From Pseudoalteromonas carrageenovora IAM 12662 (GTDB taxonomy: Bacteria; Pseudomonadota; Gammaproteobacteria; Enterobacterales; Alteromonadaceae), in contig NZ_LT965929.1 in assembly GCF_900239935.1 (NCBI RefSeq), positions 62,001 through 126,000 of the forward strand: a stretch of DNA of 64,000 bases, written 5' to 3'. The position numbers and the translations under genes were made by a program. The notes under the pieces are model-generated. The model did no database searches, had not been told where the DNA came from, and saw only the letters and a list, made by a program, of their open reading frames with translations. This document shows positions 1 to 64,000 of this stretch, piece after piece. Every line of letters begins with the position of its first letter. Within the stretch, counting starts at the first letter, position 1.

Positions 1-1003
1 CGGCATGGTCAATATTTTTTAAGTCAGTTATTTGTGTATTAAGGGCGTTATTTTGCGCCGTTAAATACTCATGTCGCTTACGGTTATCTTTTATTTCTAG
101 CGCACTTTGTGCTTGTTTTGCTTGCTCGCTTTGCTGTGCAATTGCTTCAAGCTCGCTATTAGCATGCTGCTGATTTTTTGTGGCTTCTTCAAGTGCTTGC
201 TCAAGTGCACTGGCTTGCTTATACCAGTTTAGACTTTGCTCTGTGCTTATTAGCGCTTTTTTAGTATCTTCTATTTGCTGTTTTAGCTCATTAAGCGTGG
301 TGTGTTTTACTGCTAATTCGTCTTCACTTAATAAGGTATAGCTTGCGAGGCTTGCTTGAAGTAAATCAAATTTATCTTTTAATTCTTTGTTGCGCTCAAA
401 TATACGTTTACCAATAAGACTAAATTTGTCGGTGCCCGTTAAGCATTCTAATAATTGCGCGCGCTCATCGCCGGTGGCTTTTAAAAAGGCAGCAAATTCG
501 TGCTGCGCTAATAATACCGCGCGGGAGAATTGCTCAAAGCTTAAACCTATTTTGGTTTCTATTTCTTTTATGGTTTGGCTTTTGTCGGCTATGAGGGTTT
601 CATCTGGCAAGGTAACTAACGTGTGCTCAGCTACTTTTAATTTACCCGTTACTTTTTTATGGGTGCGCTGGATTGAATATCGCGCGCGGTAAAGTTGTTT
701 GTCTTGCCCAACAAAGTCAACTTCTGCGAAGCCTTCCCACTTTCCTCGGCGCAATAAGTTACGTGCATCGTTTAATTTTATGCTGTCGCCATTAAAATCA
801 ATCAGGTTACCTTTATCGCCTTTTAGCCGTGCTGTTTTTGTGTAAAGTGCTAAACAAATGGCATCTAAAAAGGTACTTTTACCCGCGCCTGTGTCACCGG
901 TTATAGCAAATAAGCCCGCATCTTTTAGTGGAGCTTGAGTAAAGTCGATTTCGGCGTCAACAATAGATGCTAAGTTATGTATGCGTACTGCGGTTATTTT
1001 CAT
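1..1003 (-). CDS. sbcC: SbcC, exonuclease large subunit (N-terminal part, cut by window edge)
   Basis: This is the ATPase subunit of the SbcCD (Mre11-Rad50-like) nuclease, which opens hairpins and processes DNA ends in the cytoplasm. About 334 N-terminal residues are visible. The start at 1003 reads MKITAVRIHNLASI, and a Walker A motif GDTGAGKST follows near residue 35. The region past about residue 200 is rich in Gln, Glu, Ala and Lys, as expected for the start of the long coiled coil. The signature motif and Walker B lie off the left edge. The start codon overlaps the sbcD stop by 4 bases (ATGA), so the two are translationally coupled with sbcD first. Family identity is clear from the P-loop and the partner gene. 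Confidence 0.95.
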   Translation of the reverse strand, partial: MKITAVRIHNLASIVDAEIDFTQAPLKDAGLFAITGDTGAGKSTFLDAICLALYTKTARLKGDKGNLIDFNGDSIKLNDARNLLRRGKWEGFAEVDFVGQDKQLYRARYSIQRTHKKVTGKLKVAEHTLVTLPDETLIADKSQTIKEIETKIGLSFEQFSRAVLLAQHEFAAFLKATGDERAQLLECLTGTDKFSLIGKRIFERNKELKDKFDLLQASLASYTLLSEDELAVKHTTLNELKQQIEDTKKALISTEQSLNWYKQASALEQALEEATKNQQHANSELEAIAQQSEQAKQAQSALEIKDNRKRHEYLTAQNNALNTQITDLKNIDHA

Positions 1004-2247
1004 AGTTGCTCTTGCTCCGTCAGCTCATTTATAACATCGCTTAAAAGTGCTTTTAGTTCATCGGGTACACTTTGCCCGGCCATATCTTTATCATTTGCGA
1101 ATGCTTGCTCTAATAAATTTTGTGGATTTAGCATTTCAACTTCACTTAAATCTTCAAACACAGACTCGTTGTCGTCTGTTGCTGATTTTTCACGTACTCG
1201 TTCGATACCGCAAAATCTTACATTTTTGCCCTCAAGTGCTTGTTCTATTTGTTCTCTGAAAGTGGTGTCGGTATCACTTGATTTAAGCTTTACGCGTAAA
1301 TATGGCGCTAATGTACTTTGCGCTGTATCGAGGGTTTTAATTTGTTCGCACAGTTCATCTAATGGCACAGACTCCCCTTTTGGTAAAATAATAACATCGG
1401 CTGAGCGCGGAATGTAAAGGGGGTTTACAGTTGTGCTAATACTCTGTTTTTCATCGCTTTTAAATTCGATAATATTAACTTGGTGAGTGTAATTACGCTC
1501 TGAAAACGACATAGGAATAGGCGTGCCGCTGTAGCGAATAGCGTCATTTTTAGCAACTTGTTGCGCTTTGTGTAAATGGCCTAGAGCGACATAGTTGGCT
1601 TTACTGCCAAATACATTGGCTGAAATTGATTCTTCCCCGCCTATCACTAAGTTACGCTCTGAATCGCTTGATATGTCGCCGCCTTTAGCATGTAAATGGC
1701 CCATAACTATTAACGGTGAATTTTGCTCATTAATTTTATAAGCATGCTCAAGGGCAAGCTCATAAGCTTTTGCAACGCCTTGTGCGTAGCTAGGGCCGTT
1801 TTTTGTTTGGCTTAGTGAACTTATATCGCTTGAGCGTAAAAAAGGCATAGCGGCGATTACAGCGCGTTTATTATTAGTGTTTATTTCTATAATAATATCG
1901 CTAGGCGCTGATACATCAAAACGCCCTACTACGTGTGTATCAAATTGAGCAAGCAAAGGCTGAGCCGCCAAAATACGATTTGCAGAGTCATGGTTGCCCG
2001 CGATAAGAACCACATGTAATTGTGGGCACTGCTTTTTTACGTCTTTTATAAACTGATAAAGTTGGTTTTCGGCGCTAGCGCTTGGTGTTGCCGTATGATA
2101 AATGTCGCCTGCAACTAATAATAAATCTATTTGCTGCTCAACAAGTGTGGCAAGTAACCAGGTAAAAAATGCTTGATGCTCTACACGGCGGTCGTGTTCG
2201 TAAAATTGTTGGCCAAGGTGCCAATCTGAGGTGTGGAGGACTTTCAT
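1000..2247 (-). CDS. sbcD: SbcD, exonuclease nuclease subunit
   Basis: This is the metallophosphoesterase (Mre11-like) subunit of SbcCD, 415 aa. The metal-binding motifs appear in order: DWHLG (D8, H10), LLVAGDIYH near 45, AGNHDS near 84, GHLHAKGG near 184 and LGHLHKAQ near 223. Length matches the family. The C-terminal 120 residues form the usual capping domain and end in an acidic, Gln-rich tail. It precedes sbcC in a two-gene operon with a 4-base overlap. One odd detail is that codons at about 1419-1435 spell the same TGTAAA-five C-TTTACA palindrome found upstream of two peptidase genes. Here it is inside coding sequence and probably fortuitous. Confidence 0.97.
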   Translation of the reverse strand: MKVLHTSDWHLGQQFYEHDRRVEHQAFFTWLLATLVEQQIDLLLVAGDIYHTATPSASAENQLYQFIKDVKKQCPQLHVVLIAGNHDSANRILAAQPLLAQFDTHVVGRFDVSAPSDIIIEINTNNKRAVIAAMPFLRSSDISSLSQTKNGPSYAQGVAKAYELALEHAYKINEQNSPLIVMGHLHAKGGDISSDSERNLVIGGEESISANVFGSKANYVALGHLHKAQQVAKNDAIRYSGTPIPMSFSERNYTHQVNIIEFKSDEKQSISTTVNPLYIPRSADVIILPKGESVPLDELCEQIKTLDTAQSTLAPYLRVKLKSSDTDTTFREQIEQALEGKNVRFCGIERVREKSATDDNESVFEDLSEVEMLNPQNLLEQAFANDKDMAGQSVPDELKALLSDVINELTEQEQL

Positions 2248-2326
2248 GTCGCGCTCTTAATAAAACCGTAAGAGCGCCAATATACCCAAGGCAGTTAAAG
2301 ATGCAAGCCTTGGGCGTGCTTTAGCG

Positions 2327-2563
2327 CTAGGTTAAGTTATACCACGCTGCAAAAATAACCGGTAAAGCTAAAAGTGCCATTAATAATGGTAATTTTAACG
2401 TTTTAGTTTGCTTTGCTTGTAATGCTTTAAGTGCGTTTGTTTCGTTACAGGCCGCTACTTTATCAATATAAAAATAACCTGAATCGAGATACTGCTTGCA
2501 GTTGTTCTCACTTGCTGGGATTGCAATTAGTTCTTGTTGTTTTTTTAGGATGTAAAAATCCAT
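2327..2563 (-). CDS. Small single-pass membrane protein (paralogue of next gene)
   Basis: A 78-residue protein if started at the internal ATG that gives MDFYILKKQQELIAIPASE. That start is preferred over an in-frame ATG 99 bases upstream because the resulting N-terminus aligns with the neighbouring small protein (MKFYIVKKDHQLEAIPAE). It has a short soluble domain of about 50 residues with two cysteines. One hydrophobic segment near residues 57-75 follows, and only a few residues come after it. Function is unknown and I recognise no domain. Together with the gene at 2698-2934 it forms a tandem duplicated pair downstream of nothing obviously related. Confidence 0.6.
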   Translation of the reverse strand: MDFYILKKQQELIAIPASENNCKQYLDSGYFYIDKVAACNETNALKALQAKQTKTLKLPLLMALLALPVIFAAWYNLT

Positions 2564-2697
2564 AAGCCCACCGCATTTCTTACTAGTAATCGATACAAAT
2601 TTGAGGATAAATGTGACGAATTTATTTGCCTCAAATAAAAAGGTGGGCGATTTTAAATACAAACAGCAACAAAGATCAACCTAAAATTACACTATTT

Positions 2698-2934
2698 TTA
2701 ATTTATCGTATAAATAGTTAAAATTAATGAAAACACCGCAATATTTGCGCCAATTATTAGCCACATTTTACTGTGTTTTTGTTCAGTAGGTAAGCGTTTG
2801 AGCGCATCTTGCTTGTCGCATGCCGACACCACATTAACATACGAATATTGGTTAGCTTCGTAGCGTTCAAGTAATGATTTTTCAGCAGGGATTGCTTCGA
2901 GCTGATGATCTTTTTTTACGATGTAAAATTTCAT
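2698..2934 (-). CDS. Small single-pass membrane protein (tandem paralogue)
   Basis: A 78-residue protein starting MKFYIVKKDHQLEAIPAEKS. The start at 2934 is preferred over 2952 because AAAGGGG lies a few bases upstream as a ribosome-binding site and because it aligns with its paralogue. The shared pattern is xFYIxKKxxxLxAIPA, then a Tyr-rich stretch, an ACxxxxALKxL motif and a C-terminal hydrophobic helix near residues 56-75. The soluble part should face the cytoplasm with the helix as a tail anchor. Function is unknown. Its promoter must lie in the 2935-3227 gap shared with the divergent M1 peptidase gene. Confidence 0.62.
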   Translation of the reverse strand: MKFYIVKKDHQLEAIPAEKSLLERYEANQYSYVNVVSACDKQDALKRLPTEQKHSKMWLIIGANIAVFSLILTIYTIN

Positions 2935-3051
2935 ACGTTGCCCCTTTAACACGTTACTTAATTTAACTTTAAGCTATTACTATGAATTAGGCCTGAAGCA
3001 AGTAAATTCAAAGGTGTGTACCTGTTTTGATACGTGGACTCTTCTGAGTTT

Positions 3052-3068
3052 TGTAAACCCCCTTTACA
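3052..3068. promoter_or_regulatory. Palindrome TGTAAA-five C-TTTACA upstream of the M1 peptidase gene
   Basis: A perfect inverted repeat with 6-base arms and a run of five C as spacer, 160 bases upstream of the M1 peptidase start at 3228. The same word with the same orientation relative to the gene occurs upstream of the S9 peptidase gene (14858-14882), and again at 12618-12636. The half-sites resemble TyrR boxes (TGTAAA-N6-TTTACA), but the spacer here is one base shorter and invariant. Confidence 0.45.
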
Positions 3069-3227
3069 CTTTTTAGCTTGTTGCATTTTGTTACAAAATA
3101 ACTGTATTTTTTTATACTTAAAAATAGGCGTATATCACCCTAAAAATACGGTACTTGGTCGCTAATTTATTGAAGCTTGAAGGTATATTTGTCAAAGTAC
3201 GCTCACAAAATTATTTTAGGACTAACA

Positions 3228-5675
3228 ATGAAAAAAATAAGTCTTACGCTAAGTGCTTTTGTATTGCCGTTGGCAATATCTAGTGCAGCTATGGCGTCTT
3301 CAGTTGAGCAAACAAAAGGCTCTTACGTTGATAAGTTTCGTCAATTAGACGAAGCTCTTCCAACACCTAATGTTTACCGCAGTGCAGCCGGTGAGCCGGG
3401 TGAAAATTATTGGCAGCAACGTGTTAATTACGACATTGATGTAAAGCTAGACGAAAAAAAACGCCGTATTACTGGTAGCCAAAGTATTGAATATAAAAAT
3501 AACTCGCCACATACATTAAAATATTTGTGGTTACAGCTAGATCAAAATATATTTAAAAGCGACTCTATTGCTGAAACAACTAAAACTTTTAAAAGCACAC
3601 TTAATAGCTTACCTGCGCAAAAGCCAGCTAAGTTAAGTTTAGGTGAGCTTCGCCGTCAGCAGTTTATGAGCGATAACGAACTGGGTTATACAATTAGTGG
3701 CGTTAAAGATGACAATGGCAAAGAGTTACGTGTAACGGTTGTTGATACATTAATGCGCATTGATTTAAACGAGCCATTAAAGCCAGGCAAAGAAGCTGAG
3801 TTTAGTATGAACTTTGCTTTTAACATTGTAGAAGAAGATGCCGTTGGCGCACGCTCTGGTTACGAGCACTTTGAAGAAGATGGCAACGATATATTTTTAC
3901 TTGCTCAGTGGTTTCCACGTTTAGCTGCTTACACAGATTACGAAGCATGGACTAACAAACCGTTTTTAGGTTCTGGTGAGTTTACGCTTGAATTTGGTGA
4001 CTACGACGTAGAAATTACGGTTCCTGCAGATCACATTGTATCGGCAACAGGTAAGCTTGATAACGCAAGTAAAGTACTTACACGCACTCAACGTAATCGC
4101 TTAGAAAAAGCAGAAACGTCAAAACGCCCTGTGTTTATCGTTACTGAAGAAGAAGCGTTAGAAAACGAAAAAGAAGGCACCGACAAAACTAAAACCTGGC
4201 ACTTTAAAGCAGAAAATGTACGTGACTTTGCTTGGGCGTCTTCTCGTAAGTTTATGTGGGATGCAAAAGGGTATCAGCAAGGCGGCGACGTTCAACCGCT
4301 CGTAATGGCTATGTCGTTCTTCCCTAAAGAAGGTGGCGATTTATGGAAAAAATACTCAACCGAAGCTGTAGTGCATACGATGGAAGTGTACTCTAAGTAC
4401 TCGTTTGATTACCCATACCCAGTGGCTCAATCGGTAAATGGACCAGTGGGTGGTATGGAATACCCAATGATTACCTTTAACGGTCCGCGTACGAAGCTAC
4501 AGGACGATGGTACGCGTACTTATTCGCAAGCTGAAAAGCGTTTTTTACTTGGCGTAGTTATTCATGAAGTTGGCCATATTTACTTCCCTATGATTGTTAA
4601 CTCAGATGAACGCCAATGGACGTGGATGGATGAAGGTTTAAATAGCTTTTTAGATGGCGTTGCTGGTCGTGAATGGGATCCTACGATTCCTTGGGGCGTT
4701 GAGCCACGCGATATAGTGAGCTACATGAAGTCTGAAAACCAAGTACCTGTAATGACTCAGTCTGACAGCGTATTACGTTTAGGTCCAAATGCTTATACTA
4801 AACCTGCTGCTGCACTTAATATTTTACGTGAAGTTATTTTAGGTCGCGATTTATTTGATTTTGCATTTAAAGAGTACGCTCAGCGCTGGAAATACAAGCG
4901 TCCTACTCCAGCAGATTTTTTCCGTACCATGGAAGAAGCCTCTGGTGTTGATTTAGATTGGTTTTGGCGTGGTTGGTTTTACACCACAGACCATGTAGAT
5001 ATTTCGCTGGATAAAGTTTATCAACTGCGTTTAGACACTAAAAACCCAGATATTGACTACAGCCGCCTACGCGATATTGAAGCCGATAAGCCAACGTCTT
5101 TATTTGTTGAGCGCAATCGCGCTGAAGGTAAAAAAACGTGGGTTGAGAAAAATACTGACGTCACAGATTTTTACGACGAAAACGACCGCTTTACTGTTAC
5201 CAATAAAGAGCGTAACTCGTATAACAAGTTCTTAAAAGGTTTAGAGCCTTGGGAGCGTAAAACGCTAGACCGCGCGCTTGAAGAAGATAAAAACTATTAT
5301 GTTATGGAATTTTCAAACCTAGGTGGTTTGGTAATGCCTATTTTGTTAGAGCTAACTTATGAAGATGGCACTACTGAAGAGCGTTATATTCCTGCTGAAA
5401 TTTGGCGTCGTAATTACAAAAACGTTCAAAAGCTAATTGTTACTGATAAGAACAAACCACTTGTTTCGGTAACTGTTGATCCACGCTGGGAAACTGCAGA
5501 TGTGGATGTTGAGAACAATAACTACCCTCGTCGTATTATTCCTTCGCGTATAGAAGTATTCAAAAAGGAAAAGAGTAAAGCTAAGGTTAGCCGCGATATC
5601 ATGCAAGATATTAAAACTGAGCTTAAAACGGACGAGAAAAAAGACGAAAAGGATGACGGTGAGGAGCAACAGTAA
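3228..5675 (+). CDS. Secreted M1-family zinc metallopeptidase
   Basis: An aminopeptidase-like enzyme of the gluzincin M1 family, 815 aa from the ATG at 3228. That start gives a clean signal peptide (MKKISLTLSAFVLPLA, cleavage after AMA), whereas the longer reading from 3177 does not. The N-terminal beta domain is followed by a GGMEYP substrate motif near 408, the zinc site HEVGH at 446-450 and the third ligand in WMDEGLNSF about 20 residues later. The C-terminal 40 residues are highly charged (Lys, Glu, Asp). It likely acts in the periplasm or outside the cell on peptides. The stop overlaps the next start by one base (TAATG), which implies a two-gene operon. Confidence 0.9.
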   Translation: MKKISLTLSAFVLPLAISSAAMASSVEQTKGSYVDKFRQLDEALPTPNVYRSAAGEPGENYWQQRVNYDIDVKLDEKKRRITGSQSIEYKNNSPHTLKYLWLQLDQNIFKSDSIAETTKTFKSTLNSLPAQKPAKLSLGELRRQQFMSDNELGYTISGVKDDNGKELRVTVVDTLMRIDLNEPLKPGKEAEFSMNFAFNIVEEDAVGARSGYEHFEEDGNDIFLLAQWFPRLAAYTDYEAWTNKPFLGSGEFTLEFGDYDVEITVPADHIVSATGKLDNASKVLTRTQRNRLEKAETSKRPVFIVTEEEALENEKEGTDKTKTWHFKAENVRDFAWASSRKFMWDAKGYQQGGDVQPLVMAMSFFPKEGGDLWKKYSTEAVVHTMEVYSKYSFDYPYPVAQSVNGPVGGMEYPMITFNGPRTKLQDDGTRTYSQAEKRFLLGVVIHEVGHIYFPMIVNSDERQWTWMDEGLNSFLDGVAGREWDPTIPWGVEPRDIVSYMKSENQVPVMTQSDSVLRLGPNAYTKPAAALNILREVILGRDLFDFAFKEYAQRWKYKRPTPADFFRTMEEASGVDLDWFWRGWFYTTDHVDISLDKVYQLRLDTKNPDIDYSRLRDIEADKPTSLFVERNRAEGKKTWVEKNTDVTDFYDENDRFTVTNKERNSYNKFLKGLEPWERKTLDRALEEDKNYYVMEFSNLGGLVMPILLELTYEDGTTEERYIPAEIWRRNYKNVQKLIVTDKNKPLVSVTVDPRWETADVDVENNNYPRRIIPSRIEVFKKEKSKAKVSRDIMQDIKTELKTDEKKDEKDDGEEQQ

Positions 5676-6169
5676 TGCGCTTTTTGCTTGTTATTGTTTG
5701 CCTTTTAGTTGCTGCGCCAAGTATGGCGCATCAATTAAAGTCATCAGTTACTACTGTGCTTTTTAATAAACGTACGAGTAATATTGAGCTTATGCATCGC
5801 TTTTACTTACATGACACCGAGCATGCTGTAGGTAAATTATTTGAAGGCAAGGTTGATATTATTAGCAATAAAGTTGATCAGCAGCGTTTTGCTAAATATG
5901 TTGAATCGCACGTGGCTTTAAAAACGCTCAGCGGTGAAACTTTGAAGCTTAACTCTGTTGGAGCACAAGTAGATGGTAAGTTTTTTTGGGTATACCAAGA
6001 GGCAGCCATTCCTAAAGGGATTAAGGGTATAAAAATGAGTAATGGCGCACTGCGTGATTTATGGCCATCTCAGGTAAATATGGTAAACGTTGAAGGTAAA
6101 GGAAAAATTAAAACCCTTAACTTTAGCCAAGACGATACTTGGCTTGAAGCCCGCTTTGAGCAAAACTAA
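5675..6169 (+). CDS. Small exported protein of DUF6702 type
   Basis: A 164-residue protein with a signal peptide (MRFLLVIVCLLVAAPSMAHQ, cleaved after MA). It is compact and beta-rich, with the HRFYLHDTEHA and WPSQVNMVN stretches I associate with the DUF6702 family, whose function is unknown. It is translationally coupled to the preceding M1 peptidase through a one-base TAATG overlap, so a role with that peptidase, such as chaperone, inhibitor or substrate presentation, is a reasonable inference. A rho-independent terminator follows at 6191. Confidence 0.7.
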   Translation: MRFLLVIVCLLVAAPSMAHQLKSSVTTVLFNKRTSNIELMHRFYLHDTEHAVGKLFEGKVDIISNKVDQQRFAKYVESHVALKTLSGETLKLNSVGAQVDGKFFWVYQEAAIPKGIKGIKMSNGALRDLWPSQVNMVNVEGKGKIKTLNFSQDDTWLEARFEQN

Positions 6170-6190
6170 TATTTAATACTTTCCCAACCG

Positions 6191-6224
6191 ACGCGCACTG
6201 CAGTTAATGTGCGCGTTTTCTTTA
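6191..6224 (+). terminator. Rho-independent terminator of the M1 peptidase operon
   Basis: Arms ACGCGCAC (6191-6198) and GTGCGCGT (6209-6216) enclose a 10-base loop and are followed by a T-rich tail. It lies 22 bases after the stop at 6169. Confidence 0.8.
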
Positions 6225-6477
6225 TACGTTTAAACTGTGTTCATTTTTGATCTGCTATGTGTAAATTTGCGTAAAGATTGGTAGTTCAGTTTGTATATTT
6301 ACCTTTTCTTGCACATGCTACAATTACCAATTATATTTACTGTGTTATCAATAGATTGATAGCGGTGAAAATAAATAATTTAAATATGGTTTCATTTATC
6401 CTTTTATATAAAGGCATAAGCAGTAGAGATTTTTATGTTTAAATTTCATTTAGTACTAACTAAATTCAGGGAATGAT

Positions 6478-7095
6478 ATGACTACTCAGGTAGAGGCTAT
6501 TTATGGTGTTATTTTTGATTTAGATGGAACCCTAGTTTCGTCAGAATTAGATTTTTCGTTAATAAAAGCTCAGATTGGTTGCCCTTGTGAACAAGATTTA
6601 CTTGATTACATTGCTCAGTTGCCATCCCCTTATATGCGTGAGGAGGCAATGAATATTGTTCATCAACACGAGTTAATAGATGCTCAACATGCCAGTATTT
6701 TACCGGGCGTGGCTGATGCCGTTAATGCTTTAAAAGCAAAAAAAATTCCTATGGCTATTGTTACTCGCAATTTTGATAAAGCAGCTGCGATTAAGCTACA
6801 AAATAACCCACTCCCTATTGAAACAGTATTAACCCGAAGTGATGCGCCAGCAAAGCCCGATCCGAGTGCGTTAAATGCAATTTCTACACTATGGAATATA
6901 AGCCCTAGCAATTTATTGTACGTAGGGGATTTTCTATACGATATACAAGCTGCACATAATGCGAATATGCGCGCTTGTTTATACGCTCCTGATACCACTC
7001 CAGCATACGCCGACCAAGCAGATTATGTTTTACATGATTTTATAGAATTAGTGACTTTGGTAGACAGCTACTCTAAAAAAATAGAATTATGTTAA
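6478..7095 (+). CDS. HAD-superfamily hydrolase, phosphoglycolate-phosphatase-like
   Basis: A 205-residue cytoplasmic phosphatase of the HAD IA type. Motif I is FDLDGTLVSSE near residues 14-24. Motif II is IVTRN near 97, motif III is the Lys in PAKPDPSA near 124, and motif IV is VGDFLYDIQAA near 144. The insert between motifs I and II is a small helical cap, as in phosphoglycolate or pyrophosphatase-like members. Substrate cannot be told from sequence. The gene stands alone, with 308 bases of AT-rich DNA before it and a separate gene 121 bases after. Confidence 0.88.
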   Translation: MTTQVEAIYGVIFDLDGTLVSSELDFSLIKAQIGCPCEQDLLDYIAQLPSPYMREEAMNIVHQHELIDAQHASILPGVADAVNALKAKKIPMAIVTRNFDKAAAIKLQNNPLPIETVLTRSDAPAKPDPSALNAISTLWNISPSNLLYVGDFLYDIQAAHNANMRACLYAPDTTPAYADQADYVLHDFIELVTLVDSYSKKIELC

Positions 7096-7216
7096 ATAGT
7101 GTGCAGTTTTATTTATTCAACAAATAGAGCTGCATTATTTAAATTTGATAACTAGCCCAATACGACTGAAATTGATAAAATATGGCAAAAGGTAACGTAT
7201 TCATTAGAGGCACAAA

Positions 7217-7942
7217 ATGGGCAGAGCATTTGTAGTTCGTCAAAGTTCTATGATCAAAACAGCCAACGCAAAAACAAAAATAAACTCAAAGTACGGTAAA
7301 GAGATTTACGTTGCAGCAAAAAATGGCGAACCCGATCCTGAAGTTAATCAAACACTACGTCGCTTAATCGAAAAAGCTAAAAAAGACCAAGTTCCAGCAC
7401 ACGTTATTGAAAAAGCAATTGAAAAAGCAGCCGGTGGGGCAGGGGAAGATTACTCTGTTGCTCGCTACGAAGGGTATGGCCCTGGAAATTGCATGGTTAT
7501 TGTTGATTGCTTAACAGATAACCCAAACCGTACAATAAAAGATGTGCGCTTACCGTTTACTAAAACAGACTCAAAAATTGGTACTCCTGGGTGTGTTGCA
7601 CATATGTTTGATCATTATGCAGTACTTGGTTTTGCTGGTGATGACGATGAAGTTGTACTAGAAGCACTAATGATGGCCGATGTAGATGTGAGCGATGTTG
7701 AGTGCGAGAATGGTAAAGTATCGGTTTTTGCTCCGCCAACAGAATACTTTAAAGCTAAAACTGCCCTTGAAGACGCATTTGAAGGCATTAACTTTGAAGT
7801 AGACGAAATAACGTTTATTCCTCAAGTTAATATTGAAATTGAAGACGAAGAAGTGATTGCTAACTTTGATAAGTTTATAAATATGCTTGAAGATTGTGAC
7901 GATGTACAAAATATTTATCACAATGCTATTGTAAAAAATTAG
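7217..7942 (+). CDS. YebC/PmpR-family protein (YeeN-like)
   Basis: A 241-residue protein of the YebC/PmpR/TACO1 family, members of which act as DNA-binding regulators or relieve ribosome stalling. The N-terminus [19 protein letters not shown] replaces the more usual AGHSKWANIKHRK, and this places it in the YeeN branch. The central NRTIKDVR and [11 protein letters not shown] stretches match the family, and the C-terminus is strongly acidic. Family membership is clear, but I cannot say from sequence which molecular role this branch has. A GAGGC ribosome site lies just upstream, and a strong bidirectional terminator follows. Confidence 0.88.
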
Positions 7943-7962
7943 AGTAAACTCCTAAAAATATT

Positions 7963-8000
7963 AAAAAAGCGCGTTTTGTGTAAGCAAAACGCGCTTTTTT
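7963..8000. terminator. Strong terminator after the YebC-family gene
   Basis: Sixteen-base arms built around GCGCGTTTTG and CAAAACGCGC enclose a 6-base loop (7979-7984), with an A-tract before and a T-tract after. It could work on both strands. Confidence 0.9.
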
Positions 8001-8094
8001 ACGTTTGAATAAATGTTAGATATTCATGCATATTATGCTTATTTGGATATATCTTTTACAAATGTCATAAAAGTACAAATATTTTAATTTCAGG

Positions 8095-8122
8095 TTATAA
8101 AAACCAGCTCCAAGGCCGGTTT
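8095..8122 (-). terminator. Probable terminator of glcB
   Basis: On the minus strand AACCGGC pairs with GCTGGTT (one G-T wobble) around a 6-base loop and is followed by a T-run, 18 bases after the glcB stop. Confidence 0.6.
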
Positions 8123-8139
8123 AGTAACGTTAAAGTGTA

Positions 8140-10320
8140 TTAGCTTTGCTGTGATTTATATTTGATACGGTAGCTATGCAGTAATGGCTCGGTGTAACCA
8201 CTTGGTTGTTTTGCACCTTCTAAAACTAAAGCGAGAGCTGCTTGATAAGCAATGCTATTTTTAAGTGATAGCTCGTTACTTGCCATCGGTTTATAAGCGC
8301 TGTCGTGCTCGTTTTGGCCATCAACTACTTTAGCCATTTTAGCCATTGTTGACTCTATTTGAGCCTGCGTACATACCCCATGGTGAAGCCAATTAGCCAT
8401 ATGTTGGCTTGAAATACGCAGTGTAGCTCTGTCTTCCATTAAACCTACATGGTTTATATCGGGCACTTTTGAGCAGCCAATCCCTTGGTCTATCCAACGT
8501 ACAACATAACCTAAAATGCCTTGTGCATTGTTTTCAAGCTCACTTTGAATATCTTCTTTTGAGAGCGTTGTAACATTGTCCATTAATGGTGGCGTAAGTA
8601 AGTCGCTAAGGCTTGCTTGTGCACGTGTCGCTATGTTTTGTTGCTTGTTAAATACATTTACATCATGATAATGCATTGCATGTAAGGTCGCCGCCGTAGG
8701 GGAGGGTACCCATGCGGTATTGGCACCAGATTGCGGGTGCGCAAGTTTTTGCTCCATCATTAGTGCCATTTTATCTGGCATTGGCCACATGCCTTTACCT
8801 ATTTGTGCTTTGTGACTTAAGCCACAAGCAAGGCCAATATCTACGTTACGGTCTTCGTATGCTTGGATCCATGGCTGCTTTTTAATCTCAGCTTTTGGTA
8901 ATACAACTCCTGCATGCATTGAGGTATGAATTTCGTCTCCGGTTCTATCTAAAAAGCCGGTGTTAATAAATACAACACGCTCTTTAGCTCTATGTATACA
9001 GGCTTTTAAATTTGCAGAGGTGCGGCGCTCTTCATCCATAATGCCCATTTTAAGTGTATTTTTAGGTAAACCGAGTGCCTCTTCTACGTGGCTAAACAAT
9101 GTGTTGGTAAAGGCGACTTCGTCGGGGCCATGCATTTTTGGCTTTACAATATTTATACTTTGCGCGCTTGAGTTTTTAATGCCTGTTTTTTTGTTTAAGT
9201 CGTGCAGGGCTGCTGTGGCTGTAAACATTGCATCCATAATGCCTTCAAATACAGGCTGACCGTAAATATCAGAAATAGCCGGATTAGTCATTAAATGGCC
9301 TACATTACGTACAAACATCATACTACGGCCTTTTAAGGTCACTGTGCCACCATCAAGAGCTGTGTATGTTTTATCGCTTTGTAAGGTGCGCTCTACCGTT
9401 TTATTTCCTTTTTTAAATGACTCAGTTAAATTACCTTGCATAAGGCCTAACCAATTTTTATAAACTTGTACTTTATCCTCGGCATCAACTGCGGCTACAG
9501 AGTCTTCGCAATCCATTATGGTAGTGAGAGCGGCCTCGAGTACGACATCTTTTAAGCCAGCTTTATCGGCTTGGCCAATAGGGTGGTGATGGTCTATTTG
9601 TAGTTCTAAATGTAGGCCATTATTTTTTAATAAAATAACGCTTGGGTTTTGTGCTTCACCCTTAAAGCCAACAAGTTGTGAAGGGTTAGCAAGCGTTGTT
9701 TGCGAGCTGTCGCGAAGCGTTATAACTAGGCTGCCATTAACTACTGAGTAATTAGTGCTTTCAATGTGCGAACCATTACTTAGCGGTAATGCTTTATCTA
9801 AAAACTGGCGTGCATAAGCCATTACTTTAAAGCCGCGCACTGGGTTATATGTGCTGCCTTTTTCGGCGCCGTCTTCTTCACTTAGCACGTCTGTGCCGTA
9901 TAGAGCGTCGTATAATGAACCCCAACGAGCATTTGCTGCGTTAAGCGCAAAGCGTGCATTACTAACAGGCACAACTAATTGTGGGCCAGCTGTAAGTGCG
10001 ACTTCAGGCTCAACATTTTGAGTCTCAATACTAAAATTTTCAGGCTCTTTTACCAAGTAACCTATTTCTTGTAAAAAAGAGTGATATGCAGCGCTGTCCC
10101 ACGATTTATTTTTTAAGTGGTAGTCGTCTATTTGCTGCTGCAATTGCTCTCTTTTTTCAAGTAGTGCACGGTTTGTTGGCGTCAGTGTTTGCACTATATT
10201 TGCAAAGCTTTTCCAAAATTGCTGCTCTGATAAATGAGTACCTGGAAGTAGCTTTGTTTTAACAAAGTCAGCTAGCTGTGTATCTACGCTTAGCCCTGAG
10301 TGTGTGAGAGTGTGAGTCAT
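8140..10320 (-). CDS. glcB: Malate synthase G
   Basis: Condenses glyoxylate with acetyl-CoA to malate in the glyoxylate shunt; cytoplasmic. The start at 10320 gives MTHTLTHSGLSVDTQLADFV and 726 aa, the usual size for the G form (about 720). A longer in-frame reading from 10416 adds an unlikely N-terminus that crosses the promoter region. Visible family stretches include EDSVAAVDAEDKVQVYKNWL, the GRSMMFVRNVGHLMTNPA segment, MGIMDEERRTSANL and INTGFLDRTGDEIHTSMHAG. It is divergent from aceA, with 243 bases between the starts, so the two shunt enzymes probably share a regulatory region. Confidence 0.97.
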   Translation of the reverse strand: MTHTLTHSGLSVDTQLADFVKTKLLPGTHLSEQQFWKSFANIVQTLTPTNRALLEKREQLQQQIDDYHLKNKSWDSAAYHSFLQEIGYLVKEPENFSIETQNVEPEVALTAGPQLVVPVSNARFALNAANARWGSLYDALYGTDVLSEEDGAEKGSTYNPVRGFKVMAYARQFLDKALPLSNGSHIESTNYSVVNGSLVITLRDSSQTTLANPSQLVGFKGEAQNPSVILLKNNGLHLELQIDHHHPIGQADKAGLKDVVLEAALTTIMDCEDSVAAVDAEDKVQVYKNWLGLMQGNLTESFKKGNKTVERTLQSDKTYTALDGGTVTLKGRSMMFVRNVGHLMTNPAISDIYGQPVFEGIMDAMFTATAALHDLNKKTGIKNSSAQSINIVKPKMHGPDEVAFTNTLFSHVEEALGLPKNTLKMGIMDEERRTSANLKACIHRAKERVVFINTGFLDRTGDEIHTSMHAGVVLPKAEIKKQPWIQAYEDRNVDIGLACGLSHKAQIGKGMWPMPDKMALMMEQKLAHPQSGANTAWVPSPTAATLHAMHYHDVNVFNKQQNIATRAQASLSDLLTPPLMDNVTTLSKEDIQSELENNAQGILGYVVRWIDQGIGCSKVPDINHVGLMEDRATLRISSQHMANWLHHGVCTQAQIESTMAKMAKVVDGQNEHDSAYKPMASNELSLKNSIAYQAALALVLEGAKQPSGYTEPLLHSYRIKYKSQQS

Positions 10321-10563
10321 AATTACCTTCCTTAAACGGTGCCGTGTGTTGTTTTTATAAGTGTGTGTTAAACAAACAATACCGCATAAATACAGTGTTG
10401 AGTGCTTTTTGCTCATTCATAAAATATATAGCCGTAATAACAACTATAAATTTACTAAATCTAAAAAATGAGCCTAATGTTGAATTAAGCAAACGGAGCA
10501 CACACTCCTAGCCACTCTCACAACATTAAAATAATTTATAGACCCGTTCGAAGGATTTTTATT
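10321..10563. promoter_or_regulatory. Divergent promoter region of the glyoxylate shunt (glcB / aceA)
   Basis: 243 bases between the start codons of two functionally linked divergent genes. A GAAGGA ribosome site precedes aceA. I see no convincing long palindrome here; the shared location is the only evidence for joint control. Confidence 0.5.
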
Positions 10564-12165
10564 ATGACAACGTACACACACGAAACAGACACTCTAGCGA
10601 CCCTTTGCCAATCACAAGGTAATGCGTGGAAAGCAATTAACCCAGAGTATGCAAGCCGCATGCGTTTACAAAACCGCTTTCGTACTGGGATTGAAATTGC
10701 ACAATACACAGCCGACGTAATGCGTGAAGATATGGCTGCATACGATAAAGACACAAGCCAATACACACAGTCTTTAGGGTGCTGGCATGGTTTTACTGCG
10801 CAGCAGATGATGATGGCTATTAAGCGTCATCAAAAAACAACTAAACGCAGTTACGTTTACTTAAGTGGTTGGATGGTTGCAGCGCTTCGCTCTGCATTTG
10901 GCCCATTACCCGATCAAAGCATGCACGAGAAAACATCGGTACCTGCATTAATTGAAGAGATTTATACGTTTTTAAAACAAGCTGATGCACGTGAACTAGA
11001 CCATTTGTTTAACGATTTAGATGAAGCAAAAGCAAATGGTGGTGATGTACAAGCTGTGCTTGATAAAATCGATAACTTTGAAACCCATGTAGTGCCAATT
11101 ATTGCCGATATTGACGCTGGCTTTGGTAACGAAGAAGCAACCTACTTACTTGCTAAAAAAATGATTGAAGCCGGCGCGTGTGCCATTCAGATTGAAAACC
11201 AAGTGTCTGACGCTAAACAATGTGGCCACCAAGCGGGTAAAGTGACCGTACCGCATGAAGACTTTTTAGCAAAAATTAATGCTGTTCGTTACGCATTTTT
11301 AGAGCTAGGGATTGATAACGGTATTATTGTGGCACGTACCGACTCGTTAGGTGCAAGCCTTACACAAAAAGTGCCGGTATCTCAAACGCCTGGTGATTTA
11401 GCTAGCCAATACAACGCCTTTTTAGAAACTACACCTATTAATGGGGTAGATGACTTAAATGAAGGTGATACCGCAATGAAAATTAACGGTGAGCTTTGTA
11501 AACCAACTCGTCTTGAAAATGGTTTATACCAGTTCCGCGAAGGCACTGAAAAAGACCGCGTAGTACTTGATTGTATTACTAGCTTACAGTCGGGCGCTGA
11601 TTTACTGTGGATTGAAACAGAAAAACCACATGTTAAACAAATTGCAGAACTGGTAAATCGCGTTAAAGAGCAAGTACCTGATGCTAAGCTTGTATACAAT
11701 AACTCTCCTTCATTTAACTGGACGCTTAAGTTCCGCGAGCAAGTGTACCAAGAATGGCAAGAAGCTGGTCGTGACTTAAGTGCTTACCCAAGCTTAGGTG
11801 ACAACAAAGGTTTAATGGCACCAGAAATGGATGACACTGAGCTTGCTCAAGCAGCTGACTTGCTAGTACAAAACTTCCAGCGCGATGGCGCACGTGAAGC
11901 CGGTATTTTCCATCACTTAATCACATTACCTACGTATCATACTGCTGCACTAAGCACTGATATTTTATCTGAAGGTTACTTTGGTGACATGGGTATGCTG
12001 GCTTATGTACGTGATGTACAGCGCCAAGAAATTCGCCGTGAGCAGGCGTCAGTTAAGCATCAGGATCTTGCTGGTTCTAACATTGGCGATACTCACAAAG
12101 AGTACTTTTCGGGTGATAATGCACTTAAAGCAGGTGGTGAAGATAACACCATGAACCAATTTTAA
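10564..12165 (+). CDS. aceA: Isocitrate lyase (long form)
   Basis: Splits isocitrate into succinate and glyoxylate, 533 aa. This is the long isocitrate lyase class found in Pseudomonas and marine gammaproteobacteria, compared with about 434 aa in E. coli. The catalytic loop is KQCGHQAGK near residues 218-226, where the enterobacterial form has KKCGH. The metal and substrate segments ADIDAGFGNEEA near 181, VARTDSLGA near 258 and YNNSPSFNW near 378 are present. It is divergent from glcB and followed by a small terminator at 12191. Confidence 0.97.
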   Translation: MTTYTHETDTLATLCQSQGNAWKAINPEYASRMRLQNRFRTGIEIAQYTADVMREDMAAYDKDTSQYTQSLGCWHGFTAQQMMMAIKRHQKTTKRSYVYLSGWMVAALRSAFGPLPDQSMHEKTSVPALIEEIYTFLKQADARELDHLFNDLDEAKANGGDVQAVLDKIDNFETHVVPIIADIDAGFGNEEATYLLAKKMIEAGACAIQIENQVSDAKQCGHQAGKVTVPHEDFLAKINAVRYAFLELGIDNGIIVARTDSLGASLTQKVPVSQTPGDLASQYNAFLETTPINGVDDLNEGDTAMKINGELCKPTRLENGLYQFREGTEKDRVVLDCITSLQSGADLLWIETEKPHVKQIAELVNRVKEQVPDAKLVYNNSPSFNWTLKFREQVYQEWQEAGRDLSAYPSLGDNKGLMAPEMDDTELAQAADLLVQNFQRDGAREAGIFHHLITLPTYHTAALSTDILSEGYFGDMGMLAYVRDVQRQEIRREQASVKHQDLAGSNIGDTHKEYFSGDNALKAGGEDNTMNQF

Positions 12166-12190
12166 ATTCCTAACTAGATAGTGTTACTCA

Positions 12191-12212
12191 AGGGCCGGTA
12201 GGCCCTTTTTTA
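12191..12212 (+). terminator. Terminator of aceA
   Basis: AGGGCC and GGCCCT enclose a 4-base loop and are followed by a run of T, 25 bases past the aceA stop. Confidence 0.8.
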
Positions 12213-12248
12213 TTATTTTAAATAAAGTTACGTCACTGACGTACAGCT

Positions 12249-12331
12249 ACAGATCATACTTTAACTAACCAAATTATTTTGGATCACGATTTAACTATCT
12301 GAGTAAATTTACAGATCAGAGTTTAACTAAC
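12249..12331. repeat. Three direct repeats GATCANRNTTTAACTAWC
   Basis: Copies begin at 12252, 12282 and 12314, a spacing of 30 and 32 bases or about three helical turns. They lie between two convergent genes, outside any coding sequence. They share the TTWACTAAC core with the second repeat block at 12446-12579. Confidence 0.6.
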
Positions 12332-12445
12332 ACGGTGTAAAACACATTTTTAACGCTAATTTTTACCGTAAAGGACCTTTGTTGGGCATTAAAAAGCCGA
12401 TAAGTTACTAATTTTAGATTTATGGAAAGACTAAATGTGTTTTAT

Positions 12446-12579
12446 AAACCGATTTTTTACTAACTTCTCGTTGCTATAAAACAAAATTTTACTAACTGAG
12501 AGGTTATAAACAGTGGCTCAAACCGCTTTTTTACTAACTCAAACTAGTTAAAATAGTATAAACCGAAATTTTACTAACT
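12446..12579. repeat. Four direct repeats, consensus AAACCGNNNTTTTACTAACT
   Basis: Units end at 12465, 12497, 12539 and 12579, so spacing is 32, 42 and 40 bases, close to three, four and four helical turns. All four have the identical core TTTTACTAACT; three of four have AAACCG upstream of it. A looser TTACTAAT occurs at 12405. The block lies between the aceA terminator and the terminator shared with the S9 peptidase, with no open reading frame of note. Confidence 0.65.
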
Positions 12580-12617
12580 GAAGTTTTAGCTAAGTCCGAT
12601 ATTTGTCTGCCATAAAA

Positions 12618-12636
12618 CTGTAAAGGGGGTTTACAG
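12618..12636. promoter_or_regulatory. Palindrome CTGTAAA-five G-TTTACAG
   Basis: Seven-base perfect arms around five G, at the right end of the direct-repeat block. It is the same word as at 3052 and 14858. Confidence 0.4.
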
Positions 12637-12660
12637 TTTGAATGCTACAGCAGTAAATTT

Positions 12661-12690
12661 AAAAGCCACTTATTTAAAGTGGCTTTTATT
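12661..12690. terminator. Terminator between aceA and the S9 peptidase
   Basis: AAAAGCCACTT (12661-12671) pairs with AAGTGGCTTTT (12677-12687). Placed 32 bases beyond the S9 peptidase stop, it most likely ends that leftward transcript. Confidence 0.7.
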
Positions 12691-12721
12691 TGAACTATAG
12701 ATTTATTATTTTGAAATTAGG

Positions 12722-14752
12722 TTATTTAGTATGCTTATCAAACCACCATTGAATGTAAGCTACTTTGGTCATTAAGTTAGATGGGCGGGTAGTAATACCG
12801 TGAGACGCATTAGGAATACGCACCATGGCTGTATCAACACCCTGTAGTTTTAACGCTTGATAAAACTGCTCAGTTTCTGATATTGGTGTACGGTAGTCAG
12901 ATTCTCCAGTAAGCAGCATGGTTGGTGTAGTTACATTACCTACATAGCTTATTGGTGAGCGCTTCATGTAGTGCTCAATGTGATCCCACGGTTTACCCGG
13001 AAACCAGTAATCGGCAAAAAATGGATAAAAGTCAGCAGTTAGTACAAAGCTGATCCAATTAATAACGGGTTTAGCAACCACCGCTGCTGCAAAGCGGTCA
13101 GTGTGGCCTACAATCCATGCTGTTAGTACACCACCGCCGGAGCCACCTGTTACAAATAACTTAGACTCATCTATAAAGCCTTTTTCTATTACTGCATCAA
13201 CGCCGGTCATTAAATCATCAAAGTCGTTGCTTGGGTAATTATGGTGTATGGTTTGAGCAAATTCTTTACCGTATGAATCACTCCCACGAGGGTTCATATA
13301 TAAAACTACATTACCTTTGGCGGCGAATAACTGTACTTCAGCACTAAAATGAGGACCATAATTAGCAACCGGCCCGCCGTGTATTTCTAGTATTAGTGGG
13401 TATTTTTTACTGCTATCAAACTCAGGCGGGTACGCAATCCAGCCCTGAATAGGCAGCTCATCGTAGCTTGATTTAACCCATATTTCTTCAACTTTAGCTA
13501 ATTGCTTGGTATCGAGTGCATCGGCATTTAGGTTTGTTAAACGCTCAGCTTTACCTCGTTTAACGCTAGCTATATCTGCTGGGCGTTGAGTATCTCCCAA
13601 CGTAAAAGCGACATCACCATCTTCACTCACATCAAAGTCGCCACCCGAATAAGGGCGACCAAAAGCAACGCTGCCAATTTGCTCAGTGATTACTTTACGT
13701 TTACCGCTTCGAGGTTGATAGGCAAGGGCGGTTTGGCCTTTATCGGCATAGCTAAAGTACACACCTTTTGAGTTAGCACTCCATTTAATTTTCCCAACGC
13801 TTCTATCAAAATTAGGGGTTAAACTTTTTGTATCACCCGTTTTTAAATCACGAATATAAAGCTGGGTATTTTCGTAATTAGTGCGTTTGTCATCGTAACC
13901 TGTGTACGCTAAATAACGACCGTCGGGAGAGATTTTAGGTTGCTGATCAGGGCCATTTCTATCAGTTATTGGCTCAATAGCTAAGGTATTTAAATTAAGT
14001 TTATACACTTCGCTATTGGTTGGTTTAAGTAAGTTTTGCTCGTGTCTGTTTGCTGAAAAATAAAGTGATTTCCCATCTTTACTAAAACTAACATCGCCAG
14101 CGTTATCAAATTCATCATTTGTGAGTTGCTGTGCATTCCCACCGTTGGCATCTATGGCAAAAAGCTGGCTAAATCCTTTTTGCGTATAACCGCCACCATC
14201 TGCTCGGTAGTAAACATCGTCAATAAATTTTGCTGGCTCTGCCCACGTTGCACCTTTTGGCTTTCCCGGTAAGCTTACTGGCGCCGAAGAGTTGCTTGGA
14301 ACAAACATGCTAAAAACAAGCTGGCTTGAATCTGGGCTCCACGAAATAGCACGAGGGGAGCTTGTTAAGTTACTAATTTTTGCTATTGCACCGGTTTTTA
14401 GCCACTTCATATAAATTTGGCTACTGCCATCGCGGGTAGATATAAAAGCAAGGCGCTGACCATCTGGAGAAAGCACTGGCGAGTAATCCATATGCACGCC
14501 AGAAGTTAATGGCTGCAATTGCTTAGTTTTATAATCAACAGACCAAATATTACCTATTTTACGGTCGGTTTTTATATCCATACGGTTACGAACAAAATAA
14601 ACCGTTTTACCGTCTTCGGTCATATCTATTTGATTGGCGTATTCTAAATTGAATACGTCTTGTAATTGCAGTGTATTTGTTTCAGCGTAGGCTAAATTAC
14701 TGCATCCTAAAACGAGGCTACTGCCAAAACTAAGCGCTAAAAACTTTTTCAT
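12722..14752 (-). CDS. S9-family peptidase (prolyl oligopeptidase type), exported
   Basis: A 676-residue serine peptidase. The N-terminus is a signal sequence, and LVLGC near residue 17 could also be a lipobox, so it may be an envelope lipoprotein. Residues about 40-400 contain repeated SPDG/SWSPDS beta-propeller strands of the TolB/DPP type. The C-terminal alpha/beta hydrolase domain has the nucleophile in GGSGGG (Ser about 538), the acid in GESDYRTP and the histidine in NASHGI. It probably trims oligopeptides in the periplasm. The gene stands alone on its strand and carries the TGTAAA-five C-TTTACA palindrome about 107 bases upstream of its start. Confidence 0.93.
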   Translation of the reverse strand: MKKFLALSFGSSLVLGCSNLAYAETNTLQLQDVFNLEYANQIDMTEDGKTVYFVRNRMDIKTDRKIGNIWSVDYKTKQLQPLTSGVHMDYSPVLSPDGQRLAFISTRDGSSQIYMKWLKTGAIAKISNLTSSPRAISWSPDSSQLVFSMFVPSNSSAPVSLPGKPKGATWAEPAKFIDDVYYRADGGGYTQKGFSQLFAIDANGGNAQQLTNDEFDNAGDVSFSKDGKSLYFSANRHEQNLLKPTNSEVYKLNLNTLAIEPITDRNGPDQQPKISPDGRYLAYTGYDDKRTNYENTQLYIRDLKTGDTKSLTPNFDRSVGKIKWSANSKGVYFSYADKGQTALAYQPRSGKRKVITEQIGSVAFGRPYSGGDFDVSEDGDVAFTLGDTQRPADIASVKRGKAERLTNLNADALDTKQLAKVEEIWVKSSYDELPIQGWIAYPPEFDSSKKYPLILEIHGGPVANYGPHFSAEVQLFAAKGNVVLYMNPRGSDSYGKEFAQTIHHNYPSNDFDDLMTGVDAVIEKGFIDESKLFVTGGSGGGVLTAWIVGHTDRFAAAVVAKPVINWISFVLTADFYPFFADYWFPGKPWDHIEHYMKRSPISYVGNVTTPTMLLTGESDYRTPISETEQFYQALKLQGVDTAMVRIPNASHGITTRPSNLMTKVAYIQWWFDKHTK

Positions 14753-14857
14753 TTGTGATCCCTGTTGTGATTTTTATCATTCTAAATGTATTTATATGAT
14801 AGCTTTTCAGGGATTAAAAGGGAGATGCGGTGAAGCTCTTATAAAACTCTATGAGTT

Positions 14858-14882
14858 AAGCTGTAAAGGGGGTTTACAGCTT
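14858..14882. promoter_or_regulatory. Palindrome with 10-base perfect arms upstream of the S9 peptidase
   Basis: Arms AAGCTGTAAA (14858-14867) and TTTACAGCTT (14873-14882) enclose five G. It lies between the stop of pxpA and the start of the S9 peptidase, about 107 bases upstream of the latter. It is the longest and most perfect of the four copies of this word in the window. It could also form a terminator-like hairpin, but it has no T tail. Confidence 0.5.
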
Positions 14883-14904
14883 CAATTAAAGGTAATGTAA
14901 AGAC

Positions 14905-15639
14905 TTAGTCAGCTGATTCGCACAGTGCTTTAATATCTTTAATAAGCGCTATACCGTCTGCATTGTCGCCATGTACACATAAGCTATGTGCGTTGAGCGT
15001 TAGTTTTTTATCCGAGCGAGTTGTTACGCTACCATCAGATAAAAGCTGAGTTACTTGCTCTAGTAATGCTGTTTTATTGTGAACGCTGCCTTCAAGCGTT
15101 CGTGATACTAAATGTCCGTCATCGGTGTATTGCCTATCTGCAAAGGCCTCTAGTATTAACTCAACGCCTAAACTTTTAGCTATTTTAGTGTGCTTATCGG
15201 CATTTTTAGTAGCTAAAATCATTAATTTTAATTTGCTAGGGTAGTTGGCAATAGCATTTATAACCGTTTGTAACATTTGCTCATCAGCCATCATGTCGTT
15301 ATAAAGTGCGCCATGTGGTTTAACGTAGCTAAGCGTTAAACCTTGCACTTTTGCCATCCCTTCAAGAGCCGCTATTTGATAATGCAGGCAATTAGTAAGT
15401 TCTACTTCACTAAGGTTCATTGAGCGCCTCCCAAAACCCTGTAAATCAGGGTAGCTAGGGTGAGCACCAATTTGTACCTTATGCTGCTTAGCAAGTTTAA
15501 GAGTTTTAGCTATTACATCAGCGTCACCTGCATGAAAACCGCAGGCAATGTTAGCCATATTAATATGCGGCATTACATCGTCATCTAAGCCCATGTTCCA
15601 TGAGCCAAAACTTTCGCCTAAATCGCAATTTAGTTTCAT
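14905..15639 (-). CDS. pxpA: 5-oxoprolinase subunit A (LamB/YcsF family)
   Basis: Part of the ATP-dependent 5-oxoprolinase (PxpABC) that opens pyroglutamate, 244 aa from the ATG at 15639. The family N-terminus MKLNCDLGESFG is followed by NIACGFHAGD, GAHPSYPDLQGFGRR, YVKPHGALYN and CVHGDN. A longer in-frame reading to 15702 only runs back into the preceding gene. The start lies one base after the stop of the GH3 gene, so the two are co-transcribed. PxpB and PxpC are not in this window, which means the complete enzyme needs genes elsewhere. The GH3 partner suggests recycling of cell-wall or peptide breakdown products. Confidence 0.93.
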   Translation of the reverse strand: MKLNCDLGESFGSWNMGLDDDVMPHINMANIACGFHAGDADVIAKTLKLAKQHKVQIGAHPSYPDLQGFGRRSMNLSEVELTNCLHYQIAALEGMAKVQGLTLSYVKPHGALYNDMMADEQMLQTVINAIANYPSKLKLMILATKNADKHTKIAKSLGVELILEAFADRQYTDDGHLVSRTLEGSVHNKTALLEQVTQLLSDGSVTTRSDKKLTLNAHSLCVHGDNADGIALIKDIKALCESAD

Positions 15640-15640
15640 G

Positions 15641-17515
15641 TTAGTGCGCCTTTTGCGGTTTAATTGTGACAGGTAAAACGCCATTTGCTTGCTCTTTACC
15701 AAGCAATACTTTTGCTAACGCTGTAAAAGCGGGGCCAGAAACCCTCTCGTCCTCATCTATATCAATATTGTACGCGTATGATGCAAGTACTGCCTGAGCA
15801 TATTCACCATACGTAGCAATATCGTAAGGCGCTCTTAAACTGATAAACACGGTGCTTTTATTACTTTGCTTAGCCATTTTTAATAATGATTCAAGCGCTT
15901 GAGGTTGCTGTGCAGTACTAAGAGCAAAATTAGGGTCATCTTTTAAATCGTCCATTCCGCCAATTTCTACTGCACTTTGATTAGGTGTAGCATTTGCGGC
16001 AATAACTACATCAGCAGATTTTATTTGCCTGCCAGCTTGTTCGGGATCAAATCCTTGTAAGCTAGAACAAGTATAGGTAAATACTTGCTCGCTGATAGTT
16101 TCAATTGCTTGCTGCATTGCCATACATTTGCGCGTGTCGGGCATAATAATATGCAAACGCTGTGCGTTTTTTAGTTTTAGTGGCAAGGTGTTATCAGTAT
16201 TTTTTACTTGCGTAATTGCCTCTACGGCAAGATCTGCTTCTATTGCGCGGTGAGCTGTGCTGCCAATAATCTGCTTTGCATTAATAAGCGCGGGAATAGG
16301 ATCAAAATTAGTGCTTAATCTAAATTTATTTTTAAGAGAGGTAATACGCTTCGCAGATTGTGCTATTTCGTGTTCATCGAGCTGTTTTGACTTTACAGCC
16401 GCGACAAGCTCTTTAATTAGCTCATCTAATTTGTTTAGATCATCGGGTGTTCTTATTTCTATAGGCATAAGTGCTATATCAACACCTGCCGCAAAGGTAT
16501 TTATAACCGCTTGAGTTGGCGTAAAAAAGTGGCTAATACCCGCCATGTCAAGCGCATCTGTAACTACGACTCCTTGATAGTTAAGCTCGTCTCGCAAAAT
16601 ATCTGTAATGATAGTTCGTGACATAGTGGCGGGTTTAATCATGGTTTTACCATCAACGCTTACAAAGGTGCTGCTATCGAGTTGCGGGTATTGAATATGT
16701 GCTGTCATTATCATGCCAGGATTTTGCTTAGCAATAATATGTTTAAACGGCGCTAGATCTTGCTCGTTAATAACCTCTTTTGAATGGTTTACTTGAGGTA
16801 GCCCTGTATGGCTATCGACACTTGTATCACCATGCCCAGGAAAGTGCTTTAAAGAGGTAATAACACCATTACTTTCAAAACCAGCAACTTGAGCTGCACC
16901 TAGTTTGCCAACCAGTGTAGGATTTTCACCAAAGGAGCGAACATTTATCACAGGGTTGTCTGGATTCATATTTACATCAACAGTAGGCGCGTAGTTAACA
17001 TTAACCCCTAATGATAAAAGCTCTTTTGCTATCACTGTTGCCGTTTTTGTTGCGTATTCAATACCGTGCTTTTTATAGGTTGCGCCAATCGACATATTAC
17101 CTGTAAAGGAGGTGGCTACATCACGGGGTAAACGCGCTACACGTCCGCCTTCTTGATCTATTGATATAAATAGCGGCAACTTACTGCTTGATTTGCTTGC
17201 AGCAGTTTGTAGCTGTGTATTAAGCGTAATTGTTTGCTCAATTGATTGTGTATTTTCAGAAAATAAAATAACACCACCAATATTGTGTTTTGTTATTACG
17301 TTAGCAAGCTCGCTTGGCAAACTGGTCATTGGGGTACGGCATTGCTTGCTTGATCCTTGCTCACAGTAGTAGCGAAAGTCGAGTATTAACTTTTGGCCAA
17401 GTTGCTGTTCAAGAGAAAGTGCTGATTTAGCAAAAGAAGATTGTAATGGCATTAAGCACCCAGATAAAAAAACAAGAGACGATACAACATACTTATTTAG
17501 CAAAATATTCTCCAA
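15641..17515 (-). CDS. GH3-family beta-N-acetylhexosaminidase-like lipoprotein
   Basis: A glycoside hydrolase family 3 enzyme of the NagZ-like branch, 624 aa. The N-terminus has a lipobox LSGC near residue 20, suggesting attachment to a membrane facing the periplasm. Motifs are SIDQEGGRVARLP near 117, NYAPTVDVN near 176, KHFPGHGDTSVDSHTG near 220 (the catalytic histidine motif of NagZ) and VVTDALDMAGI near 325, with the nucleophile Asp in VTDA. The C-terminal 220 residues form a second domain that the short NagZ enzymes lack. Function is probably removal of GlcNAc from muropeptides or chitooligosaccharides. It is tightly coupled to pxpA. Confidence 0.9.
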   Translation of the reverse strand: MENILLNKYVVSSLVFLSGCLMPLQSSFAKSALSLEQQLGQKLILDFRYYCEQGSSKQCRTPMTSLPSELANVITKHNIGGVILFSENTQSIEQTITLNTQLQTAASKSSSKLPLFISIDQEGGRVARLPRDVATSFTGNMSIGATYKKHGIEYATKTATVIAKELLSLGVNVNYAPTVDVNMNPDNPVINVRSFGENPTLVGKLGAAQVAGFESNGVITSLKHFPGHGDTSVDSHTGLPQVNHSKEVINEQDLAPFKHIIAKQNPGMIMTAHIQYPQLDSSTFVSVDGKTMIKPATMSRTIITDILRDELNYQGVVVTDALDMAGISHFFTPTQAVINTFAAGVDIALMPIEIRTPDDLNKLDELIKELVAAVKSKQLDEHEIAQSAKRITSLKNKFRLSTNFDPIPALINAKQIIGSTAHRAIEADLAVEAITQVKNTDNTLPLKLKNAQRLHIIMPDTRKCMAMQQAIETISEQVFTYTCSSLQGFDPEQAGRQIKSADVVIAANATPNQSAVEIGGMDDLKDDPNFALSTAQQPQALESLLKMAKQSNKSTVFISLRAPYDIATYGEYAQAVLASYAYNIDIDEDERVSGPAFTALAKVLLGKEQANGVLPVTIKPQKAH

Positions 17516-17702
17516 AGCTAAATAAAATTAGATAAGTACACGCAGCTTATCTATTTTTACGCGCAACTGCAAAGCGCGTATTGTTAACGATTTTTAGTAA
17601 AGTATAGATAGTATAATTAATGGCTAAATATTCAGCTAAGAGTTATAATTGACGGCTTTTTTACACTTTAATGTATTATTAATAACGAGTTGTGGAAGCG
17701 TT

Positions 17703-19271
17703 TTGATTAAAAAATTATTACCTGCTTTAAATTTAAGGTTTCTTATATTATTGCTCGCATTTTCTGCTGCAATGAGCACACTAGTGGGAAGTTTTTACTC
17801 TACTTATCAGGTTCAAAAAGAGCAGTTAACTACATATACATTAAATAGTAATTTAGCCTATGCTCAAAAATTGGCATCTGCAACAGATAACTTTTTAAAA
17901 GCAGCTCTACAGCAACTTGCTTACTCGGCAAAAGTTATTGAGCAGTCAGCGAGTGATTCAAAGCTATTAAGCAAAGAAGTAATTAGATTAAATCACCAAA
18001 CAGACAGCTTTAATTCTGTTGTTATTAATGTACATGGTGTTATTGCTGCAACTTCACCGTTACTTGAAAAAATTATAGGAAAAGCAATTAACTCCCCAGG
18101 AGCTATAGAGGCTTTAAAAGAAAAGCGGCCTCTAATTAGTGAGCCCTATATGTCGGCTGCGGGCAATTTAATTGTATTTATATCGCACCCATTATTTGAT
18201 AAAGAAGCTAATTACATAGGTTACGTTGGTGGCTCTTTATATTTAAAAGAAAAGAATATTTTAAATGAGCTTTTAGAGCAACACTACTATAAAGGTGGCT
18301 CATACCTATATGTTGTAAGTTCAAGTAAGCGAATACTTTATCATCCAGAGCCTACAAGAATTGGTAACGTAGTAAATAGTAATAGCGTAATTGATGACGT
18401 GGTTAGCGGTGGGCAAGGTAAATCACTGGTTGTTAATAGTGTTGGCAAGCCAATGATAGCAGGCTATGCACCTGTTGCGTTGTCTGGCTGGGGAATCGTA
18501 GCGCAGAGACCTTTAAAAACAACACTTTCTTCACTGGATATATTAACGATTGAAGTGGTTAAACGAACAATTCCTATGGCATTGATTACGTTTATATTTA
18601 TCGGTTTATTTGCGCATTTCATTGCAAGGCCACTAAAACGTTTAGCCGACAATGCAGATACCCTTGACGATCCGCAAAGTTTAGAAAAATTAAAAGCAGT
18701 TAAATCTTGGTATTTTGAAAGCCATAGATTGAAACTAGCAATGTTAAAAGGGGTTAATATACTGCAAATGCAAATAGGACAGCTTCGCCACGATGCGCAA
18801 ACAGATCCTCTTACAGAAACACATAATCGAAGAAGCCTAAATGGCTTGCTAAATCAGCTTATATTTAAACAAACAACCTTTGCTATTTTAGAAATTGATA
18901 TCGATTTTTTTAAACGAGTTAACGATACCTTTGGCCATGATAAAGGTGATGAAGCACTTGTTTATTTAACAAACATCATTAAAAAATTATCAAGGAAAGA
19001 CGATATTGTCGCACGTATTGGCGGCGAAGAATTTGTGCTTGTACTGCCTAACGAAGACAGCCAAAGTGCTTTTAAAATTGCAGAGCGCTTACGTACCACT
19101 GTTGAATCATCAAAAATAGATACTATTGGCTACATTACTATTTCGATAGGTATAGCAACTTGGCCAGATCATAGTAACGATATTGACCAAGTATATAAGT
19201 GTGCCGATAAAGCCCTTTATCATGCAAAAGAACACGGTCGTAATCAAAGTGTGGTGGCTGATTTACTGTAG
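17703..19271 (+). CDS. Membrane diguanylate cyclase with double-Cache sensor
   Basis: Makes cyclic di-GMP in response to a periplasmic signal; about 522 aa. I prefer the TTG at 17703 (MIKKLLPALNLRF), because GGAAG lies 4 bases upstream and the first helix then starts cleanly. A TTG at 17649 would add 18 residues. Helix one is near residues 10-30, and a periplasmic dCache domain spans about 50-270. Helix two (about 285-305) leads into a HAMP-like linker. The GGDEF domain begins with TDPLTETHNRRSL and ends with the active site GGEEF. An inhibitory I-site RKDD sits five residues before it, so product inhibition is likely. Confidence 0.92.
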   Translation: MIKKLLPALNLRFLILLLAFSAAMSTLVGSFYSTYQVQKEQLTTYTLNSNLAYAQKLASATDNFLKAALQQLAYSAKVIEQSASDSKLLSKEVIRLNHQTDSFNSVVINVHGVIAATSPLLEKIIGKAINSPGAIEALKEKRPLISEPYMSAAGNLIVFISHPLFDKEANYIGYVGGSLYLKEKNILNELLEQHYYKGGSYLYVVSSSKRILYHPEPTRIGNVVNSNSVIDDVVSGGQGKSLVVNSVGKPMIAGYAPVALSGWGIVAQRPLKTTLSSLDILTIEVVKRTIPMALITFIFIGLFAHFIARPLKRLADNADTLDDPQSLEKLKAVKSWYFESHRLKLAMLKGVNILQMQIGQLRHDAQTDPLTETHNRRSLNGLLNQLIFKQTTFAILEIDIDFFKRVNDTFGHDKGDEALVYLTNIIKKLSRKDDIVARIGGEEFVLVLPNEDSQSAFKIAERLRTTVESSKIDTIGYITISIGIATWPDHSNDIDQVYKCADKALYHAKEHGRNQSVVADLL

Positions 19272-19377
19272 CTGTTACCACTTTTAATGTAATTACAGAT
19301 ACTTACTTGTTTTTATATATTAGTAATTGAGATTAATATTATTAGCTACTCGTAGTTATTTAATTAGCTTTAAATGC

Positions 19378-19405
19378 TTGACAAAATATTCGAACTCTAT
19401 ATAGT
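19378..19405 (+). promoter_or_regulatory. Sigma-70 promoter of the cold-shock gene with long leader
   Basis: TTGACA (19378) and TATAGT (19400) are 16 bases apart. A start site near 19412 leaves a leader of about 150 bases before the ATG at 19565. A long 5' leader is typical of cspA-type genes, where it folds as an RNA thermosensor. Confidence 0.65.
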
Positions 19406-19564
19406 GGGCCGCAGCTAGAAAGAAAGCATGTAATTTATAAATCTCCATTTCGTTGTTGTATAAGTAATACTTGTAGTACCGTCCTGAAGTTTTTAAGTAC
19501 CATCTCATTTTTTGCTACACCCGCTCACATGAGCATATTTTTTATTTTATATCAGGATATTACA

Positions 19565-19774
19565 ATGTCTAACATCGTATCAGGTACAGTTAAGTGGTTC
19601 AACGAGTCTAAAGGTTTTGGTTTCATCGAGCAAGAAAATGGCCCAGACGTTTTCGCACATTTCTCAGCAATCAAAAGCGAAGGTTTCAAAACTTTAGCTG
19701 AAGGCCAACGTGTAGAGTTCACTCTTTCACAAGGTCAAAAAGGTCCTCAAGCTGATAACATCACAGCTGTATAA
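19565..19774 (+). CDS. Cold-shock protein, CspA family
   Basis: A 69-residue single-domain RNA chaperone. The start at 19565 gives [23 protein letters not shown]1 is KGFGFIE and RNP2 is VFAHFS, and the chain ends at TAV as in E. coli CspA-type proteins. A reading from 19529 would add 12 hydrophobic residues and is unlikely. The gene has its own promoter, a leader of about 150 bases and its own terminator, so it is monocistronic. Confidence 0.96.
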
Positions 19775-19795
19775 TTTTACTTTTTAAGTAAAATG

Positions 19796-19822
19796 AAAAA
19801 AAGCGCTTAAGGCGCTTTTTTT
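19796..19822 (+). terminator. Terminator of the cold-shock gene
   Basis: AAAAAAAGCGC and GCGCTTTTTTT enclose a 5-base loop, 22 bases after the stop. Confidence 0.9.
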
Positions 19823-19893
19823 GTGTCTGAAATTTGACTCAACCCAACCTGCACCTATTATTAATGTAAGTTTATCAAGTAGGTATTGTTATT

Positions 19894-20640
19894 ATTAAGT
19901 CCTTCCTTTCACTCTTTTTTATTTTTTTCAGCTATTATGCACAAGCTGAAGCTTTTGAGCTCACAATTTACACTGAGCATTTTTCGCCATACAACTTTGA
20001 AAATAAAGCGGGTCAGCTTGTTGGCATAAATCTCGATATTGTAAAAGATGTATGTATTGCTTCAGACATAAAGTGTGATTTTCAAATGCTGCCGTGGAAA
20101 AGAGCCTATAGCTTAGTTCAAAAAAAAGAGCATTCTGGCATTATCTCTATTGCTAAAACGGCTGAGAGAGCTCCTATATTTAACTGGGTTGGGCCTTTGG
20201 CATCTAGTCAAACATTTTTTTATAAGCTTAAAAAGAATACCAATCTTAAAATGAATAACCTAAATGATGCAAAGCAGTTTTCACTTGCTATTGTAAGAGG
20301 GGATATTTACGAATCTATAGTAAAAAAAGTAGGGTTTGAATCAGGTAAAAACCTTTTAGCTATAGGCGATGAAATGCAGTACATGCACTTATTTTTAAAT
20401 AGTAAGATAGATTTGATTTTAGGATCTGAGTACACCATTGGCTACCAGCTATCTCCATTTGGGTATAGTGAAGACGATATAGTTAAATTGCAGGAACTAC
20501 CAATACCTGAAATAGCAGGTAACTACATTGCTTTTAATAAATCTGTACCCAAATACATTGTAGAACGATTTAACAAAGAATATGTAAAGCTTAAAATAAA
20601 AGATAATTTTGCGGCCTATAAAAGCCGCTATAAGCTCTAA
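19894..20640 (+). CDS. Periplasmic solute-binding protein family 3, with no canonical start codon
   Basis: A type 3 extracellular solute-binding domain without ABC permease genes nearby. Translation in frame upstream of the first ATG (20086) continues as a normal protein. It has a hydrophobic signal sequence (IKSFLSLFFIFFSYYAQAEA) and the family start FELTIYTEHFSPYNF. That gives about 248 aa, close to the 236 aa of its convergent paralogue. There is no ATG, GTG or TTG between the upstream stop (19867) and 20086. The likely start is ATT at 19891 or 19894, with AGTAGG upstream. Either this is a genuine rare start or the ATG has mutated and the gene is silent. It ends 2 bases from the convergent neighbour. 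Confidence 0.7.
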   Translation: MKSFLSLFFIFFSYYAQAEAFELTIYTEHFSPYNFENKAGQLVGINLDIVKDVCIASDIKCDFQMLPWKRAYSLVQKKEHSGIISIAKTAERAPIFNWVGPLASSQTFFYKLKKNTNLKMNNLNDAKQFSLAIVRGDIYESIVKKVGFESGKNLLAIGDEMQYMHLFLNSKIDLILGSEYTIGYQLSPFGYSEDDIVKLQELPIPEIAGNYIAFNKSVPKYIVERFNKEYVKLKIKDNFAAYKSRYKL

Positions 20641-20642
20641 AT

Positions 20643-21353
20643 TTAGTGATTTTCAGCTAATCCTTTACGCTGTTTTATTTGTAAAAAAGACTTTTGAAGG
20701 GCGTTAACTAAGTTTATATCTGTCTTTTTATTAGCGGCTAAATACGCATCCACAGTGAGTTCATCAACTTTGTATACAAATTTTAAATACTCCGGATCAA
20801 GCTTTAAGTAATCACTCATTTGCCTCATAAATAAAGGATCATCGACAATTAAATCTACTTTTTTTGCCAGCAATAGGTTGTATGATTTTTGAATGTCACT
20901 TGTAAGTACAACATTAAAACCTAGCTCCATAAGCGTTTGTGTAGAAAAGTCGTTCCTTTGCATAGCAATTTTATAACTTTTAGCTTGCTGTGTATTTTTA
21001 ATATGAATGTCATCTCGCTCTGAAAGGGCTATAAAACCAAGCTTAAAGTGCCCAATAGGGGCAATCCAATAAAATTTATCCTCTCGTTCAGGTGTTCGGG
21101 CAAGGCTGTAAATAAAAGTATTCTTTAACTCCCGAGCCACTTTGTAAGCCCTTGCCCAAGGATACATATGAATATCAGGGGTTAGTTGAGCATTTTTAAA
21201 TATATCCCTAATCAGGTCTGTAGAGTGGCCCATCACCTCTCCATCCATTAATACTTGGTTTGGTGGAGCAAGCTCTGTTACTACTAAGTAAGTGTCTTTA
21301 GCATTAGCAAAAAAAGAGGATGCTAAACATAAAAAATAAAGAGTATATTTCAC
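20643..21353 (-). CDS. Periplasmic solute-binding protein family 3
   Basis: A 236-residue exported protein with a signal peptide (MKYTLYFLCLASSFFANA). The mature start KDTYLVVTELAPPNQ is followed by the shared family segments MYPWARAYKVARE, YSLARTPEREDKFYWIAPIG and LLLAKKVDLIVDDP. The pattern matches the convergent paralogue at 19894-20640 (LPWKRAYSLVQ, SIAKTAERAPIFNWVGPLA). Proteins of this short orphan type occur as many copies in Pseudoalteromonas and Vibrio genomes, usually without a transporter. The ligand is unknown; amino acids or a sensor role are guesses. Confidence 0.85.
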   Translation of the reverse strand: MKYTLYFLCLASSFFANAKDTYLVVTELAPPNQVLMDGEVMGHSTDLIRDIFKNAQLTPDIHMYPWARAYKVARELKNTFIYSLARTPEREDKFYWIAPIGHFKLGFIALSERDDIHIKNTQQAKSYKIAMQRNDFSTQTLMELGFNVVLTSDIQKSYNLLLAKKVDLIVDDPLFMRQMSDYLKLDPEYLKFVYKVDELTVDAYLAANKKTDINLVNALQKSFLQIKQRKGLAENH

Positions 21354-21662
21354 AGTTGCGAGTCATTAGTCGTTTATTAATCGAATAATAAGTGTGGCTT
21401 AAAATGTTAAAAACACCAAAATTAAATAACCATTAGCTGGCTTAAATAAAAAATAAATGAGATTAAATAGTAATTTAAAGTGCCCTAGTCAAATAATATG
21501 GTATTGATATTGGTGTCTCATTTAATGAAGGGTCACTAAATAAGTACTAAAGAGTAAATCTGATAAGAGAAAGGGTTGTTTGTAAAGGGGGGCTGTTAAG
21601 CATAGAAGGCGAGATTTAGCTTTATCAACGATCAGATCAATTTTTTAAAGTCCTAAAACGAT

Positions 21663-21682
21663 AAAAGGGCCTTGCGGCCCTT
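21663..21682 (-). terminator. Terminator of the nupC-udk transcript
   Basis: AAGGGCC and GGCCCTT enclose TTGC. On the minus strand the stem is followed by TTTT. It lies 90 bases past the nupC stop. Confidence 0.7.
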
Positions 21683-21702
21683 GGTGAAGTATCGTTCAAG
21701 TC

Positions 21703-21734
21703 AGATAGTGCTTTAACCCCTTAAAGGACTATCT
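21703..21734. repeat. Hairpin directly after nupC
   Basis: AGATAGT then CTTTAA pair with TTAAAG then ACTATCT, with one G-G mismatch and a CCCC loop. It may protect the 3' end of the nupC message. Confidence 0.45.
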
Positions 21735-21772
21735 TCTTGTTTTGCAACACCTGAGTTCATCTCAATAAGTTT

Positions 21773-23005
21773 CTAAGCTAGCGAGAGGAAAAACCCAGCA
21801 ATTGCTGCGCTCATAAGGTTAGCCATAGATCCTGCTAACACTGCTCTGAGCCCTAAGCGTGCGATATCCTTCCGCCTGCTAGGCGCCATACCGCCTAACC
21901 CACCTAGTAAAATGGCTATCGATGATAAGTTAGCAAATCCACACAATGCAAAAGTAACAATTGCCTGTGTGTGCGCGCTTAACGTATCGCGATAATTTAT
22001 AAAGTCTAAGTAAGCAACAAACTCGTTTACTACTATCTTTTGACCAATAAAGCTGCCGGCTATAATTGCTTCATCCCACGGTACACCGAGTAGCCATGCA
22101 ACAGGAGCAAATAAATAACCTAATATTTCTTGTAGCGTCAATGTTGGGTAATCAAACCACCCGCCAACACCACCTAATAAACCGTTTAATAGAGCAATTA
22201 ACGCTACGAAGGCAAGTAGCATTGCACCAACGTTAAGTGCTAAATGCATGCCGTTAGCGGCGCCTGATGCAGCTGCATCAATTACATTAACGGGTTTATC
22301 GTCATCATTTAAATCTAAATCTGCTAAGTTATCTTTAGGAGTTTCTGTTTCTGGCACAATCATTTTTGCCATTAAAAAACCACCTGGTGCGGCCATAAAG
22401 CTTGCCGCAATAAGATACTTAAGGTCTACACCAATAATTACATAACCGGCCATTACTGAGCCTGCTACAGTGGCTAAGCCACCCACCATTACTGCAAACA
22501 ATTCAGACTTAGTCATTGTTGCTATAAATGGCTTAACTATTAGCGGTGCTTCAGTTTGGCCTACAAAAATATTGGCCGTTGCTGAAAGCGATTCTGTCCG
22601 CGAGGTTTTCAATAATTTTTGTAAACCACCGCCTAAAATTCTAATTATCCAATCCATAATGCCAAGGTGATATAAAACAGCAACAAGCGCTGAGAAAAAC
22701 ACAATAACCGGCAATACTTGAATTGCGAATATAAAACCCAGTGTATCTTGTGACGCTAGCGGGCCAAATAAAAACCCAATACCGTCGTTTGCATAGCCAA
22801 TTACCGATGAAACGGCTGCCGACATGCTAGTTAATACATTTTTTCCTGCTTCAAAAAACAGAACAAAACCGCCGATAACAACTTGCATGGCAAACGCTAT
22901 ACCAACGGTTCTTAAACTAATTGCTTTACGGTTTGTTGAAGCCGCAAAAGCAATACTTAGCAGCACAACCATGCCAACTAAGCTCATAAATGTTGTCATA
23001 CCCAT
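21773..23005 (-). CDS. nupC: Concentrative nucleoside transporter, NupC family
   Basis: An inner-membrane sodium- or proton-coupled nucleoside importer (CNT family), 410 aa with about ten hydrophobic segments. Recognisable stretches are [42 protein letters not shown] (the substrate-site GQTEAP loop), [11 protein letters not shown] and [10 protein letters not shown], followed by [19 protein letters not shown]. It lies 11 bases after the uridine kinase gene on the same strand and faces the deoB-deoD operon. The block therefore imports, phosphorylates and breaks down nucleosides. Confidence 0.95.
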
Positions 23006-23016
23006 GTTTCCCGTTA

Positions 23017-23649
23017 TTATTCTTGTAGTAAATATTTGATTTTACTTTTAATAATATCAATCGCAACACGGTTCATACCGCCTCGAGTCACAACTAAATC
23101 AGCATTATGCTTAGAAGGCTCAATAAATTGATAAAACATCGGTCTAACAGTTGCTTGATATTGCTCAACAACAGATTGTAATGTTCTGCCTCTTTGCTCC
23201 ATATCTCGTTGCATACGGCGCATTAAGCAAATATCTAAAGGTGTATCTATAAACACCTTAATATCAAATTCTTTATTAAGCGCTTTATCGCTCAGTAATA
23301 AAATACCTTCTACTATTAAGATTTTTGCAGCAGGTACACGTCGCGTTTTATCGCTACGGGTATGTTGTGCATAATCATAAGTTGGTACTTCTACAGAGTT
23401 TCCACTACGAAGTTGTGTTAAATGCTCAAGCATTAGTTCATGTTCAAATGCATCAGGATGATCGTAGTTGGTTTGAGTACGATGAGCCATAGGCAAATGC
23501 GACTGATCCTTGTAATAAGCATCTTCTTCGATAATGGCGATAGCACCAGGTTCAAGCTCGTTAACCAGTTCGTTGTATATAGTTTGGCTAAATAGAGATT
23601 TGCCCGACGCTGATGCGCCAGCAATGGCTATAATAGTAGTTCGTGTCAC
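23017..23649 (-). CDS. udk: Uridine kinase
   Basis: Phosphorylates uridine and cytidine, 210 aa. I prefer the GTG start at 23649 ([18 protein letters not shown]): GGTGAG lies about 8 bases upstream, and the length fits E. coli Udk (213 aa). GTG codons at 23661 and 23667 are alternatives. The Walker A motif is GASASGKS. The family segments [29 protein letters not shown] and VEGILLL follow, then [23 protein letters not shown]. It shares an operon with nupC. Confidence 0.93.
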
Positions 23650-23768
23650 TAAAGTTCTCACCCACACAGAAGGATATATTGTTGGTAGATCACAATAGCA
23701 AAAAAGACACGATTAATCTCTTTTGCTTCGCTTAAGAACGCAAATTTATAATGTTTAGGTTTTATGAA

Positions 23769-23786
23769 ACAGGACTTTTGTCCTGT
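23769..23786. promoter_or_regulatory. Inverted repeat between udk and deoB
   Basis: ACAGGAC and GTCCTGT enclose TTTT, in the 190-base divergent region between udk and deoB. Candidate operator for nucleoside-responsive control, or a leader hairpin of the deoB transcript. I do not recognise it as a known CytR or DeoR site. Confidence 0.4.
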
Positions 23787-23841
23787 ACGAAAAATTCGAT
23801 CAGCAGATAAAGTAACCACCTAGAAGCAAAGTGAGGTCAAA

Positions 23842-25074
23842 ATGGCAAGAGCAATTATCTTAATGGCGGATAGCCTAGGAATCGGTGCAGCACCAGATGC
23901 AGACAAATTTGGTGATCTTGGCGCCAATACATTCGCTCACTTACTTAAAGCATATTATGACGAAACGGGCAGTGCACTATCGCTACCTAATTTATCTAAA
24001 TTAGGTTTAGTAGATGCATGTGAAGCTGCCGGTGGGGAAACGTGTTTAGTGTCAGACCGTCAAACACCACAAGGTGCTTGGGGTTATGCTAAAGAACTTT
24101 CGAGCGGTAAAGATACACCATCGGGTCATTGGGAAATGGCGGGTGTACCTGTGTTATTTGATTGGGGTTACTTTCCTAAAACACAGCCGAGCTTCCCACA
24201 AGAATTTATAGACGAGTTTATTGCTCGTACAGGTATTCCTGGCATTTTAGGCAATTGCCATGCATCAGGAACCACCATATTAGAGCAGCTAGGTGAAGAG
24301 CACGTAAAAACAGGTAAACCAATCTGTTACACCTCAGCTGATAGCGTGTTTCAAATAGCCGCGCATGAAGAGTCATTCGGCCTAGAGAAGCTTTATCAAG
24401 TTTGCGAAATCGCACGGGCGCTACTTGATGAAATGAATATAGGACGAGTGATTGCGCGGCCATTTTTGGGTTCAAATAGTCAAGACTTTGCCCGTACAGG
24501 TAATCGTCGTGACTATTCAGTACTTCCGCCAGCACCTACCTTGTTAGATGTATTAGCAAAAGACGGTGGCGAAGTAATTAGTATTGGTAAAATTTCAGAT
24601 ATTTACGCGCATCAGGGCATAACCCAAAAGCATAAAGCTCCAGGGCTTATGAACTTACTTGAAAAAACCAGTGAAGTTATTTCAAGCGCGCCAGATCGCA
24701 GCCTAATATTTACTAACCTTGTAGATTTTGACGAAAAATTTGGTCATCGCCGTAATCCAGTAGGTTACGCAAAAGCATTAAAAGAATTTGATGACTATTT
24801 ACCAACTATACTTAAACAGTTAAATGCAGATGATGTATTAATGATCACTGCCGATCACGGATGTGACCCAACCTTTCCAGGTTCAGAGCACACTCGTGAA
24901 TACGTACCTGTAATAGCTTACAAGCCAGGTATGAATAACACACCATTAGGTGAACGCAACAGCTTTGCAGATATAGGCCAAACCCTAGCACAGTGGTTTA
25001 ACCTTTCTGAGCTTGAATACGGTGACAGCTTTTTAGATAAGCTAACTACACCAAATAAAAAGGAAAACAATTAA
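23842..25074 (+). CDS. deoB: Phosphopentomutase
   Basis: Interconverts ribose (or deoxyribose) 1- and 5-phosphate, 410 aa, alkaline-phosphatase superfamily. Metal and active-site segments are [13 protein letters not shown] at the N-terminus, [11 protein letters not shown] near 93 (with the phosphorylated threonine), [18 protein letters not shown] near 294 and [18 protein letters not shown] near 335. The stop overlaps the deoD start by one base (TAATG). GTGAGG precedes the start codon as ribosome-binding site. Confidence 0.97.
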
Positions 25075-25775
25075 TGAGTACTCCGCATATCAGTGCAAAC
25101 GTTGGTGACTTCGCCGAAACAGTATTAATGCCTGGCGATCCGCTACGTGCGCAATATATTGCTGAAAACTTTTTAGATGATGCAGTACAAGTTACAGGTG
25201 TTCGTAACATGTACGGTTTTACTGGCACTTATAAAGGTAAACCAGTAAGCATTATGGGTTCTGGCATGGGCATTCCATCAATGTCTATTTATGCACGCGA
25301 ACTAATTGTAAGCTTTGGCGTTAAAAACATTATACGTATTGGTACATGTGGCGGTATTGGTACCGACATTAAAATCCGCGACGTAATCTTTGCACAAGGT
25401 GCAAGTACAGATTCAAACGTAAACCGTGCACGTGTACGTGGTTACGATTTTTCTGCTATTGCAAACTTTGATCTACTTTTAAACGGCGTAAACGCTGCGA
25501 AAGAGTTAGGTATTAAAGCAAAAGTAGGTAACGTATTTACTACCGACACTTTCTATCAAGCAGACGACACCTTTTATAAAGATTTAGATAAGTTAGGTGT
25601 ACTTGCAGTAGATATGGAAACAGCGGGTTTATACGGCGTTGCAGCTGAATACGGCGCAAACGCAATGGCGCTATTTACCGTAAGTGACCACGTAATCACT
25701 GGCGAAGCAACACCAGCCGATGAACGTCAAAGCACGTTTAACGAAATGGTTAAAATTGCATTAGAGTCTATCTAA
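25074..25775 (+). CDS. deoD: Purine nucleoside phosphorylase
   Basis: Splits purine nucleosides with phosphate to the free base and pentose 1-phosphate, which DeoB then converts. 233 aa, hexameric low-specificity DeoD type. Motifs are [16 protein letters not shown] near 20, [15 protein letters not shown] near 63, RIGTCGGI near 87, [16 protein letters not shown] near 178 and SDHVITGE near 203, which includes the catalytic Asp. It is coupled to deoB and ends the operon; the terminator is at 25905. Confidence 0.97.
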
Positions 25776-25904
25776 TTAACCAAATAACCTGAACTTTGGT
25801 TAAGAGATTTATTATCCAGAGTTTAGGTTAAATATAACAGTTCCTTGGTAACGTATTCACTAAGTTTTGGAGACACGCCCAAAGTGAAGTGAGACTAAAC
25901 CTCC

Positions 25905-25931
25905 AAAGCCGCATTTTATGCGGCTTTTTTT
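25905..25931 (+). terminator. Terminator of deoB-deoD
   Basis: AAAGCCGCAT and ATGCGGCTTT enclose TTT, followed by a run of T. Confidence 0.88.
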
Positions 25932-25957
25932 ATGCCTTAAAAAATTATATAAGTGAC

Positions 25958-26123
25958 TTATACCAATCCGCAATAATACTTAATTATTTTCAGGGGCTAA
26001 ATGTGTCGCTATCTGCGTTAAAAAATTCTCATTTAGAACAACTAAATAGCGATTTTTTTGCCTTGCTATCAACACGTTTATCTATCCTCAAAATAGATCA
26101 CTTAATTATGCTGATTGGTATTA
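25958..26123. mobile_element. Miniature inverted-repeat element, copy 1 (166 bp)
   Basis: Ends are TTATACCAAT and ATTGGTATTA. The interior shares CTGCGTTAAAAA, a CATTTAGAACAACTAAAT-like hairpin, TTTGCCTTG and ATAGATCACTTA with the second copy at 27081-27246, in the same order and with the same total length. It has no coding capacity of its own; the apparent small reading frame over it is an artefact. Confidence 0.72.
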
Positions 26124-26281
26124 CAATAAAGCTTTTTATGTGCACAACTTGTAAGCACTATTTTAATTTACTCGCTATCAAATAATGCCTCATCATCGTT
26201 CTATATTGTGCTGTAAGTCTTTGTGACTTAATGCTAATGTTTATATTGAAGTCGGTTATTTAAATATTCTGCGGGGGACGT

Positions 26282-27025
26282 ATGTCTAATTGGGTAGAAG
26301 CAACAGTAAAAAACGTTACATGGTGGAGTGAAACACTTTTTAGCTTAACGCTTAATGCAGACGTAGAGCCATTTAAGGCAGGGCAGTTTACTAAGCTTTC
26401 AATAATGGATGGCGATAAGCGAATTGCTCGTGCTTACTCATATGTAAATGCTCCCGAAAACCCTGATTTAGAATTTTATTTAATTAACGTTATAGATGGA
26501 TTACTTTCACCTTACTTAGCTAAATTACAACCCGGCGAAACTGTACTTATAGAGCAGCGTGCTACAGGCTTTTTTACACTTGACGAAATCCCGCAAAGCG
26601 ATCAGCTTTGGATGCTTGGTACGGGCACTGCAATAGGGCCATTTTTATCAATATTGCAGCAACCCGATGTATGGCAAAAATACAAAAGCATTAATATAGT
26701 CCATGGCGTAAGGTTTAATAACGATTTAAGCTATCAGGCTCTTATTAACGAACTTTTAAGAGTGCACCCTGAGCAGCTTAATTATATTCCGGTAGTAAGC
26801 CGAGAAGAGCCTTTACAAGGCTTGAGTGGCCGTATTACTAGTGCAATTGAAAACAACAGTTTGTTTGAGCACGCTAACTTAGAGCCTACTCCAAATAACG
26901 CACAGTTTATGATTTGTGGAAATCCGCAAATGGTAAAAGATACAACAAATTTACTACTTGATAAAAAGTTTACCCGTAACCGCCGCAAAAAACCCGGCAA
27001 CATCACCGTAGAGCAGTATTGGTAA
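26282..27025 (+). CDS. fpr: Ferredoxin/flavodoxin-NADP+ reductase
   Basis: An FAD-dependent reductase moving electrons between NADPH and ferredoxin or flavodoxin, 247 aa. The FAD site is ARAYSYVNAP near 50 (RxYS type). The NADP-binding segment is MLGTGTAIGPFLS near 113, CGNPQMVKD lies near 216, and the C-terminus VEQYW matches the aromatic end typical of bacterial Fpr. GCGGGGG upstream is the likely ribosome site. It lies alone between the two miniature elements. Confidence 0.94.
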   Translation: MSNWVEATVKNVTWWSETLFSLTLNADVEPFKAGQFTKLSIMDGDKRIARAYSYVNAPENPDLEFYLINVIDGLLSPYLAKLQPGETVLIEQRATGFFTLDEIPQSDQLWMLGTGTAIGPFLSILQQPDVWQKYKSINIVHGVRFNNDLSYQALINELLRVHPEQLNYIPVVSREEPLQGLSGRITSAIENNSLFEHANLEPTPNNAQFMICGNPQMVKDTTNLLLDKKFTRNRRKKPGNITVEQYW

Positions 27026-27080
27026 GCTACATTAGTGGTATTAACTACCCGATAACGTTAAAATTTGCTATGTTGCAACC

Positions 27081-27246
27081 TTATACCAATTTTATCAAAA
27101 ATATGAGCATTCTATCGCATTAAATAACTCACTAACTGCGTTAAAAATTATTCATATAGAACAGCTATATGTCACAATTTTCGCCTTGTTATTGTGCTAT
27201 TTTCTTGACGCTATAATAGATCACTTATTTAATGCAATTGGTATTA
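27081..27246. mobile_element. Miniature inverted-repeat element, copy 2 (166 bp)
   Basis: Same ends (TTATACCAAT / ATTGGTATTA), length and interior words as copy 1. It lies 55 bases after fpr and ends 30 bases before the next gene's start, so its right part may now supply the promoter or leader of that gene. Confidence 0.72.
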
Positions 27247-27276
27247 CACGTGTTTAGTGTTCATTTTAGGAAAGTT

Positions 27277-28026
27277 ATGAAACCGTTATCTATTATTTTG
27301 GCCTCTTTAATTACTACCGTTGCGCTTATTACTTATGCAGCAGATCAAACCGAGCCTGAGCAAAAAGAAGCACAGTCGAGCGAGCAAGTACCGGTGAGTG
27401 CACAAAAGCAAAGCACCGAAGAGGAAAAAGCCACTACACAAGCAACAACTGACGATAAAGTAAATACACTTGAGTACAAAGCACCTGAGATCAAAAAGCC
27501 AGTTATTGATAACACCAAACCAGATGATTCAAAAGTATTAGGCAACGAGCAAAGTAAACCAGCTGAACAACCTAAAAACAAAGTAGAAAAAGCAGTAGCC
27601 GTAGCAGAAGCTGAAAAAGCAGTAACTCAAGCGAAAGAAGCGCTTACTGTTAAACAGCAAACTAAAGCTAAGCAGTCTCGCGAATCTTTAGCCGTAGTTG
27701 AACAATTAGTAAAAGCGTATAACGCACGAAATATTGAAGAATTTTTGCGTGTATATGACGAAGATGTAGAGTTTTATATTTTCCCAAATGAGCTACTATT
27801 TAAAGGAAAAGAAAAACTAATAGCACGCTACGGGCTAATGTTTAAAAAGTTAAAGTGTATTCATTCATCGCCAATTAAACGCATTGTGCATGGCGATATT
27901 GTAATAGATCACGAGCTATCAGAAACCTGCTCAACCGACGAAAACGTGATTGATAAACGCTCAGAGCTTATTTCGAGCTACCAAATAAAAGATGGAAAAA
28001 TAGTACGTGTACTGTTTTTTAGATAA
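27277..28026 (+). CDS. Exported protein with charged linker and NTF2-like (SnoaL) domain
   Basis: 249 aa from the ATG at 27277 (MKPLSIILASLITTVALITY), which has AGGAAAG upstream. A longer reading from 27232 would start inside the miniature element. A signal sequence or anchor (residues 1-20) is followed by a low-complexity stretch of about 110 residues rich in Ala, Lys, Glu and Gln. A compact C-terminal domain near 135-249 has the SnoaL/NTF2 pattern (VEQLVKAYNARNIEEFLRVYDEDVEFY). The role is unknown; such domains bind small molecules or form dimers. A small gene follows after 9 bases, probably in the same operon. Confidence 0.78.
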   Translation: MKPLSIILASLITTVALITYAADQTEPEQKEAQSSEQVPVSAQKQSTEEEKATTQATTDDKVNTLEYKAPEIKKPVIDNTKPDDSKVLGNEQSKPAEQPKNKVEKAVAVAEAEKAVTQAKEALTVKQQTKAKQSRESLAVVEQLVKAYNARNIEEFLRVYDEDVEFYIFPNELLFKGKEKLIARYGLMFKKLKCIHSSPIKRIVHGDIVIDHELSETCSTDENVIDKRSELISSYQIKDGKIVRVLFFR

Positions 28027-28035
28027 AGGGTAAGT

Positions 28036-28356
28036 ATGCAAATAAATGACGACAAAAAAATTCGCTTAATGTATCGCATTGAGCCGGGTTGTTTAGGGCC
28101 TCAGGGTGCTGAGCATATTGAAGATTTTTGTCGTTATGCCAACAAACATATTAAGTCGCCATTTTATGCTCAGTTTGTATTTTTACCACGCTACGATAAA
28201 AAAATTGATGAGCGTCAATACAGCGTAAATAGCCGCAATTTATCACTTGTGCAGGCACGTGCCTATTTAAAGCACTTTGATATAGATATAGAAGAATTTG
28301 AAGAGCAGCTCGACGAACTTCTTACTAAAGCCATCGATTTATACTTTAAGCGATAA
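28036..28356 (+). CDS. Conserved hypothetical protein, 106 aa
   Basis: A soluble, charged 106-residue protein with start MQINDDKKIRLMYRIEPGCLG. It has the phrase FLPRYDKKIDERQYSVNSRNLS and an acidic C-terminal helix. No domain is recognised and no signal or membrane segment is visible. It lies 9 bases after the NTF2-like gene with GGGTAAG as ribosome site, so co-expression is likely. Confidence 0.7.
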   Translation: MQINDDKKIRLMYRIEPGCLGPQGAEHIEDFCRYANKHIKSPFYAQFVFLPRYDKKIDERQYSVNSRNLSLVQARAYLKHFDIDIEEFEEQLDELLTKAIDLYFKR

Positions 28357-28467
28357 TCTTAAATCGCTTAAAGCTATTACAGTTTGTTTTATTGAGCTTT
28401 AACTTGCAGCTATAATCTCGTAAAACCCTTACCCAGAAATACCATTCTATTTAAAGCTTTAAAAACA

Positions 28468-28491
28468 AAAAAAGGGCCTAAGCCCTTTTTA
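28468..28491. terminator. Bidirectional terminator
   Basis: AAAAGGGC and GCCCTTTT enclose CTAA, with A and T tracts on either side. It sits between two convergent genes (stops at 28356 and 28520). Confidence 0.8.
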
Positions 28492-28519
28492 AATATCAGC
28501 ACGTCCTAGCTAATAACAA

Positions 28520-29410
28520 TTACACTTGCTCACCCGCTACAATAGTATTAAAGCTATCGTTATCGTGCAAACTTGCAAATGCACTCTCATGCAATAACTC
28601 GTTACGTAAATTAGGTGAATACTCTAAAGCCATTTTAATATCGGCTAACGCATCGGCATGTTTGTGCGTAAGTGCATAAGCACAGGCTCGTTGCCAATAT
28701 GCATAACCATAGTCACTATCAATATCAATGGCTTGGTTACAAAGCTCAATAGCCTGCGCTGTTTCGTTTATTTCAAGCAGGGCATCGGCTTTATAAGCAA
28801 TGGCTTCAACATCTTCAGGTTTGCGATTAAGTATTTCGTCAAAAATTTCAATTTTGTTCGCAAAGTCGCTTTCTAAATTGGCACGCATCCATAATGAATG
28901 AACTTCGTTAGTTACCGATATACGCTCTTGGTTACTGAGTATTTCTTCTGAGCGAACGCGTAGTTTTTCTTCAAGAATTTTTAAGCGATCTTCGTACTCG
29001 TCTGTAATAACACTTACACGCGTATTTACTATATCTTCTACTTTATTTTTAACATCGCGCAAAGAGTTCCAGCCTACTAATACTAAAATAGAAGCGGTAG
29101 CAGTAATTATAAAAAATACATTATTAATGGTGTCGGTGGTGTACGTTAAAGCGCGGTCGGCGGTATCTAATTGGGCATGCGTTACTTGTTTAGTTACATC
29201 TTCTCGAAGCTTTTGCTGATCTTGTCGGACAGCTTTTAATTCGTCAAGAATGTAACGCTCCATTAGTGGTTTGTACATAGACTCTTTAAGTTGATCAAGG
29301 GCTTGTTGTTCTTCTTGTGCTGTAGGTGCCTGAGGCCTTTGCTCTGCAGTATAAGCCGAGGAAGTAAAGAGTGTAAAACACACACAAACAAAATAGAGGT
29401 AATAACGCAT
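28520..29410 (-). CDS. Membrane protein with tetratricopeptide repeats
   Basis: 296 aa. A signal peptide (about 1-21) is followed by a helical stretch, and a membrane segment lies near residues 98-114 (FFIITATASILVLVGW). A coiled coil (about 118-160) comes next, and two or three TPR units fill 185-270 (for example AIAYKADALLEINETAQAIELCNQAI and YAYWQRACAYALTHKHADALADIKMAL). The arrangement suggests a scaffold anchored in the inner membrane with its repeat domain in the cytoplasm. The partner is unknown. The gene stands alone. Confidence 0.8.
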   Translation of the reverse strand: MRYYLYFVCVCFTLFTSSAYTAEQRPQAPTAQEEQQALDQLKESMYKPLMERYILDELKAVRQDQQKLREDVTKQVTHAQLDTADRALTYTTDTINNVFFIITATASILVLVGWNSLRDVKNKVEDIVNTRVSVITDEYEDRLKILEEKLRVRSEEILSNQERISVTNEVHSLWMRANLESDFANKIEIFDEILNRKPEDVEAIAYKADALLEINETAQAIELCNQAIDIDSDYGYAYWQRACAYALTHKHADALADIKMALEYSPNLRNELLHESAFASLHDNDSFNTIVAGEQV

Positions 29411-29486
29411 TGGTACGCCTAGTTAAATTAATTAAATCTTACAAATACTTTAACACGCGCGCACAATGTTACCCAATTAAAACGGG

Positions 29487-29517
29487 CAAAAAAAAAGCCA
29501 GCTCAAGGAGAGCTGGC
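29487..29517 (-). terminator. Orphan minus-strand terminator
   Basis: GCCAGCTC (29497-29504) and GAGCTGGC (29510-29517) enclose AAGGA; read leftward the stem is followed by ten T. No coding gene ends here on the minus strand: the nearest, the TPR gene, starts further left. This implies a short untranslated transcript coming from the right. Confidence 0.6.
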
Positions 29518-32292
<2,775 letters not shown>

Positions 32293-32310
32293 TCTACGTG
32301 GTAAAACTAA

Positions 32311-32335
32311 AAAAGGTGGCAAATGCCACCTTTTT
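32311..32335 (+). terminator. Terminator of katG
   Basis: AAAAGGTGGC and GCCACCTTTT enclose AAAT. An almost identical hairpin recurs at 32864-32890 and decayed versions lie between. Confidence 0.85.
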
Positions 32336-32863
32336 ATATAAGCGTTAAATCATCCACCGCAGGCGTTAAACGTGATCACGTGAGAGGCAAAGTTTCTATC
32401 ATTTACGCTCAACAAAACCCACCTTTTTACATAAAACGTTAAATCATCCACCGTAGGAGTCAGCTTGCTCACGTGAGAAGCAAAGCTTCTAATCACTTGC
32501 ACTTAGTAAAGCCTATCTGCATTCATTCAAACTTTTTCAACAGCTATAAAAAAGGTAACCAAAGCCACTTCTTTATATAAGCGTTAAATCATCCACCGTA
32601 GGCGTTGAGCTTGCTCACGCGAGAAGCAAAGCTTCTAATCGCTTACGCTCAACAACCCCCAATTGCATTCATTCAAATATTCAAAAACCAAACATTAAAA
32701 GGGTAACCAAAGCTACCTTTTTACATAAAGCGTTAAATTATCCACCGTAGGCGTTGAGCTTGCTCACGCGAGAAGCAAAGCTTCTAATTACTTGCACTTA
32801 ACAAAGCCAACCTACGCTTAAATTTTTAGCTACGTCTATTCAAACTATCAAAAATCAGGCATT
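32336..32863. repeat. Four decayed tandem units of a REP-like element plus terminator remnant
   Basis: Each unit begins GCGTTAAATCATCCACCG (at 32342, 32436 with one change, 32581 and 32730). It continues with a palindromic core (GAGCTTGCTCACG, GAGAAGCAAAGCTTCTAA), then a variable part ending in a degenerate copy of the katG terminator. Spacing is 94, 145 and 149 bases. The core belongs to the same repeat family as the elements at 53-62 kb. No gene is present. Confidence 0.75.
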
Positions 32864-32890
32864 AAAAAAGGTGGCAAATGCCACCTTTTT
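32864..32890 (-). terminator. Terminator of the 190-residue exported protein gene
   Basis: AAAAAAGGTGGC and GCCACCTTTTT enclose AAAT, the same sequence as the katG terminator; symmetric, so usable from either side. It is 18 bases past the stop at 32908. Confidence 0.75.
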
Positions 32891-32907
32891 AGTAAAAATT
32901 TACTTAA

Positions 32908-33480
32908 TTATAGTAGTGCAAAAAGCTTTTGAAGTTGTGGCATGTATTCGCTCACAAGCTCTAAGTTACTTTCGCTAACTAGCGAATCAGTAGACTCTTC
33001 AGCAGCGCTTGATGCTTTACCAAACGAGCCCATTAACGAGCTAGCATCACTACTTTTTGCACTTTTAAGGCTCTGTAGGCCGCCCATTACTTTAGTTGCT
33101 GTTTCTTGGTTTTCAGCAGAAAGGCCTGACTTTAAGTTTTCGATGTAAGCCATAGATACTTCAGAACCCACAGATACTAATTCTTCAGGAGAAAAACCAT
33201 AACGATTTGTCACGCTTGCAAAGCTTTTGTATAGGTCTTGTTCTTTGATCATGTTAAGCGCAGTGTTAGCCATTGAGCTTTGCTCATCAACACTTTGATC
33301 GGCAGAGCCACCAAGCATGCTTGCTAAATCTAGGTTTTTTAACGACTCTTGGCTGCTTGCCCAGTTAGACACTGCAGGCAGTGCTTTCATATAGCTTTGT
33401 AATTGGCCTTCGCTAATGTCTTCTGCAAGGCTTGAAAAACTCATTGCTAATAAGCTAAGTGATAAAAGTATTTTTTTCAT
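32908..33480 (-). CDS. Exported Ser/Ala-rich protein of unknown function
   Basis: 190 aa with a signal peptide cleaved after SLA (MKKILLSLSLLAMSFSSLA). The mature chain is predicted mostly helical and rich in Ser, Ala, Leu and Glu, with no cysteine. No domain is recognised. It looks like a small periplasmic helical protein. The gene is monocistronic between a shared terminator on the left and the arfB promoter on the right. Confidence 0.75.
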   Translation of the reverse strand: MKKILLSLSLLAMSFSSLAEDISEGQLQSYMKALPAVSNWASSQESLKNLDLASMLGGSADQSVDEQSSMANTALNMIKEQDLYKSFASVTNRYGFSPEELVSVGSEVSMAYIENLKSGLSAENQETATKVMGGLQSLKSAKSSDASSLMGSFGKASSAAEESTDSLVSESNLELVSEYMPQLQKLFALL

Positions 33481-33673
33481 TGGGCATTTCCTATTGTTTA
33501 ATTAACGCTATTTAAAACTAAATGTAAGCGCTTGCCAATACATAACTAAAGTATTAGGTGTATTTAGGCTATAAAGTAGTATAAATACTTCAAAGTCCTA
33601 TAAATTAAGCTGATTCAGCACAAATATAGTTACAAATGTTATAATGCATTTTTGTCGATAAGAGCTGAACGTA

Positions 33674-34087
33674 ATGTTAACTATTTCAAATACTGTCACT
33701 ATAGATGAATGGGAACTTGAGCTAACCGCTATTCGTTCGCAAGGTGCCGGTGGCCAAAACGTTAACAAAGTAGCCAGTGCTATTCATTTACGCTTTGATA
33801 TAAATCGCTCAAAGTTACCTGACTTTTACAAAGAGCGATTACTAAAGCTAAACGACTCGCGCATTACTAAAGAAGGCGTTTTAATAATTAAAGCGCAAAG
33901 CCACCGCACACAAGAACTAAACCGCGAAGACGCACTAAGCCGCTTAAAAGATCTAATTCTTAGTGCTACAAAAGTAAATAAAGCTCGCCGCGCAACTAAG
34001 CCAAGCCGCAACTCGCAGCGCAAACGCATGGATAAAAAAACCAAACACGGGCAAACCAAAGCCCTGCGCGGTAATATTAAGTTTTAA
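33674..34087 (+). CDS. arfB: Alternative ribosome-rescue factor B (YaeJ)
   Basis: Frees ribosomes stalled on messages without a stop codon by hydrolysing peptidyl-tRNA. 137 aa, with a release-factor-type catalytic GGQ in RSQGAGGQNVNKVASA near 25-40. The basic C-terminal tail (RRATKPSRNSQRKRMDKKTKHGQ) would occupy the empty mRNA channel. Length and layout match E. coli YaeJ (140 aa). It is convergent with ybiT, and the two share a terminator. Confidence 0.96.
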   Translation: MLTISNTVTIDEWELELTAIRSQGAGGQNVNKVASAIHLRFDINRSKLPDFYKERLLKLNDSRITKEGVLIIKAQSHRTQELNREDALSRLKDLILSATKVNKARRATKPSRNSQRKRMDKKTKHGQTKALRGNIKF

Positions 34088-34094
34088 CCGCACA

Positions 34095-34126
34095 AAAAAA
34101 CGGCGCTAAATTTGGCGCCGTTTTTT
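34095..34126. terminator. Shared bidirectional terminator of arfB and ybiT
   Basis: AAAAAACGGCGC and GCGCCGTTTTTT enclose an 8-base loop between the convergent stops at 34087 and 34149. Confidence 0.9.
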
Positions 34127-34148
34127 GTAAGCTATTAAAGGTAAAAGC

Positions 34149-35747
34149 TTACGCTTTTTTCATTTCAATGCTTGATAGGTACTCGTCAAACGTACCTTGA
34201 AAGTCAATTACTTGCTTATCTTTAATATCAATAATACGCGTAGCAAGTGACGATACAAACTCACGGTCGTGGCTTACAAAAATAAGCGTACCTTCAAAGT
34301 CTTTAAGGGCATTGTTTAATGCTTCAATGGCTTCCATATCCATGTGGTTAGTTGGCTCGTCCATTACAAGAACGTTTACGTCTTGCATCATTAACTTACC
34401 AAATAACAAACGGTTTTTTTCACCACCTGAACAGTTACGCGCTTTTTTGTTTGAATCGTCGGCAGTAAACAACAAACGCCCTAACATGCCACGAACCATT
34501 AAATCGTTATGCTTAGCTGTACGCCATTGCGACATCCAATCAAACAACGTTAAATCGTTATCAAAATCTTTTGTGCTGTCTTGCGGGCAGTAACCAAAGG
34601 TTGCATTTTCAGACCATTTAATTTCGCCTTCATTACTTTTAAGCTCGTCTACTAAACAGCGTAAAAAGGTTGTTTTACCCACACCGTTTTCGCCAATTAC
34701 CGCAAGCTTAGCGCCTGCTTCTAGTAAAAAGTCGCCGCCGCTAAATAATGTTTCGCCATCAAAACCGTGGCCAAGCTTATTAACTTCAAGCGCTTGACGG
34801 TACATTTTTTTGCCTTCGTCAAAACTTAACGATGGGCTCATACGGCTCGATGCTTTAACTTCATCAAGCTTAATTTTATCCATTTTTTTAGCGCGCGAAC
34901 TTGCTTGTTTAGCTTTTGACGCGTTAGCACCAAAACGGTTAACAAAGTCTTGAAGCTCGTCAATTTCGGCGCTCTTCTTAGCGTTTTCAGCTAAAAGCTG
35001 CTCACGTTGCAGGCCTGCCGCTTCTAAAAACTTCTCGTAGTTACCTGGGTAAATACGCAGCTCGCCGTAATCAATGTCGGCCATGTGTGTACATACCGAG
35101 TTTAAAAAGTGACGGTCATGAGAAATAATAATCATGGTACATTTACGTTTGTTTAGCTCATTAGCTAACCACGTAATAGTATGAATATCCAAGTTATTGG
35201 TAGGCTCATCGAGTAGCAGTATGTCTGGGTTTGCAAACAGCGCCTGTGCTAAAAGCACACGCAGTTTCCAACCTGGCGCCACGTTTGCCATTAAACCGTA
35301 ATGAAATTCTTTTTCTATGCCGGCTTCGAGCAAAATTTCTTCTGCGCGGCTTTCGGCTGTGTAACCGTCCATTTCGGCAAATACGCTTTCAAGGTCGGCT
35401 ACTTTCATGCCGTCTTCTTCGCTCATTTCTGGCAATGAGTAAATACGGTCACGTTCTTGTTTTACTTTCCAAAGCTCAACGTCGCCCATAATTACCGCGT
35501 CTACAACGCTGTATTGTTCAAACGCAAACTGGTCTTGGCTTAGGTTACCTACTTTTAGCCCCGGAGTAATCGACACATTACCCGCACTTGGAACAAGCGC
35601 ACCGCTTAAAATTTTCATGAAGGTCGACTTGCCGCAGCCGTTAGCGCCAATTAAACCGTAACGGTTACCGTTACCAAATTTAGCTGAAATGTTTTCAAAC
35701 AACGGCTCTGCGCCAAACTGCATCGTAATATTTGCGGTGGAGATCAA
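34149..35747 (-). CDS. ybiT: ABC-F family ATPase YbiT
   Basis: A soluble ABC-F protein with two ATPase domains; the family binds the ribosome. I choose the TTG at 35747 ([20 protein letters not shown]): TAGGA lies about 8 bases upstream and the length becomes 532 aa, matching E. coli YbiT (530). The ATG at 35813 would add 22 unlikely residues. Walker A motifs are GANGCGKST and GENGVGKTT. The first signature is replaced by [15 protein letters not shown] and the second is [14 protein letters not shown]. Both Walker B motifs read [10 protein letters not shown] or [10 protein letters not shown]. The linker between the domains is Lys/Ala-rich. Confidence 0.95.
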
Positions 35748-35995
35748 AAAGTTAGTCCTAGAATGAGTACTGACAGGGGCCAACTGTAGCAAAAACGCCA
35801 CAAACAAGACCAAGCAATAGGGTAAATTAGCTGGCGAATTATACAGATCAGCCCGCTCGAATGAAAGGTAAAAGGCGGCTAATTTTTATAACTTAAATTT
35901 AAAAGAGGAAGGTATAAAACGCAGCTTAACGTAAGTAGCGGTTTAATAATTACAAATGTACTCAATGTAGGTATTTAGTGCAGCGTTTTATAAAA

Positions 35996-36730
35996 TTAAT
36001 AAATACTATAAATTTGCTCAATAGCGGCTTTGTTTTTTTTAATAAACGAATTAATTACAGCAACCTCGGCAAGTGTGGTCGATTGTTTACTCATCATAAA
36101 ATGTACTCCATTTATATTAATAGGGGGCGTACTTTTTACGGGCATAACCGTGTTGTAGTGCTTAGCAAAATATTGCGCAACAATAGAGTCGTCAATTACA
36201 TAATCAACCCGTTTTTTATTAAGTAAACCAAAGCGTTTATTAGCATCAGCCGTTAGCACTACTTGGTTAGCGTATTGTTTTTTTACTTTTTCAAATTCAG
36301 CGCCAAAAAAGCTTCCTCTATTTACTGCAAGGCTATAATCACTATCAAAAAGAGATTCTAAGCTGGTTACATCCTTTGCGCCTTCATGCTTATAAAGCAG
36401 CATAATTTCTTCGCGGTACGCAGTAGTAAAGTGAGCATATTCAGCGCGTTTTTTAGTAAAGCTTGCTGCATAAGTAATATCTATATGGCCAGTTTTAAGC
36501 TCTTGCTGCACCCGCGAAAAGCTCGGAAAATAAACCCATTCAATACAAAAAGGCGAATCCTTAAAAATAGCATTAACTGTATCAACCTCTGTGCCTACAA
36601 ACTCATCACCTTGCTTAATTAAATAAGGCGCCCAATTAGTTTCGTTGGTGCCCATTATTAATGTTTTAGTACACGCGAGTGCATTACATTGAGTAAATAA
36701 AAAAATAAACGCCATTAGTAAAGTTTTCAT
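35996..36730 (-). CDS. Periplasmic solute-binding protein family 3 (tandem copy B)
   Basis: 244 aa with a signal peptide ending near NALA and a mature start CTKTLIMGTNETNWAPYL. Conserved with its upstream neighbour are IFKDSPFC, GHIDITYAASFTKKRAEYAHFTTAYREE, the GSFFGAEFE stretch and RVDYVIDDSIVAQYF. No permease or ATPase gene is nearby. Two cysteines (start of the mature chain and SPFC) are positioned to form a disulfide, as in the paralogue. The ligand is unknown. It lies 20 bases after the paralogue in a two-gene operon. Confidence 0.85.
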   Translation of the reverse strand: MKTLLMAFIFLFTQCNALACTKTLIMGTNETNWAPYLIKQGDEFVGTEVDTVNAIFKDSPFCIEWVYFPSFSRVQQELKTGHIDITYAASFTKKRAEYAHFTTAYREEIMLLYKHEGAKDVTSLESLFDSDYSLAVNRGSFFGAEFEKVKKQYANQVVLTADANKRFGLLNKKRVDYVIDDSIVAQYFAKHYNTVMPVKSTPPININGVHFMMSKQSTTLAEVAVINSFIKKNKAAIEQIYSIY

Positions 36731-36750
36731 ATAAGGTCCTTACAAACGTG

Positions 36751-37488
36751 TTACTCAAATAGCGCTTTAAGTGCGGCTTTATTTTGTAAAATAAGCTGGT
36801 TAATTACTTTAACCTCGTCAACCGACACCGTTTTTTTGCTTAGCATTAAGTGAATGTCGTCTTTGTTTATTGCTTTAAAATTTGGCATAGCCACAATGTT
36901 TTTAGCGCGCTTACTAAAATAAGTGCCTACTAGCTCGTCTTCAATGGCAAAATCAATGCGTTGCTTATTAAGCATTTCAAAACGTTTACTAGTTGCGCTG
37001 GTGTACTCTATTTGGCTTTTGTGTGTTGTTTTATATTGCTCAAACTCAGTGCCATAGTAACTACCAAAATTAGCGCCAATGGTTAAACCTTGGTTAAAAA
37101 TATCAGCCAAATTTTTAACTTTATGTGTATTGTTTTTGTTTTCGTATAAGCGCATTACCTCGGTGCGGTAGGCTTTTGTATAATAAGCATATTTAGCGCG
37201 CTCACTGGTGTAACTTGCCGCCCAGCCTATGTCTATCCGGCCATGGCGCAGCTCAGTAAAAGCCCGTTTAGAATTAGGCAGCATTTTTATTTCAAAACAA
37301 AAAGGCGAGTCTTTAAAAATAATAGTTAACGCATCCACCTCTTTACCCTGCAACTGGCCACTAATGCCCATTACATACGGCGGCCAAAAAGCATCATGTG
37401 CGCCAACGCTAAGCGTTCTTTCGCAGGCAAACACACCCCAAGAGGTACTAAACAACACACACAATAGTAAGGTTATTAATTTATTCAT
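36751..37488 (-). CDS. Periplasmic solute-binding protein family 3 (tandem copy A)
   Basis: 245 aa, signal peptide ending near GVFA, mature start CERTLSVGAHDAFWPPYV. Family segments are IFKDSPFC, GRIDIGWAASYTSERAKYAYYTKAYRTE, GSYYGTEFE and RIDFAIEDELVGTYF. A clear tandem duplicate of the next gene downstream. It is the first gene of the pair, and the promoter must be in 37489-37550. It marks the left flank of the defence island, which begins with the dndE stop at 37768. Confidence 0.85.
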   Translation of the reverse strand: MNKLITLLLCVLFSTSWGVFACERTLSVGAHDAFWPPYVMGISGQLQGKEVDALTIIFKDSPFCFEIKMLPNSKRAFTELRHGRIDIGWAASYTSERAKYAYYTKAYRTEVMRLYENKNNTHKVKNLADIFNQGLTIGANFGSYYGTEFEQYKTTHKSQIEYTSATSKRFEMLNKQRIDFAIEDELVGTYFSKRAKNIVAMPNFKAINKDDIHLMLSKKTVSVDEVKVINQLILQNKAALKALFE

Positions 37489-37767
37489 TAAGTCTCTGAG
37501 GTAAGCTTTTTTTGTACGTTATTAAAACAGTATAACCTAGCAAAATAATATAATGGTGAAGGAGTCATTAAAGTTGTAAAAAAATGTATCTAAAAAGGAG
37601 GGGGTTTTACGATTGAGAGAAATGATTAGTGCAAAATTCAATATAGTAAAAGCTGACTTCACAGTTGCGGCTACTTCACCTTGCATATAGTTTGCAGTTT
37701 ATATGCATGCTAAGTAGTTATTCAGTGCAGGTTTTACGCAATCATAAAGACAGAAGGAGGATCTAGT

Positions 37768-38115
37768 TTAAAAAACTAAATCCTCAATACTTTTAGCATT
37801 CCTAAAGCTTTTAGAGCCTTGCATGACATGATATGCCCATGCTTTTGTATTTTCTTGACTAGTGTGTTCTGGGTATAGCATTTGTAAAGTCATTTCAGTA
37901 GCTAATGTAGTGTCGCCCAACCAAGTAACTTTATCTAAAGAAAGAGTACCATCTAGATCTATTGGCTCATTGTTATAGCGGTTTCCACTTTCAACGGATA
38001 TAAAAAACGCCATTCTAGCTAGTATATTAGGTGTTACTTTTGTTCTGCCCTTCATACGCCTTAAAAATTCATCTGTCTCTTTGGTTAGCTTCATGCCTCT
38101 GTTAGGTAAAATCAT
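37768..38115 (-). CDS. dndE: DndE, DNA phosphorothioation protein
   Basis: 115 aa from the ATG at 38115 (MILPNRGMKLTKETDEF). That start overlaps the dndD stop by 4 bases (ATGA), and the coupling decides the start over one at 38142. The family phrase RGMKLTKETDEFLRRMKGRTKVTPNILARMAFFISVE is split over residues 6-43, and basic residues fit the proposed DNA-binding role. It is needed for swapping a non-bridging oxygen for sulfur in the DNA backbone. Last gene of the leftward dndBCDE operon. Confidence 0.93.
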   Translation of the reverse strand: MILPNRGMKLTKETDEFLRRMKGRTKVTPNILARMAFFISVESGNRYNNEPIDLDGTLSLDKVTWLGDTTLATEMTLQMLYPEHTSQENTKAWAYHVMQGSKSFRNAKSIEDLVF

Positions 38116-40067
38116 ATTGCGCTCACCTCTTCTTTTTCCCAAAAATATCCCGCTGAAACAGAAGATGTTTTTGTAACTTGATCAAAACTAATGTCATATT
38201 TACAAGAAATAGAATCTTTCATTTGCCCAATATATTGCTCATTTACTTCAGTATCAGTGGATAAAATAATGACCTGTTCAGAAGCATTCGGAAAATAATG
38301 TTGAACAAGCTTATCTCTATGATTTGAATCGAGCCTGCCTAAAGGTGTATCTATAACTACAGGTAATTTTTTACCAGAAACACTAGCAAGTGCATCCAAC
38401 ATAGCAATAGCAAAAATTTGCTTTTCACCTGCAGAAAGTCCATTTTTATCGATGTTATTGCCGAAGTCATCTACCAAAACGACATTATAGCTATGAGGGT
38501 CAATACTAATATTTAGTTTAACATCTTCTTTTCTATTAAGTTTTTTATAAGATTCTATAAACTTAGTTTCAATCTCTGTCAGTTTTAATTTAACCAGTTC
38601 ATTCGAAAACTCATCAAGTAAAGTAATAGTTCTACTTGCTCTTATAGCAGAATCTTCTTCGCCAAACGCTGTTTTCATTTCTTTTTGAAGCTTAACTAAT
38701 TTGCTTGTTAAATCTTGAGCACTTTTAAACAGAGTTTTTGCGTCAAATAAAATCGCCTTATACTCTTTAACAAAAGTACTTTTCTCTTTCTCTAAAAGCC
38801 TTAATTTGTCAAAAGAAACCTGCAATTGTTCCTGCTCAGGAGCTCTTGATACATTTATTGAAGCATTTTCAATTGTGCTTTGTAGCTTTACTAACTCTAG
38901 TTTTAACTCTTTAGCATTTTGTGAAGAAATAAGTGCTTGCTGATTTACTTGTGCATGGAGTAATGCGCTTTGTTGTTCACTTAAATCAAAACTTATTAAG
39001 TTAGCCCCAGGTTGACTGTAGTCATCGGCGGCCTCTAATAATTGAGCTCTTAAAGCAAAAAAATCTTTTGAGCTATATTGATCTAAAAAGCCATTAAGCT
39101 GATTTTTAAAAGCTACTTTTTTGGCCGAGTCTTGTGTCTTTGTTATTTCGGTAAGCAAAGTAGTTAGGGTTTTTTGTGCTAAGCTCAAAGCATAATCGCC
39201 TTCAAGTTCATGCTGTAAGCGACTTTCAAGTACTGCTTTATTTTGAATATTAAGATCTATTGATTGCTGAGTATCTTCACGGCTTGCTGCCCAAGCTCCT
39301 CCTCCAGATAATAACTCTTGCTCTGCTAAAGTTATTTTACTGTTAAGCTCTGTAATGCTGTTAAATATTAAGTCAGCTTCATTACGCTTTAGAAGAGCTT
39401 GTGATAGTAATTCATCTTTCTCAGCTTCTAATTCATGATATTGCTCTTTTAATTTTTCTTCACTTGCTGCTATACCAGCTTTGCGCAGATAAATTCTTAA
39501 ATCTTCTTTTAAACGAGTAACTATATCTAAGCCAAGTAAACGTTTTACTGCATGCTGTAAAATTATGCCTGAGTTATCTTCAGCAAGCTCAGCTATTTTC
39601 TCACCATCGAAAAAGACTAAATCAGCTATTCCCGCAGGGATCAACTCTATTAAGAATGCTTGAGCTTGCTCATAGTTAAGCTCAAACTTTTCTACACCAT
39701 CTTCTACAATAACAAGTTCGTCAATTTTACCGTATTGCCACTGACGTTTTACGCAATAACTATAGCAAACACCTTGCCTTACATAATCAAACTCAAGCTC
39801 TAAATATGCTCTTTTATTATCAGTTTTACCGTCACTGTTATTAATAAGTTTTTGTAATTCTCCAATAAATGCAGGATTTGAAAGATTGCCTGAAAAAGCT
39901 TGTCTCCCTAGTAGGGCGAATCTTATTGCAGTCAAAATACTTGTCTTACCTGCGCCGTTTAAGCCGCCGAACAGAATAATGGGTTTATGTTTTTGAGGTT
40001 TTAAATCAATTTCATGTCTACCCGCAAACACTCTAAAGTTATTTAAACGTAGCTTATTAATAATCAT
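38112..40067 (-). CDS. dndD: DndD, SMC-like ATPase of DNA phosphorothioation
   Basis: 651 aa. Walker A is LFGGLNGAGKTS near residue 32. A long coiled coil spans about 190-520, the ABC signature is LSAGEKQ near 553, and Walker B with the D-loop reads PVVIDTPLGRLD near 580. This is the SMC/Rad50 layout expected of DndD, which is thought to open or nick DNA for sulfur insertion. It follows dndC with a 2-base gap and overlaps dndE by 4 bases. Confidence 0.95.
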   Translation of the reverse strand: MIINKLRLNNFRVFAGRHEIDLKPQKHKPIILFGGLNGAGKTSILTAIRFALLGRQAFSGNLSNPAFIGELQKLINNSDGKTDNKRAYLELEFDYVRQGVCYSYCVKRQWQYGKIDELVIVEDGVEKFELNYEQAQAFLIELIPAGIADLVFFDGEKIAELAEDNSGIILQHAVKRLLGLDIVTRLKEDLRIYLRKAGIAASEEKLKEQYHELEAEKDELLSQALLKRNEADLIFNSITELNSKITLAEQELLSGGGAWAASREDTQQSIDLNIQNKAVLESRLQHELEGDYALSLAQKTLTTLLTEITKTQDSAKKVAFKNQLNGFLDQYSSKDFFALRAQLLEAADDYSQPGANLISFDLSEQQSALLHAQVNQQALISSQNAKELKLELVKLQSTIENASINVSRAPEQEQLQVSFDKLRLLEKEKSTFVKEYKAILFDAKTLFKSAQDLTSKLVKLQKEMKTAFGEEDSAIRASRTITLLDEFSNELVKLKLTEIETKFIESYKKLNRKEDVKLNISIDPHSYNVVLVDDFGNNIDKNGLSAGEKQIFAIAMLDALASVSGKKLPVVIDTPLGRLDSNHRDKLVQHYFPNASEQVIILSTDTEVNEQYIGQMKDSISCKYDISFDQVTKTSSVSAGYFWEKEEVSAI

Positions 40068-40069
40068 TT

Positions 40070-41653
40070 TTATAAATCACTGTTTATTAGCGAGTCAATT
40101 CCGTCTAACTCAGCTTGAATTTCATTTATATCTTGTAGTAACGAATACTGTAAAACTTTCTCTGATTCACGCTTTTGCTTTGCAGCATCCACATTGCCCC
40201 AGTCTTGGCGTAATACTTTATCTAAACGATTAAAAATACCTTGGCGCTTGCCTAAACCAGATACACTCAGCTCTAAATCAATTAGCTTTTTCACTAGCTC
40301 GGCATCCACCTGATGAACGTGAGCCATATGATCAATCATTTCAGATTCAACATTAGTAAACGTATTTCCATCATCTTCTAAAAACTCAACAGGCCCATTG
40401 GGATATACACGTTTATAAATTTTAGGTAAGTCGTCGGCCCAGTCGGGTGTTAGCGGATCATTTCGCCATTGGTGACGTATTTCATGGAGTTCGGCTTCTG
40501 TAATTAATGAAACTTCACGGCCTTGCTCATTAATTTCTTTTTCCATGGTTAGTAGGTGCTCTAACCACTCTTTACGTAGGTGTAAAAAGTAAGGCCCATG
40601 AATAAACTCGATGTCTTTTTCTTCTTGCATACCGTGTTTAACGCTCACTTTACCGTCGCGTCTTCTGTTTTGGCGGTACAATCCTTTTACACTGGGCTCA
40701 GTCGTTGAGTGCAAAAAGTTTCTAAAAGAGGCTAAAGGTTGTAACCAAGCTTCACCGTTCGCTATAAGTCCATCAATTGCTTTATCCTTAGTAACAACAG
40801 TGCAGCTCCAGCAACCAAAACGAGATTTACCACACCCAGGTGAAGAGGCTGTTTCAACCAATGGGCACTCACCACTAGTTGAGTTTGTACTATCATAAAG
40901 CTCCACTAAAGCGATATTTGAAGTACCCCAAGGTGTTTCCCAAGGGCCTAGTTCTTCATATTGCCCTGGCGCAATTTGTTGTCCTAACAGATGCCAAACC
41001 TCTTGTACTTGCCAATCTTTTATTGGCGCGTATCGGCGATAGTGAGGGTCTGTTTCATCAAAATACTCTTTGCCTGAATGGTACTTTTCTAATATATCTT
41101 CACGGTTTTTACTTTCTTGAGAGCGAGAACCGATAACGACTATAGGGGCTTGTTCAGCGCTAAACTCAGTTTTAGCAAAGTCTTTAAAAGGGTTTAGTTT
41201 TATTTTTTCAGTACACCAACGGTTTAGCTTTAAATTAGGTGCAGGGTAACCACGCCCAAGTAAACGAGACCAAAATGTATCACTCGCTTTAGGTGTAATA
41301 ATACGAGTTTCTATTGGCAAGTCAGTGATGCTAGCTGCCCGCTGCAATGTATTTAAAGCATGCAGTGCTTTTTGTAAGTAAATAGGCACTTCAGCTAAGG
41401 TATCGCAAAATACAACGTAAACTTTATTAGTACGTTGTTCAGGGCTTAAACCAAGTAGAGCTAAATACACAAGCGTTAATATAGCGGTTGAATCCTTACC
41501 GCCACTAAAAGCTACAACCCAAGGTTGGTTTTCACGCATGTATAAATACTGAATCTCTGCAAGTTGCTCCTTTAAAGGGCGATCGGCAAAGGTTTGGTCT
41601 TCGATAAAATCCATGTAGTCATGGATATCGTCATAATTTTGAAATTCAAACAT
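40070..41653 (-). CDS. dndC: DndC, ATP-pyrophosphatase / sulfurtransferase of DNA phosphorothioation
   Basis: 527 aa, PAPS-reductase-like. The PP-loop is VVAFSGGKDSTAIL near residue 46. Four cysteines for an iron-sulfur cluster lie in SGECPLVET and PGCGKSRFGCWSCTVV near residues 265-290. It activates and passes sulfur to DNA, using a cysteine desulfurase. No dndA desulfurase gene is in the window, so a chromosomal IscS-type enzyme probably supplies sulfur, as in other DndA-less clusters. The N-terminus overlaps the end of dndB by 8 bases. Confidence 0.95.
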   Translation of the reverse strand: MFEFQNYDDIHDYMDFIEDQTFADRPLKEQLAEIQYLYMRENQPWVVAFSGGKDSTAILTLVYLALLGLSPEQRTNKVYVVFCDTLAEVPIYLQKALHALNTLQRAASITDLPIETRIITPKASDTFWSRLLGRGYPAPNLKLNRWCTEKIKLNPFKDFAKTEFSAEQAPIVVIGSRSQESKNREDILEKYHSGKEYFDETDPHYRRYAPIKDWQVQEVWHLLGQQIAPGQYEELGPWETPWGTSNIALVELYDSTNSTSGECPLVETASSPGCGKSRFGCWSCTVVTKDKAIDGLIANGEAWLQPLASFRNFLHSTTEPSVKGLYRQNRRRDGKVSVKHGMQEEKDIEFIHGPYFLHLRKEWLEHLLTMEKEINEQGREVSLITEAELHEIRHQWRNDPLTPDWADDLPKIYKRVYPNGPVEFLEDDGNTFTNVESEMIDHMAHVHQVDAELVKKLIDLELSVSGLGKRQGIFNRLDKVLRQDWGNVDAAKQKRESEKVLQYSLLQDINEIQAELDGIDSLINSDL

Positions 41654-42731
41654 GATTACTACTAAACTCTTCTTCTAGTTTTTTATCATCGCCTTCAAGT
41701 TGTAAATCAAGAGCCTGCCTTAAAATATTAGCAGTGAGTTTAATATTACTAGAAGCTTTGGACAATTTTCCGTGGTGCAATGCTCTATTGTCCCATATAG
41801 GGTTGCTCTTTCGCCAATCTATTTTGCTTAACTTTTGCAGAACGTGCTGCCAATCTTTAGGATGCTGAGCAATTAACGACTTACCCATACGCCCTAACGC
41901 ATGCAAACCAATGCCATGAGCATGAATATACTCTTGCCTAAAATTAGCAGGAGAGAGCTCTTTATTATGTACTTGTTGCCATTCAGTTATAACGCCAAAA
42001 CACGCTTGCCAAAAACTAACGGCAATTTGTAAATCACCATCTTCAAAATGTGACTTTGCATTTTTACTGAGGAGTATTTGGCTTGCTTGTTTAATACTAC
42101 TTAAAGTGAATAACTTGGCACTTTTGGGCGAAACAGTCGATTGTTCCATTTCAGTAAAACCCACAAAAGGCTTTATCTCTGTTGCTAGGTAACGTGCAAC
42201 ACCTGCAGACGAATCCCTAAAATCATATAACGCACTAATTGAAGGGCTAGGCTTTACAGCATACTTATTTAAATCGGCAAACATTTGTTGGCTACGTTTT
42301 AGACCTTCATCAACAAAAAATAACACAGATATATTATCTTGACCTAGCTCAGGCATTTCTTTTAATGCTTCTTCAATGGCAGCGCGGCGATGTTGCCCAT
42401 CATTAATCAGTATTTCAGCGTCCATAGGAACTTGTAATACACCTAAGTCGTGAGCTCCTTCATGAGGTATAAACCGCACTTCAGTACCAACAGATGCGGT
42501 TAGCGATGAAAACACATATTCTTTTGGGTTATCAACTAAATAACGAACCATTTCAGGGAGGCGTGTCCGATTTAAGGTACGTTGTGCCCGCAATTCTGCA
42601 GGCACTTCCTCTTCATCAAATAAAAATATTTTAGGAATAATTCTAAGTGGGCAAGTAGCAATGTAAAAAGGGCGACCTGCTTGCTGCCCTCTTACTGCTG
42701 GAAATGAATAGCAATATTTGTTTTCAAACAT
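41646..42731 (-). CDS. dndB: DndB, regulator of the phosphorothioation operon
   Basis: 361 aa from the ATG at 42731 (MFENKYCYSFPAVRGQQAG), the usual N-terminus; a start at 42770 would add 13 residues. The hallmark DGQHRRAAIEEAL is near residue 121, and the DGQHR domain extends to about 250. DndB is known in other bacteria to bind DNA and repress the dnd promoter or tune modification frequency. Here two matching inverted repeats lie just upstream, which fits autoregulation. It is the first gene of the operon and divergent from the RADAR ATPase gene. Confidence 0.92.
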   Translation of the reverse strand: MFENKYCYSFPAVRGQQAGRPFYIATCPLRIIPKIFLFDEEEVPAELRAQRTLNRTRLPEMVRYLVDNPKEYVFSSLTASVGTEVRFIPHEGAHDLGVLQVPMDAEILINDGQHRRAAIEEALKEMPELGQDNISVLFFVDEGLKRSQQMFADLNKYAVKPSPSISALYDFRDSSAGVARYLATEIKPFVGFTEMEQSTVSPKSAKLFTLSSIKQASQILLSKNAKSHFEDGDLQIAVSFWQACFGVITEWQQVHNKELSPANFRQEYIHAHGIGLHALGRMGKSLIAQHPKDWQHVLQKLSKIDWRKSNPIWDNRALHHGKLSKASSNIKLTANILRQALDLQLEGDDKKLEEEFSSNHV

Positions 42732-42743
42732 AATTAAATTTAG

Positions 42744-42761
42744 TTTGTTATTTTTAGCAAA
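42744..42761. promoter_or_regulatory. Operator-like inverted repeat near dndB start
   Basis: TTTGTTA-TTTT-TAGCAAA, one mismatch, 13 bases upstream of dndB. Its centre is 53 bases (five helical turns) from the centre of a perfect version at 42797-42814. Confidence 0.5.
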
Positions 42762-42796
42762 GCTTAACATTTTAAATGGTAATTTATAATCATTTA

Positions 42797-42814
42797 TTTG
42801 TTAAAAATAACAAA
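42797..42814. promoter_or_regulatory. Perfect inverted repeat between dndB and the RADAR operon
   Basis: TTTGTTA-AAAA-TAACAAA; arms extend by one more base on each side (42796-42815). It is placed in the 186-base divergent promoter region. Confidence 0.55.
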
Positions 42815-42917
42815 TTTTTTATCCATTCAGTTTGCATTAACTTTTTATTTTAGTTTTTGTTCCTTTTTCGGCTTTGAATTATTTATAGTTATGATTTAAT
42901 GAGGAAAAATATAGAAG

Positions 42918-45900
42918 ATGGATTCTCATATGAGCTCTCAAAAAAATATTATTCTAAATTTAGAAATGGCAACGGATGTTGTTAATTTGAAGTATAACGA
43001 AGTATTTCAGGTGGAAGCTCGGAAAACTATTTTTGATAAAATAAAACTTCAGCTTCGCAACATTAATAAAAAAGAGCCTAATTATGATGACCTCTTTTAT
43101 GAGCGGTTTCATAATGCGATTACTGTAAGCGGCCCTCGTGGGAGCGGGAAATCAACATTTTTACGGCATGTATTGACTTGTCTTCATTCACCTGGAAAAG
43201 TCGCAAATGAATCACAAGTGGCTGAAATACCAGAGGGTTTATCTGTATTAAGAGTAATAGATCCTACTTTAATATCTTCTAAAGAGCATGTATTAATTAT
43301 TTTAATTTCACAAATTCGTGATGCTATTTCAAAAACAAAAGCCTCTATTCATGATGATAAATATAAAATCTATGAAGAAGCATTGAAAGACTTAGCTGGT
43401 GGGTTATGTCAAATTGATGGAATAGGTTCTTCAAATTATGGTGATGAATGGGAAGATCAAACTTATATTTTAGAAAAAGGGCTTCAAAAAGCAGCTGAGG
43501 GGCGTAACTTAGAGCGGAACTTGAATAAGTTTTTAGATGCAGCTTTAAAAGCCTTAGGAAAAGATGCTTTTGTAGTTACATTTGATGACATCGATACAAA
43601 ATTTGAAAAAGGTTGGCCTGTCCTTGAAACAGTACGTAAATATTTGACTAGTCCGAGATGGGTCATATTAATTTCAGGTGATATTGAATTATATTCTAGA
43701 TTGATAAGGTCAGCTCAATATAAGTCTTTAGGTAAAGAAGTGATGAGTTATGAGAGGCCTTCTAGCCAGTTCCATGGTTCAGCGAACTTAACAAATTTCA
43801 GTCAAGATGCGTTATTAGACACGGTAACAGAATTACAAGAACAATATATGATGAAAGTACTCAAGCCTGAAAATCGGGTAAGTATGCTCACTTTACATCA
43901 AAAAGCTATGAGAACTTCGCTAGATAGTTATTCTACGAATATCAAAGTTAGAGATTTTTCTGGAAATAATAATGAAGATGCTTTAGATGAAGTTCTTGAT
44001 ACATTTCTCTCATATTGTTTAGGGCTAACTCAAGAGCATGAACAAAGAAATGCCTACACTGGTTTACTCAGTATGCAAACTCGTACATTTCTCCAGCTTT
44101 TGAAAGCTATTATGATTGATTTAGGTGTTAAAAACTATATTGAGGAGAATGATCTAAGGGGCTTAAAAATATCTCAATCAGGTCTAGATGAGTTTGCTAA
44201 TAGAGTTGTAGGGATTTTTAATTCATCATTTTCTAATTTTAAAATTCAGTTATCTCATCTGAACGTTGCTGAATACTCAATGGTAACTCTTGCTAGTTTA
44301 TTTTGGCTTTGGGCTGAAGAAGAAGGTTGCTGGGATCAGTTTGATAAGCTAAATACATCGTCAGATAATGAATCCTACAATGCAAGAGTGCTAACTTTTT
44401 TGGTTCTAATAAGTAAACATACAAAGTTTGATTTATCTCAAGCATTTAAATGGATGATATTTACTGCCTTTCCAAAATCGCTAGTTATAAAAATAAATAC
44501 TAATAAGAAACAAGAAGATAAAATTAGTGTTAAGGATATACTGAATTATTTGAGTATTAATGACTTACATAATGGACTTGTTGATAGTACGCAAAAGGCA
44601 TTAATTTCACTTTTAGCGACAGAAAAAAGTGAGCCAGAGACTGTTGGGTTATTTTCAGTACCAAAAAATAATGAAATAAGCTTGCTTTTTGAAGTAAATT
44701 TAGAGCGCTTCTATGAATTGTCAGGTTCATTTAGTTATAAAGAAAAAATAAAAAAGGCTAAGAGTGCAGAGCAGAAAAGGCAATTACGTAAAGAGCTAAA
44801 AGTTTCATTTCACAAAACTATATATCAATTGGGTAGATCAGATACAGACTTTCAAAGTTTTGGCATTCTTGCAGAGTGGTTAAAAGAAATAAGTAGATTA
44901 TATGTTGCTCTGGAGAATAAAAATAAGTTTAAGAACGACAGAACGGTTGGGTTTATATATAACACGCTACAGTCAATAGAAACAATTTATGATTTAGGTT
45001 ACTTTATCAATTTCGCGAAAATTTCAGTTAAAGATTATAAGAAAAGCTCGGAAACAAACTTTCTTTCTGGCGTATCTGTATTGTCTTGTATCTTTGAATT
45101 ATATGAGAAAAGAAATCTTAATATAGTTGAGCTTAAGAAAAATTTAGTAAATGTTATTCCTCAAAATGTACACCTTATGCCTAAGTGGTATCCAGCAAGT
45201 TCATCACCAGGAAGAGAAGATGATGTTGATAGTGATGAAGTTAGTGAATTATCTGATGTGGCTAAAGAATATTCAGGAGAATTTTATAATAACTTACTAA
45301 AATGGCTCTTAGCTGTTAAAAATTATTGGCCAGATAATTTTTTATCAAGTGCATCACTTAACAACCTCTTTAATCATTTTATTGAGAATATCAATGAGAA
45401 ACATGAACCTTCAATTGGTTGCCAGCTTCACTCTCAAATTGTTTTATTTCTTCATTATTGTTTAATTGAAGATGCAAACCGAAACAACGTCCCTAAGCTA
45501 AGCAGCAAAGCTTTAGAAAAGACGGAAAAAGAACTCCATTCAAATATTAAGAAGTATTTAAAAGAAAGTACTTTTTTGAAAAAAATTGAATCAGATAGCA
45601 CGGAAAAATCAATTTATAATTCACACCAGAATATGCTGATAAATCCAAAGAAATCAATTTTTGGTTTGTTATTAGCTTGTCCAATTATAGGTTTGTTTTT
45701 AAGAAAAGAACCAATAGAAAGAAGTTCATCAGGGAAGTGGGATTGGCACCAAGCTCACGCTAGTTGCTTTATATCTTTGACTGATAGTAAGTTTGATATT
45801 CTTAGTGATATAGAAGAAAACTGTAAAAATGATAAGTATATTAATGGCTTGAAGCCTTCCAGCTATGAGGAGACAATATCTGTAAATTATCGTTTATTTA

Positions 45901-46331
45901 TTGTGGCAAAAGATGAATACCTTGAATCATTAAGAGTAACGGGCACAATTGATGAAGAAAATTTATCATTTAATAACTTATGGCCAATTTTAAATACGAT
46001 CCCAATTACTACAGATTGGCAGAAGCTTAATATAAAACTAGATTTGTATGATGTTACAGAGCAAATTGAGATAGTTGACTCAGTTACAGCTGAAGAGAAA
46101 GTCATGGGCGAGGATGAAAGTGCTACCGATGTTGGAAGTACTACCGATGTTGAAAGTACTACCGATGTTGAAAGTACTACCGATGTTGAAAGTACTACCG
46201 ATGTTGAAAGTACTACCGAGGGTGAAAGTACTACCGATGATAGTTTGCAGCAAGATGAGCTAGATTTCTCAAAAATAGCATCTAAAGATAAAACTTTAGA
46301 TAAAACTTTAGATAAAAGTAAAATGAGTTAG
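42918..46331 (+). CDS. rdrA: RADAR-type P-loop ATPase (RdrA-like)
   Basis: 1137 aa. The P-loop TVSGPRGSGKSTFLRHV is near residues 75-90, and a Walker B-like VVTFDDIDTKF is near 218. The rest is a long helical region without recognised domains. It is assigned to RADAR because the next gene is a large divergent adenosine deaminase and the third is a SLATT-like membrane protein, the composition described for RADAR phage defence. In known systems RdrA assembles with RdrB and triggers nucleotide or RNA adenosine deamination on infection. The C-terminus holds seven 6-residue repeats (ESTTDV) that I do not know from RdrA elsewhere. A second possible start is at 42930. Confidence 0.82.
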   Translation: MDSHMSSQKNIILNLEMATDVVNLKYNEVFQVEARKTIFDKIKLQLRNINKKEPNYDDLFYERFHNAITVSGPRGSGKSTFLRHVLTCLHSPGKVANESQVAEIPEGLSVLRVIDPTLISSKEHVLIILISQIRDAISKTKASIHDDKYKIYEEALKDLAGGLCQIDGIGSSNYGDEWEDQTYILEKGLQKAAEGRNLERNLNKFLDAALKALGKDAFVVTFDDIDTKFEKGWPVLETVRKYLTSPRWVILISGDIELYSRLIRSAQYKSLGKEVMSYERPSSQFHGSANLTNFSQDALLDTVTELQEQYMMKVLKPENRVSMLTLHQKAMRTSLDSYSTNIKVRDFSGNNNEDALDEVLDTFLSYCLGLTQEHEQRNAYTGLLSMQTRTFLQLLKAIMIDLGVKNYIEENDLRGLKISQSGLDEFANRVVGIFNSSFSNFKIQLSHLNVAEYSMVTLASLFWLWAEEEGCWDQFDKLNTSSDNESYNARVLTFLVLISKHTKFDLSQAFKWMIFTAFPKSLVIKINTNKKQEDKISVKDILNYLSINDLHNGLVDSTQKALISLLATEKSEPETVGLFSVPKNNEISLLFEVNLERFYELSGSFSYKEKIKKAKSAEQKRQLRKELKVSFHKTIYQLGRSDTDFQSFGILAEWLKEISRLYVALENKNKFKNDRTVGFIYNTLQSIETIYDLGYFINFAKISVKDYKKSSETNFLSGVSVLSCIFELYEKRNLNIVELKKNLVNVIPQNVHLMPKWYPASSSPGREDDVDSDEVSELSDVAKEYSGEFYNNLLKWLLAVKNYWPDNFLSSASLNNLFNHFIENINEKHEPSIGCQLHSQIVLFLHYCLIEDANRNNVPKLSSKALEKTEKELHSNIKKYLKESTFLKKIESDSTEKSIYNSHQNMLINPKKSIFGLLLACPIIGLFLRKEPIERSSSGKWDWHQAHASCFISLTDSKFDILSDIEENCKNDKYINGLKPSSYEETISVNYRLFIVAKDEYLESLRVTGTIDEENLSFNNLWPILNTIPITTDWQKLNIKLDLYDVTEQIEIVDSVTAEEKVMGEDESATDVGSTTDVESTTDVESTTDVESTTDVESTTEGESTTDDSLQQDELDFSKIASKDKTLDKTLDKSKMS
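46116..46241 (+). repeat. Seven 18-bp tandem repeats inside the RADAR ATPase gene
   Basis: Unit GAAAGTACTACCGATGTT, in frame, encoding Glu-Ser-Thr-Thr-Asp-Val. The middle three units (46152-46205) are identical; the outer four differ by one to three bases. A further short repeat of Asp-Lys-Thr-Leu follows before the stop. Length change by whole units would keep the frame. Confidence 0.9.
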
Positions 46332-46336
46332 AGATC

Positions 46337-48916
46337 ATGCCCTCAATCTTAATTAGAGAGAGCTTCAGAAACACGGAGGCTCTTGGCAGCTATCAATCTA
46401 GCCATCGTTTGAATGAGCGCAGTTTAAAACAGTTTTTGTTTCAAGGGATAAGGAGGCGTAAAGCTGAATTGCCTGATCATGTAATTAAAAATAAATTAAG
46501 TAAATTTTTAGATTCAGATACAGGCTCCGTATTAAGCTTTTTAAATAAAATTCTCAGTACGCTCGGCGAGCGATATATTGAGCCAACATTTAATGGTCAA
46601 TTTTTAGTAGACTCTAAGTTGTTCGGTGAATGGCAGGAGTTAATAACCGAGGTTCCGCCATTATTTGGTATTTGTAGTGCTTTAAGAGATTTTTATACTT
46701 TCCCGAATCATAACAATAGAGCAGAAACAAAATTATATTTTGAGCGATTTCTAAGACCTCAAATTAGGTACAGTGCATTGCCAAGCATAAAAGATCCTAG
46801 GTTAGATGAACTTGTGGAGCGGTTAAAGCTTGATGATTTACATATTCACTTAAATGGTTCAAGCGAAATCGAAATTATTTGGCGTACTGCTCTACAAAAG
46901 CCCAGAGCATTCGCAAAAGAGTTAAAAGGTGCAAGTAATAATAAATTAGTTAAGGAATTGTATTCAGCAGAAGAAGTTGGTTTAACTCAAGAAAAACAAC
47001 TGGGTAAGTTAAATGTAGCAAAAGCATTGAGGGTTTTATTACTGAATGAAGTTTTTGGTCAAGATGCCAATATAGTTCAAAAAACCTTTTTTAAAAGAGA
47101 TGAAGACGAAACAAAACAAGCTTTTAAAATACAATTAATCAATATAGAGCAGGTTAATAAACTAACTGAATTAAGTAACTCATTCAACGTATCTGAGATT
47201 TATAATTTTGACTTTGATATTGAGGGCTCTCTTTTAGCTCAACTTAGTCATATTGAAGATGATATAAAAACCCCACTTGCTTTAGAGTCTTTCTATTTGA
47301 TTGCCATGTTTGGGTATTTAAAAAAGACCAAAAATGAAGCGTTTGGACATGCACTTTATTATTATTTACTTATAAAGTGCCAATTTAATAGATTGGTTGT
47401 GCAACAAACTCATCAGTTCGGTTTTGATCAATTTCAAAAGTTTACTGTTAATGAAATGCGCAGTACTACGGAGAAAGAGTATCAAACCAGATACCATCAA
47501 TTAAATTACTCTGATTTAGGTGACTTAGATTATTTAGAAGGTCGTTTTGCTCCTAGCAGAGACTTGCCTAGTAATGTGGATCGTTTAAGAACTATATTAG
47601 CAGATTACAAGCACTATCAAACCACAGAGCAGCGAGCCAACAATGCCATTATCGATAAAAATAAGAAAGTAAACCCATACAGTTTAAAAGATCTTCTGTG
47701 TCATAAAGCTAATGCTACTAGTTTGAAGCTGAGTTTAATCGCACACTTTATTAAGCGCCCTGACAAGCATATAAATAAATTAGTTAATGGTGAAATAAGG
47801 CTTTCTTGGCAGTGCAGGCATTATGAATTGCGCAATCAATTAGAAAAAACACGAAGAAGCTTAGCTGCATTACAAGAACAGTATATCGATTTAAGTGATT
47901 ATTTATTTGGATTTGATGCAGCTGCCAATGAATTAGATGCAGGACCAGAAGTATTTGCACCTATTTTTAAGCGGTTAAGAAAAGCTGGTTATCACAATTT
48001 TACTTATCATGCAGGCGAAGACTATGTGCATTTGCTATCAGGAATTAGAACTGTAGCTGAAGCTATCGATTTTTTAGATTTAAAAACAGGTAACAGAATT
48101 GGGCATGGCACAGCTATTGGTATACATCCAGAGCTATGGCGTGAACGTATTGGTAACAACATAGTAATGAAGCAAGGTGAGCGCTTAGATGACCTTGTTT
48201 TTGCTTATAAACATTTTTGTGATCATGAGGTCAATGGTACCCTTCTACATTTAATTGAACGCGAAATCAGAACACTTTCAGCACTTATTTATGAAGAGCA
48301 ATACTCACCAGTTGAGTTATATGATGCATGGGAGCTGAGATATATTGATCCAATCTTAGCCTTCGAATTAAAACGGCAGCATGGAAGCTATTTACGGTCA
48401 GAAATAAAAAAAGAAATAGATGATATTTTAAAGACTAAAAAAACTAATAAAAAAGCTTTTGAAATATTTGAAAAATATCATGGTGTAAATAACGCTGATT
48501 GCGCAATTCGCTACCAAGAGCTTATAGAAGTAGATATGACATGTCCGTGTGAGCGTGCTTTTAATTATGAAACTTTTCGCATATTGCAAAAATATGTAAT
48601 TGGTAAAATTAATCGTCGGCATATGGCTATTGAGAGTTTACCAACGAGTAATGTGAGAATTAGCTTTTATGAACATTACCGAGAACATCATATTTTTGAT
48701 TGGTTAGGAGTAACCGATGAAAAAGGTATGGAAGTACCAGTAGTATTGGGTTCTGATGATCCTGGTATTTTCGCCACAAACTTAAGAAACGAGTATGCTC
48801 ATATTTTACTCACTCTTGAAAATGATATTGGTCTTTCATCTATGGATGCAATTGCAAAACTAGAGCAAATAGTTCGTAACGGTAAAATTTGGCGTTTTAA
48901 GAAGTTAAGTTATTAA
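46337..48916 (+). CDS. rdrB: RADAR-type divergent adenosine deaminase (RdrB-like)
   Basis: 859 aa, about 2.5 times the size of housekeeping adenosine deaminase. Deaminase motifs are present in order: LDDLHIHLNGSSE near residue 170 (HxH zinc ligands), NFTYHAGEDYVH near 555 (third histidine and catalytic Glu), NRIGHGTAIGIHP near 590 and VVLGSDDPGIFATNLRNEY near 805 (the metal Asp pair). Large inserts separate the motifs, as in RdrB. Predicted to deaminate adenosine in nucleotides or RNA during phage infection. It follows rdrA by 5 bases and precedes the SLATT gene by 1 base, so the three form one operon. Confidence 0.88.
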   Translation: MPSILIRESFRNTEALGSYQSSHRLNERSLKQFLFQGIRRRKAELPDHVIKNKLSKFLDSDTGSVLSFLNKILSTLGERYIEPTFNGQFLVDSKLFGEWQELITEVPPLFGICSALRDFYTFPNHNNRAETKLYFERFLRPQIRYSALPSIKDPRLDELVERLKLDDLHIHLNGSSEIEIIWRTALQKPRAFAKELKGASNNKLVKELYSAEEVGLTQEKQLGKLNVAKALRVLLLNEVFGQDANIVQKTFFKRDEDETKQAFKIQLINIEQVNKLTELSNSFNVSEIYNFDFDIEGSLLAQLSHIEDDIKTPLALESFYLIAMFGYLKKTKNEAFGHALYYYLLIKCQFNRLVVQQTHQFGFDQFQKFTVNEMRSTTEKEYQTRYHQLNYSDLGDLDYLEGRFAPSRDLPSNVDRLRTILADYKHYQTTEQRANNAIIDKNKKVNPYSLKDLLCHKANATSLKLSLIAHFIKRPDKHINKLVNGEIRLSWQCRHYELRNQLEKTRRSLAALQEQYIDLSDYLFGFDAAANELDAGPEVFAPIFKRLRKAGYHNFTYHAGEDYVHLLSGIRTVAEAIDFLDLKTGNRIGHGTAIGIHPELWRERIGNNIVMKQGERLDDLVFAYKHFCDHEVNGTLLHLIEREIRTLSALIYEEQYSPVELYDAWELRYIDPILAFELKRQHGSYLRSEIKKEIDDILKTKKTNKKAFEIFEKYHGVNNADCAIRYQELIEVDMTCPCERAFNYETFRILQKYVIGKINRRHMAIESLPTSNVRISFYEHYREHHIFDWLGVTDEKGMEVPVVLGSDDPGIFATNLRNEYAHILLTLENDIGLSSMDAIAKLEQIVRNGKIWRFKKLSY

Positions 48917-48917
48917 A

Positions 48918-49607
48918 ATGAAAAAAGAAAAACCAAAAAAACTAAGCTCACCTCAATGGGCTGATTTTACTAAATACCAAACCTTTGAACGCCAATGTAG
49001 CAAATACTCTGACTATTTAAATAGTTACGTTAACTGGTTTGCTAAAAAAAGTAACGTTTGTCGTTTTGCAATGAAACAAGGGTTATTTTTAGCCATGTTC
49101 GCAGGCTCGTTATTTTGTATAAATAAATTTGAAGGCAGTTATGACGGTATTGAATTATGGCTTTTAGTATCGTTACCATGCTTAATTTTAACTATTAGTT
49201 TACTCCCTGACTTTGTTACAGATAGAGGCGTTATCAAGTCAAAATCTAACTGGTGTTTTATCACAATTTATTTTGTGCCAGCTTTATTAAAAGAACTGGA
49301 GTTAAATTGGGAAGCCTGTGTTATTCCTTTACTAGGTATTGGCTTAGGGATGACATTTATATTCTACTTAATAAATAGATTAGAGGGTTACACACGTGCG
49401 TGGTCGCGTTACAGGACAGCACAATATAAAGTATCTTTAATTAGCTGCCAAAAACAAACAGGATTACTCACTGAAAAACAAGCACTTTATCGTTTGCACC
49501 ACGTAATAAATAGTGAAGTTGAATCACGTCATAAAGAGATTATTAGCGACTTACATTTTTTTGGTGATAAAGTTAATGGCTTGATCGGTAAACAAGCAAG
49601 CTTGTAG
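48918..49607 (+). CDS. SLATT-like two-helix membrane protein, RADAR accessory
   Basis: 229 aa. A basic N-terminus is followed by hydrophobic segments near 53-70, 78-95, 107-122 and 132-150. The soluble C-terminal helix region begins GYTRAWSRYRTAQYKV. The overall pattern fits the SLATT family of membrane effectors, which accompany many nucleotide-based defence systems and some RADAR loci. The start is 1 base after the rdrB stop, so it is co-translated. Its likely job is to act at the membrane, for example by permeabilising it, or to tether the RADAR complex. Assignment rests on context as much as on sequence. Confidence 0.7.
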   Translation: MKKEKPKKLSSPQWADFTKYQTFERQCSKYSDYLNSYVNWFAKKSNVCRFAMKQGLFLAMFAGSLFCINKFEGSYDGIELWLLVSLPCLILTISLLPDFVTDRGVIKSKSNWCFITIYFVPALLKELELNWEACVIPLLGIGLGMTFIFYLINRLEGYTRAWSRYRTAQYKVSLISCQKQTGLLTEKQALYRLHHVINSEVESRHKEIISDLHFFGDKVNGLIGKQASL

Positions 49608-49623
49608 ATATTTAAGGATGAAT

Positions 49624-50412
49624 ATGTCAAAAATGACGATTGTTGAGGCGGCAAAGGAGGCTCTTTATTTATTAGGAGCAGCAAGTAGCCTAAAACAAAT
49701 TTATAGTAAGATTATGGAGCGTTCATTTTATAAGTTCGGTGCAAAAGATCCACTTGCTGTTTTGCGAGTTCAAATAGAAAGGCATTGTGAGCAAACATCG
49801 TGGTCTTGCGAAGCAAAAAATAAATTTTTTATAAAAGATGAAAAAGGTTTGTATTCGTTAGTTAGCTATAAACAGAAAATGCCTGTACCCGACCAAATAG
49901 CAGAAAGTGCTTTAGATAATTTGAGTTTAGTTAAAGAGCTCGCCAAAAAACTAAAACAGACAACAATTAACCATATTATTGATCATCTATATAGCTTAGA
50001 ACCTGAAGAATTTGAACTATTTTGCCAGCGGTTCTTAGATAGGTATGGATTCGAGGATATGATAGTTACTCAACGCGGCCGTGACGGCGGAATAGATGTT
50101 CACGGTTACTTAGAAGTGGGAATTTCACAATTGCATGTTGCAGCGCAATGTAAACGTTATAAGCGCACTAATAAAGTGTCGCGTCCTGATATTTCACAGT
50201 TTAGGGGGGACATTCAGGGCGAGTACCAGCAAGGTATTTTTATAACCACTAGTGAATTTACAAAAGAAGCTCAAGATATAGCCTTCAAAAGAGGTTGTGT
50301 ACCAATTGTTTTGATCGATGGACAAACACTTGCTGAGATAATGATTGACCGCGAAATTGGAGTAACAAGAAGTAATATTCCAATTTATGATTTTGAGATT
50401 GATTTAGTTTGA
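49624..50412 (+). CDS. Restriction endonuclease, HARE-HTH plus Mrr catalytic domain
   Basis: 262 aa from the ATG at 49624, chosen because AAGG sits 6 bases upstream (an ATG at 49618 overlaps it). The N-terminal 80 residues (MSKMTIVEAAKEALYLLGAASSL and onward) look like a HARE/HB1-type winged helix. Residues about 120-235 form a PD-(D/E)xK Mrr fold, with LEPEEFELFCQRFLDRYGF, RGRDGGIDVHGYL (catalytic Asp) and VAAQCKRYK (QxK). Mrr-type enzymes often cut modified DNA. Here the nuclease sits beside a modification operon lacking dndFGH, so it may either cut foreign modified DNA or replace the missing restriction unit. Confidence 0.85.
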   Translation: MSKMTIVEAAKEALYLLGAASSLKQIYSKIMERSFYKFGAKDPLAVLRVQIERHCEQTSWSCEAKNKFFIKDEKGLYSLVSYKQKMPVPDQIAESALDNLSLVKELAKKLKQTTINHIIDHLYSLEPEEFELFCQRFLDRYGFEDMIVTQRGRDGGIDVHGYLEVGISQLHVAAQCKRYKRTNKVSRPDISQFRGDIQGEYQQGIFITTSEFTKEAQDIAFKRGCVPIVLIDGQTLAEIMIDREIGVTRSNIPIYDFEIDLV

Positions 50413-50442
50413 ATTTGATACACGAAAACTCAAGGAATAAAT

Positions 50443-50760
50443 ATGTTTTTTAAGACAACGGTTTGGAGTTCGGGAAAGCCTAATAACATTACTGGTGCTG
50501 GTTTTGGCATAAGAATCCCAAAAGAAATTAAAGAAAATATTTTTAGTGAGCAATGGGGTCACGTATTAATCAAAACTAATAATCACTCCTTTAAAGTTGA
50601 TATTACACCAGGCTTTTGGAATAAATGTAATGAGCTGCGAAATCCACAAATAGGACTATGGTTAATTGAAAATAAATTAAACCATTGGAAAAGTGGTTTT
50701 CCTTCTGAGGTAGGGGTAGAGTACCTTGGCAGTCAAGACTTTAAGTTAACTACAATATAG
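50443..50760 (+). CDS. Hypothetical protein, 105 aa
   Basis: A small soluble protein starting MFFKTTVWSSGKPNNITGAG, with AAGGAA upstream. It has five Trp and a mixed alpha/beta look with a GFGIRIP stretch. I recognise no family. It follows the Mrr-type nuclease by 30 bases and ends one base from the convergent methyltransferase gene, so it belongs to the defence island. A role as partner or inhibitor of the nuclease is only a guess. Confidence 0.7.
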   Translation: MFFKTTVWSSGKPNNITGAGFGIRIPKEIKENIFSEQWGHVLIKTNNHSFKVDITPGFWNKCNELRNPQIGLWLIENKLNHWKSGFPSEVGVEYLGSQDFKLTTI

Positions 50761-50761
50761 T

Positions 50762-52834
50762 CTAGGAATTAGGTTTTTTAGTACCAAAAAACCTATCCCC
50801 ATTTAATTCCACACCCCAATAGTCAAACACCTTAAGTAAAATAGGCCAGTTGGGCCACTCTGCTTTGGTTACTCCTTTGAGCATATCGGCTAATTTTTTA
50901 TCAAAGCGTTGTTGGCTTTTGTATTCACTACTGCTTTTTTGTAAATAATCTATTTTGTTATATAAGGGCTGATAGGGGTAAATATCGCCGTAATAAAAAT
51001 AGTCGATATCTTGCTCTAGCATTTTTACTTTTATTCGCTCAGTGAGTAGCGGCAGCTTTTTATTAAAGTCATCGTATTTTAAAAATGTTACTTTGCCCGA
51101 TCGCATATGTATTTTTACTAAATCTACGTCGTCAATATCGCCATACAATTGCACCGCACAGCCTATGTATACACGCAGTATTGCGGGGAGCTGGTTTAAG
51201 TAACGAGTGGGTAAAATATATGAGTGGTTGTCGTGTAACTCACCGAGCTGAATTTGATCAAAGGCTTGGTAACAGGAATTGCCAATATTAGCGGGGTCTG
51301 CAATCGAGAACAGTAGTTGCTTTGCTTGCTCTAATGCTTGGTTGTAATCGCTAAAATGTACTTTTAAATCTCGCGTCAGCCTTGCAGGCATATGGCTTTT
51401 AGCTTGACGTTTACCAAATAGGCTAAGTGCAAAATAAACCAGTAAATCATGTTTTCGTTTTTGTTTCGCTTGCTCAAACTCATTTTGCTCATAGTAATTT
51501 TGCAGCAAGCTAAATGCTTTGTTGTGGCTGGCAAAGTATTTACGCAATGTTGCGCTTTGTTCAAACTCATCGTTTGCAGGTAAACGGCCTAAGTGCAGGC
51601 AATGTTGCCAAAAATCATCAAGCAGAGTTTTGTGTTTTTCAAACAAGGTTTTTTGCTGGGCTTTGGGTAAAGCTTTTGGCTGCGGCTTTTGGGTTATATG
51701 TTGCCAATTATAATTTTGAAATTGTAGCTCTAAATGATGTGCCTCTTCTAATTGTGGGCATTTAAAAATAGCGATAATACCTTGCCCAAACGCCATTGTT
51801 TTAACGTTTAGGGCTTGCTCTATGTAAGCTCTTATTTGGGCTTGGCTATAGTATTTTTGAAAGGTGTTCCATTTAGTGATTACGCCGTCTTTATATTGTT
51901 TGAAGTGTTCTTGCTTAGTTTCGTTAGCAAGCATTACTGATACTAAAAGGAGTTTTTGTGTGTACTGATAGGCTGCTTTTAATGTGTCTTTTCGCTCTTG
52001 TTGATCTTCAATGACATTGAGTACAAAGCCCAAATTAACAATATCACTTTTTTGTTTATTGCCGTTTGGCCTGTGTACTGGGTCCCATGCGTTTATATTT
52101 AACCCGTGTGCTTCTAGTTCTGTTGCGTCATCGGCTAGGCCGCAGCCGTAATCGAGTATTGAATGATCACCATTTAAGTAACCATACTTTGCTAGTTTTT
52201 GAAAAGGCGCAGAGAGCCTATCACGATTTATAGCTGTTAAATGGCGCTTTATTGTTTGTGGTTCATTTTCAACTATAGGCTCTGGTAACTCGGCTACTTT
52301 GTGTAATCTGCCTTGTTCATCAAGTTTAAAGGCTTTGCGCTTTATTAAGTTTTCCCATTGCTGTTTAAAGCCAATACTCTTTGTGTTTTGGTACAGGCCT
52401 ATTCGTTCACCTTCGTCGGTAATATCTTTAAATGTTTGGTAGAGCGGGTAACTTGGAAGTACAAAGGTTTCTTTACGGTGCAAAATAGGCGGGTTATTTG
52501 AGTTACTGTAGTTTGTTGTTTTTATTGTTTGTTCGTCACCATCAATTGTATAGCTGGTGTGGAGTTCGGGGTATGCGTATTCATCAAAGTGAGGGTAGTT
52601 AAGTAACGTAAATTTTAGATCGCGTTTATAGAGTTTAATTAGGTTCCAAGGCTCATTTGTGTTTAGTTTGCTTACGGTGCTTTGAATAAAACTTAGTAAC
52701 TCAAGCGGTAACGCTTCCTCTAATGAGCTTTTGTGTAAATAAATAGCTGTTGGTAGTGATTTACCATGTTTGAGCTTTTTCACTAGATCACGGTATTGAG
52801 TGAAGTTTAGCGTTGAAGGTAAGTTAGCAGCCAT
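50762..52834 (-). CDS. DNA phosphorothioation-associated putative methyltransferase
   Basis: 690 aa. A class I SAM-binding core lies near 220-330: SILDYGCGLADDATELEAHG (motif I), then INAWDPVHRP and VNLGFVLNVIED. The N- and C-terminal parts are long and family-specific. I recognise the layout (TAINRDRLSAPFQKLAKYGY before the methyltransferase core) as the family annotated as phosphorothioation-associated methyltransferase, which travels with dnd clusters. The substrate is not established. It is transcribed alone on the minus strand, facing the defence operon, and its promoter lies against the repeat region at 52.86 kb. Confidence 0.85.
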   Translation of the reverse strand: MAANLPSTLNFTQYRDLVKKLKHGKSLPTAIYLHKSSLEEALPLELLSFIQSTVSKLNTNEPWNLIKLYKRDLKFTLLNYPHFDEYAYPELHTSYTIDGDEQTIKTTNYSNSNNPPILHRKETFVLPSYPLYQTFKDITDEGERIGLYQNTKSIGFKQQWENLIKRKAFKLDEQGRLHKVAELPEPIVENEPQTIKRHLTAINRDRLSAPFQKLAKYGYLNGDHSILDYGCGLADDATELEAHGLNINAWDPVHRPNGNKQKSDIVNLGFVLNVIEDQQERKDTLKAAYQYTQKLLLVSVMLANETKQEHFKQYKDGVITKWNTFQKYYSQAQIRAYIEQALNVKTMAFGQGIIAIFKCPQLEEAHHLELQFQNYNWQHITQKPQPKALPKAQQKTLFEKHKTLLDDFWQHCLHLGRLPANDEFEQSATLRKYFASHNKAFSLLQNYYEQNEFEQAKQKRKHDLLVYFALSLFGKRQAKSHMPARLTRDLKVHFSDYNQALEQAKQLLFSIADPANIGNSCYQAFDQIQLGELHDNHSYILPTRYLNQLPAILRVYIGCAVQLYGDIDDVDLVKIHMRSGKVTFLKYDDFNKKLPLLTERIKVKMLEQDIDYFYYGDIYPYQPLYNKIDYLQKSSSEYKSQQRFDKKLADMLKGVTKAEWPNWPILLKVFDYWGVELNGDRFFGTKKPNS

Positions 52835-52863
52835 TAAAATTACTCAAGCAGTTAAGATAGTTC

Positions 52864-53184
52864 AATATACATAACGGTAATATCAACAACAAATTTAAAG
52901 GCCGCTGTTAAGGCAATCCCCCCGTCATTTTGCCTGAAAGGACTCAATTGATGAGTAATTGATTGCATGGAAGCAAGTGAAGCCGTGACTTCGCCATGGA
53001 CGGTGAATACACGGCGGTTACGTTCATATCGATTTAGGCTTTGAGGAAATTGCAAAATGCTCGGGGCGCCGAAAGATTCCAAAGAGAAGTCGGCGGTTAC
53101 TTCTCTTTGGTTGCCATCGCCAACGCGATATTTGTAAATTATTTTAAAAGCTTCGCTTTTCGCGCGAGCAAGCTTCGCGCCTAC
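52864..53184. repeat. Composite structured repeat, copy 1 (321 bp)
   Basis: Nearly identical to 58813-59177 except for lacking most of one hairpin module of about 50 bases. Modules are a leader with AATATACATAACGGTAAT, a GCCGTGACTTCGCCATGGAC hairpin, a CCAAAGAGAAGT/ACTTCTCTTTGG hairpin (53079-53090 with 53099-53110), an ATCGC-CAAC-GCGAT hairpin, and a REP core AAAAGCTTCGCTTTTCGCGC ending GCGCCTAC. An open reading frame across it on the minus strand is an artefact. Confidence 0.82.
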
Positions 53185-53222
53185 GATACATTTTAAAGCT
53201 GCTGCTAAGGGCACTTCCTAAT

Positions 53223-53412
53223 GATTGCCATCGCCAATGCGATGTAGGTAAACACAATTTAAAAGCTTCGCTTTTCGCTCGAACAAGCTCAGCGCCTACG
53301 ATACATTTAAAGGCTGCTGTTAAGGGGCTTCTGACTGGTTGCCATCGCCAACGCGTTATTAGTTAATTATTTTAAAAGCTTCGCTTTTCGCGCGAGCAAG
53401 CTTAGCGCCTAC
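53223..53412. repeat. Two partial repeat units (ATCGC hairpin plus REP core)
   Basis: Units at 53223-53299 and 53337-53412 keep only the last two modules of the composite repeat (GATTGCCATCGCC... and AAAAGCTTCGCTTTTCGC...GCGCCTAC). Each is followed by a spacer resembling TACATTTAAAGGCTGCTGTT. Confidence 0.78.
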
Positions 53413-53479
53413 ATTAAATTTAAAGGCTGTAGCTCAAATATTTCCCTCTTCAATTTCACCTGAAAACACATAATTAATG

Positions 53480-53831
53480 AGTAATTACCTCGCATGGCGG
53501 AATTTTGTTCCGGACAAATTCCAAGTACCTAAATCCCTTTAGGCAATGCGAGTAAAGCGATGCTTGCAAATGGGTGAAAAACGTAGTTTTGAACGAGAGG
53601 GTAGGGATACCCGAACTGGGCAGCGTACAGGGATGTGAAAGTTATGCGTTCATCGCGTTTACGTTCATATTAATTTTGTATTTGAAGATATGTGAAGTTG
53701 CGGGCGTCGAAGGGTTCCAAGGGGCGTTCGGCGCTATGCGCCCCTTGGTTGCCATCGCCAACGCGATATTTATTAATTGTTTGTATTATTTCAAAAGCTT
53801 AGCTTTTCGCGCGAGCAAGCTGGGCGCCTAC
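53480..53831. repeat. Composite structured repeat, copy 3 (352 bp), diverged
   Basis: Has the hairpin module missing from copy 1 (GCATGGCGGAATTTTGTTCC..., 53489-53552). Its second hairpin is CCAAGGGGCG/CGCCCCTTGG (53717-53726 with 53739-53748), a different sequence from copy 1 that still pairs. It ends with the same ATCGC hairpin and REP core. Its middle section (53560-53690) is not shared with the other copies. No gene. Confidence 0.78.
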
Positions 53832-53941
53832 AACGAATCATCAACCCTGAGTAAATAGCTGTGTTTATATCTTGTAGACGCAAAACTTGTTGGCGTTTAA
53901 GAGGTGCGTTTATTACATTATGGGTATGCATTAATAGGAAA

Positions 53942-54283
53942 CTAGTCAGAAAAATAAGAAACAATACACAGACACAGCATCATCCCTGTAACTGAAATTA
54001 AGTGGATCATGCCTATTGTTTTATCAACGGGACGTGCATATTTGGCTACAAAACGACCATCAAACATTGGAGTTGGTATACGAGAGCGTTCAAAAAACAT
54101 CGCAAATACATAAAATGAAACACTAGCGCCAATACCTTTATCCCAATTTGGGGGAAGTACACCATCCTTTTCCATATTTTTATTAATATGTTTAACAGAA
54201 ATTCTTGAAAACAATATGCCAGAGGCAAAGGTACCTATCATAAATACGATCAGAGAATACCCAGCTAAATGAGCTGCGGGCAT
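53942..54283 (-). CDS. Small integral membrane protein, possible immunity protein
   Basis: 113 aa with three hydrophobic segments near 5-25, 50-63 and 90-110. The two larger polar stretches contain KHINKNMEKDGVLPPNWDKG and FERSRIPTPMFDGRFVAKYA. No family is recognised. Its ATG follows the stop of the preceding gene with no gap (TAG then ATG), the kind of coupling usual for toxin-immunity pairs. A membrane location suits protection against a pore-forming partner. Confidence in the gene is higher than in the role. Confidence 0.72.
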   Translation of the reverse strand: MPAAHLAGYSLIVFMIGTFASGILFSRISVKHINKNMEKDGVLPPNWDKGIGASVSFYVFAMFFERSRIPTPMFDGRFVAKYARPVDKTIGMIHLISVTGMMLCLCIVSYFSD

Positions 54284-55303
54284 CTAAAATACCCCTTCAA
54301 ATATAGGTTTTCTGTCGTATATGTTTTCAGAGGTTTGTTTCATAAATTTGCTCATTTCATTACTCGCTGCAAAACCGACATATAGTCCTACACCTAACGC
54401 AATGACCCACCCATATGGAGTTAACATAAGTAAAGAACTTAAAGCTGTTGTTGTAACCGTTCCGACATAAATACCAGTTGCAGTAGCCGCCCCAAAACTA
54501 GCTAGTTCGGTTGATATACTTCTTTGTAGGTTGCCGCCATTTTTATAATCACTATAAACAGAAACTCCTCGCACAACAGCATCGACAGCAATCATCCCAT
54601 AACCTAGCCAACGAGCATTATTTTCGAGACGTTTTATTTTGTTTAATTCAGCAGTACTACTTATATCAAGTTTAGATGAATGTCTGGCACTTTTAGCTAT
54701 ATGAACACCACGGTCAGGGTTAGACCAAACAGTACCTCTTCGACTTGCACGGTTAGTATTCATAAAACGCTGTAATTCAGCTTGGTATTTAACTTGCAAG
54801 TCTTTAAATATAGCAAGTGCTTTTTGCTCTAAAGCAACCATGTGGTATTTAGGCATACCTGATTTATGTGCGGCTCGAATGTCTTTTAAAGATGCTTCAT
54901 ATTTAATCGCTAAATCAACAAATTTTGAACTGCGAGCTTCTATTGATGTGGCACCTGAACCAACAATAGCATGTGTGTTACTTTCTAAAAATGGTATCAC
55001 TTGAGCTTGAAAATCAGAAATTGCAAGCAAGGTTTCACTCCCAAAATCACGTAACATACCTGCAATATTTCTTTTTGATTGAGCTGGTAGTAGCGAGAAT
55101 TGTCTGAGTATATTTTTTTGTTCTGAGGTAGGGTTATCTGAGAATTGAGAGTACTCTTTGCGCCAGATATATGGTGTACCAGAGGTAATCACATCACTTT
55201 TTATGTGATTATTATCTTTAGAAAATGTATCTTCCTTGTCTGTTTTACATTTTACTACTTCTGCAGTGACTGCATCCAAGCAGATTCTAATTTCTAGAGC
55301 CAT
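54284..55303 (-). CDS. Possible membrane-acting toxin/effector with C-terminal hydrophobic hairpin
   Basis: 339 aa. Residues 1-200 are helical and polar, with no signal peptide. A Gly/Ala-rich hydrophobic region at about 228-315 (LGYGMIAVDAVVRG, FGAATATGIYVGTV, YGWVIALGVGLYVGFAAS) has the glycine-zipper look of pore-forming toxins. There are no recognised PAAR, LXG or Rhs markers. The immediate downstream gene is a small multi-pass membrane protein, which fits an immunity partner. A type VI secretion or colicin-like effector is the best guess; I cannot name a family. Confidence 0.65.
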   Translation of the reverse strand: MALEIRICLDAVTAEVVKCKTDKEDTFSKDNNHIKSDVITSGTPYIWRKEYSQFSDNPTSEQKNILRQFSLLPAQSKRNIAGMLRDFGSETLLAISDFQAQVIPFLESNTHAIVGSGATSIEARSSKFVDLAIKYEASLKDIRAAHKSGMPKYHMVALEQKALAIFKDLQVKYQAELQRFMNTNRASRRGTVWSNPDRGVHIAKSARHSSKLDISSTAELNKIKRLENNARWLGYGMIAVDAVVRGVSVYSDYKNGGNLQRSISTELASFGAATATGIYVGTVTTTALSSLLMLTPYGWVIALGVGLYVGFAASNEMSKFMKQTSENIYDRKPIFEGVF

Positions 55304-55369
55304 GATCAGTATCCTTACTTTTTAATTGTTTAAAAAAGGCTAATGATTTTTAACTAAGTAGTCAATACA

Positions 55370-55404
55370 AAATTATTTTACACTTAAAAAGTGTAAAATA
55401 ATTT
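55370..55404 (-). terminator. Long AT-rich hairpin between NERD gene and toxin gene
   Basis: Sixteen-base perfect arms (AAATTATTTTACACTT and its complement) around AAA. On the minus strand it lies 110 bases past the NERD gene stop. It ends in T-rich DNA, so it probably works as terminator; a protein-binding palindrome is the alternative. Confidence 0.5.
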
Positions 55405-55514
55405 GCTGCTAGTATTGTATGAAACTCAATACAGCACATAGGCCTTTTCGCTGATTGAGGATTATAAGCCCGTTACTAACGAGCAAGCGCGATGTAGAAT
55501 AGCACCTACAAACG

Positions 55515-56519
55515 TTAAAGCTTAATTGGCGTACTTATCTCACAATCTTTGCATACTAAAGAGTAACTTTCTCTACGCTTACTTGTTTTCGTATTACTAC
55601 TAGAGCAGTTAGGGCACGGCATTTTCATTGGTGTGTTTGCAGTGCAATTACCGCATTTTACAAAGTAGCCATAGCGCCCAGAAAGAGGTTGCAAATTGGT
55701 CGCGCTATTACATTGCTTACAAGCTAATGTTATCTCTTTGATTAGATCACTTTTAGGTTTTACTTGTTCAGTATTGGTTTGCTCAGACGCTATTAAAGCC
55801 TCATCGTAAACAGGTTCTGATTCGCTTATTTCTGCAGGTGCATATGAAGGCTCTTGTAAGTTAGGCGATATATTTTGATCTAAAATAAACTGACAAATCC
55901 TATCGAGTGTTTCTTCACTGAACCATGGCCGAACGTTTGTTGTAAAAAGGTGAAGTGCATTAGGTTTAGATGCTGGAAGCTTCATTATTTCGAGTAATTT
56001 ATCAGTTATAAATTCCGATTTAACCAGCCTCTCTTCAATTGTTTTTGGTGTGTTTTTTCGGTTGATAATGGCGTTACTCGATATGGCACAAATACTATGC
56101 CACTCTCTGCCACCAAAACCCTGTTGCAGTTTGCCAAATAATTTAGTGAGTAGGTTTGGTGCATTGTCGCGCATTAGGCTTTTTAATAGTTCTAGTTGTA
56201 ATTCAACCTGTTTTATTGGCGATGGCATACCTTGCCAGTTGCCGCGATAACTGCGACTCCATTCTTGATGCTCATTAATCGTTACTTCCCCTGTAATACT
56301 TTTAGATTCGATAAGAATAAAACCATAGGTGTACGCGATTAGGTGGTCTATTTGTGCGGTTTCGCCATTGTGTTTAAATTTTACATCGTTAAACACAAAT
56401 ACCTGACCATGATCTTTAAAGGCGCGACGTAAATAAAAGGCAACGTCAAGTTCTTGTTTTTGACCCGCTTTGATCTTAGCGTAATTGGAAGTTGATAGAG
56501 CTTTATCTTTTAAAATCAT
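55515..56519 (-). CDS. NERD-domain protein with C-terminal zinc ribbons
   Basis: 334 aa. The NERD nuclease-related domain covers about 18-130: GQKQELDVAFYLRRAF, AQIDHLIAYTYGFILIESKS (with the ID...ES-K catalytic-like pattern) and IKQVELQLELLKSLM. The C-terminus has two four-cysteine ribbons (CKQCNSATN, CGNC; CPNCSSS, CKDC). No ATPase or helicase domain is attached. NERD proteins are suspected DNA-processing or defence enzymes. It stands alone, flanked by repeats on its upstream side. Confidence 0.82.
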   Translation of the reverse strand: MILKDKALSTSNYAKIKAGQKQELDVAFYLRRAFKDHGQVFVFNDVKFKHNGETAQIDHLIAYTYGFILIESKSITGEVTINEHQEWSRSYRGNWQGMPSPIKQVELQLELLKSLMRDNAPNLLTKLFGKLQQGFGGREWHSICAISSNAIINRKNTPKTIEERLVKSEFITDKLLEIMKLPASKPNALHLFTTNVRPWFSEETLDRICQFILDQNISPNLQEPSYAPAEISESEPVYDEALIASEQTNTEQVKPKSDLIKEITLACKQCNSATNLQPLSGRYGYFVKCGNCTANTPMKMPCPNCSSSNTKTSKRRESYSLVCKDCEISTPIKL

Positions 56520-56585
56520 GCGACATCCTTTCTGTCATATATGTTTAAATCATATCACTGAAGTACCTAATAAAAATACTGTTGA

Positions 56586-56819
56586 AGGGCTTTTACGCTG
56601 TTAATTTATTAAGTTATGAGAAGCTGCGCTTCTAACGTGAGCAAGCTCATCGTCTACAAGCGCGATATAAAATCGCGCCTAAACACCACATCCACGCCAG
56701 TGTAAAATTCACCTTGTAGACGCGCAACTTGTTGGCGTTTTAAAAGCAGGGCTTTTACGTTGTTAATTTATTGAGTAATGAGAAGCTGCGCTTCTAACGT
56801 GAGCAAGCTTGGCGCCTAC
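56586..56819. repeat. Pair of 72-bp direct repeats with REP-like hairpins
   Basis: Copies at 56586-56657 and 56748-56819 share AGGGCTTTTACG, TTAATTTATT, the hairpin GAGAAGCTGCGCTTCT and AACGTGAGCAAGCT, ending CTAC. Between them is a perfect GCGCGAT/ATCGCGC hairpin (about 56662-56680). Same family as the katG-downstream array. No gene in 56520-56870. Confidence 0.75.
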
Positions 56820-56872
56820 GGTAAACTTGAATGCCGCTGCTCGAAGCTCATTACGTCTCTATTTAAATAATA

Positions 56873-56901
56873 TTGCAATCATAATAAATACCGCTAAACT
56901 A
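56873..56901 (+). promoter_or_regulatory. Promoter of hipBA
   Basis: TTGCAA and TAAACT 17 bases apart, giving a start near 56908 and a leader of only about 30 bases that is almost filled by the operator at 56916-56937. Confidence 0.5.
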
Positions 56902-56915
56902 ATCATTAATGTATT

Positions 56916-56937
56916 AATGACCGATTTGGTAGTCATT
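56916..56937. promoter_or_regulatory. HipB operator, upstream copy
   Basis: AATGAC-N10-GTCATT, one base before the hipB start codon. The same spaced palindrome recurs at 58462-58483, after hipA. No clear Shine-Dalgarno sequence is seen; the operator occupies its place. Confidence 0.65.
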
Positions 56938-56938
56938 T

Positions 56939-57238
56939 ATGAGATCAGAACAAGCATTAAAGCTGGCGCGTCGCTTGGGTGATTTAATTCGTCAGCATCG
57001 TACTTTACTTTATACCCAGAGCACGTTCGCTAAGATGATTGGTGTATCTCGCTCCACGGTACAAAAGCTTGAACAAGGAGAGGTAGTAAAAAGCGATATA
57101 TTGTTTGAAGCCCTTGTTGTTCTTCAATTGCAAGGCTCATTGCTGGATGAAATTAACGAGCTAGCCGCAGATGTGGGCGGTTATAATGCAAGACAGCGTA
57201 AAAGCAATAAAACTCAGGTGATTAACGATGACTTCTGA
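56939..57238 (+). CDS. hipB: HipB-type antitoxin, XRE-family repressor
   Basis: 99 aa. A helix-turn-helix of the XRE type spans about 28-55 (TQSTFAKMIGVSRSTVQKLEQGE). The C-terminal tail is flexible and polar (GGYNARQRKSNKTQV), as in antitoxins that insert into or block the toxin. It overlaps the hipA start by 11 bases, so translation is coupled. It probably binds the AATGAC-N10-GTCATT operators before and after the operon and represses it. Confidence 0.88.
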   Translation: MRSEQALKLARRLGDLIRQHRTLLYTQSTFAKMIGVSRSTVQKLEQGEVVKSDILFEALVVLQLQGSLLDEINELAADVGGYNARQRKSNKTQVINDDF

Positions 57239-58433
57239 AGCTTATGTATTTATTGACGGTTTAGAAGACAGCCCCATAATTTGTGGTTTTTTTAAGTTAA
57301 ATACACAAACTGGCCGAGGTGAGTTTAATTATGGTAAAAGTTACCTTGCGCGCTCTGATGCGTTTGCGCTCGATCCGCTGCATTTACCATTACAGCCTGG
57401 CATAGTTAGTTATTCTGCCAATAAAGGTGTGTTTGGGGTGTTAAGTGATGCGGGAGCTGATTCGTGGGGGCGTAAGCTTATACTGTCGTTACATAATACC
57501 AAGCCAAAGAATGAGCTAGAATTTTTACTCGCAGGGTCTGGGTATGGTGTTGGCGCCTTGGTATTTAGTTTGTCGCGCAGCGCATCAAAACATAAAGCGA
57601 ATAAAAATACATTAGCCGATTTAGCCTTGTTAGATCAAGCAAAGGACGATTTGCTCGCCAATAAAGCGATTTCACAGGAAGCAAAAAAAGCCTTTGAATT
57701 TGGCCAAAGCATGGGGGGAGCAAGACCTAAAACCTCTGTAAAAATTGATGAAAAGCTTTATTTAGCAAAATTTAATCGTCAAGACGATTTGTTTAATTTA
57801 GCTAGGGCTGAGCATGGCGCTATGCGTATGGCTAATGAATTGGGGATTCGCACTGCAAATACCCGTATTCATGAAACAGAAAATGGCGATGTTCTGTTAG
57901 TTGAACGTTTTGATGTAAGCGATGACTTACCAACTCATCACTTTTTAAGCGCCAATAGCTTATTACAAAAACCAAAAGTCGCGATAAGCGACTTAGCAAC
58001 ATACTATAGCTACGGTGAACTGGCAGAATTTATTCGCCACCACACAGGTGAGTTCGCTGCTGATGCTACAGAGCTCTACAAGCGAATGGTATTTAACGTG
58101 TTTATTGGTAATACCGATGATCACAGCCGAAATCATGCATTTTTGTATCACTTTGCTGGGCAAACGTGGCGTATGAGCCCCGCTTATGATATCACCCCTA
58201 TTAATAACTCAAAGCAGCATGGCATAGGGCTTGGTGATGATGGCCGATATGCTAGTATCGATAATTTATTGTCGCAAGCCAAACGCTTTGGCCTCAACAA
58301 GGCTCAAGCAACAAAAATAATTGCAGAGGTTGAAAGCTATACTCGCCAGTGGCCAACGCACTTTAAACGTTTTGCTAATATCAGTGATGTTGACATAAAG
58401 CGCTTAGAAAGCGTGATCCCTCATATAAGTTAA
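57228..58433 (+). CDS. hipA: HipA-type serine/threonine kinase toxin
   Basis: 401 aa. An N-terminal HipA subdomain (GEFNYGKSYLARSDAFALDP) is followed by the GGARPK nucleotide loop near 165. The catalytic loop is FIGNTDDHSRNHAFL near 297, and the metal-binding YDITP is near 325. All key kinase residues appear intact. Known HipA proteins phosphorylate glutamyl-tRNA synthetase or other translation targets and cause growth arrest. Length is slightly below E. coli HipA (440). The operon is isolated between repeat blocks, in line with recent acquisition. Confidence 0.92.
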   Translation: MTSEAYVFIDGLEDSPIICGFFKLNTQTGRGEFNYGKSYLARSDAFALDPLHLPLQPGIVSYSANKGVFGVLSDAGADSWGRKLILSLHNTKPKNELEFLLAGSGYGVGALVFSLSRSASKHKANKNTLADLALLDQAKDDLLANKAISQEAKKAFEFGQSMGGARPKTSVKIDEKLYLAKFNRQDDLFNLARAEHGAMRMANELGIRTANTRIHETENGDVLLVERFDVSDDLPTHHFLSANSLLQKPKVAISDLATYYSYGELAEFIRHHTGEFAADATELYKRMVFNVFIGNTDDHSRNHAFLYHFAGQTWRMSPAYDITPINNSKQHGIGLGDDGRYASIDNLLSQAKRFGLNKAQATKIIAEVESYTRQWPTHFKRFANISDVDIKRLESVIPHIS

Positions 58434-58461
58434 AGATTATTTAAGCATTCATTAGATAGTT

Positions 58462-58483
58462 AATGACTGATTAAGTGGTCATT
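58462..58483. promoter_or_regulatory. HipB operator, downstream copy
   Basis: AATGAC-N10-GTCATT, 29 bases after the hipA stop, with the same arms and spacer length as the copy upstream of hipB. Confidence 0.6.
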
Positions 58484-58500
58484 TATTGGTTGGCGCTTTT

Positions 58501-58668
58501 ATGAACCATAAAGAAGAAATGAGAAGGCAGCGGGCTTTTGGTAAAACCTAGCTTGTAGCTCTAAACCAGCGCCAGGTTAGTCGGCCTGAGCTTTATTTGT
58601 GGGCTGATAAACGCCATTATCTAACGCATAAAAGTAAGCTTGATAGCGGACGGTTTGCTCAAATTTAA
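58501..58668 (+). pseudogene. Possible decayed small gene after the second HipB operator
   Basis: An ATG 18 bases after the downstream operator opens a 55-codon frame broken by one TAG at 58549. The two parts read MNHKEEMRRQRAFGKT and, after the stop, a 38-residue stretch with protein-like composition (VSRPELYLWADKRHYL). No family is recognised. It could be a dead gene once controlled by HipB; chance is not excluded. Confidence 0.25.
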
Positions 58669-58812
58669 GTAATTGCTGATTAAAAAATTTCAAGCCGCTG
58701 CTTACTGTGTTCGTTATTTTTGGCGAGCATCATAAAGCTTTGAGATGATGGTTAATCGAGCTAGATAAGTTAGGTAACTTACTGGCCAAGGTAAAAAGGT
58801 AAAGTTAACTTT

Positions 58813-59177
58813 AATATACATAACGGTAATAACAACAAACTTAAAGGCTAATGCCAAGACAATTTCCCCGTCATTTTGCCCGAAAGGACTTAATTGTGAG
58901 TAATTGATTGCATGGCGGAATTTTGTTCCCGACAAATTCCAAGTACCTAAATCCCTTTAGGCAATGCAATTAAAGCCGTGACTTCGCCATGGACGGCGAA
59001 TACACGGCAGTTACGTTCATGTCGATTTAGGCTTTGAGGAAATTGCAAAATACTCGGGGCGCCGAAAGATTCCAAAGAGAAGTCGGCGGTTACTTCTCTT
59101 TGGTTGCCATCGCCAACGCGATATTTGTAAATTATTTTAAAAGCTTCGCTTTTCGCGCGAGCAAGCTGAGCGCCTAC
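58813..59177. repeat. Composite structured repeat, copy 2 (365 bp), full length
   Basis: The most complete copy. It has a leader, outer stem ATTGCAT/ATGCAAT (58907-58913 with 58964-58970) around a 50-base loop, the GCCGTGAC hairpin, CCAAAGAGAAGT/ACTTCTCTTTGG (59072-59083 with 59092-59103), the ATCGC hairpin and the REP core to GCGCCTAC. It matches copy 1 almost base for base outside the missing module. Small reading frames across it are not credible genes. Confidence 0.82.
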
Positions 59178-59273
59178 AGGTGTTTAGGTGGGCTTCGTCG
59201 CGTGAGTTTGAATAATGCGACATGTACCTGTTTTTAAGGTATAAAGTAAACATTATGATTATAGGAACTCATC

Positions 59274-60149
59274 ATGGATGATTTATTAAACCAAGGTTTA
59301 AGTCTTTTATTTGTTATTGGTAGTGTTTATTCATTACTGGGTGTTTTGTTTGTCAAAATATGGCTTCATCAAAAAAATGCAAAACTACCTGTTGATCGTA
59401 AAAAGCTTAAACGTGTTGCAGCGCAAACATTAAACGAACAAGTAAATAACAAGATTGTTGATGTAATTGGCCTGATTTCTTTGTCTGCTTTAATAGTTAC
59501 AATGCCTTTTGCTATTAAAGGCATTGCTGAAATGTTTGCCAGCGGCAAGTTTAATTACTTCTTCATTATTATGATTGCATTGGGTTTAGTCTACGTGGCA
59601 CGAAAGCTTTGGGTTGAGTCAAATCACTTAATAAAACTAAAACTCGGGCGCGACGCAGAATTAGCAGTTGCTTCAGAGCTTATAGAATTACAGTCACACG
59701 GTTATCAGGTATTTCATGATATACAAGCTGATGGTTTTAATATCGATCATTTGGTTGTTGGGCCAAATGGGATATTTGCCATTGAAACCAAAGGTAGGCA
59801 TAAACGGATAAAAGACGATACAAATTACAAAGTTAAATTTGAGAAAAATCGTTTAGTGTTTCCCTCTTGGTTTGAAAGTAAGCCGCTAGAGCAAGCTCAA
59901 AATCAAGCTAATTGGGTGAATAAATGGCTGCAAGAGGCGACGGGTTTTAACACCCAAGCTTTGCCTGTTTTATGCTTTCCTGGTTGGTTTGTAGAGCTAA
60001 AGCAGAGACCTGCCTTCCCTATCGTTTCTCATAAACAAATAGTTAAAATGATCCTTTCAATGCGACAGGTTAGCTTAGAGCAAGAGCAGCAGCGTGCTAT
60101 TTGTTATCAAGTAGTACAGCGAGCCTTGAACGATAGTAAGGCAATTTAA
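59274..60149 (+). CDS. Membrane-anchored NERD-domain protein
   Basis: 291 aa. Hydrophobic segments lie near 8-28, 63-82 and 93-110. The NERD domain follows at about 120-235 (LGRDAELAVASELIELQSHGY, FNIDHLVVGPNGIFAIETKG). The GxxxE, D and ExK residues of the nuclease-like core are present. The stop codon TAA (60147-60149) lies inside a REP repeat unit beginning AATTTAAAAGCTTC. The present 3' end of the gene may therefore have been set by repeat insertion. Confidence 0.82.
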   Translation: MDDLLNQGLSLLFVIGSVYSLLGVLFVKIWLHQKNAKLPVDRKKLKRVAAQTLNEQVNNKIVDVIGLISLSALIVTMPFAIKGIAEMFASGKFNYFFIIMIALGLVYVARKLWVESNHLIKLKLGRDAELAVASELIELQSHGYQVFHDIQADGFNIDHLVVGPNGIFAIETKGRHKRIKDDTNYKVKFEKNRLVFPSWFESKPLEQAQNQANWVNKWLQEATGFNTQALPVLCFPGWFVELKQRPAFPIVSHKQIVKMILSMRQVSLEQEQQRAICYQVVQRALNDSKAI

Positions 60150-60301
60150 AAGCTTCACTTTTCGCGCGAGCAAGCTGGGCGCCTACGATACATTTAAAGG
60201 CTGCTGCTAAGGGGGCCTCTTTTTGATTGCCGTCGCCAACGCGATAAAAGTAAATACATTCTAAAACCTGTGCTTTTTGCGCGAGCAAGCTACGCGCCTA
60301 C
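60143..60301. repeat. Two REP units after the NERD gene
   Basis: A REP core at 60143-60186 and an ATCGC-type hairpin plus REP core at 60225-60301, both ending GCGCCTAC. They are separated by the usual TACATTTAAAGGCTGCTGCT spacer. The first overlaps the last codons of the NERD gene. Confidence 0.75.
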
Positions 60302-60391
60302 GGTTAAAAATCAAAGCGCGATGTAAAACAGTGTCTACGGATGTTTAAATTACAGTTTCCTATAATTTAAAAGCGGTGGTGCTTGCAAAGC

Positions 60392-60439
60392 AATGAGGCG
60401 ATTAATTCCACTATTTGCCTCATTGAATGAGGCAATTAA
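60392..60439. promoter_or_regulatory. Three AATGAGGCRA sites upstream of the Fic gene
   Basis: AATGAGGCGATTAA (60392-60405), inverted TTGCCTCATT (60415-60424) and AATGAGGCAATTAA (60426-60439). The last two form a near-palindrome with a one-base gap. The same word occurs at the gene's end (61574-61587, overlapping the stop) and at 61608-61617. Confidence 0.6.
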
Positions 60440-60480
60440 ATCATATAGACTGAAGCTAATTAACTTAAGGGCTAAAGACT

Positions 60481-61578
60481 ATGTGGATATGGCAACAACA
60501 AAACTGGCCAAACTTTACGTGGGACGATGCGGCGCTTGCTCCTTTACTAAGGGAGCTTTCATATAACCAAGGTTTGTTAGTGGGCCGTACGGGCGTGCAA
60601 AGTGCTCATCAAAAGCAGCAAGCTCTTGATACCTTACTAGCGAATATTATTCACTCCAGTGCAATTGAGGGCGAAAAGCTTAATGCATTTTCGGTTCGCT
60701 CTTCGCTTGCTAAAAAGCTCAACATTAACGAGAAGCCTTACCCCACAACAGTGCAAAGCGACAATCTTGCAGAAATTATGCTTGATGCAATAACGAACAC
60801 AAATTCACCGCTTGATTTAGAACGCGTGCTTAGCTGGCATCGGTTATTATTTGCAGGTGAGCAAAGCTTGTTTACTAACATTGAGGGCGGGCAGTTGCGT
60901 GGCGGCGAGCCAATGCAGGTGGTGTCGGGGCGTTTAGACAAACCAGTATTACATTTTACAGCACCCCCTAAAAAGGTAGTAAATAAAGAGCTGTCGCTAT
61001 TTTTTGATTGGTTTAACAACACGCAAAACGATCCACAAATAGACCCTTTTATTCGTGCTGCTATCGCACACTTATGGTTTGTAACTATACATCCGCTTGA
61101 AGATGGTAACGGGCGAATAACACGGCTTATAACCGATTTGGCTTTAGCACAAAAGTATGCAGAGTCTATTCGGTTTTATGCTATGTCGGTGGCTATTTTA
61201 GACGATAGGAAAAGCTACTACGAGGTGCTAGAAACCACGCAGCGTGGTGGGCTTTGTATAACACAGTGGATTAAATGGTTTTTATGTACGCTTAATAATG
61301 CAATACACCATACGCTTAATAATATTGAGCAAACAGTTTTTAAGACCAATTACTGGGCAAGTAAAGAGCAAGCAAAACTAAGTGAGCAACAGGTAAAAGT
61401 AATTAATAAATTACTCGATGGCCAATTTGAGCACGGCATTAGTGCCAGTCAGTATCAAAAGGTGGCTAAAGTTAGCCGTGCGACTGCAACGCGCCATTTA
61501 GCTGATTTACAAACGCTTGGTTTCATAACAAAAATGGCTGCCGGTGGGCGCAGTACACGTTACAAAGCTGCTCAATGA
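60481..61578 (+). CDS. Fic-domain protein with N-terminal DUF4172 and C-terminal HTH
   Basis: 365 aa. The N-terminus (MWIWQQQNWPNFTWDD) matches the DUF4172 module common in Fic proteins. An inhibitory-type SSAIEGEKL motif lies near 61, and the Fic core HPLEDGNGRITR is near 202-213 (family HPFxxGNGRxxR, catalytic His present). The C-terminal 70 residues form a winged helix (YQKVAKVSRATATRHLADLQTLGFI). It probably transfers AMP to a protein target and is held inactive by its own inhibitory motif. The HTH likely binds the AATGAGGCRA sites before and after the gene. Confidence 0.9.
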   Translation: MWIWQQQNWPNFTWDDAALAPLLRELSYNQGLLVGRTGVQSAHQKQQALDTLLANIIHSSAIEGEKLNAFSVRSSLAKKLNINEKPYPTTVQSDNLAEIMLDAITNTNSPLDLERVLSWHRLLFAGEQSLFTNIEGGQLRGGEPMQVVSGRLDKPVLHFTAPPKKVVNKELSLFFDWFNNTQNDPQIDPFIRAAIAHLWFVTIHPLEDGNGRITRLITDLALAQKYAESIRFYAMSVAILDDRKSYYEVLETTQRGGLCITQWIKWFLCTLNNAIHHTLNNIEQTVFKTNYWASKEQAKLSEQQVKVINKLLDGQFEHGISASQYQKVAKVSRATATRHLADLQTLGFITKMAAGGRSTRYKAAQ

Positions 61579-61617
61579 GGCAATTAAATTAATATTTGAC
61601 TCACTATATGAGGCGAA
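61574..61617. promoter_or_regulatory. Two AATGAGGCRA-like sites at the end of the Fic gene
   Basis: AATGAGGCAATTAA at 61574-61587 contains the stop codon, and ATGAGGCGAA is at 61608-61617. Same word as upstream of the gene. Confidence 0.5.
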
Positions 61618-62650
61618 TAGCTGTGTTTAAGTTGAACAAGTAATGTTGAATGCTTTAATTAAAGCGCAAGGTAAACTTTTGCCCAAAATTTAAAGCTTCG
61701 CTTTTCACGCGAGCAGGCTTTGCGGCTAATGTGTAAATGGTATTTTATATGTAGTAGGTTGCTATGAGTGTGATAAGCCGCGCTGTTTCCTCCCTCTTAG
61801 GTTTAAAACAGTATCTTAATGTGAATCAATTCCTACCTAAAATTTTTTGCTGGTATATAAAAGCAAACAAATAAAGCATATCGATATTTATAGTAACTAA
61901 TTTGTACCTATAAAGTAATTTATTAGCGTGTGGTTTAATAAATATGCAGCTTTTACTTATGTGAAATTGAAATTGCTTAATAAGTTACTTGATAGACTAT
62001 TCGATCTTGGTATTATTGTGGGTCTATATAAAAAAATTACTGTGTAAGGCGTTTTGTAGATTTACAAATAATGGGTAATTTACGCAAGCAATCGTAGATA
62101 ATGAAAAACACGGTGTTCAATAAGTAGTCAGCTCGTCATTTTTAGAATTGATTTACTTTAAGCTAAATTTTTTATCAATAGTATGAGTTAATAGCCTGGA
62201 AATACTTGGGCATTAGTTTCACATTGTTAAATAGGTACAAGCTCTAATTTAGGTTAGTAATTAAAACTATTAATGATAAAGGGTTGGTTTTTAAAATTTT
62301 GTACTATTTAACTATCAGTAATAATAGTTGGCTATTTTTTAAATGCAAGTAAACCTTATGTGTATGAAATAATTTGTAATTTAATAATAGCAGTTTGTAT
62401 TTTTAGTATTTAACACTGCCCGGCCTTTAAAATAGCGGCTATTTAGGCAATATTTATTGATTTGGTAGTTAAATGTTAGTATTATTTTTAGTCAATAAAT
62501 ATTATAAATATAAAACAGTTTATATTGTTTTTTAAAATTATAATTTTAAAAGTTATTGTTAATAATTTTTATTTGGCCTTGTTCAAATAATCACGCAATT
62601 TTTTAATTGCTGTACACGGATGTTTTTAAGATGATTCATAGGAAATTTTT
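61618..62650. other. AT-rich intergenic kilobase with one REP core
   Basis: A REP core (AAAGCTTCGCTTTTCACGC, about 61688-61729) marks the right end of the repeat-bearing island. The rest is very AT-rich with no open reading frame of note, no RNA gene I can recognise and no clear repeats. It must contain the promoter of the glycosyltransferase. Confidence 0.5.
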
Positions 62651-63649
62651 ATGCACAATATTGGGGTAGTGATACCATTTTATCAAAGAGATAAAGGGAT
62701 ACTATTAAAGTCTCTAAAGTCTATACTTGAACAAAAATGCTCAAGTGAAATAAATTATTATGTTGTTATTGTTGATGACTGCTCCCCACTTGCATTGTCT
62801 GAAGAATTATCTCAACTACCTACCTTACCTAAAAACGTACACCTTATTAGCCTTTATCATAAAAATAATTCTGGCCCAGCGATCGCTAGGAATACAGCTT
62901 TAAGGCATATTCAAGAAAAGCTCAGTAGTGTTGTAGATTACGTTGCGTTTTTGGACTCTGATGATCAATGGGGCGAGAAGCACTCTTCTTTAGCCTTAGA
63001 AGCATTTGATTTAGGTGCTAATTTTTATTTTGGAAATACGGACCGTGATGGTTTTTATGATTCAAATTGGAATACAGATATCCCTGAAATGGAACAAGAC
63101 CTTAGTCGTTTTTCAATAGGTGACTCTCAGTTTATTATTGATTCGTCAGTTGTTATTGAGTCTATGTACAATAAGTACTTATCGCAAACCTCCACTGTTA
63201 TGTATAGATTAAACAAGTTCCCTGATATTTTATTTTGTGACCAATTAAGGTTTGCAGGGGAAGATGAGTTAATGTGGTTGTTACTATGCGCAGGCGCAGA
63301 CAAAGTAGCTTATTACCCTTGTGATGTTACCAAATGCGGTAAAGGGGTTAATATGTTCTTTTCTAATATTAGTTGGGAACTGGTCGGCTCTTGCAATATT
63401 ATGGGAAGTAAAGCATTAGCAACCGCGATGATTTTAGAAAACATAGAGTTAAATTCTAAACAACGAAAAATTTTAAAGAAAACGTTTAACTCTCATTGTT
63501 ATGTTTATTTTAAACTGATGATAAAGCATGCTTTTAAATTTCGTGAAATAGATTTCAAAAACACCATGCTGATAGTGAAATACTTACTAACTAAAGACCT
63601 TTCTAGTTTAAATAAGCACGAATGTGTTGAGGCTAAAATTTATAATTAA
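62651..63649 (+). CDS. Family 2 glycosyltransferase
   Basis: 332 aa. The GT-A fold starts at once with GVVIPFYQRDKGILLKSLKS. A VVIVDDCSP nucleotide motif (near 43) and NNSGPAIARNTALRH follow, and LDSDDQW near 103 is the metal-binding DxD region. ED in FAGEDELMW near 213 is the candidate catalytic base. There is no membrane segment, so it acts at the cytoplasmic face. It likely adds a sugar to a surface polysaccharide or lipopolysaccharide; codons are more AT-rich than in the housekeeping part. GAAATTTTT precedes the start, so the ribosome site is weak. Confidence 0.88.
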   Translation: MHNIGVVIPFYQRDKGILLKSLKSILEQKCSSEINYYVVIVDDCSPLALSEELSQLPTLPKNVHLISLYHKNNSGPAIARNTALRHIQEKLSSVVDYVAFLDSDDQWGEKHSSLALEAFDLGANFYFGNTDRDGFYDSNWNTDIPEMEQDLSRFSIGDSQFIIDSSVVIESMYNKYLSQTSTVMYRLNKFPDILFCDQLRFAGEDELMWLLLCAGADKVAYYPCDVTKCGKGVNMFFSNISWELVGSCNIMGSKALATAMILENIELNSKQRKILKKTFNSHCYVYFKLMIKHAFKFREIDFKNTMLIVKYLLTKDLSSLNKHECVEAKIYN

Positions 63650-63929
63650 ACTAAGTGTTCCTCATTTGGTTGCAGTTTATTCTAAATGTTAAAGTTAATA
63701 ATATTTAAATTTTAATATATGTTTTAGTTTATAAATAAATTATAAACGTAATTAAGCTAACTTTAATTTGTTTATATTAAATATTTTTGTTTATAAATAA
63801 AAGTATTTAACTCTAAATAAAGGCGGTAAATAGGCTTTTATTTATAATAAAATTATATCTTTTAAATTTAATATTTACCCTCTAATTAATCCTCTTTTTA
63901 ATTTCTGCTAATTTATACAGGCTTACCAA
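63650..63929. other. AT-rich intergenic region
   Basis: 280 bases, extremely AT-rich, with no gene or clear repeat seen. Confidence 0.5.
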
Positions 63930-64000
63930 ATGCTTAAATGGATTTTAATATTAGTGCTTAGCGTGTTTGCAACATTAACCCAAGCAGGTACAGCTTACTC
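63930..64000 (+). CDS. N-terminus of an exported protein (cut by window edge)
   Basis: The last 71 bases open with ATG and read MLKWILILVLSVFATLTQAG, a typical signal peptide, with CAGG about 10 bases upstream. The frame stays open to the edge. The next gene after a glycosyltransferase could be a polysaccharide export protein, but nothing beyond the signal sequence is visible. Confidence 0.5.
   Translation, partial: MLKWILILVLSVFATLTQAGTAY

Follow-up and report, generated by a model that had tools for sequence, protein, structure and literature searches.

In Pseudoalteromonas carrageenovora IAM 12662, the genes of a Dnd phosphorothioation system and those of a RADAR-type defence stand back to back, and we lean towards seeing in them a Dnd-RADAR cassette, i.e. 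divergent operons that have been inherited and moved together and probably constitute one layered defence. This assignment comes from comparative sequence analysis of a 64,000-nucleotide stretch, hereafter the window, which is part of contig C2 in a genome of 4.58 Mb in three contigs. Between positions 37768 and 52834, dndE, dndD, dndC and dndB run leftward, while rdrA, rdrB, the gene of a membrane protein, that of a HARE-HTH/Mrr nuclease and a 105-residue ORF run rightward, and a leftward gene coding for a Dnd-associated methyltransferase ends the block on the right. A sequence-only reading had already described most of this arrangement, and both the ORF positions and the family matches agree with it, for the leftward dndB-C-D-E run as well as for the P-loop ATPase, the 859-residue deaminase and the membrane protein facing away from it.

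The Dnd half comprises a complete modification set, each of its members over the curated cut-off of its model. All four genes are on the minus strand: DndE (124 residues, 37768-38142; TIGR03184, 79.6 bits), DndD (651 residues, 38112-40067; TIGR03185, 447.7 bits), the PAPS-reductase-like sulfurtransferase DndC (527 residues, 40070-41653; TIGR03183, 407 bits) and DndB (41646-42770; TIGR03233, 470.6 bits), which has 374 residues from the first ATG or 361 from the second Met. The block contains no dndA gene. As for the absence of dndFGH claimed earlier, it holds for the 28 window ORFs that were scanned, smaller ORFs being left out (10 against Pfam, PADLOC and NCBIfam, 10 against Pfam only and 10 against PADLOC alone, 8 of these last being new). 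The DndH model finds no match in the whole genome, but it is equally silent in control genomes.

The nuclease (264 residues, 49618-50412, plus strand) is of the Mrr type as proposed, with an Mrr_cat match of 95 bits well over the cut-off in the Pfam search, and its HARE-HTH match (E 0.0025, 18.6 bits) lies under the cut-off of 25.9. Among the 39 other dnd loci, five, all without RADAR, have a copy 69-77% identical to it, and by this distribution it belongs to the Dnd side. The next ORF (105 residues, 50443-50760, plus strand) indeed looks like an orphan, as it has no relative among the loci compared and none in the family libraries, a weak DUF1905 match (E 0.03) aside. The methyltransferase (690 residues, 50762-52834, minus strand) had been called phosphorothioation-associated, and its TIGR04096 score of 592.8 bits bears this out. 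To its right lies a 115-bp tandem repeat of 2.8 copies (53111-53429), and genes of the NERD, HipA and Fic families are found further along the right flank (55515-61578).

The RADAR half is more divergent from its namesakes. The NCBIfam RdrA model matches only the N-terminal part of the AAA+ ATPase (1137 residues, 42918-46331, plus strand), with 136 bits against a cut-off of 600, and the RdrB model gives the adenosine deaminase (859 residues, 46337-48916, plus strand) 180 bits against 800. Both proteins thus fall short of the equivalog cut-offs, and the claim that they work like RADAR stands, but the equivalog label does not. Matches to solved E. coli proteins indicate that the naming is right at the family level: a profile of 46 RdrA rows, the window's included, matches RdrA 8hr7 with 577 bits over most of its length, and the window's RdrB matches RdrB 8fnw with 293 bits. 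Walker A and B motifs are present in RdrA, where G77, K78, D223 and D224 are invariant in the 46 rows, and rdrA lies directly upstream of rdrB with a gap of 5 bases. RdrB was said to have intact zinc motifs; its H169, H171, H558, H590 and E561 align with H152, H154, H498, H530 and E501 of the E. coli protein, named in PMC9994260, and these zinc and catalytic residues are invariant in 35 aligned rows. The source genome has a single RdrB copy. RdrA is long, with 1137 residues in the window and 1161 in the Shewanella locus described below, compared with 770-1059 in 84 others (from ORFs of more than 600 residues only). Near its C-terminus, an 18-bp tandem repeat of 6.9 copies (46115-46239, plus strand) encodes STTDVE units and is possibly length-variable.

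The membrane protein (229 residues, 48918-49607, plus strand) had been described as SLATT-like. This family label is not confirmed at the sequence level, as the protein matches no Pfam family at E 0.01 and gives chance-level matches up to E 10; two of its homologues weakly match DUF4231 (E 0.04 and 0.12). Its place, however, is informative: of the 15 other RADAR loci from the genus, family and order, 7 have a homologue adjoining RdrA, versus none of 79 loci on genome contigs. Judged by this neighbourhood, it is a RADAR accessory and belongs to the RADAR side. According to a review (PMC11676413), a SLATT or Csx27 membrane protein accompanies some variants of RADAR. The window resembles RADAR of the E. 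coli/Citrobacter type in its AAA+ ATPase and large adenosine deaminase in one operon, its Walker motifs, its zinc and catalytic residues and its small membrane protein, and differs from it by a longer RdrA, by sub-equivalog scores for both proteins and by its divergent orientation relative to dndBCDE.

The same gene order and orientation are found in Shewanella pneumatophori (locus L021), which makes two loci with dnd and RADAR that could be read directly. Identities between the two are 71% for DndC, 67% for DndB, 59% for DndE and 48% for DndD on one side, and 50% for RdrB, 37% for RdrA and 37% for the membrane protein on the other; DndC of the window is only 32-46% identical to those of the 39 other dnd loci. 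In the nuclease position after the membrane protein, L021 has a lone HARE-HTH-like protein of 102 residues (28.8 bits, against 8.9 for the highest-scoring of 1000 shuffles) from which the nuclease domain is absent, near a replacement boundary. A decayed copy is present in another Shewanella genome, G679 (L257, 14968-16619), where a dndD without its N-terminal third lies beside a full-length dndE; they are 74% and 85% identical to those of L021 and represent the same Dnd lineage.

In both genera the block lies where relatives have another kind of dnd content. In Shewanella, the methyltransferase and right flank of L021 are 91-95% identical in DNA to those of three genomes, G721 (L262), G732 (L261) and G757 (L258), and the high-identity stretch starts at 13789 or 13804, 187-202 bases in from the 3' terminus of the methyltransferase gene. 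Protein identities of DndB to DndE with G732 and G757 are 41-64%, and RADAR is absent from all three loci. As the left-flank prpF gene (NCBIfam) of L021 has a 77% DNA match in G721, about 18 kb beyond dndE, L021 and G721 are probably one site holding two contents. The methyltransferase DNA of the window is 88.9% identical to that of G207 (over 50802-53184) and 86.2% to that of G098, both matches beginning 40 bases in from the 3' terminus of the gene; for the ABC-F gene on the left flank, identity with the G207 counterpart is 93.9%. DndC, in contrast, is 40% identical to that of G207 and 32% to that of G098, proteins of other dnd lineages. The order of the flanks differs, with an RF-1-type gene on the opposite side of the island in G207, and what G098 has in common with the window, within its fetched stretches, is limited to that gene and to parts of the right flank.

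It thus appears that, in each genus, dndEDCB and rdrAB replaced a different version of dnd, or the other way round. The block seems to travel as a unit, since dnd and RADAR are found together where relatives with a nearly identical methyltransferase have another dnd lineage; the methyltransferase goes with the site, as its fixed part, and not with the block that moves. The sequence-only reading had considered that an intact Dnd block without RADAR at this site in most strains would speak for simple co-location. To the letter, this is what both of the two genomes compared (G207 and G098) have, but their dnd genes are of another lineage, and the closest readable kin of the window's dnd genes is the RADAR-bearing L021.

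That two common defences met by chance in an island, as the HipA-, NERD- and Fic-family neighbours and the frequencies of both systems in the genus (DndB-family matches in 18 of 108 genomes, RdrB in 21 of 108) might suggest, seems to us highly improbable, given the same arrangement in Shewanella, the apparent block replacement in both genera and the lack of dnd genes in 94 other RdrB loci, many of them short. Counting dnd genes near rdrB homologues had been proposed at the outset; beyond L021 with its identical layout, this gave zero in these 94. They include 79 which, together with L021, make up the best 80 of 247 loci on genome contigs. Among these 80, dnd genes occur only in L021, and no Dnd, methyltransferase or Mrr genes were found in the other 79 stretches. 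At least 5 kb of flank is available on both sides in 47 of the 79 and on at least one side in 70, and short contigs weaken this zero. The remaining 15, fetched from the genus (9 loci), family and order, have no Dnd, methyltransferase or Mrr genes either. Conversely, the 39 other dnd loci lack RdrA and RdrB; they leave aside 6 of the 12 lesser DndB-family matches of the genus, order matches below 370 bits, three weak Shewanella dndD matches and the broken L257.

At the genome level, 17 of the 20 other RdrB genomes of the genus have no DndB-family match. In the three that do, the match is on a different contig (G228 and G263) or 574 kb away and weak (G287); in G263 both matches are near contig ends, and that of DndB is weak (60 bits). 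RdrB matches, short ones and ordinary deaminases included, are found in 17 of 196 genomes of the family and 16 of 394 of the order. In Shewanella, a strong match occurs in one of 129 genomes, L021's own, and 83 further genomes match, 79 of them only through brief segments of ordinary deaminases (E 1e-6 or weaker) and four through other RdrB-like proteins.

Protein clusters provide a wider view. Among the best 120 of 289 RdrB clusters, 16 are 46-95% identical to the window's protein and the rest 39% or less; among the best 120 of 4727 DndC clusters, 10 are at 60-96%, followed by values of 47% or less. Four of the 16 close RdrB clusters are on a contig of the same size as that of a DndD representative (23434, 359491, 671581 and 22419), one of them also matching a DndC and one being L021's own contig. 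These equal sizes suggest that the two lineages share a contig in a further three relatives. For the 359-kb contig of Shewanella 5S214 this means the same contig only, nearness being a separate matter. None of the 104 more distant RdrB clusters matches DndD or DndC in size, and a control with shifted values gives 0.43 matches per shift. This comparison is a weak control, as the lists hold the best 120 of 4727 DndC and of 2484 DndD clusters and dnd genes unlike the window's could not match; 119 of the 120 DndD values entered the comparison, and the remaining one, P0359 (218253), is equal to no RdrB value. An absent size match says little, since the same test between DndC and DndD, which are operon neighbours, gives only four matches. 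Fisher's test yields 1e-7 (5/5 versus 0/62) when related loci are treated as independent, and for this reason we give it no weight. A single coupling event may lie behind all the linked loci, in which case the counts are not independent.

Four RdrB loci on viral contigs, at 29% identity, are without dnd genes; plasmids yield seven RdrB records, at most 32% identical, and six partial DNA matches to dnd genes, and in 2283 plasmid records no DndC reaches 60% identity. A class-wide DndC search of 369 genomes adds one further locus, at 44%.

What lies between dndB and the methyltransferase varies. The latter is present in the stretch in 35 of the 39 other dnd loci, always on the dndB strand, and missing from 4. 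The slot is empty in 22 loci, holds an HNH protein in 6, and DndA alone or with more in 7. Five of these seven have the Mrr nuclease, and transcription of DndA and Mrr leads away from dndB, as does that of RdrA and the genes that follow it in the window. Because of this shared direction, the window looks like the DndA/Mrr arrangement with RdrA, RdrB and the membrane protein in the place of DndA. In L194, a 182-residue ORF for which no family was found (8376-8924) occupies the Mrr position next to DndA. Elsewhere, G222, a genome of the window's genus, has two dnd loci with identical DndD about 1.15 Mb apart on one contig (L192 and L193), and beside dndE of L192 is a 419-residue ion-channel-like protein (733-1992) whose match to Hailong HalA, at 40 of 250 bits, is below the cut-off.

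In the DndD tree, the window's protein belongs to a group that comprises 27 of the 63 rows (support 100/100) and includes the RADAR-linked DndDs of Shewanella, with RdrB-linked rows in both branches of this group (99/93 and 84/69). P0252, P0254 (Shewanella MMG014) and P0256 nest among the RdrB-linked DndDs and have no matching RdrB contig; the same is true of the sister branch P0257-P0263 with P0265, and of P0264 (P. spongiae). The window's Dnd lineage may therefore occur without RADAR.

These observations bear on the idea that RADAR landed once in a variable slot of an ancestral locus and has since been carried along by linkage, acting independently of phosphorothioation, which we regard as possible if somewhat doubtful. 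The variety of slot contents across the 39 loci and the close DndD relatives without a matching RdrB contig are in its favour, as is the protection of E. coli by RADAR expressed without Dnd genes (PMC9994260). A mere passenger, however, fits less well with a linkage kept in two genera even as identity dropped to 37% for RdrA and 50% for RdrB, with the pairing of RADAR with one Dnd lineage in both genera, or with the retention of a divergent gap with operator-like sites.

That gap suggests how the two operons might be tied. A shared promoter region of 186 bases had been proposed; this length is correct if DndB starts at the second Met (42731), and the longest ORF leaves 147 bases. Two copies of the palindromic pattern TTTGTTANNNNTARCAAA, 53 bases apart, lie at 42744-42761 and 42797-42814 and are candidate DndB operators. 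The pattern was built from the sites themselves, and the sole independent fact is that exact matches occur nowhere else in the 4.58-Mb genome. The Salmonella DndB protein binds TACGN10CGTA and represses its own operon (PMC4507180). This box is absent from the dndB-rdrA gap of the window but present between dndB and rdrA in L021 (6271-6288), and, counting L021, 5 of 40 loci have it upstream of dndB (4 of the 39 others), with 10 occurrences in all in their 788 kb. Of 41 loci, 26 have a palindrome with arms of at least 7 bases upstream of dndB, compared with a mean of 6.4 and a maximum of 16 in mononucleotide shuffles; L021 has no palindrome with 7-base arms there. Promoter-like and terminator-like sites are no commoner than in shuffles and have no part in the argument. 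In L188 and L213, palindromes with 19-base arms containing TACGTA lie just upstream of dndB. Together, the paired palindromes of the window and the published type of DndB box in L021, both between dndB and rdrA, suggest that the dnd and RADAR operons are under shared control.

It is quite possible, though short of probable, that the coupling is regulatory only, DndB repressing both promoters without any sensing of phosphorothioates; this would be compatible with a cassette as well as with a passenger RADAR. In its favour are the self-repression described for Salmonella, the boxes upstream of dndB in L021 and the four other loci, and the paired palindromes of the window. Nevertheless, the boxes of the window and L021 are unlike each other, the operators are putative, and an intergenic site may act on the dndB side only.

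As to the preferred reading, a layered Dnd-RADAR cassette, part of its background is established. DndCDE places phosphorothioates and DndB regulates, and RADAR turns ATP and dATP into inosine forms after infection, as reported for the E. coli system; each of the two is reported to work without the other. We envisage that DndBCDE would put phosphorothioate marks on self DNA, with sulphur presumably supplied by a housekeeping cysteine desulfurase such as IscS, as the block has no dndA. The HARE-HTH nuclease, from its domain and context, would read the modification status and cut foreign DNA. RdrA and RdrB with their membrane partner would form a second line, converting ATP and dATP to inosine nucleotides when infection breaks through, and DndB would probably control both operons via the palindromes of the shared gap.

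The earlier proposal of one unit therefore fares well for inheritance and transfer, considering the layout common to two genera, the apparent block replacement and the shared gap with operator-like sites. That Dnd and RADAR are in addition functionally coupled strikes us as somewhat probable. RADAR or the Mrr-type protein as putative response arm and the sulphur mark as putative self-label is a plausible distribution of roles. A tighter mechanism, in which RADAR replaces DndFGH and is restrained by DndB or the phosphorothioate state until unmarked DNA or relief from DndB frees ATP-to-ITP conversion, we consider unlikely.

Compared with DndABCDE plus DndFGH, the locus has the DndBCDE modification genes, each over its cut-off, and its scanned ORFs include neither dndA nor DndFGH; RADAR and the HARE nuclease are there instead. 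The link of HARE nucleases to Dnd has been published (PMC10853773), and as in those loci a probable HARE-HTH and restriction endonuclease protein adjoins the modification genes; unlike the window with its RdrA, RdrB and membrane protein, the loci of this type that we compared have DndA at that place. The words 'deaminase' and 'radar' are absent from the main text of that article. In the IscS-DndBCDE-DndI system (PMC11662687), DndBCDE likewise works with an effector other than DndFGH and with IscS for DndA, but the effector is the nickase DndI, and RADAR figures in that article only in the reference list. RADAR and Dnd are named apart in the reviews PMC12948488 and PMC11676413, the latter searched for RADAR alone. 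Among the papers found by searching the open-access literature, which leaves most subscription papers and all of bioRxiv outside, none treats RADAR and Dnd as a unit in its title or the start of its abstract. Both halves are known, and their conserved pairing is, as far as we can tell, a novel variant.

For Dnd loci, a backup role of suicide effectors has been proposed by Rakesh et al. (2024; PMC10853773). By analogy, RADAR would fit as such a backup, its target being nucleotides rather than nucleic acids. With the two systems back to back in a conserved locus around one control region, the trigger of RADAR and the restriction arm of the many Dnd systems that lack DndFGH become testable in one construct. 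If the coupling is true, it would also show that epigenetic self-marking can recruit a suicide module that otherwise stands alone.
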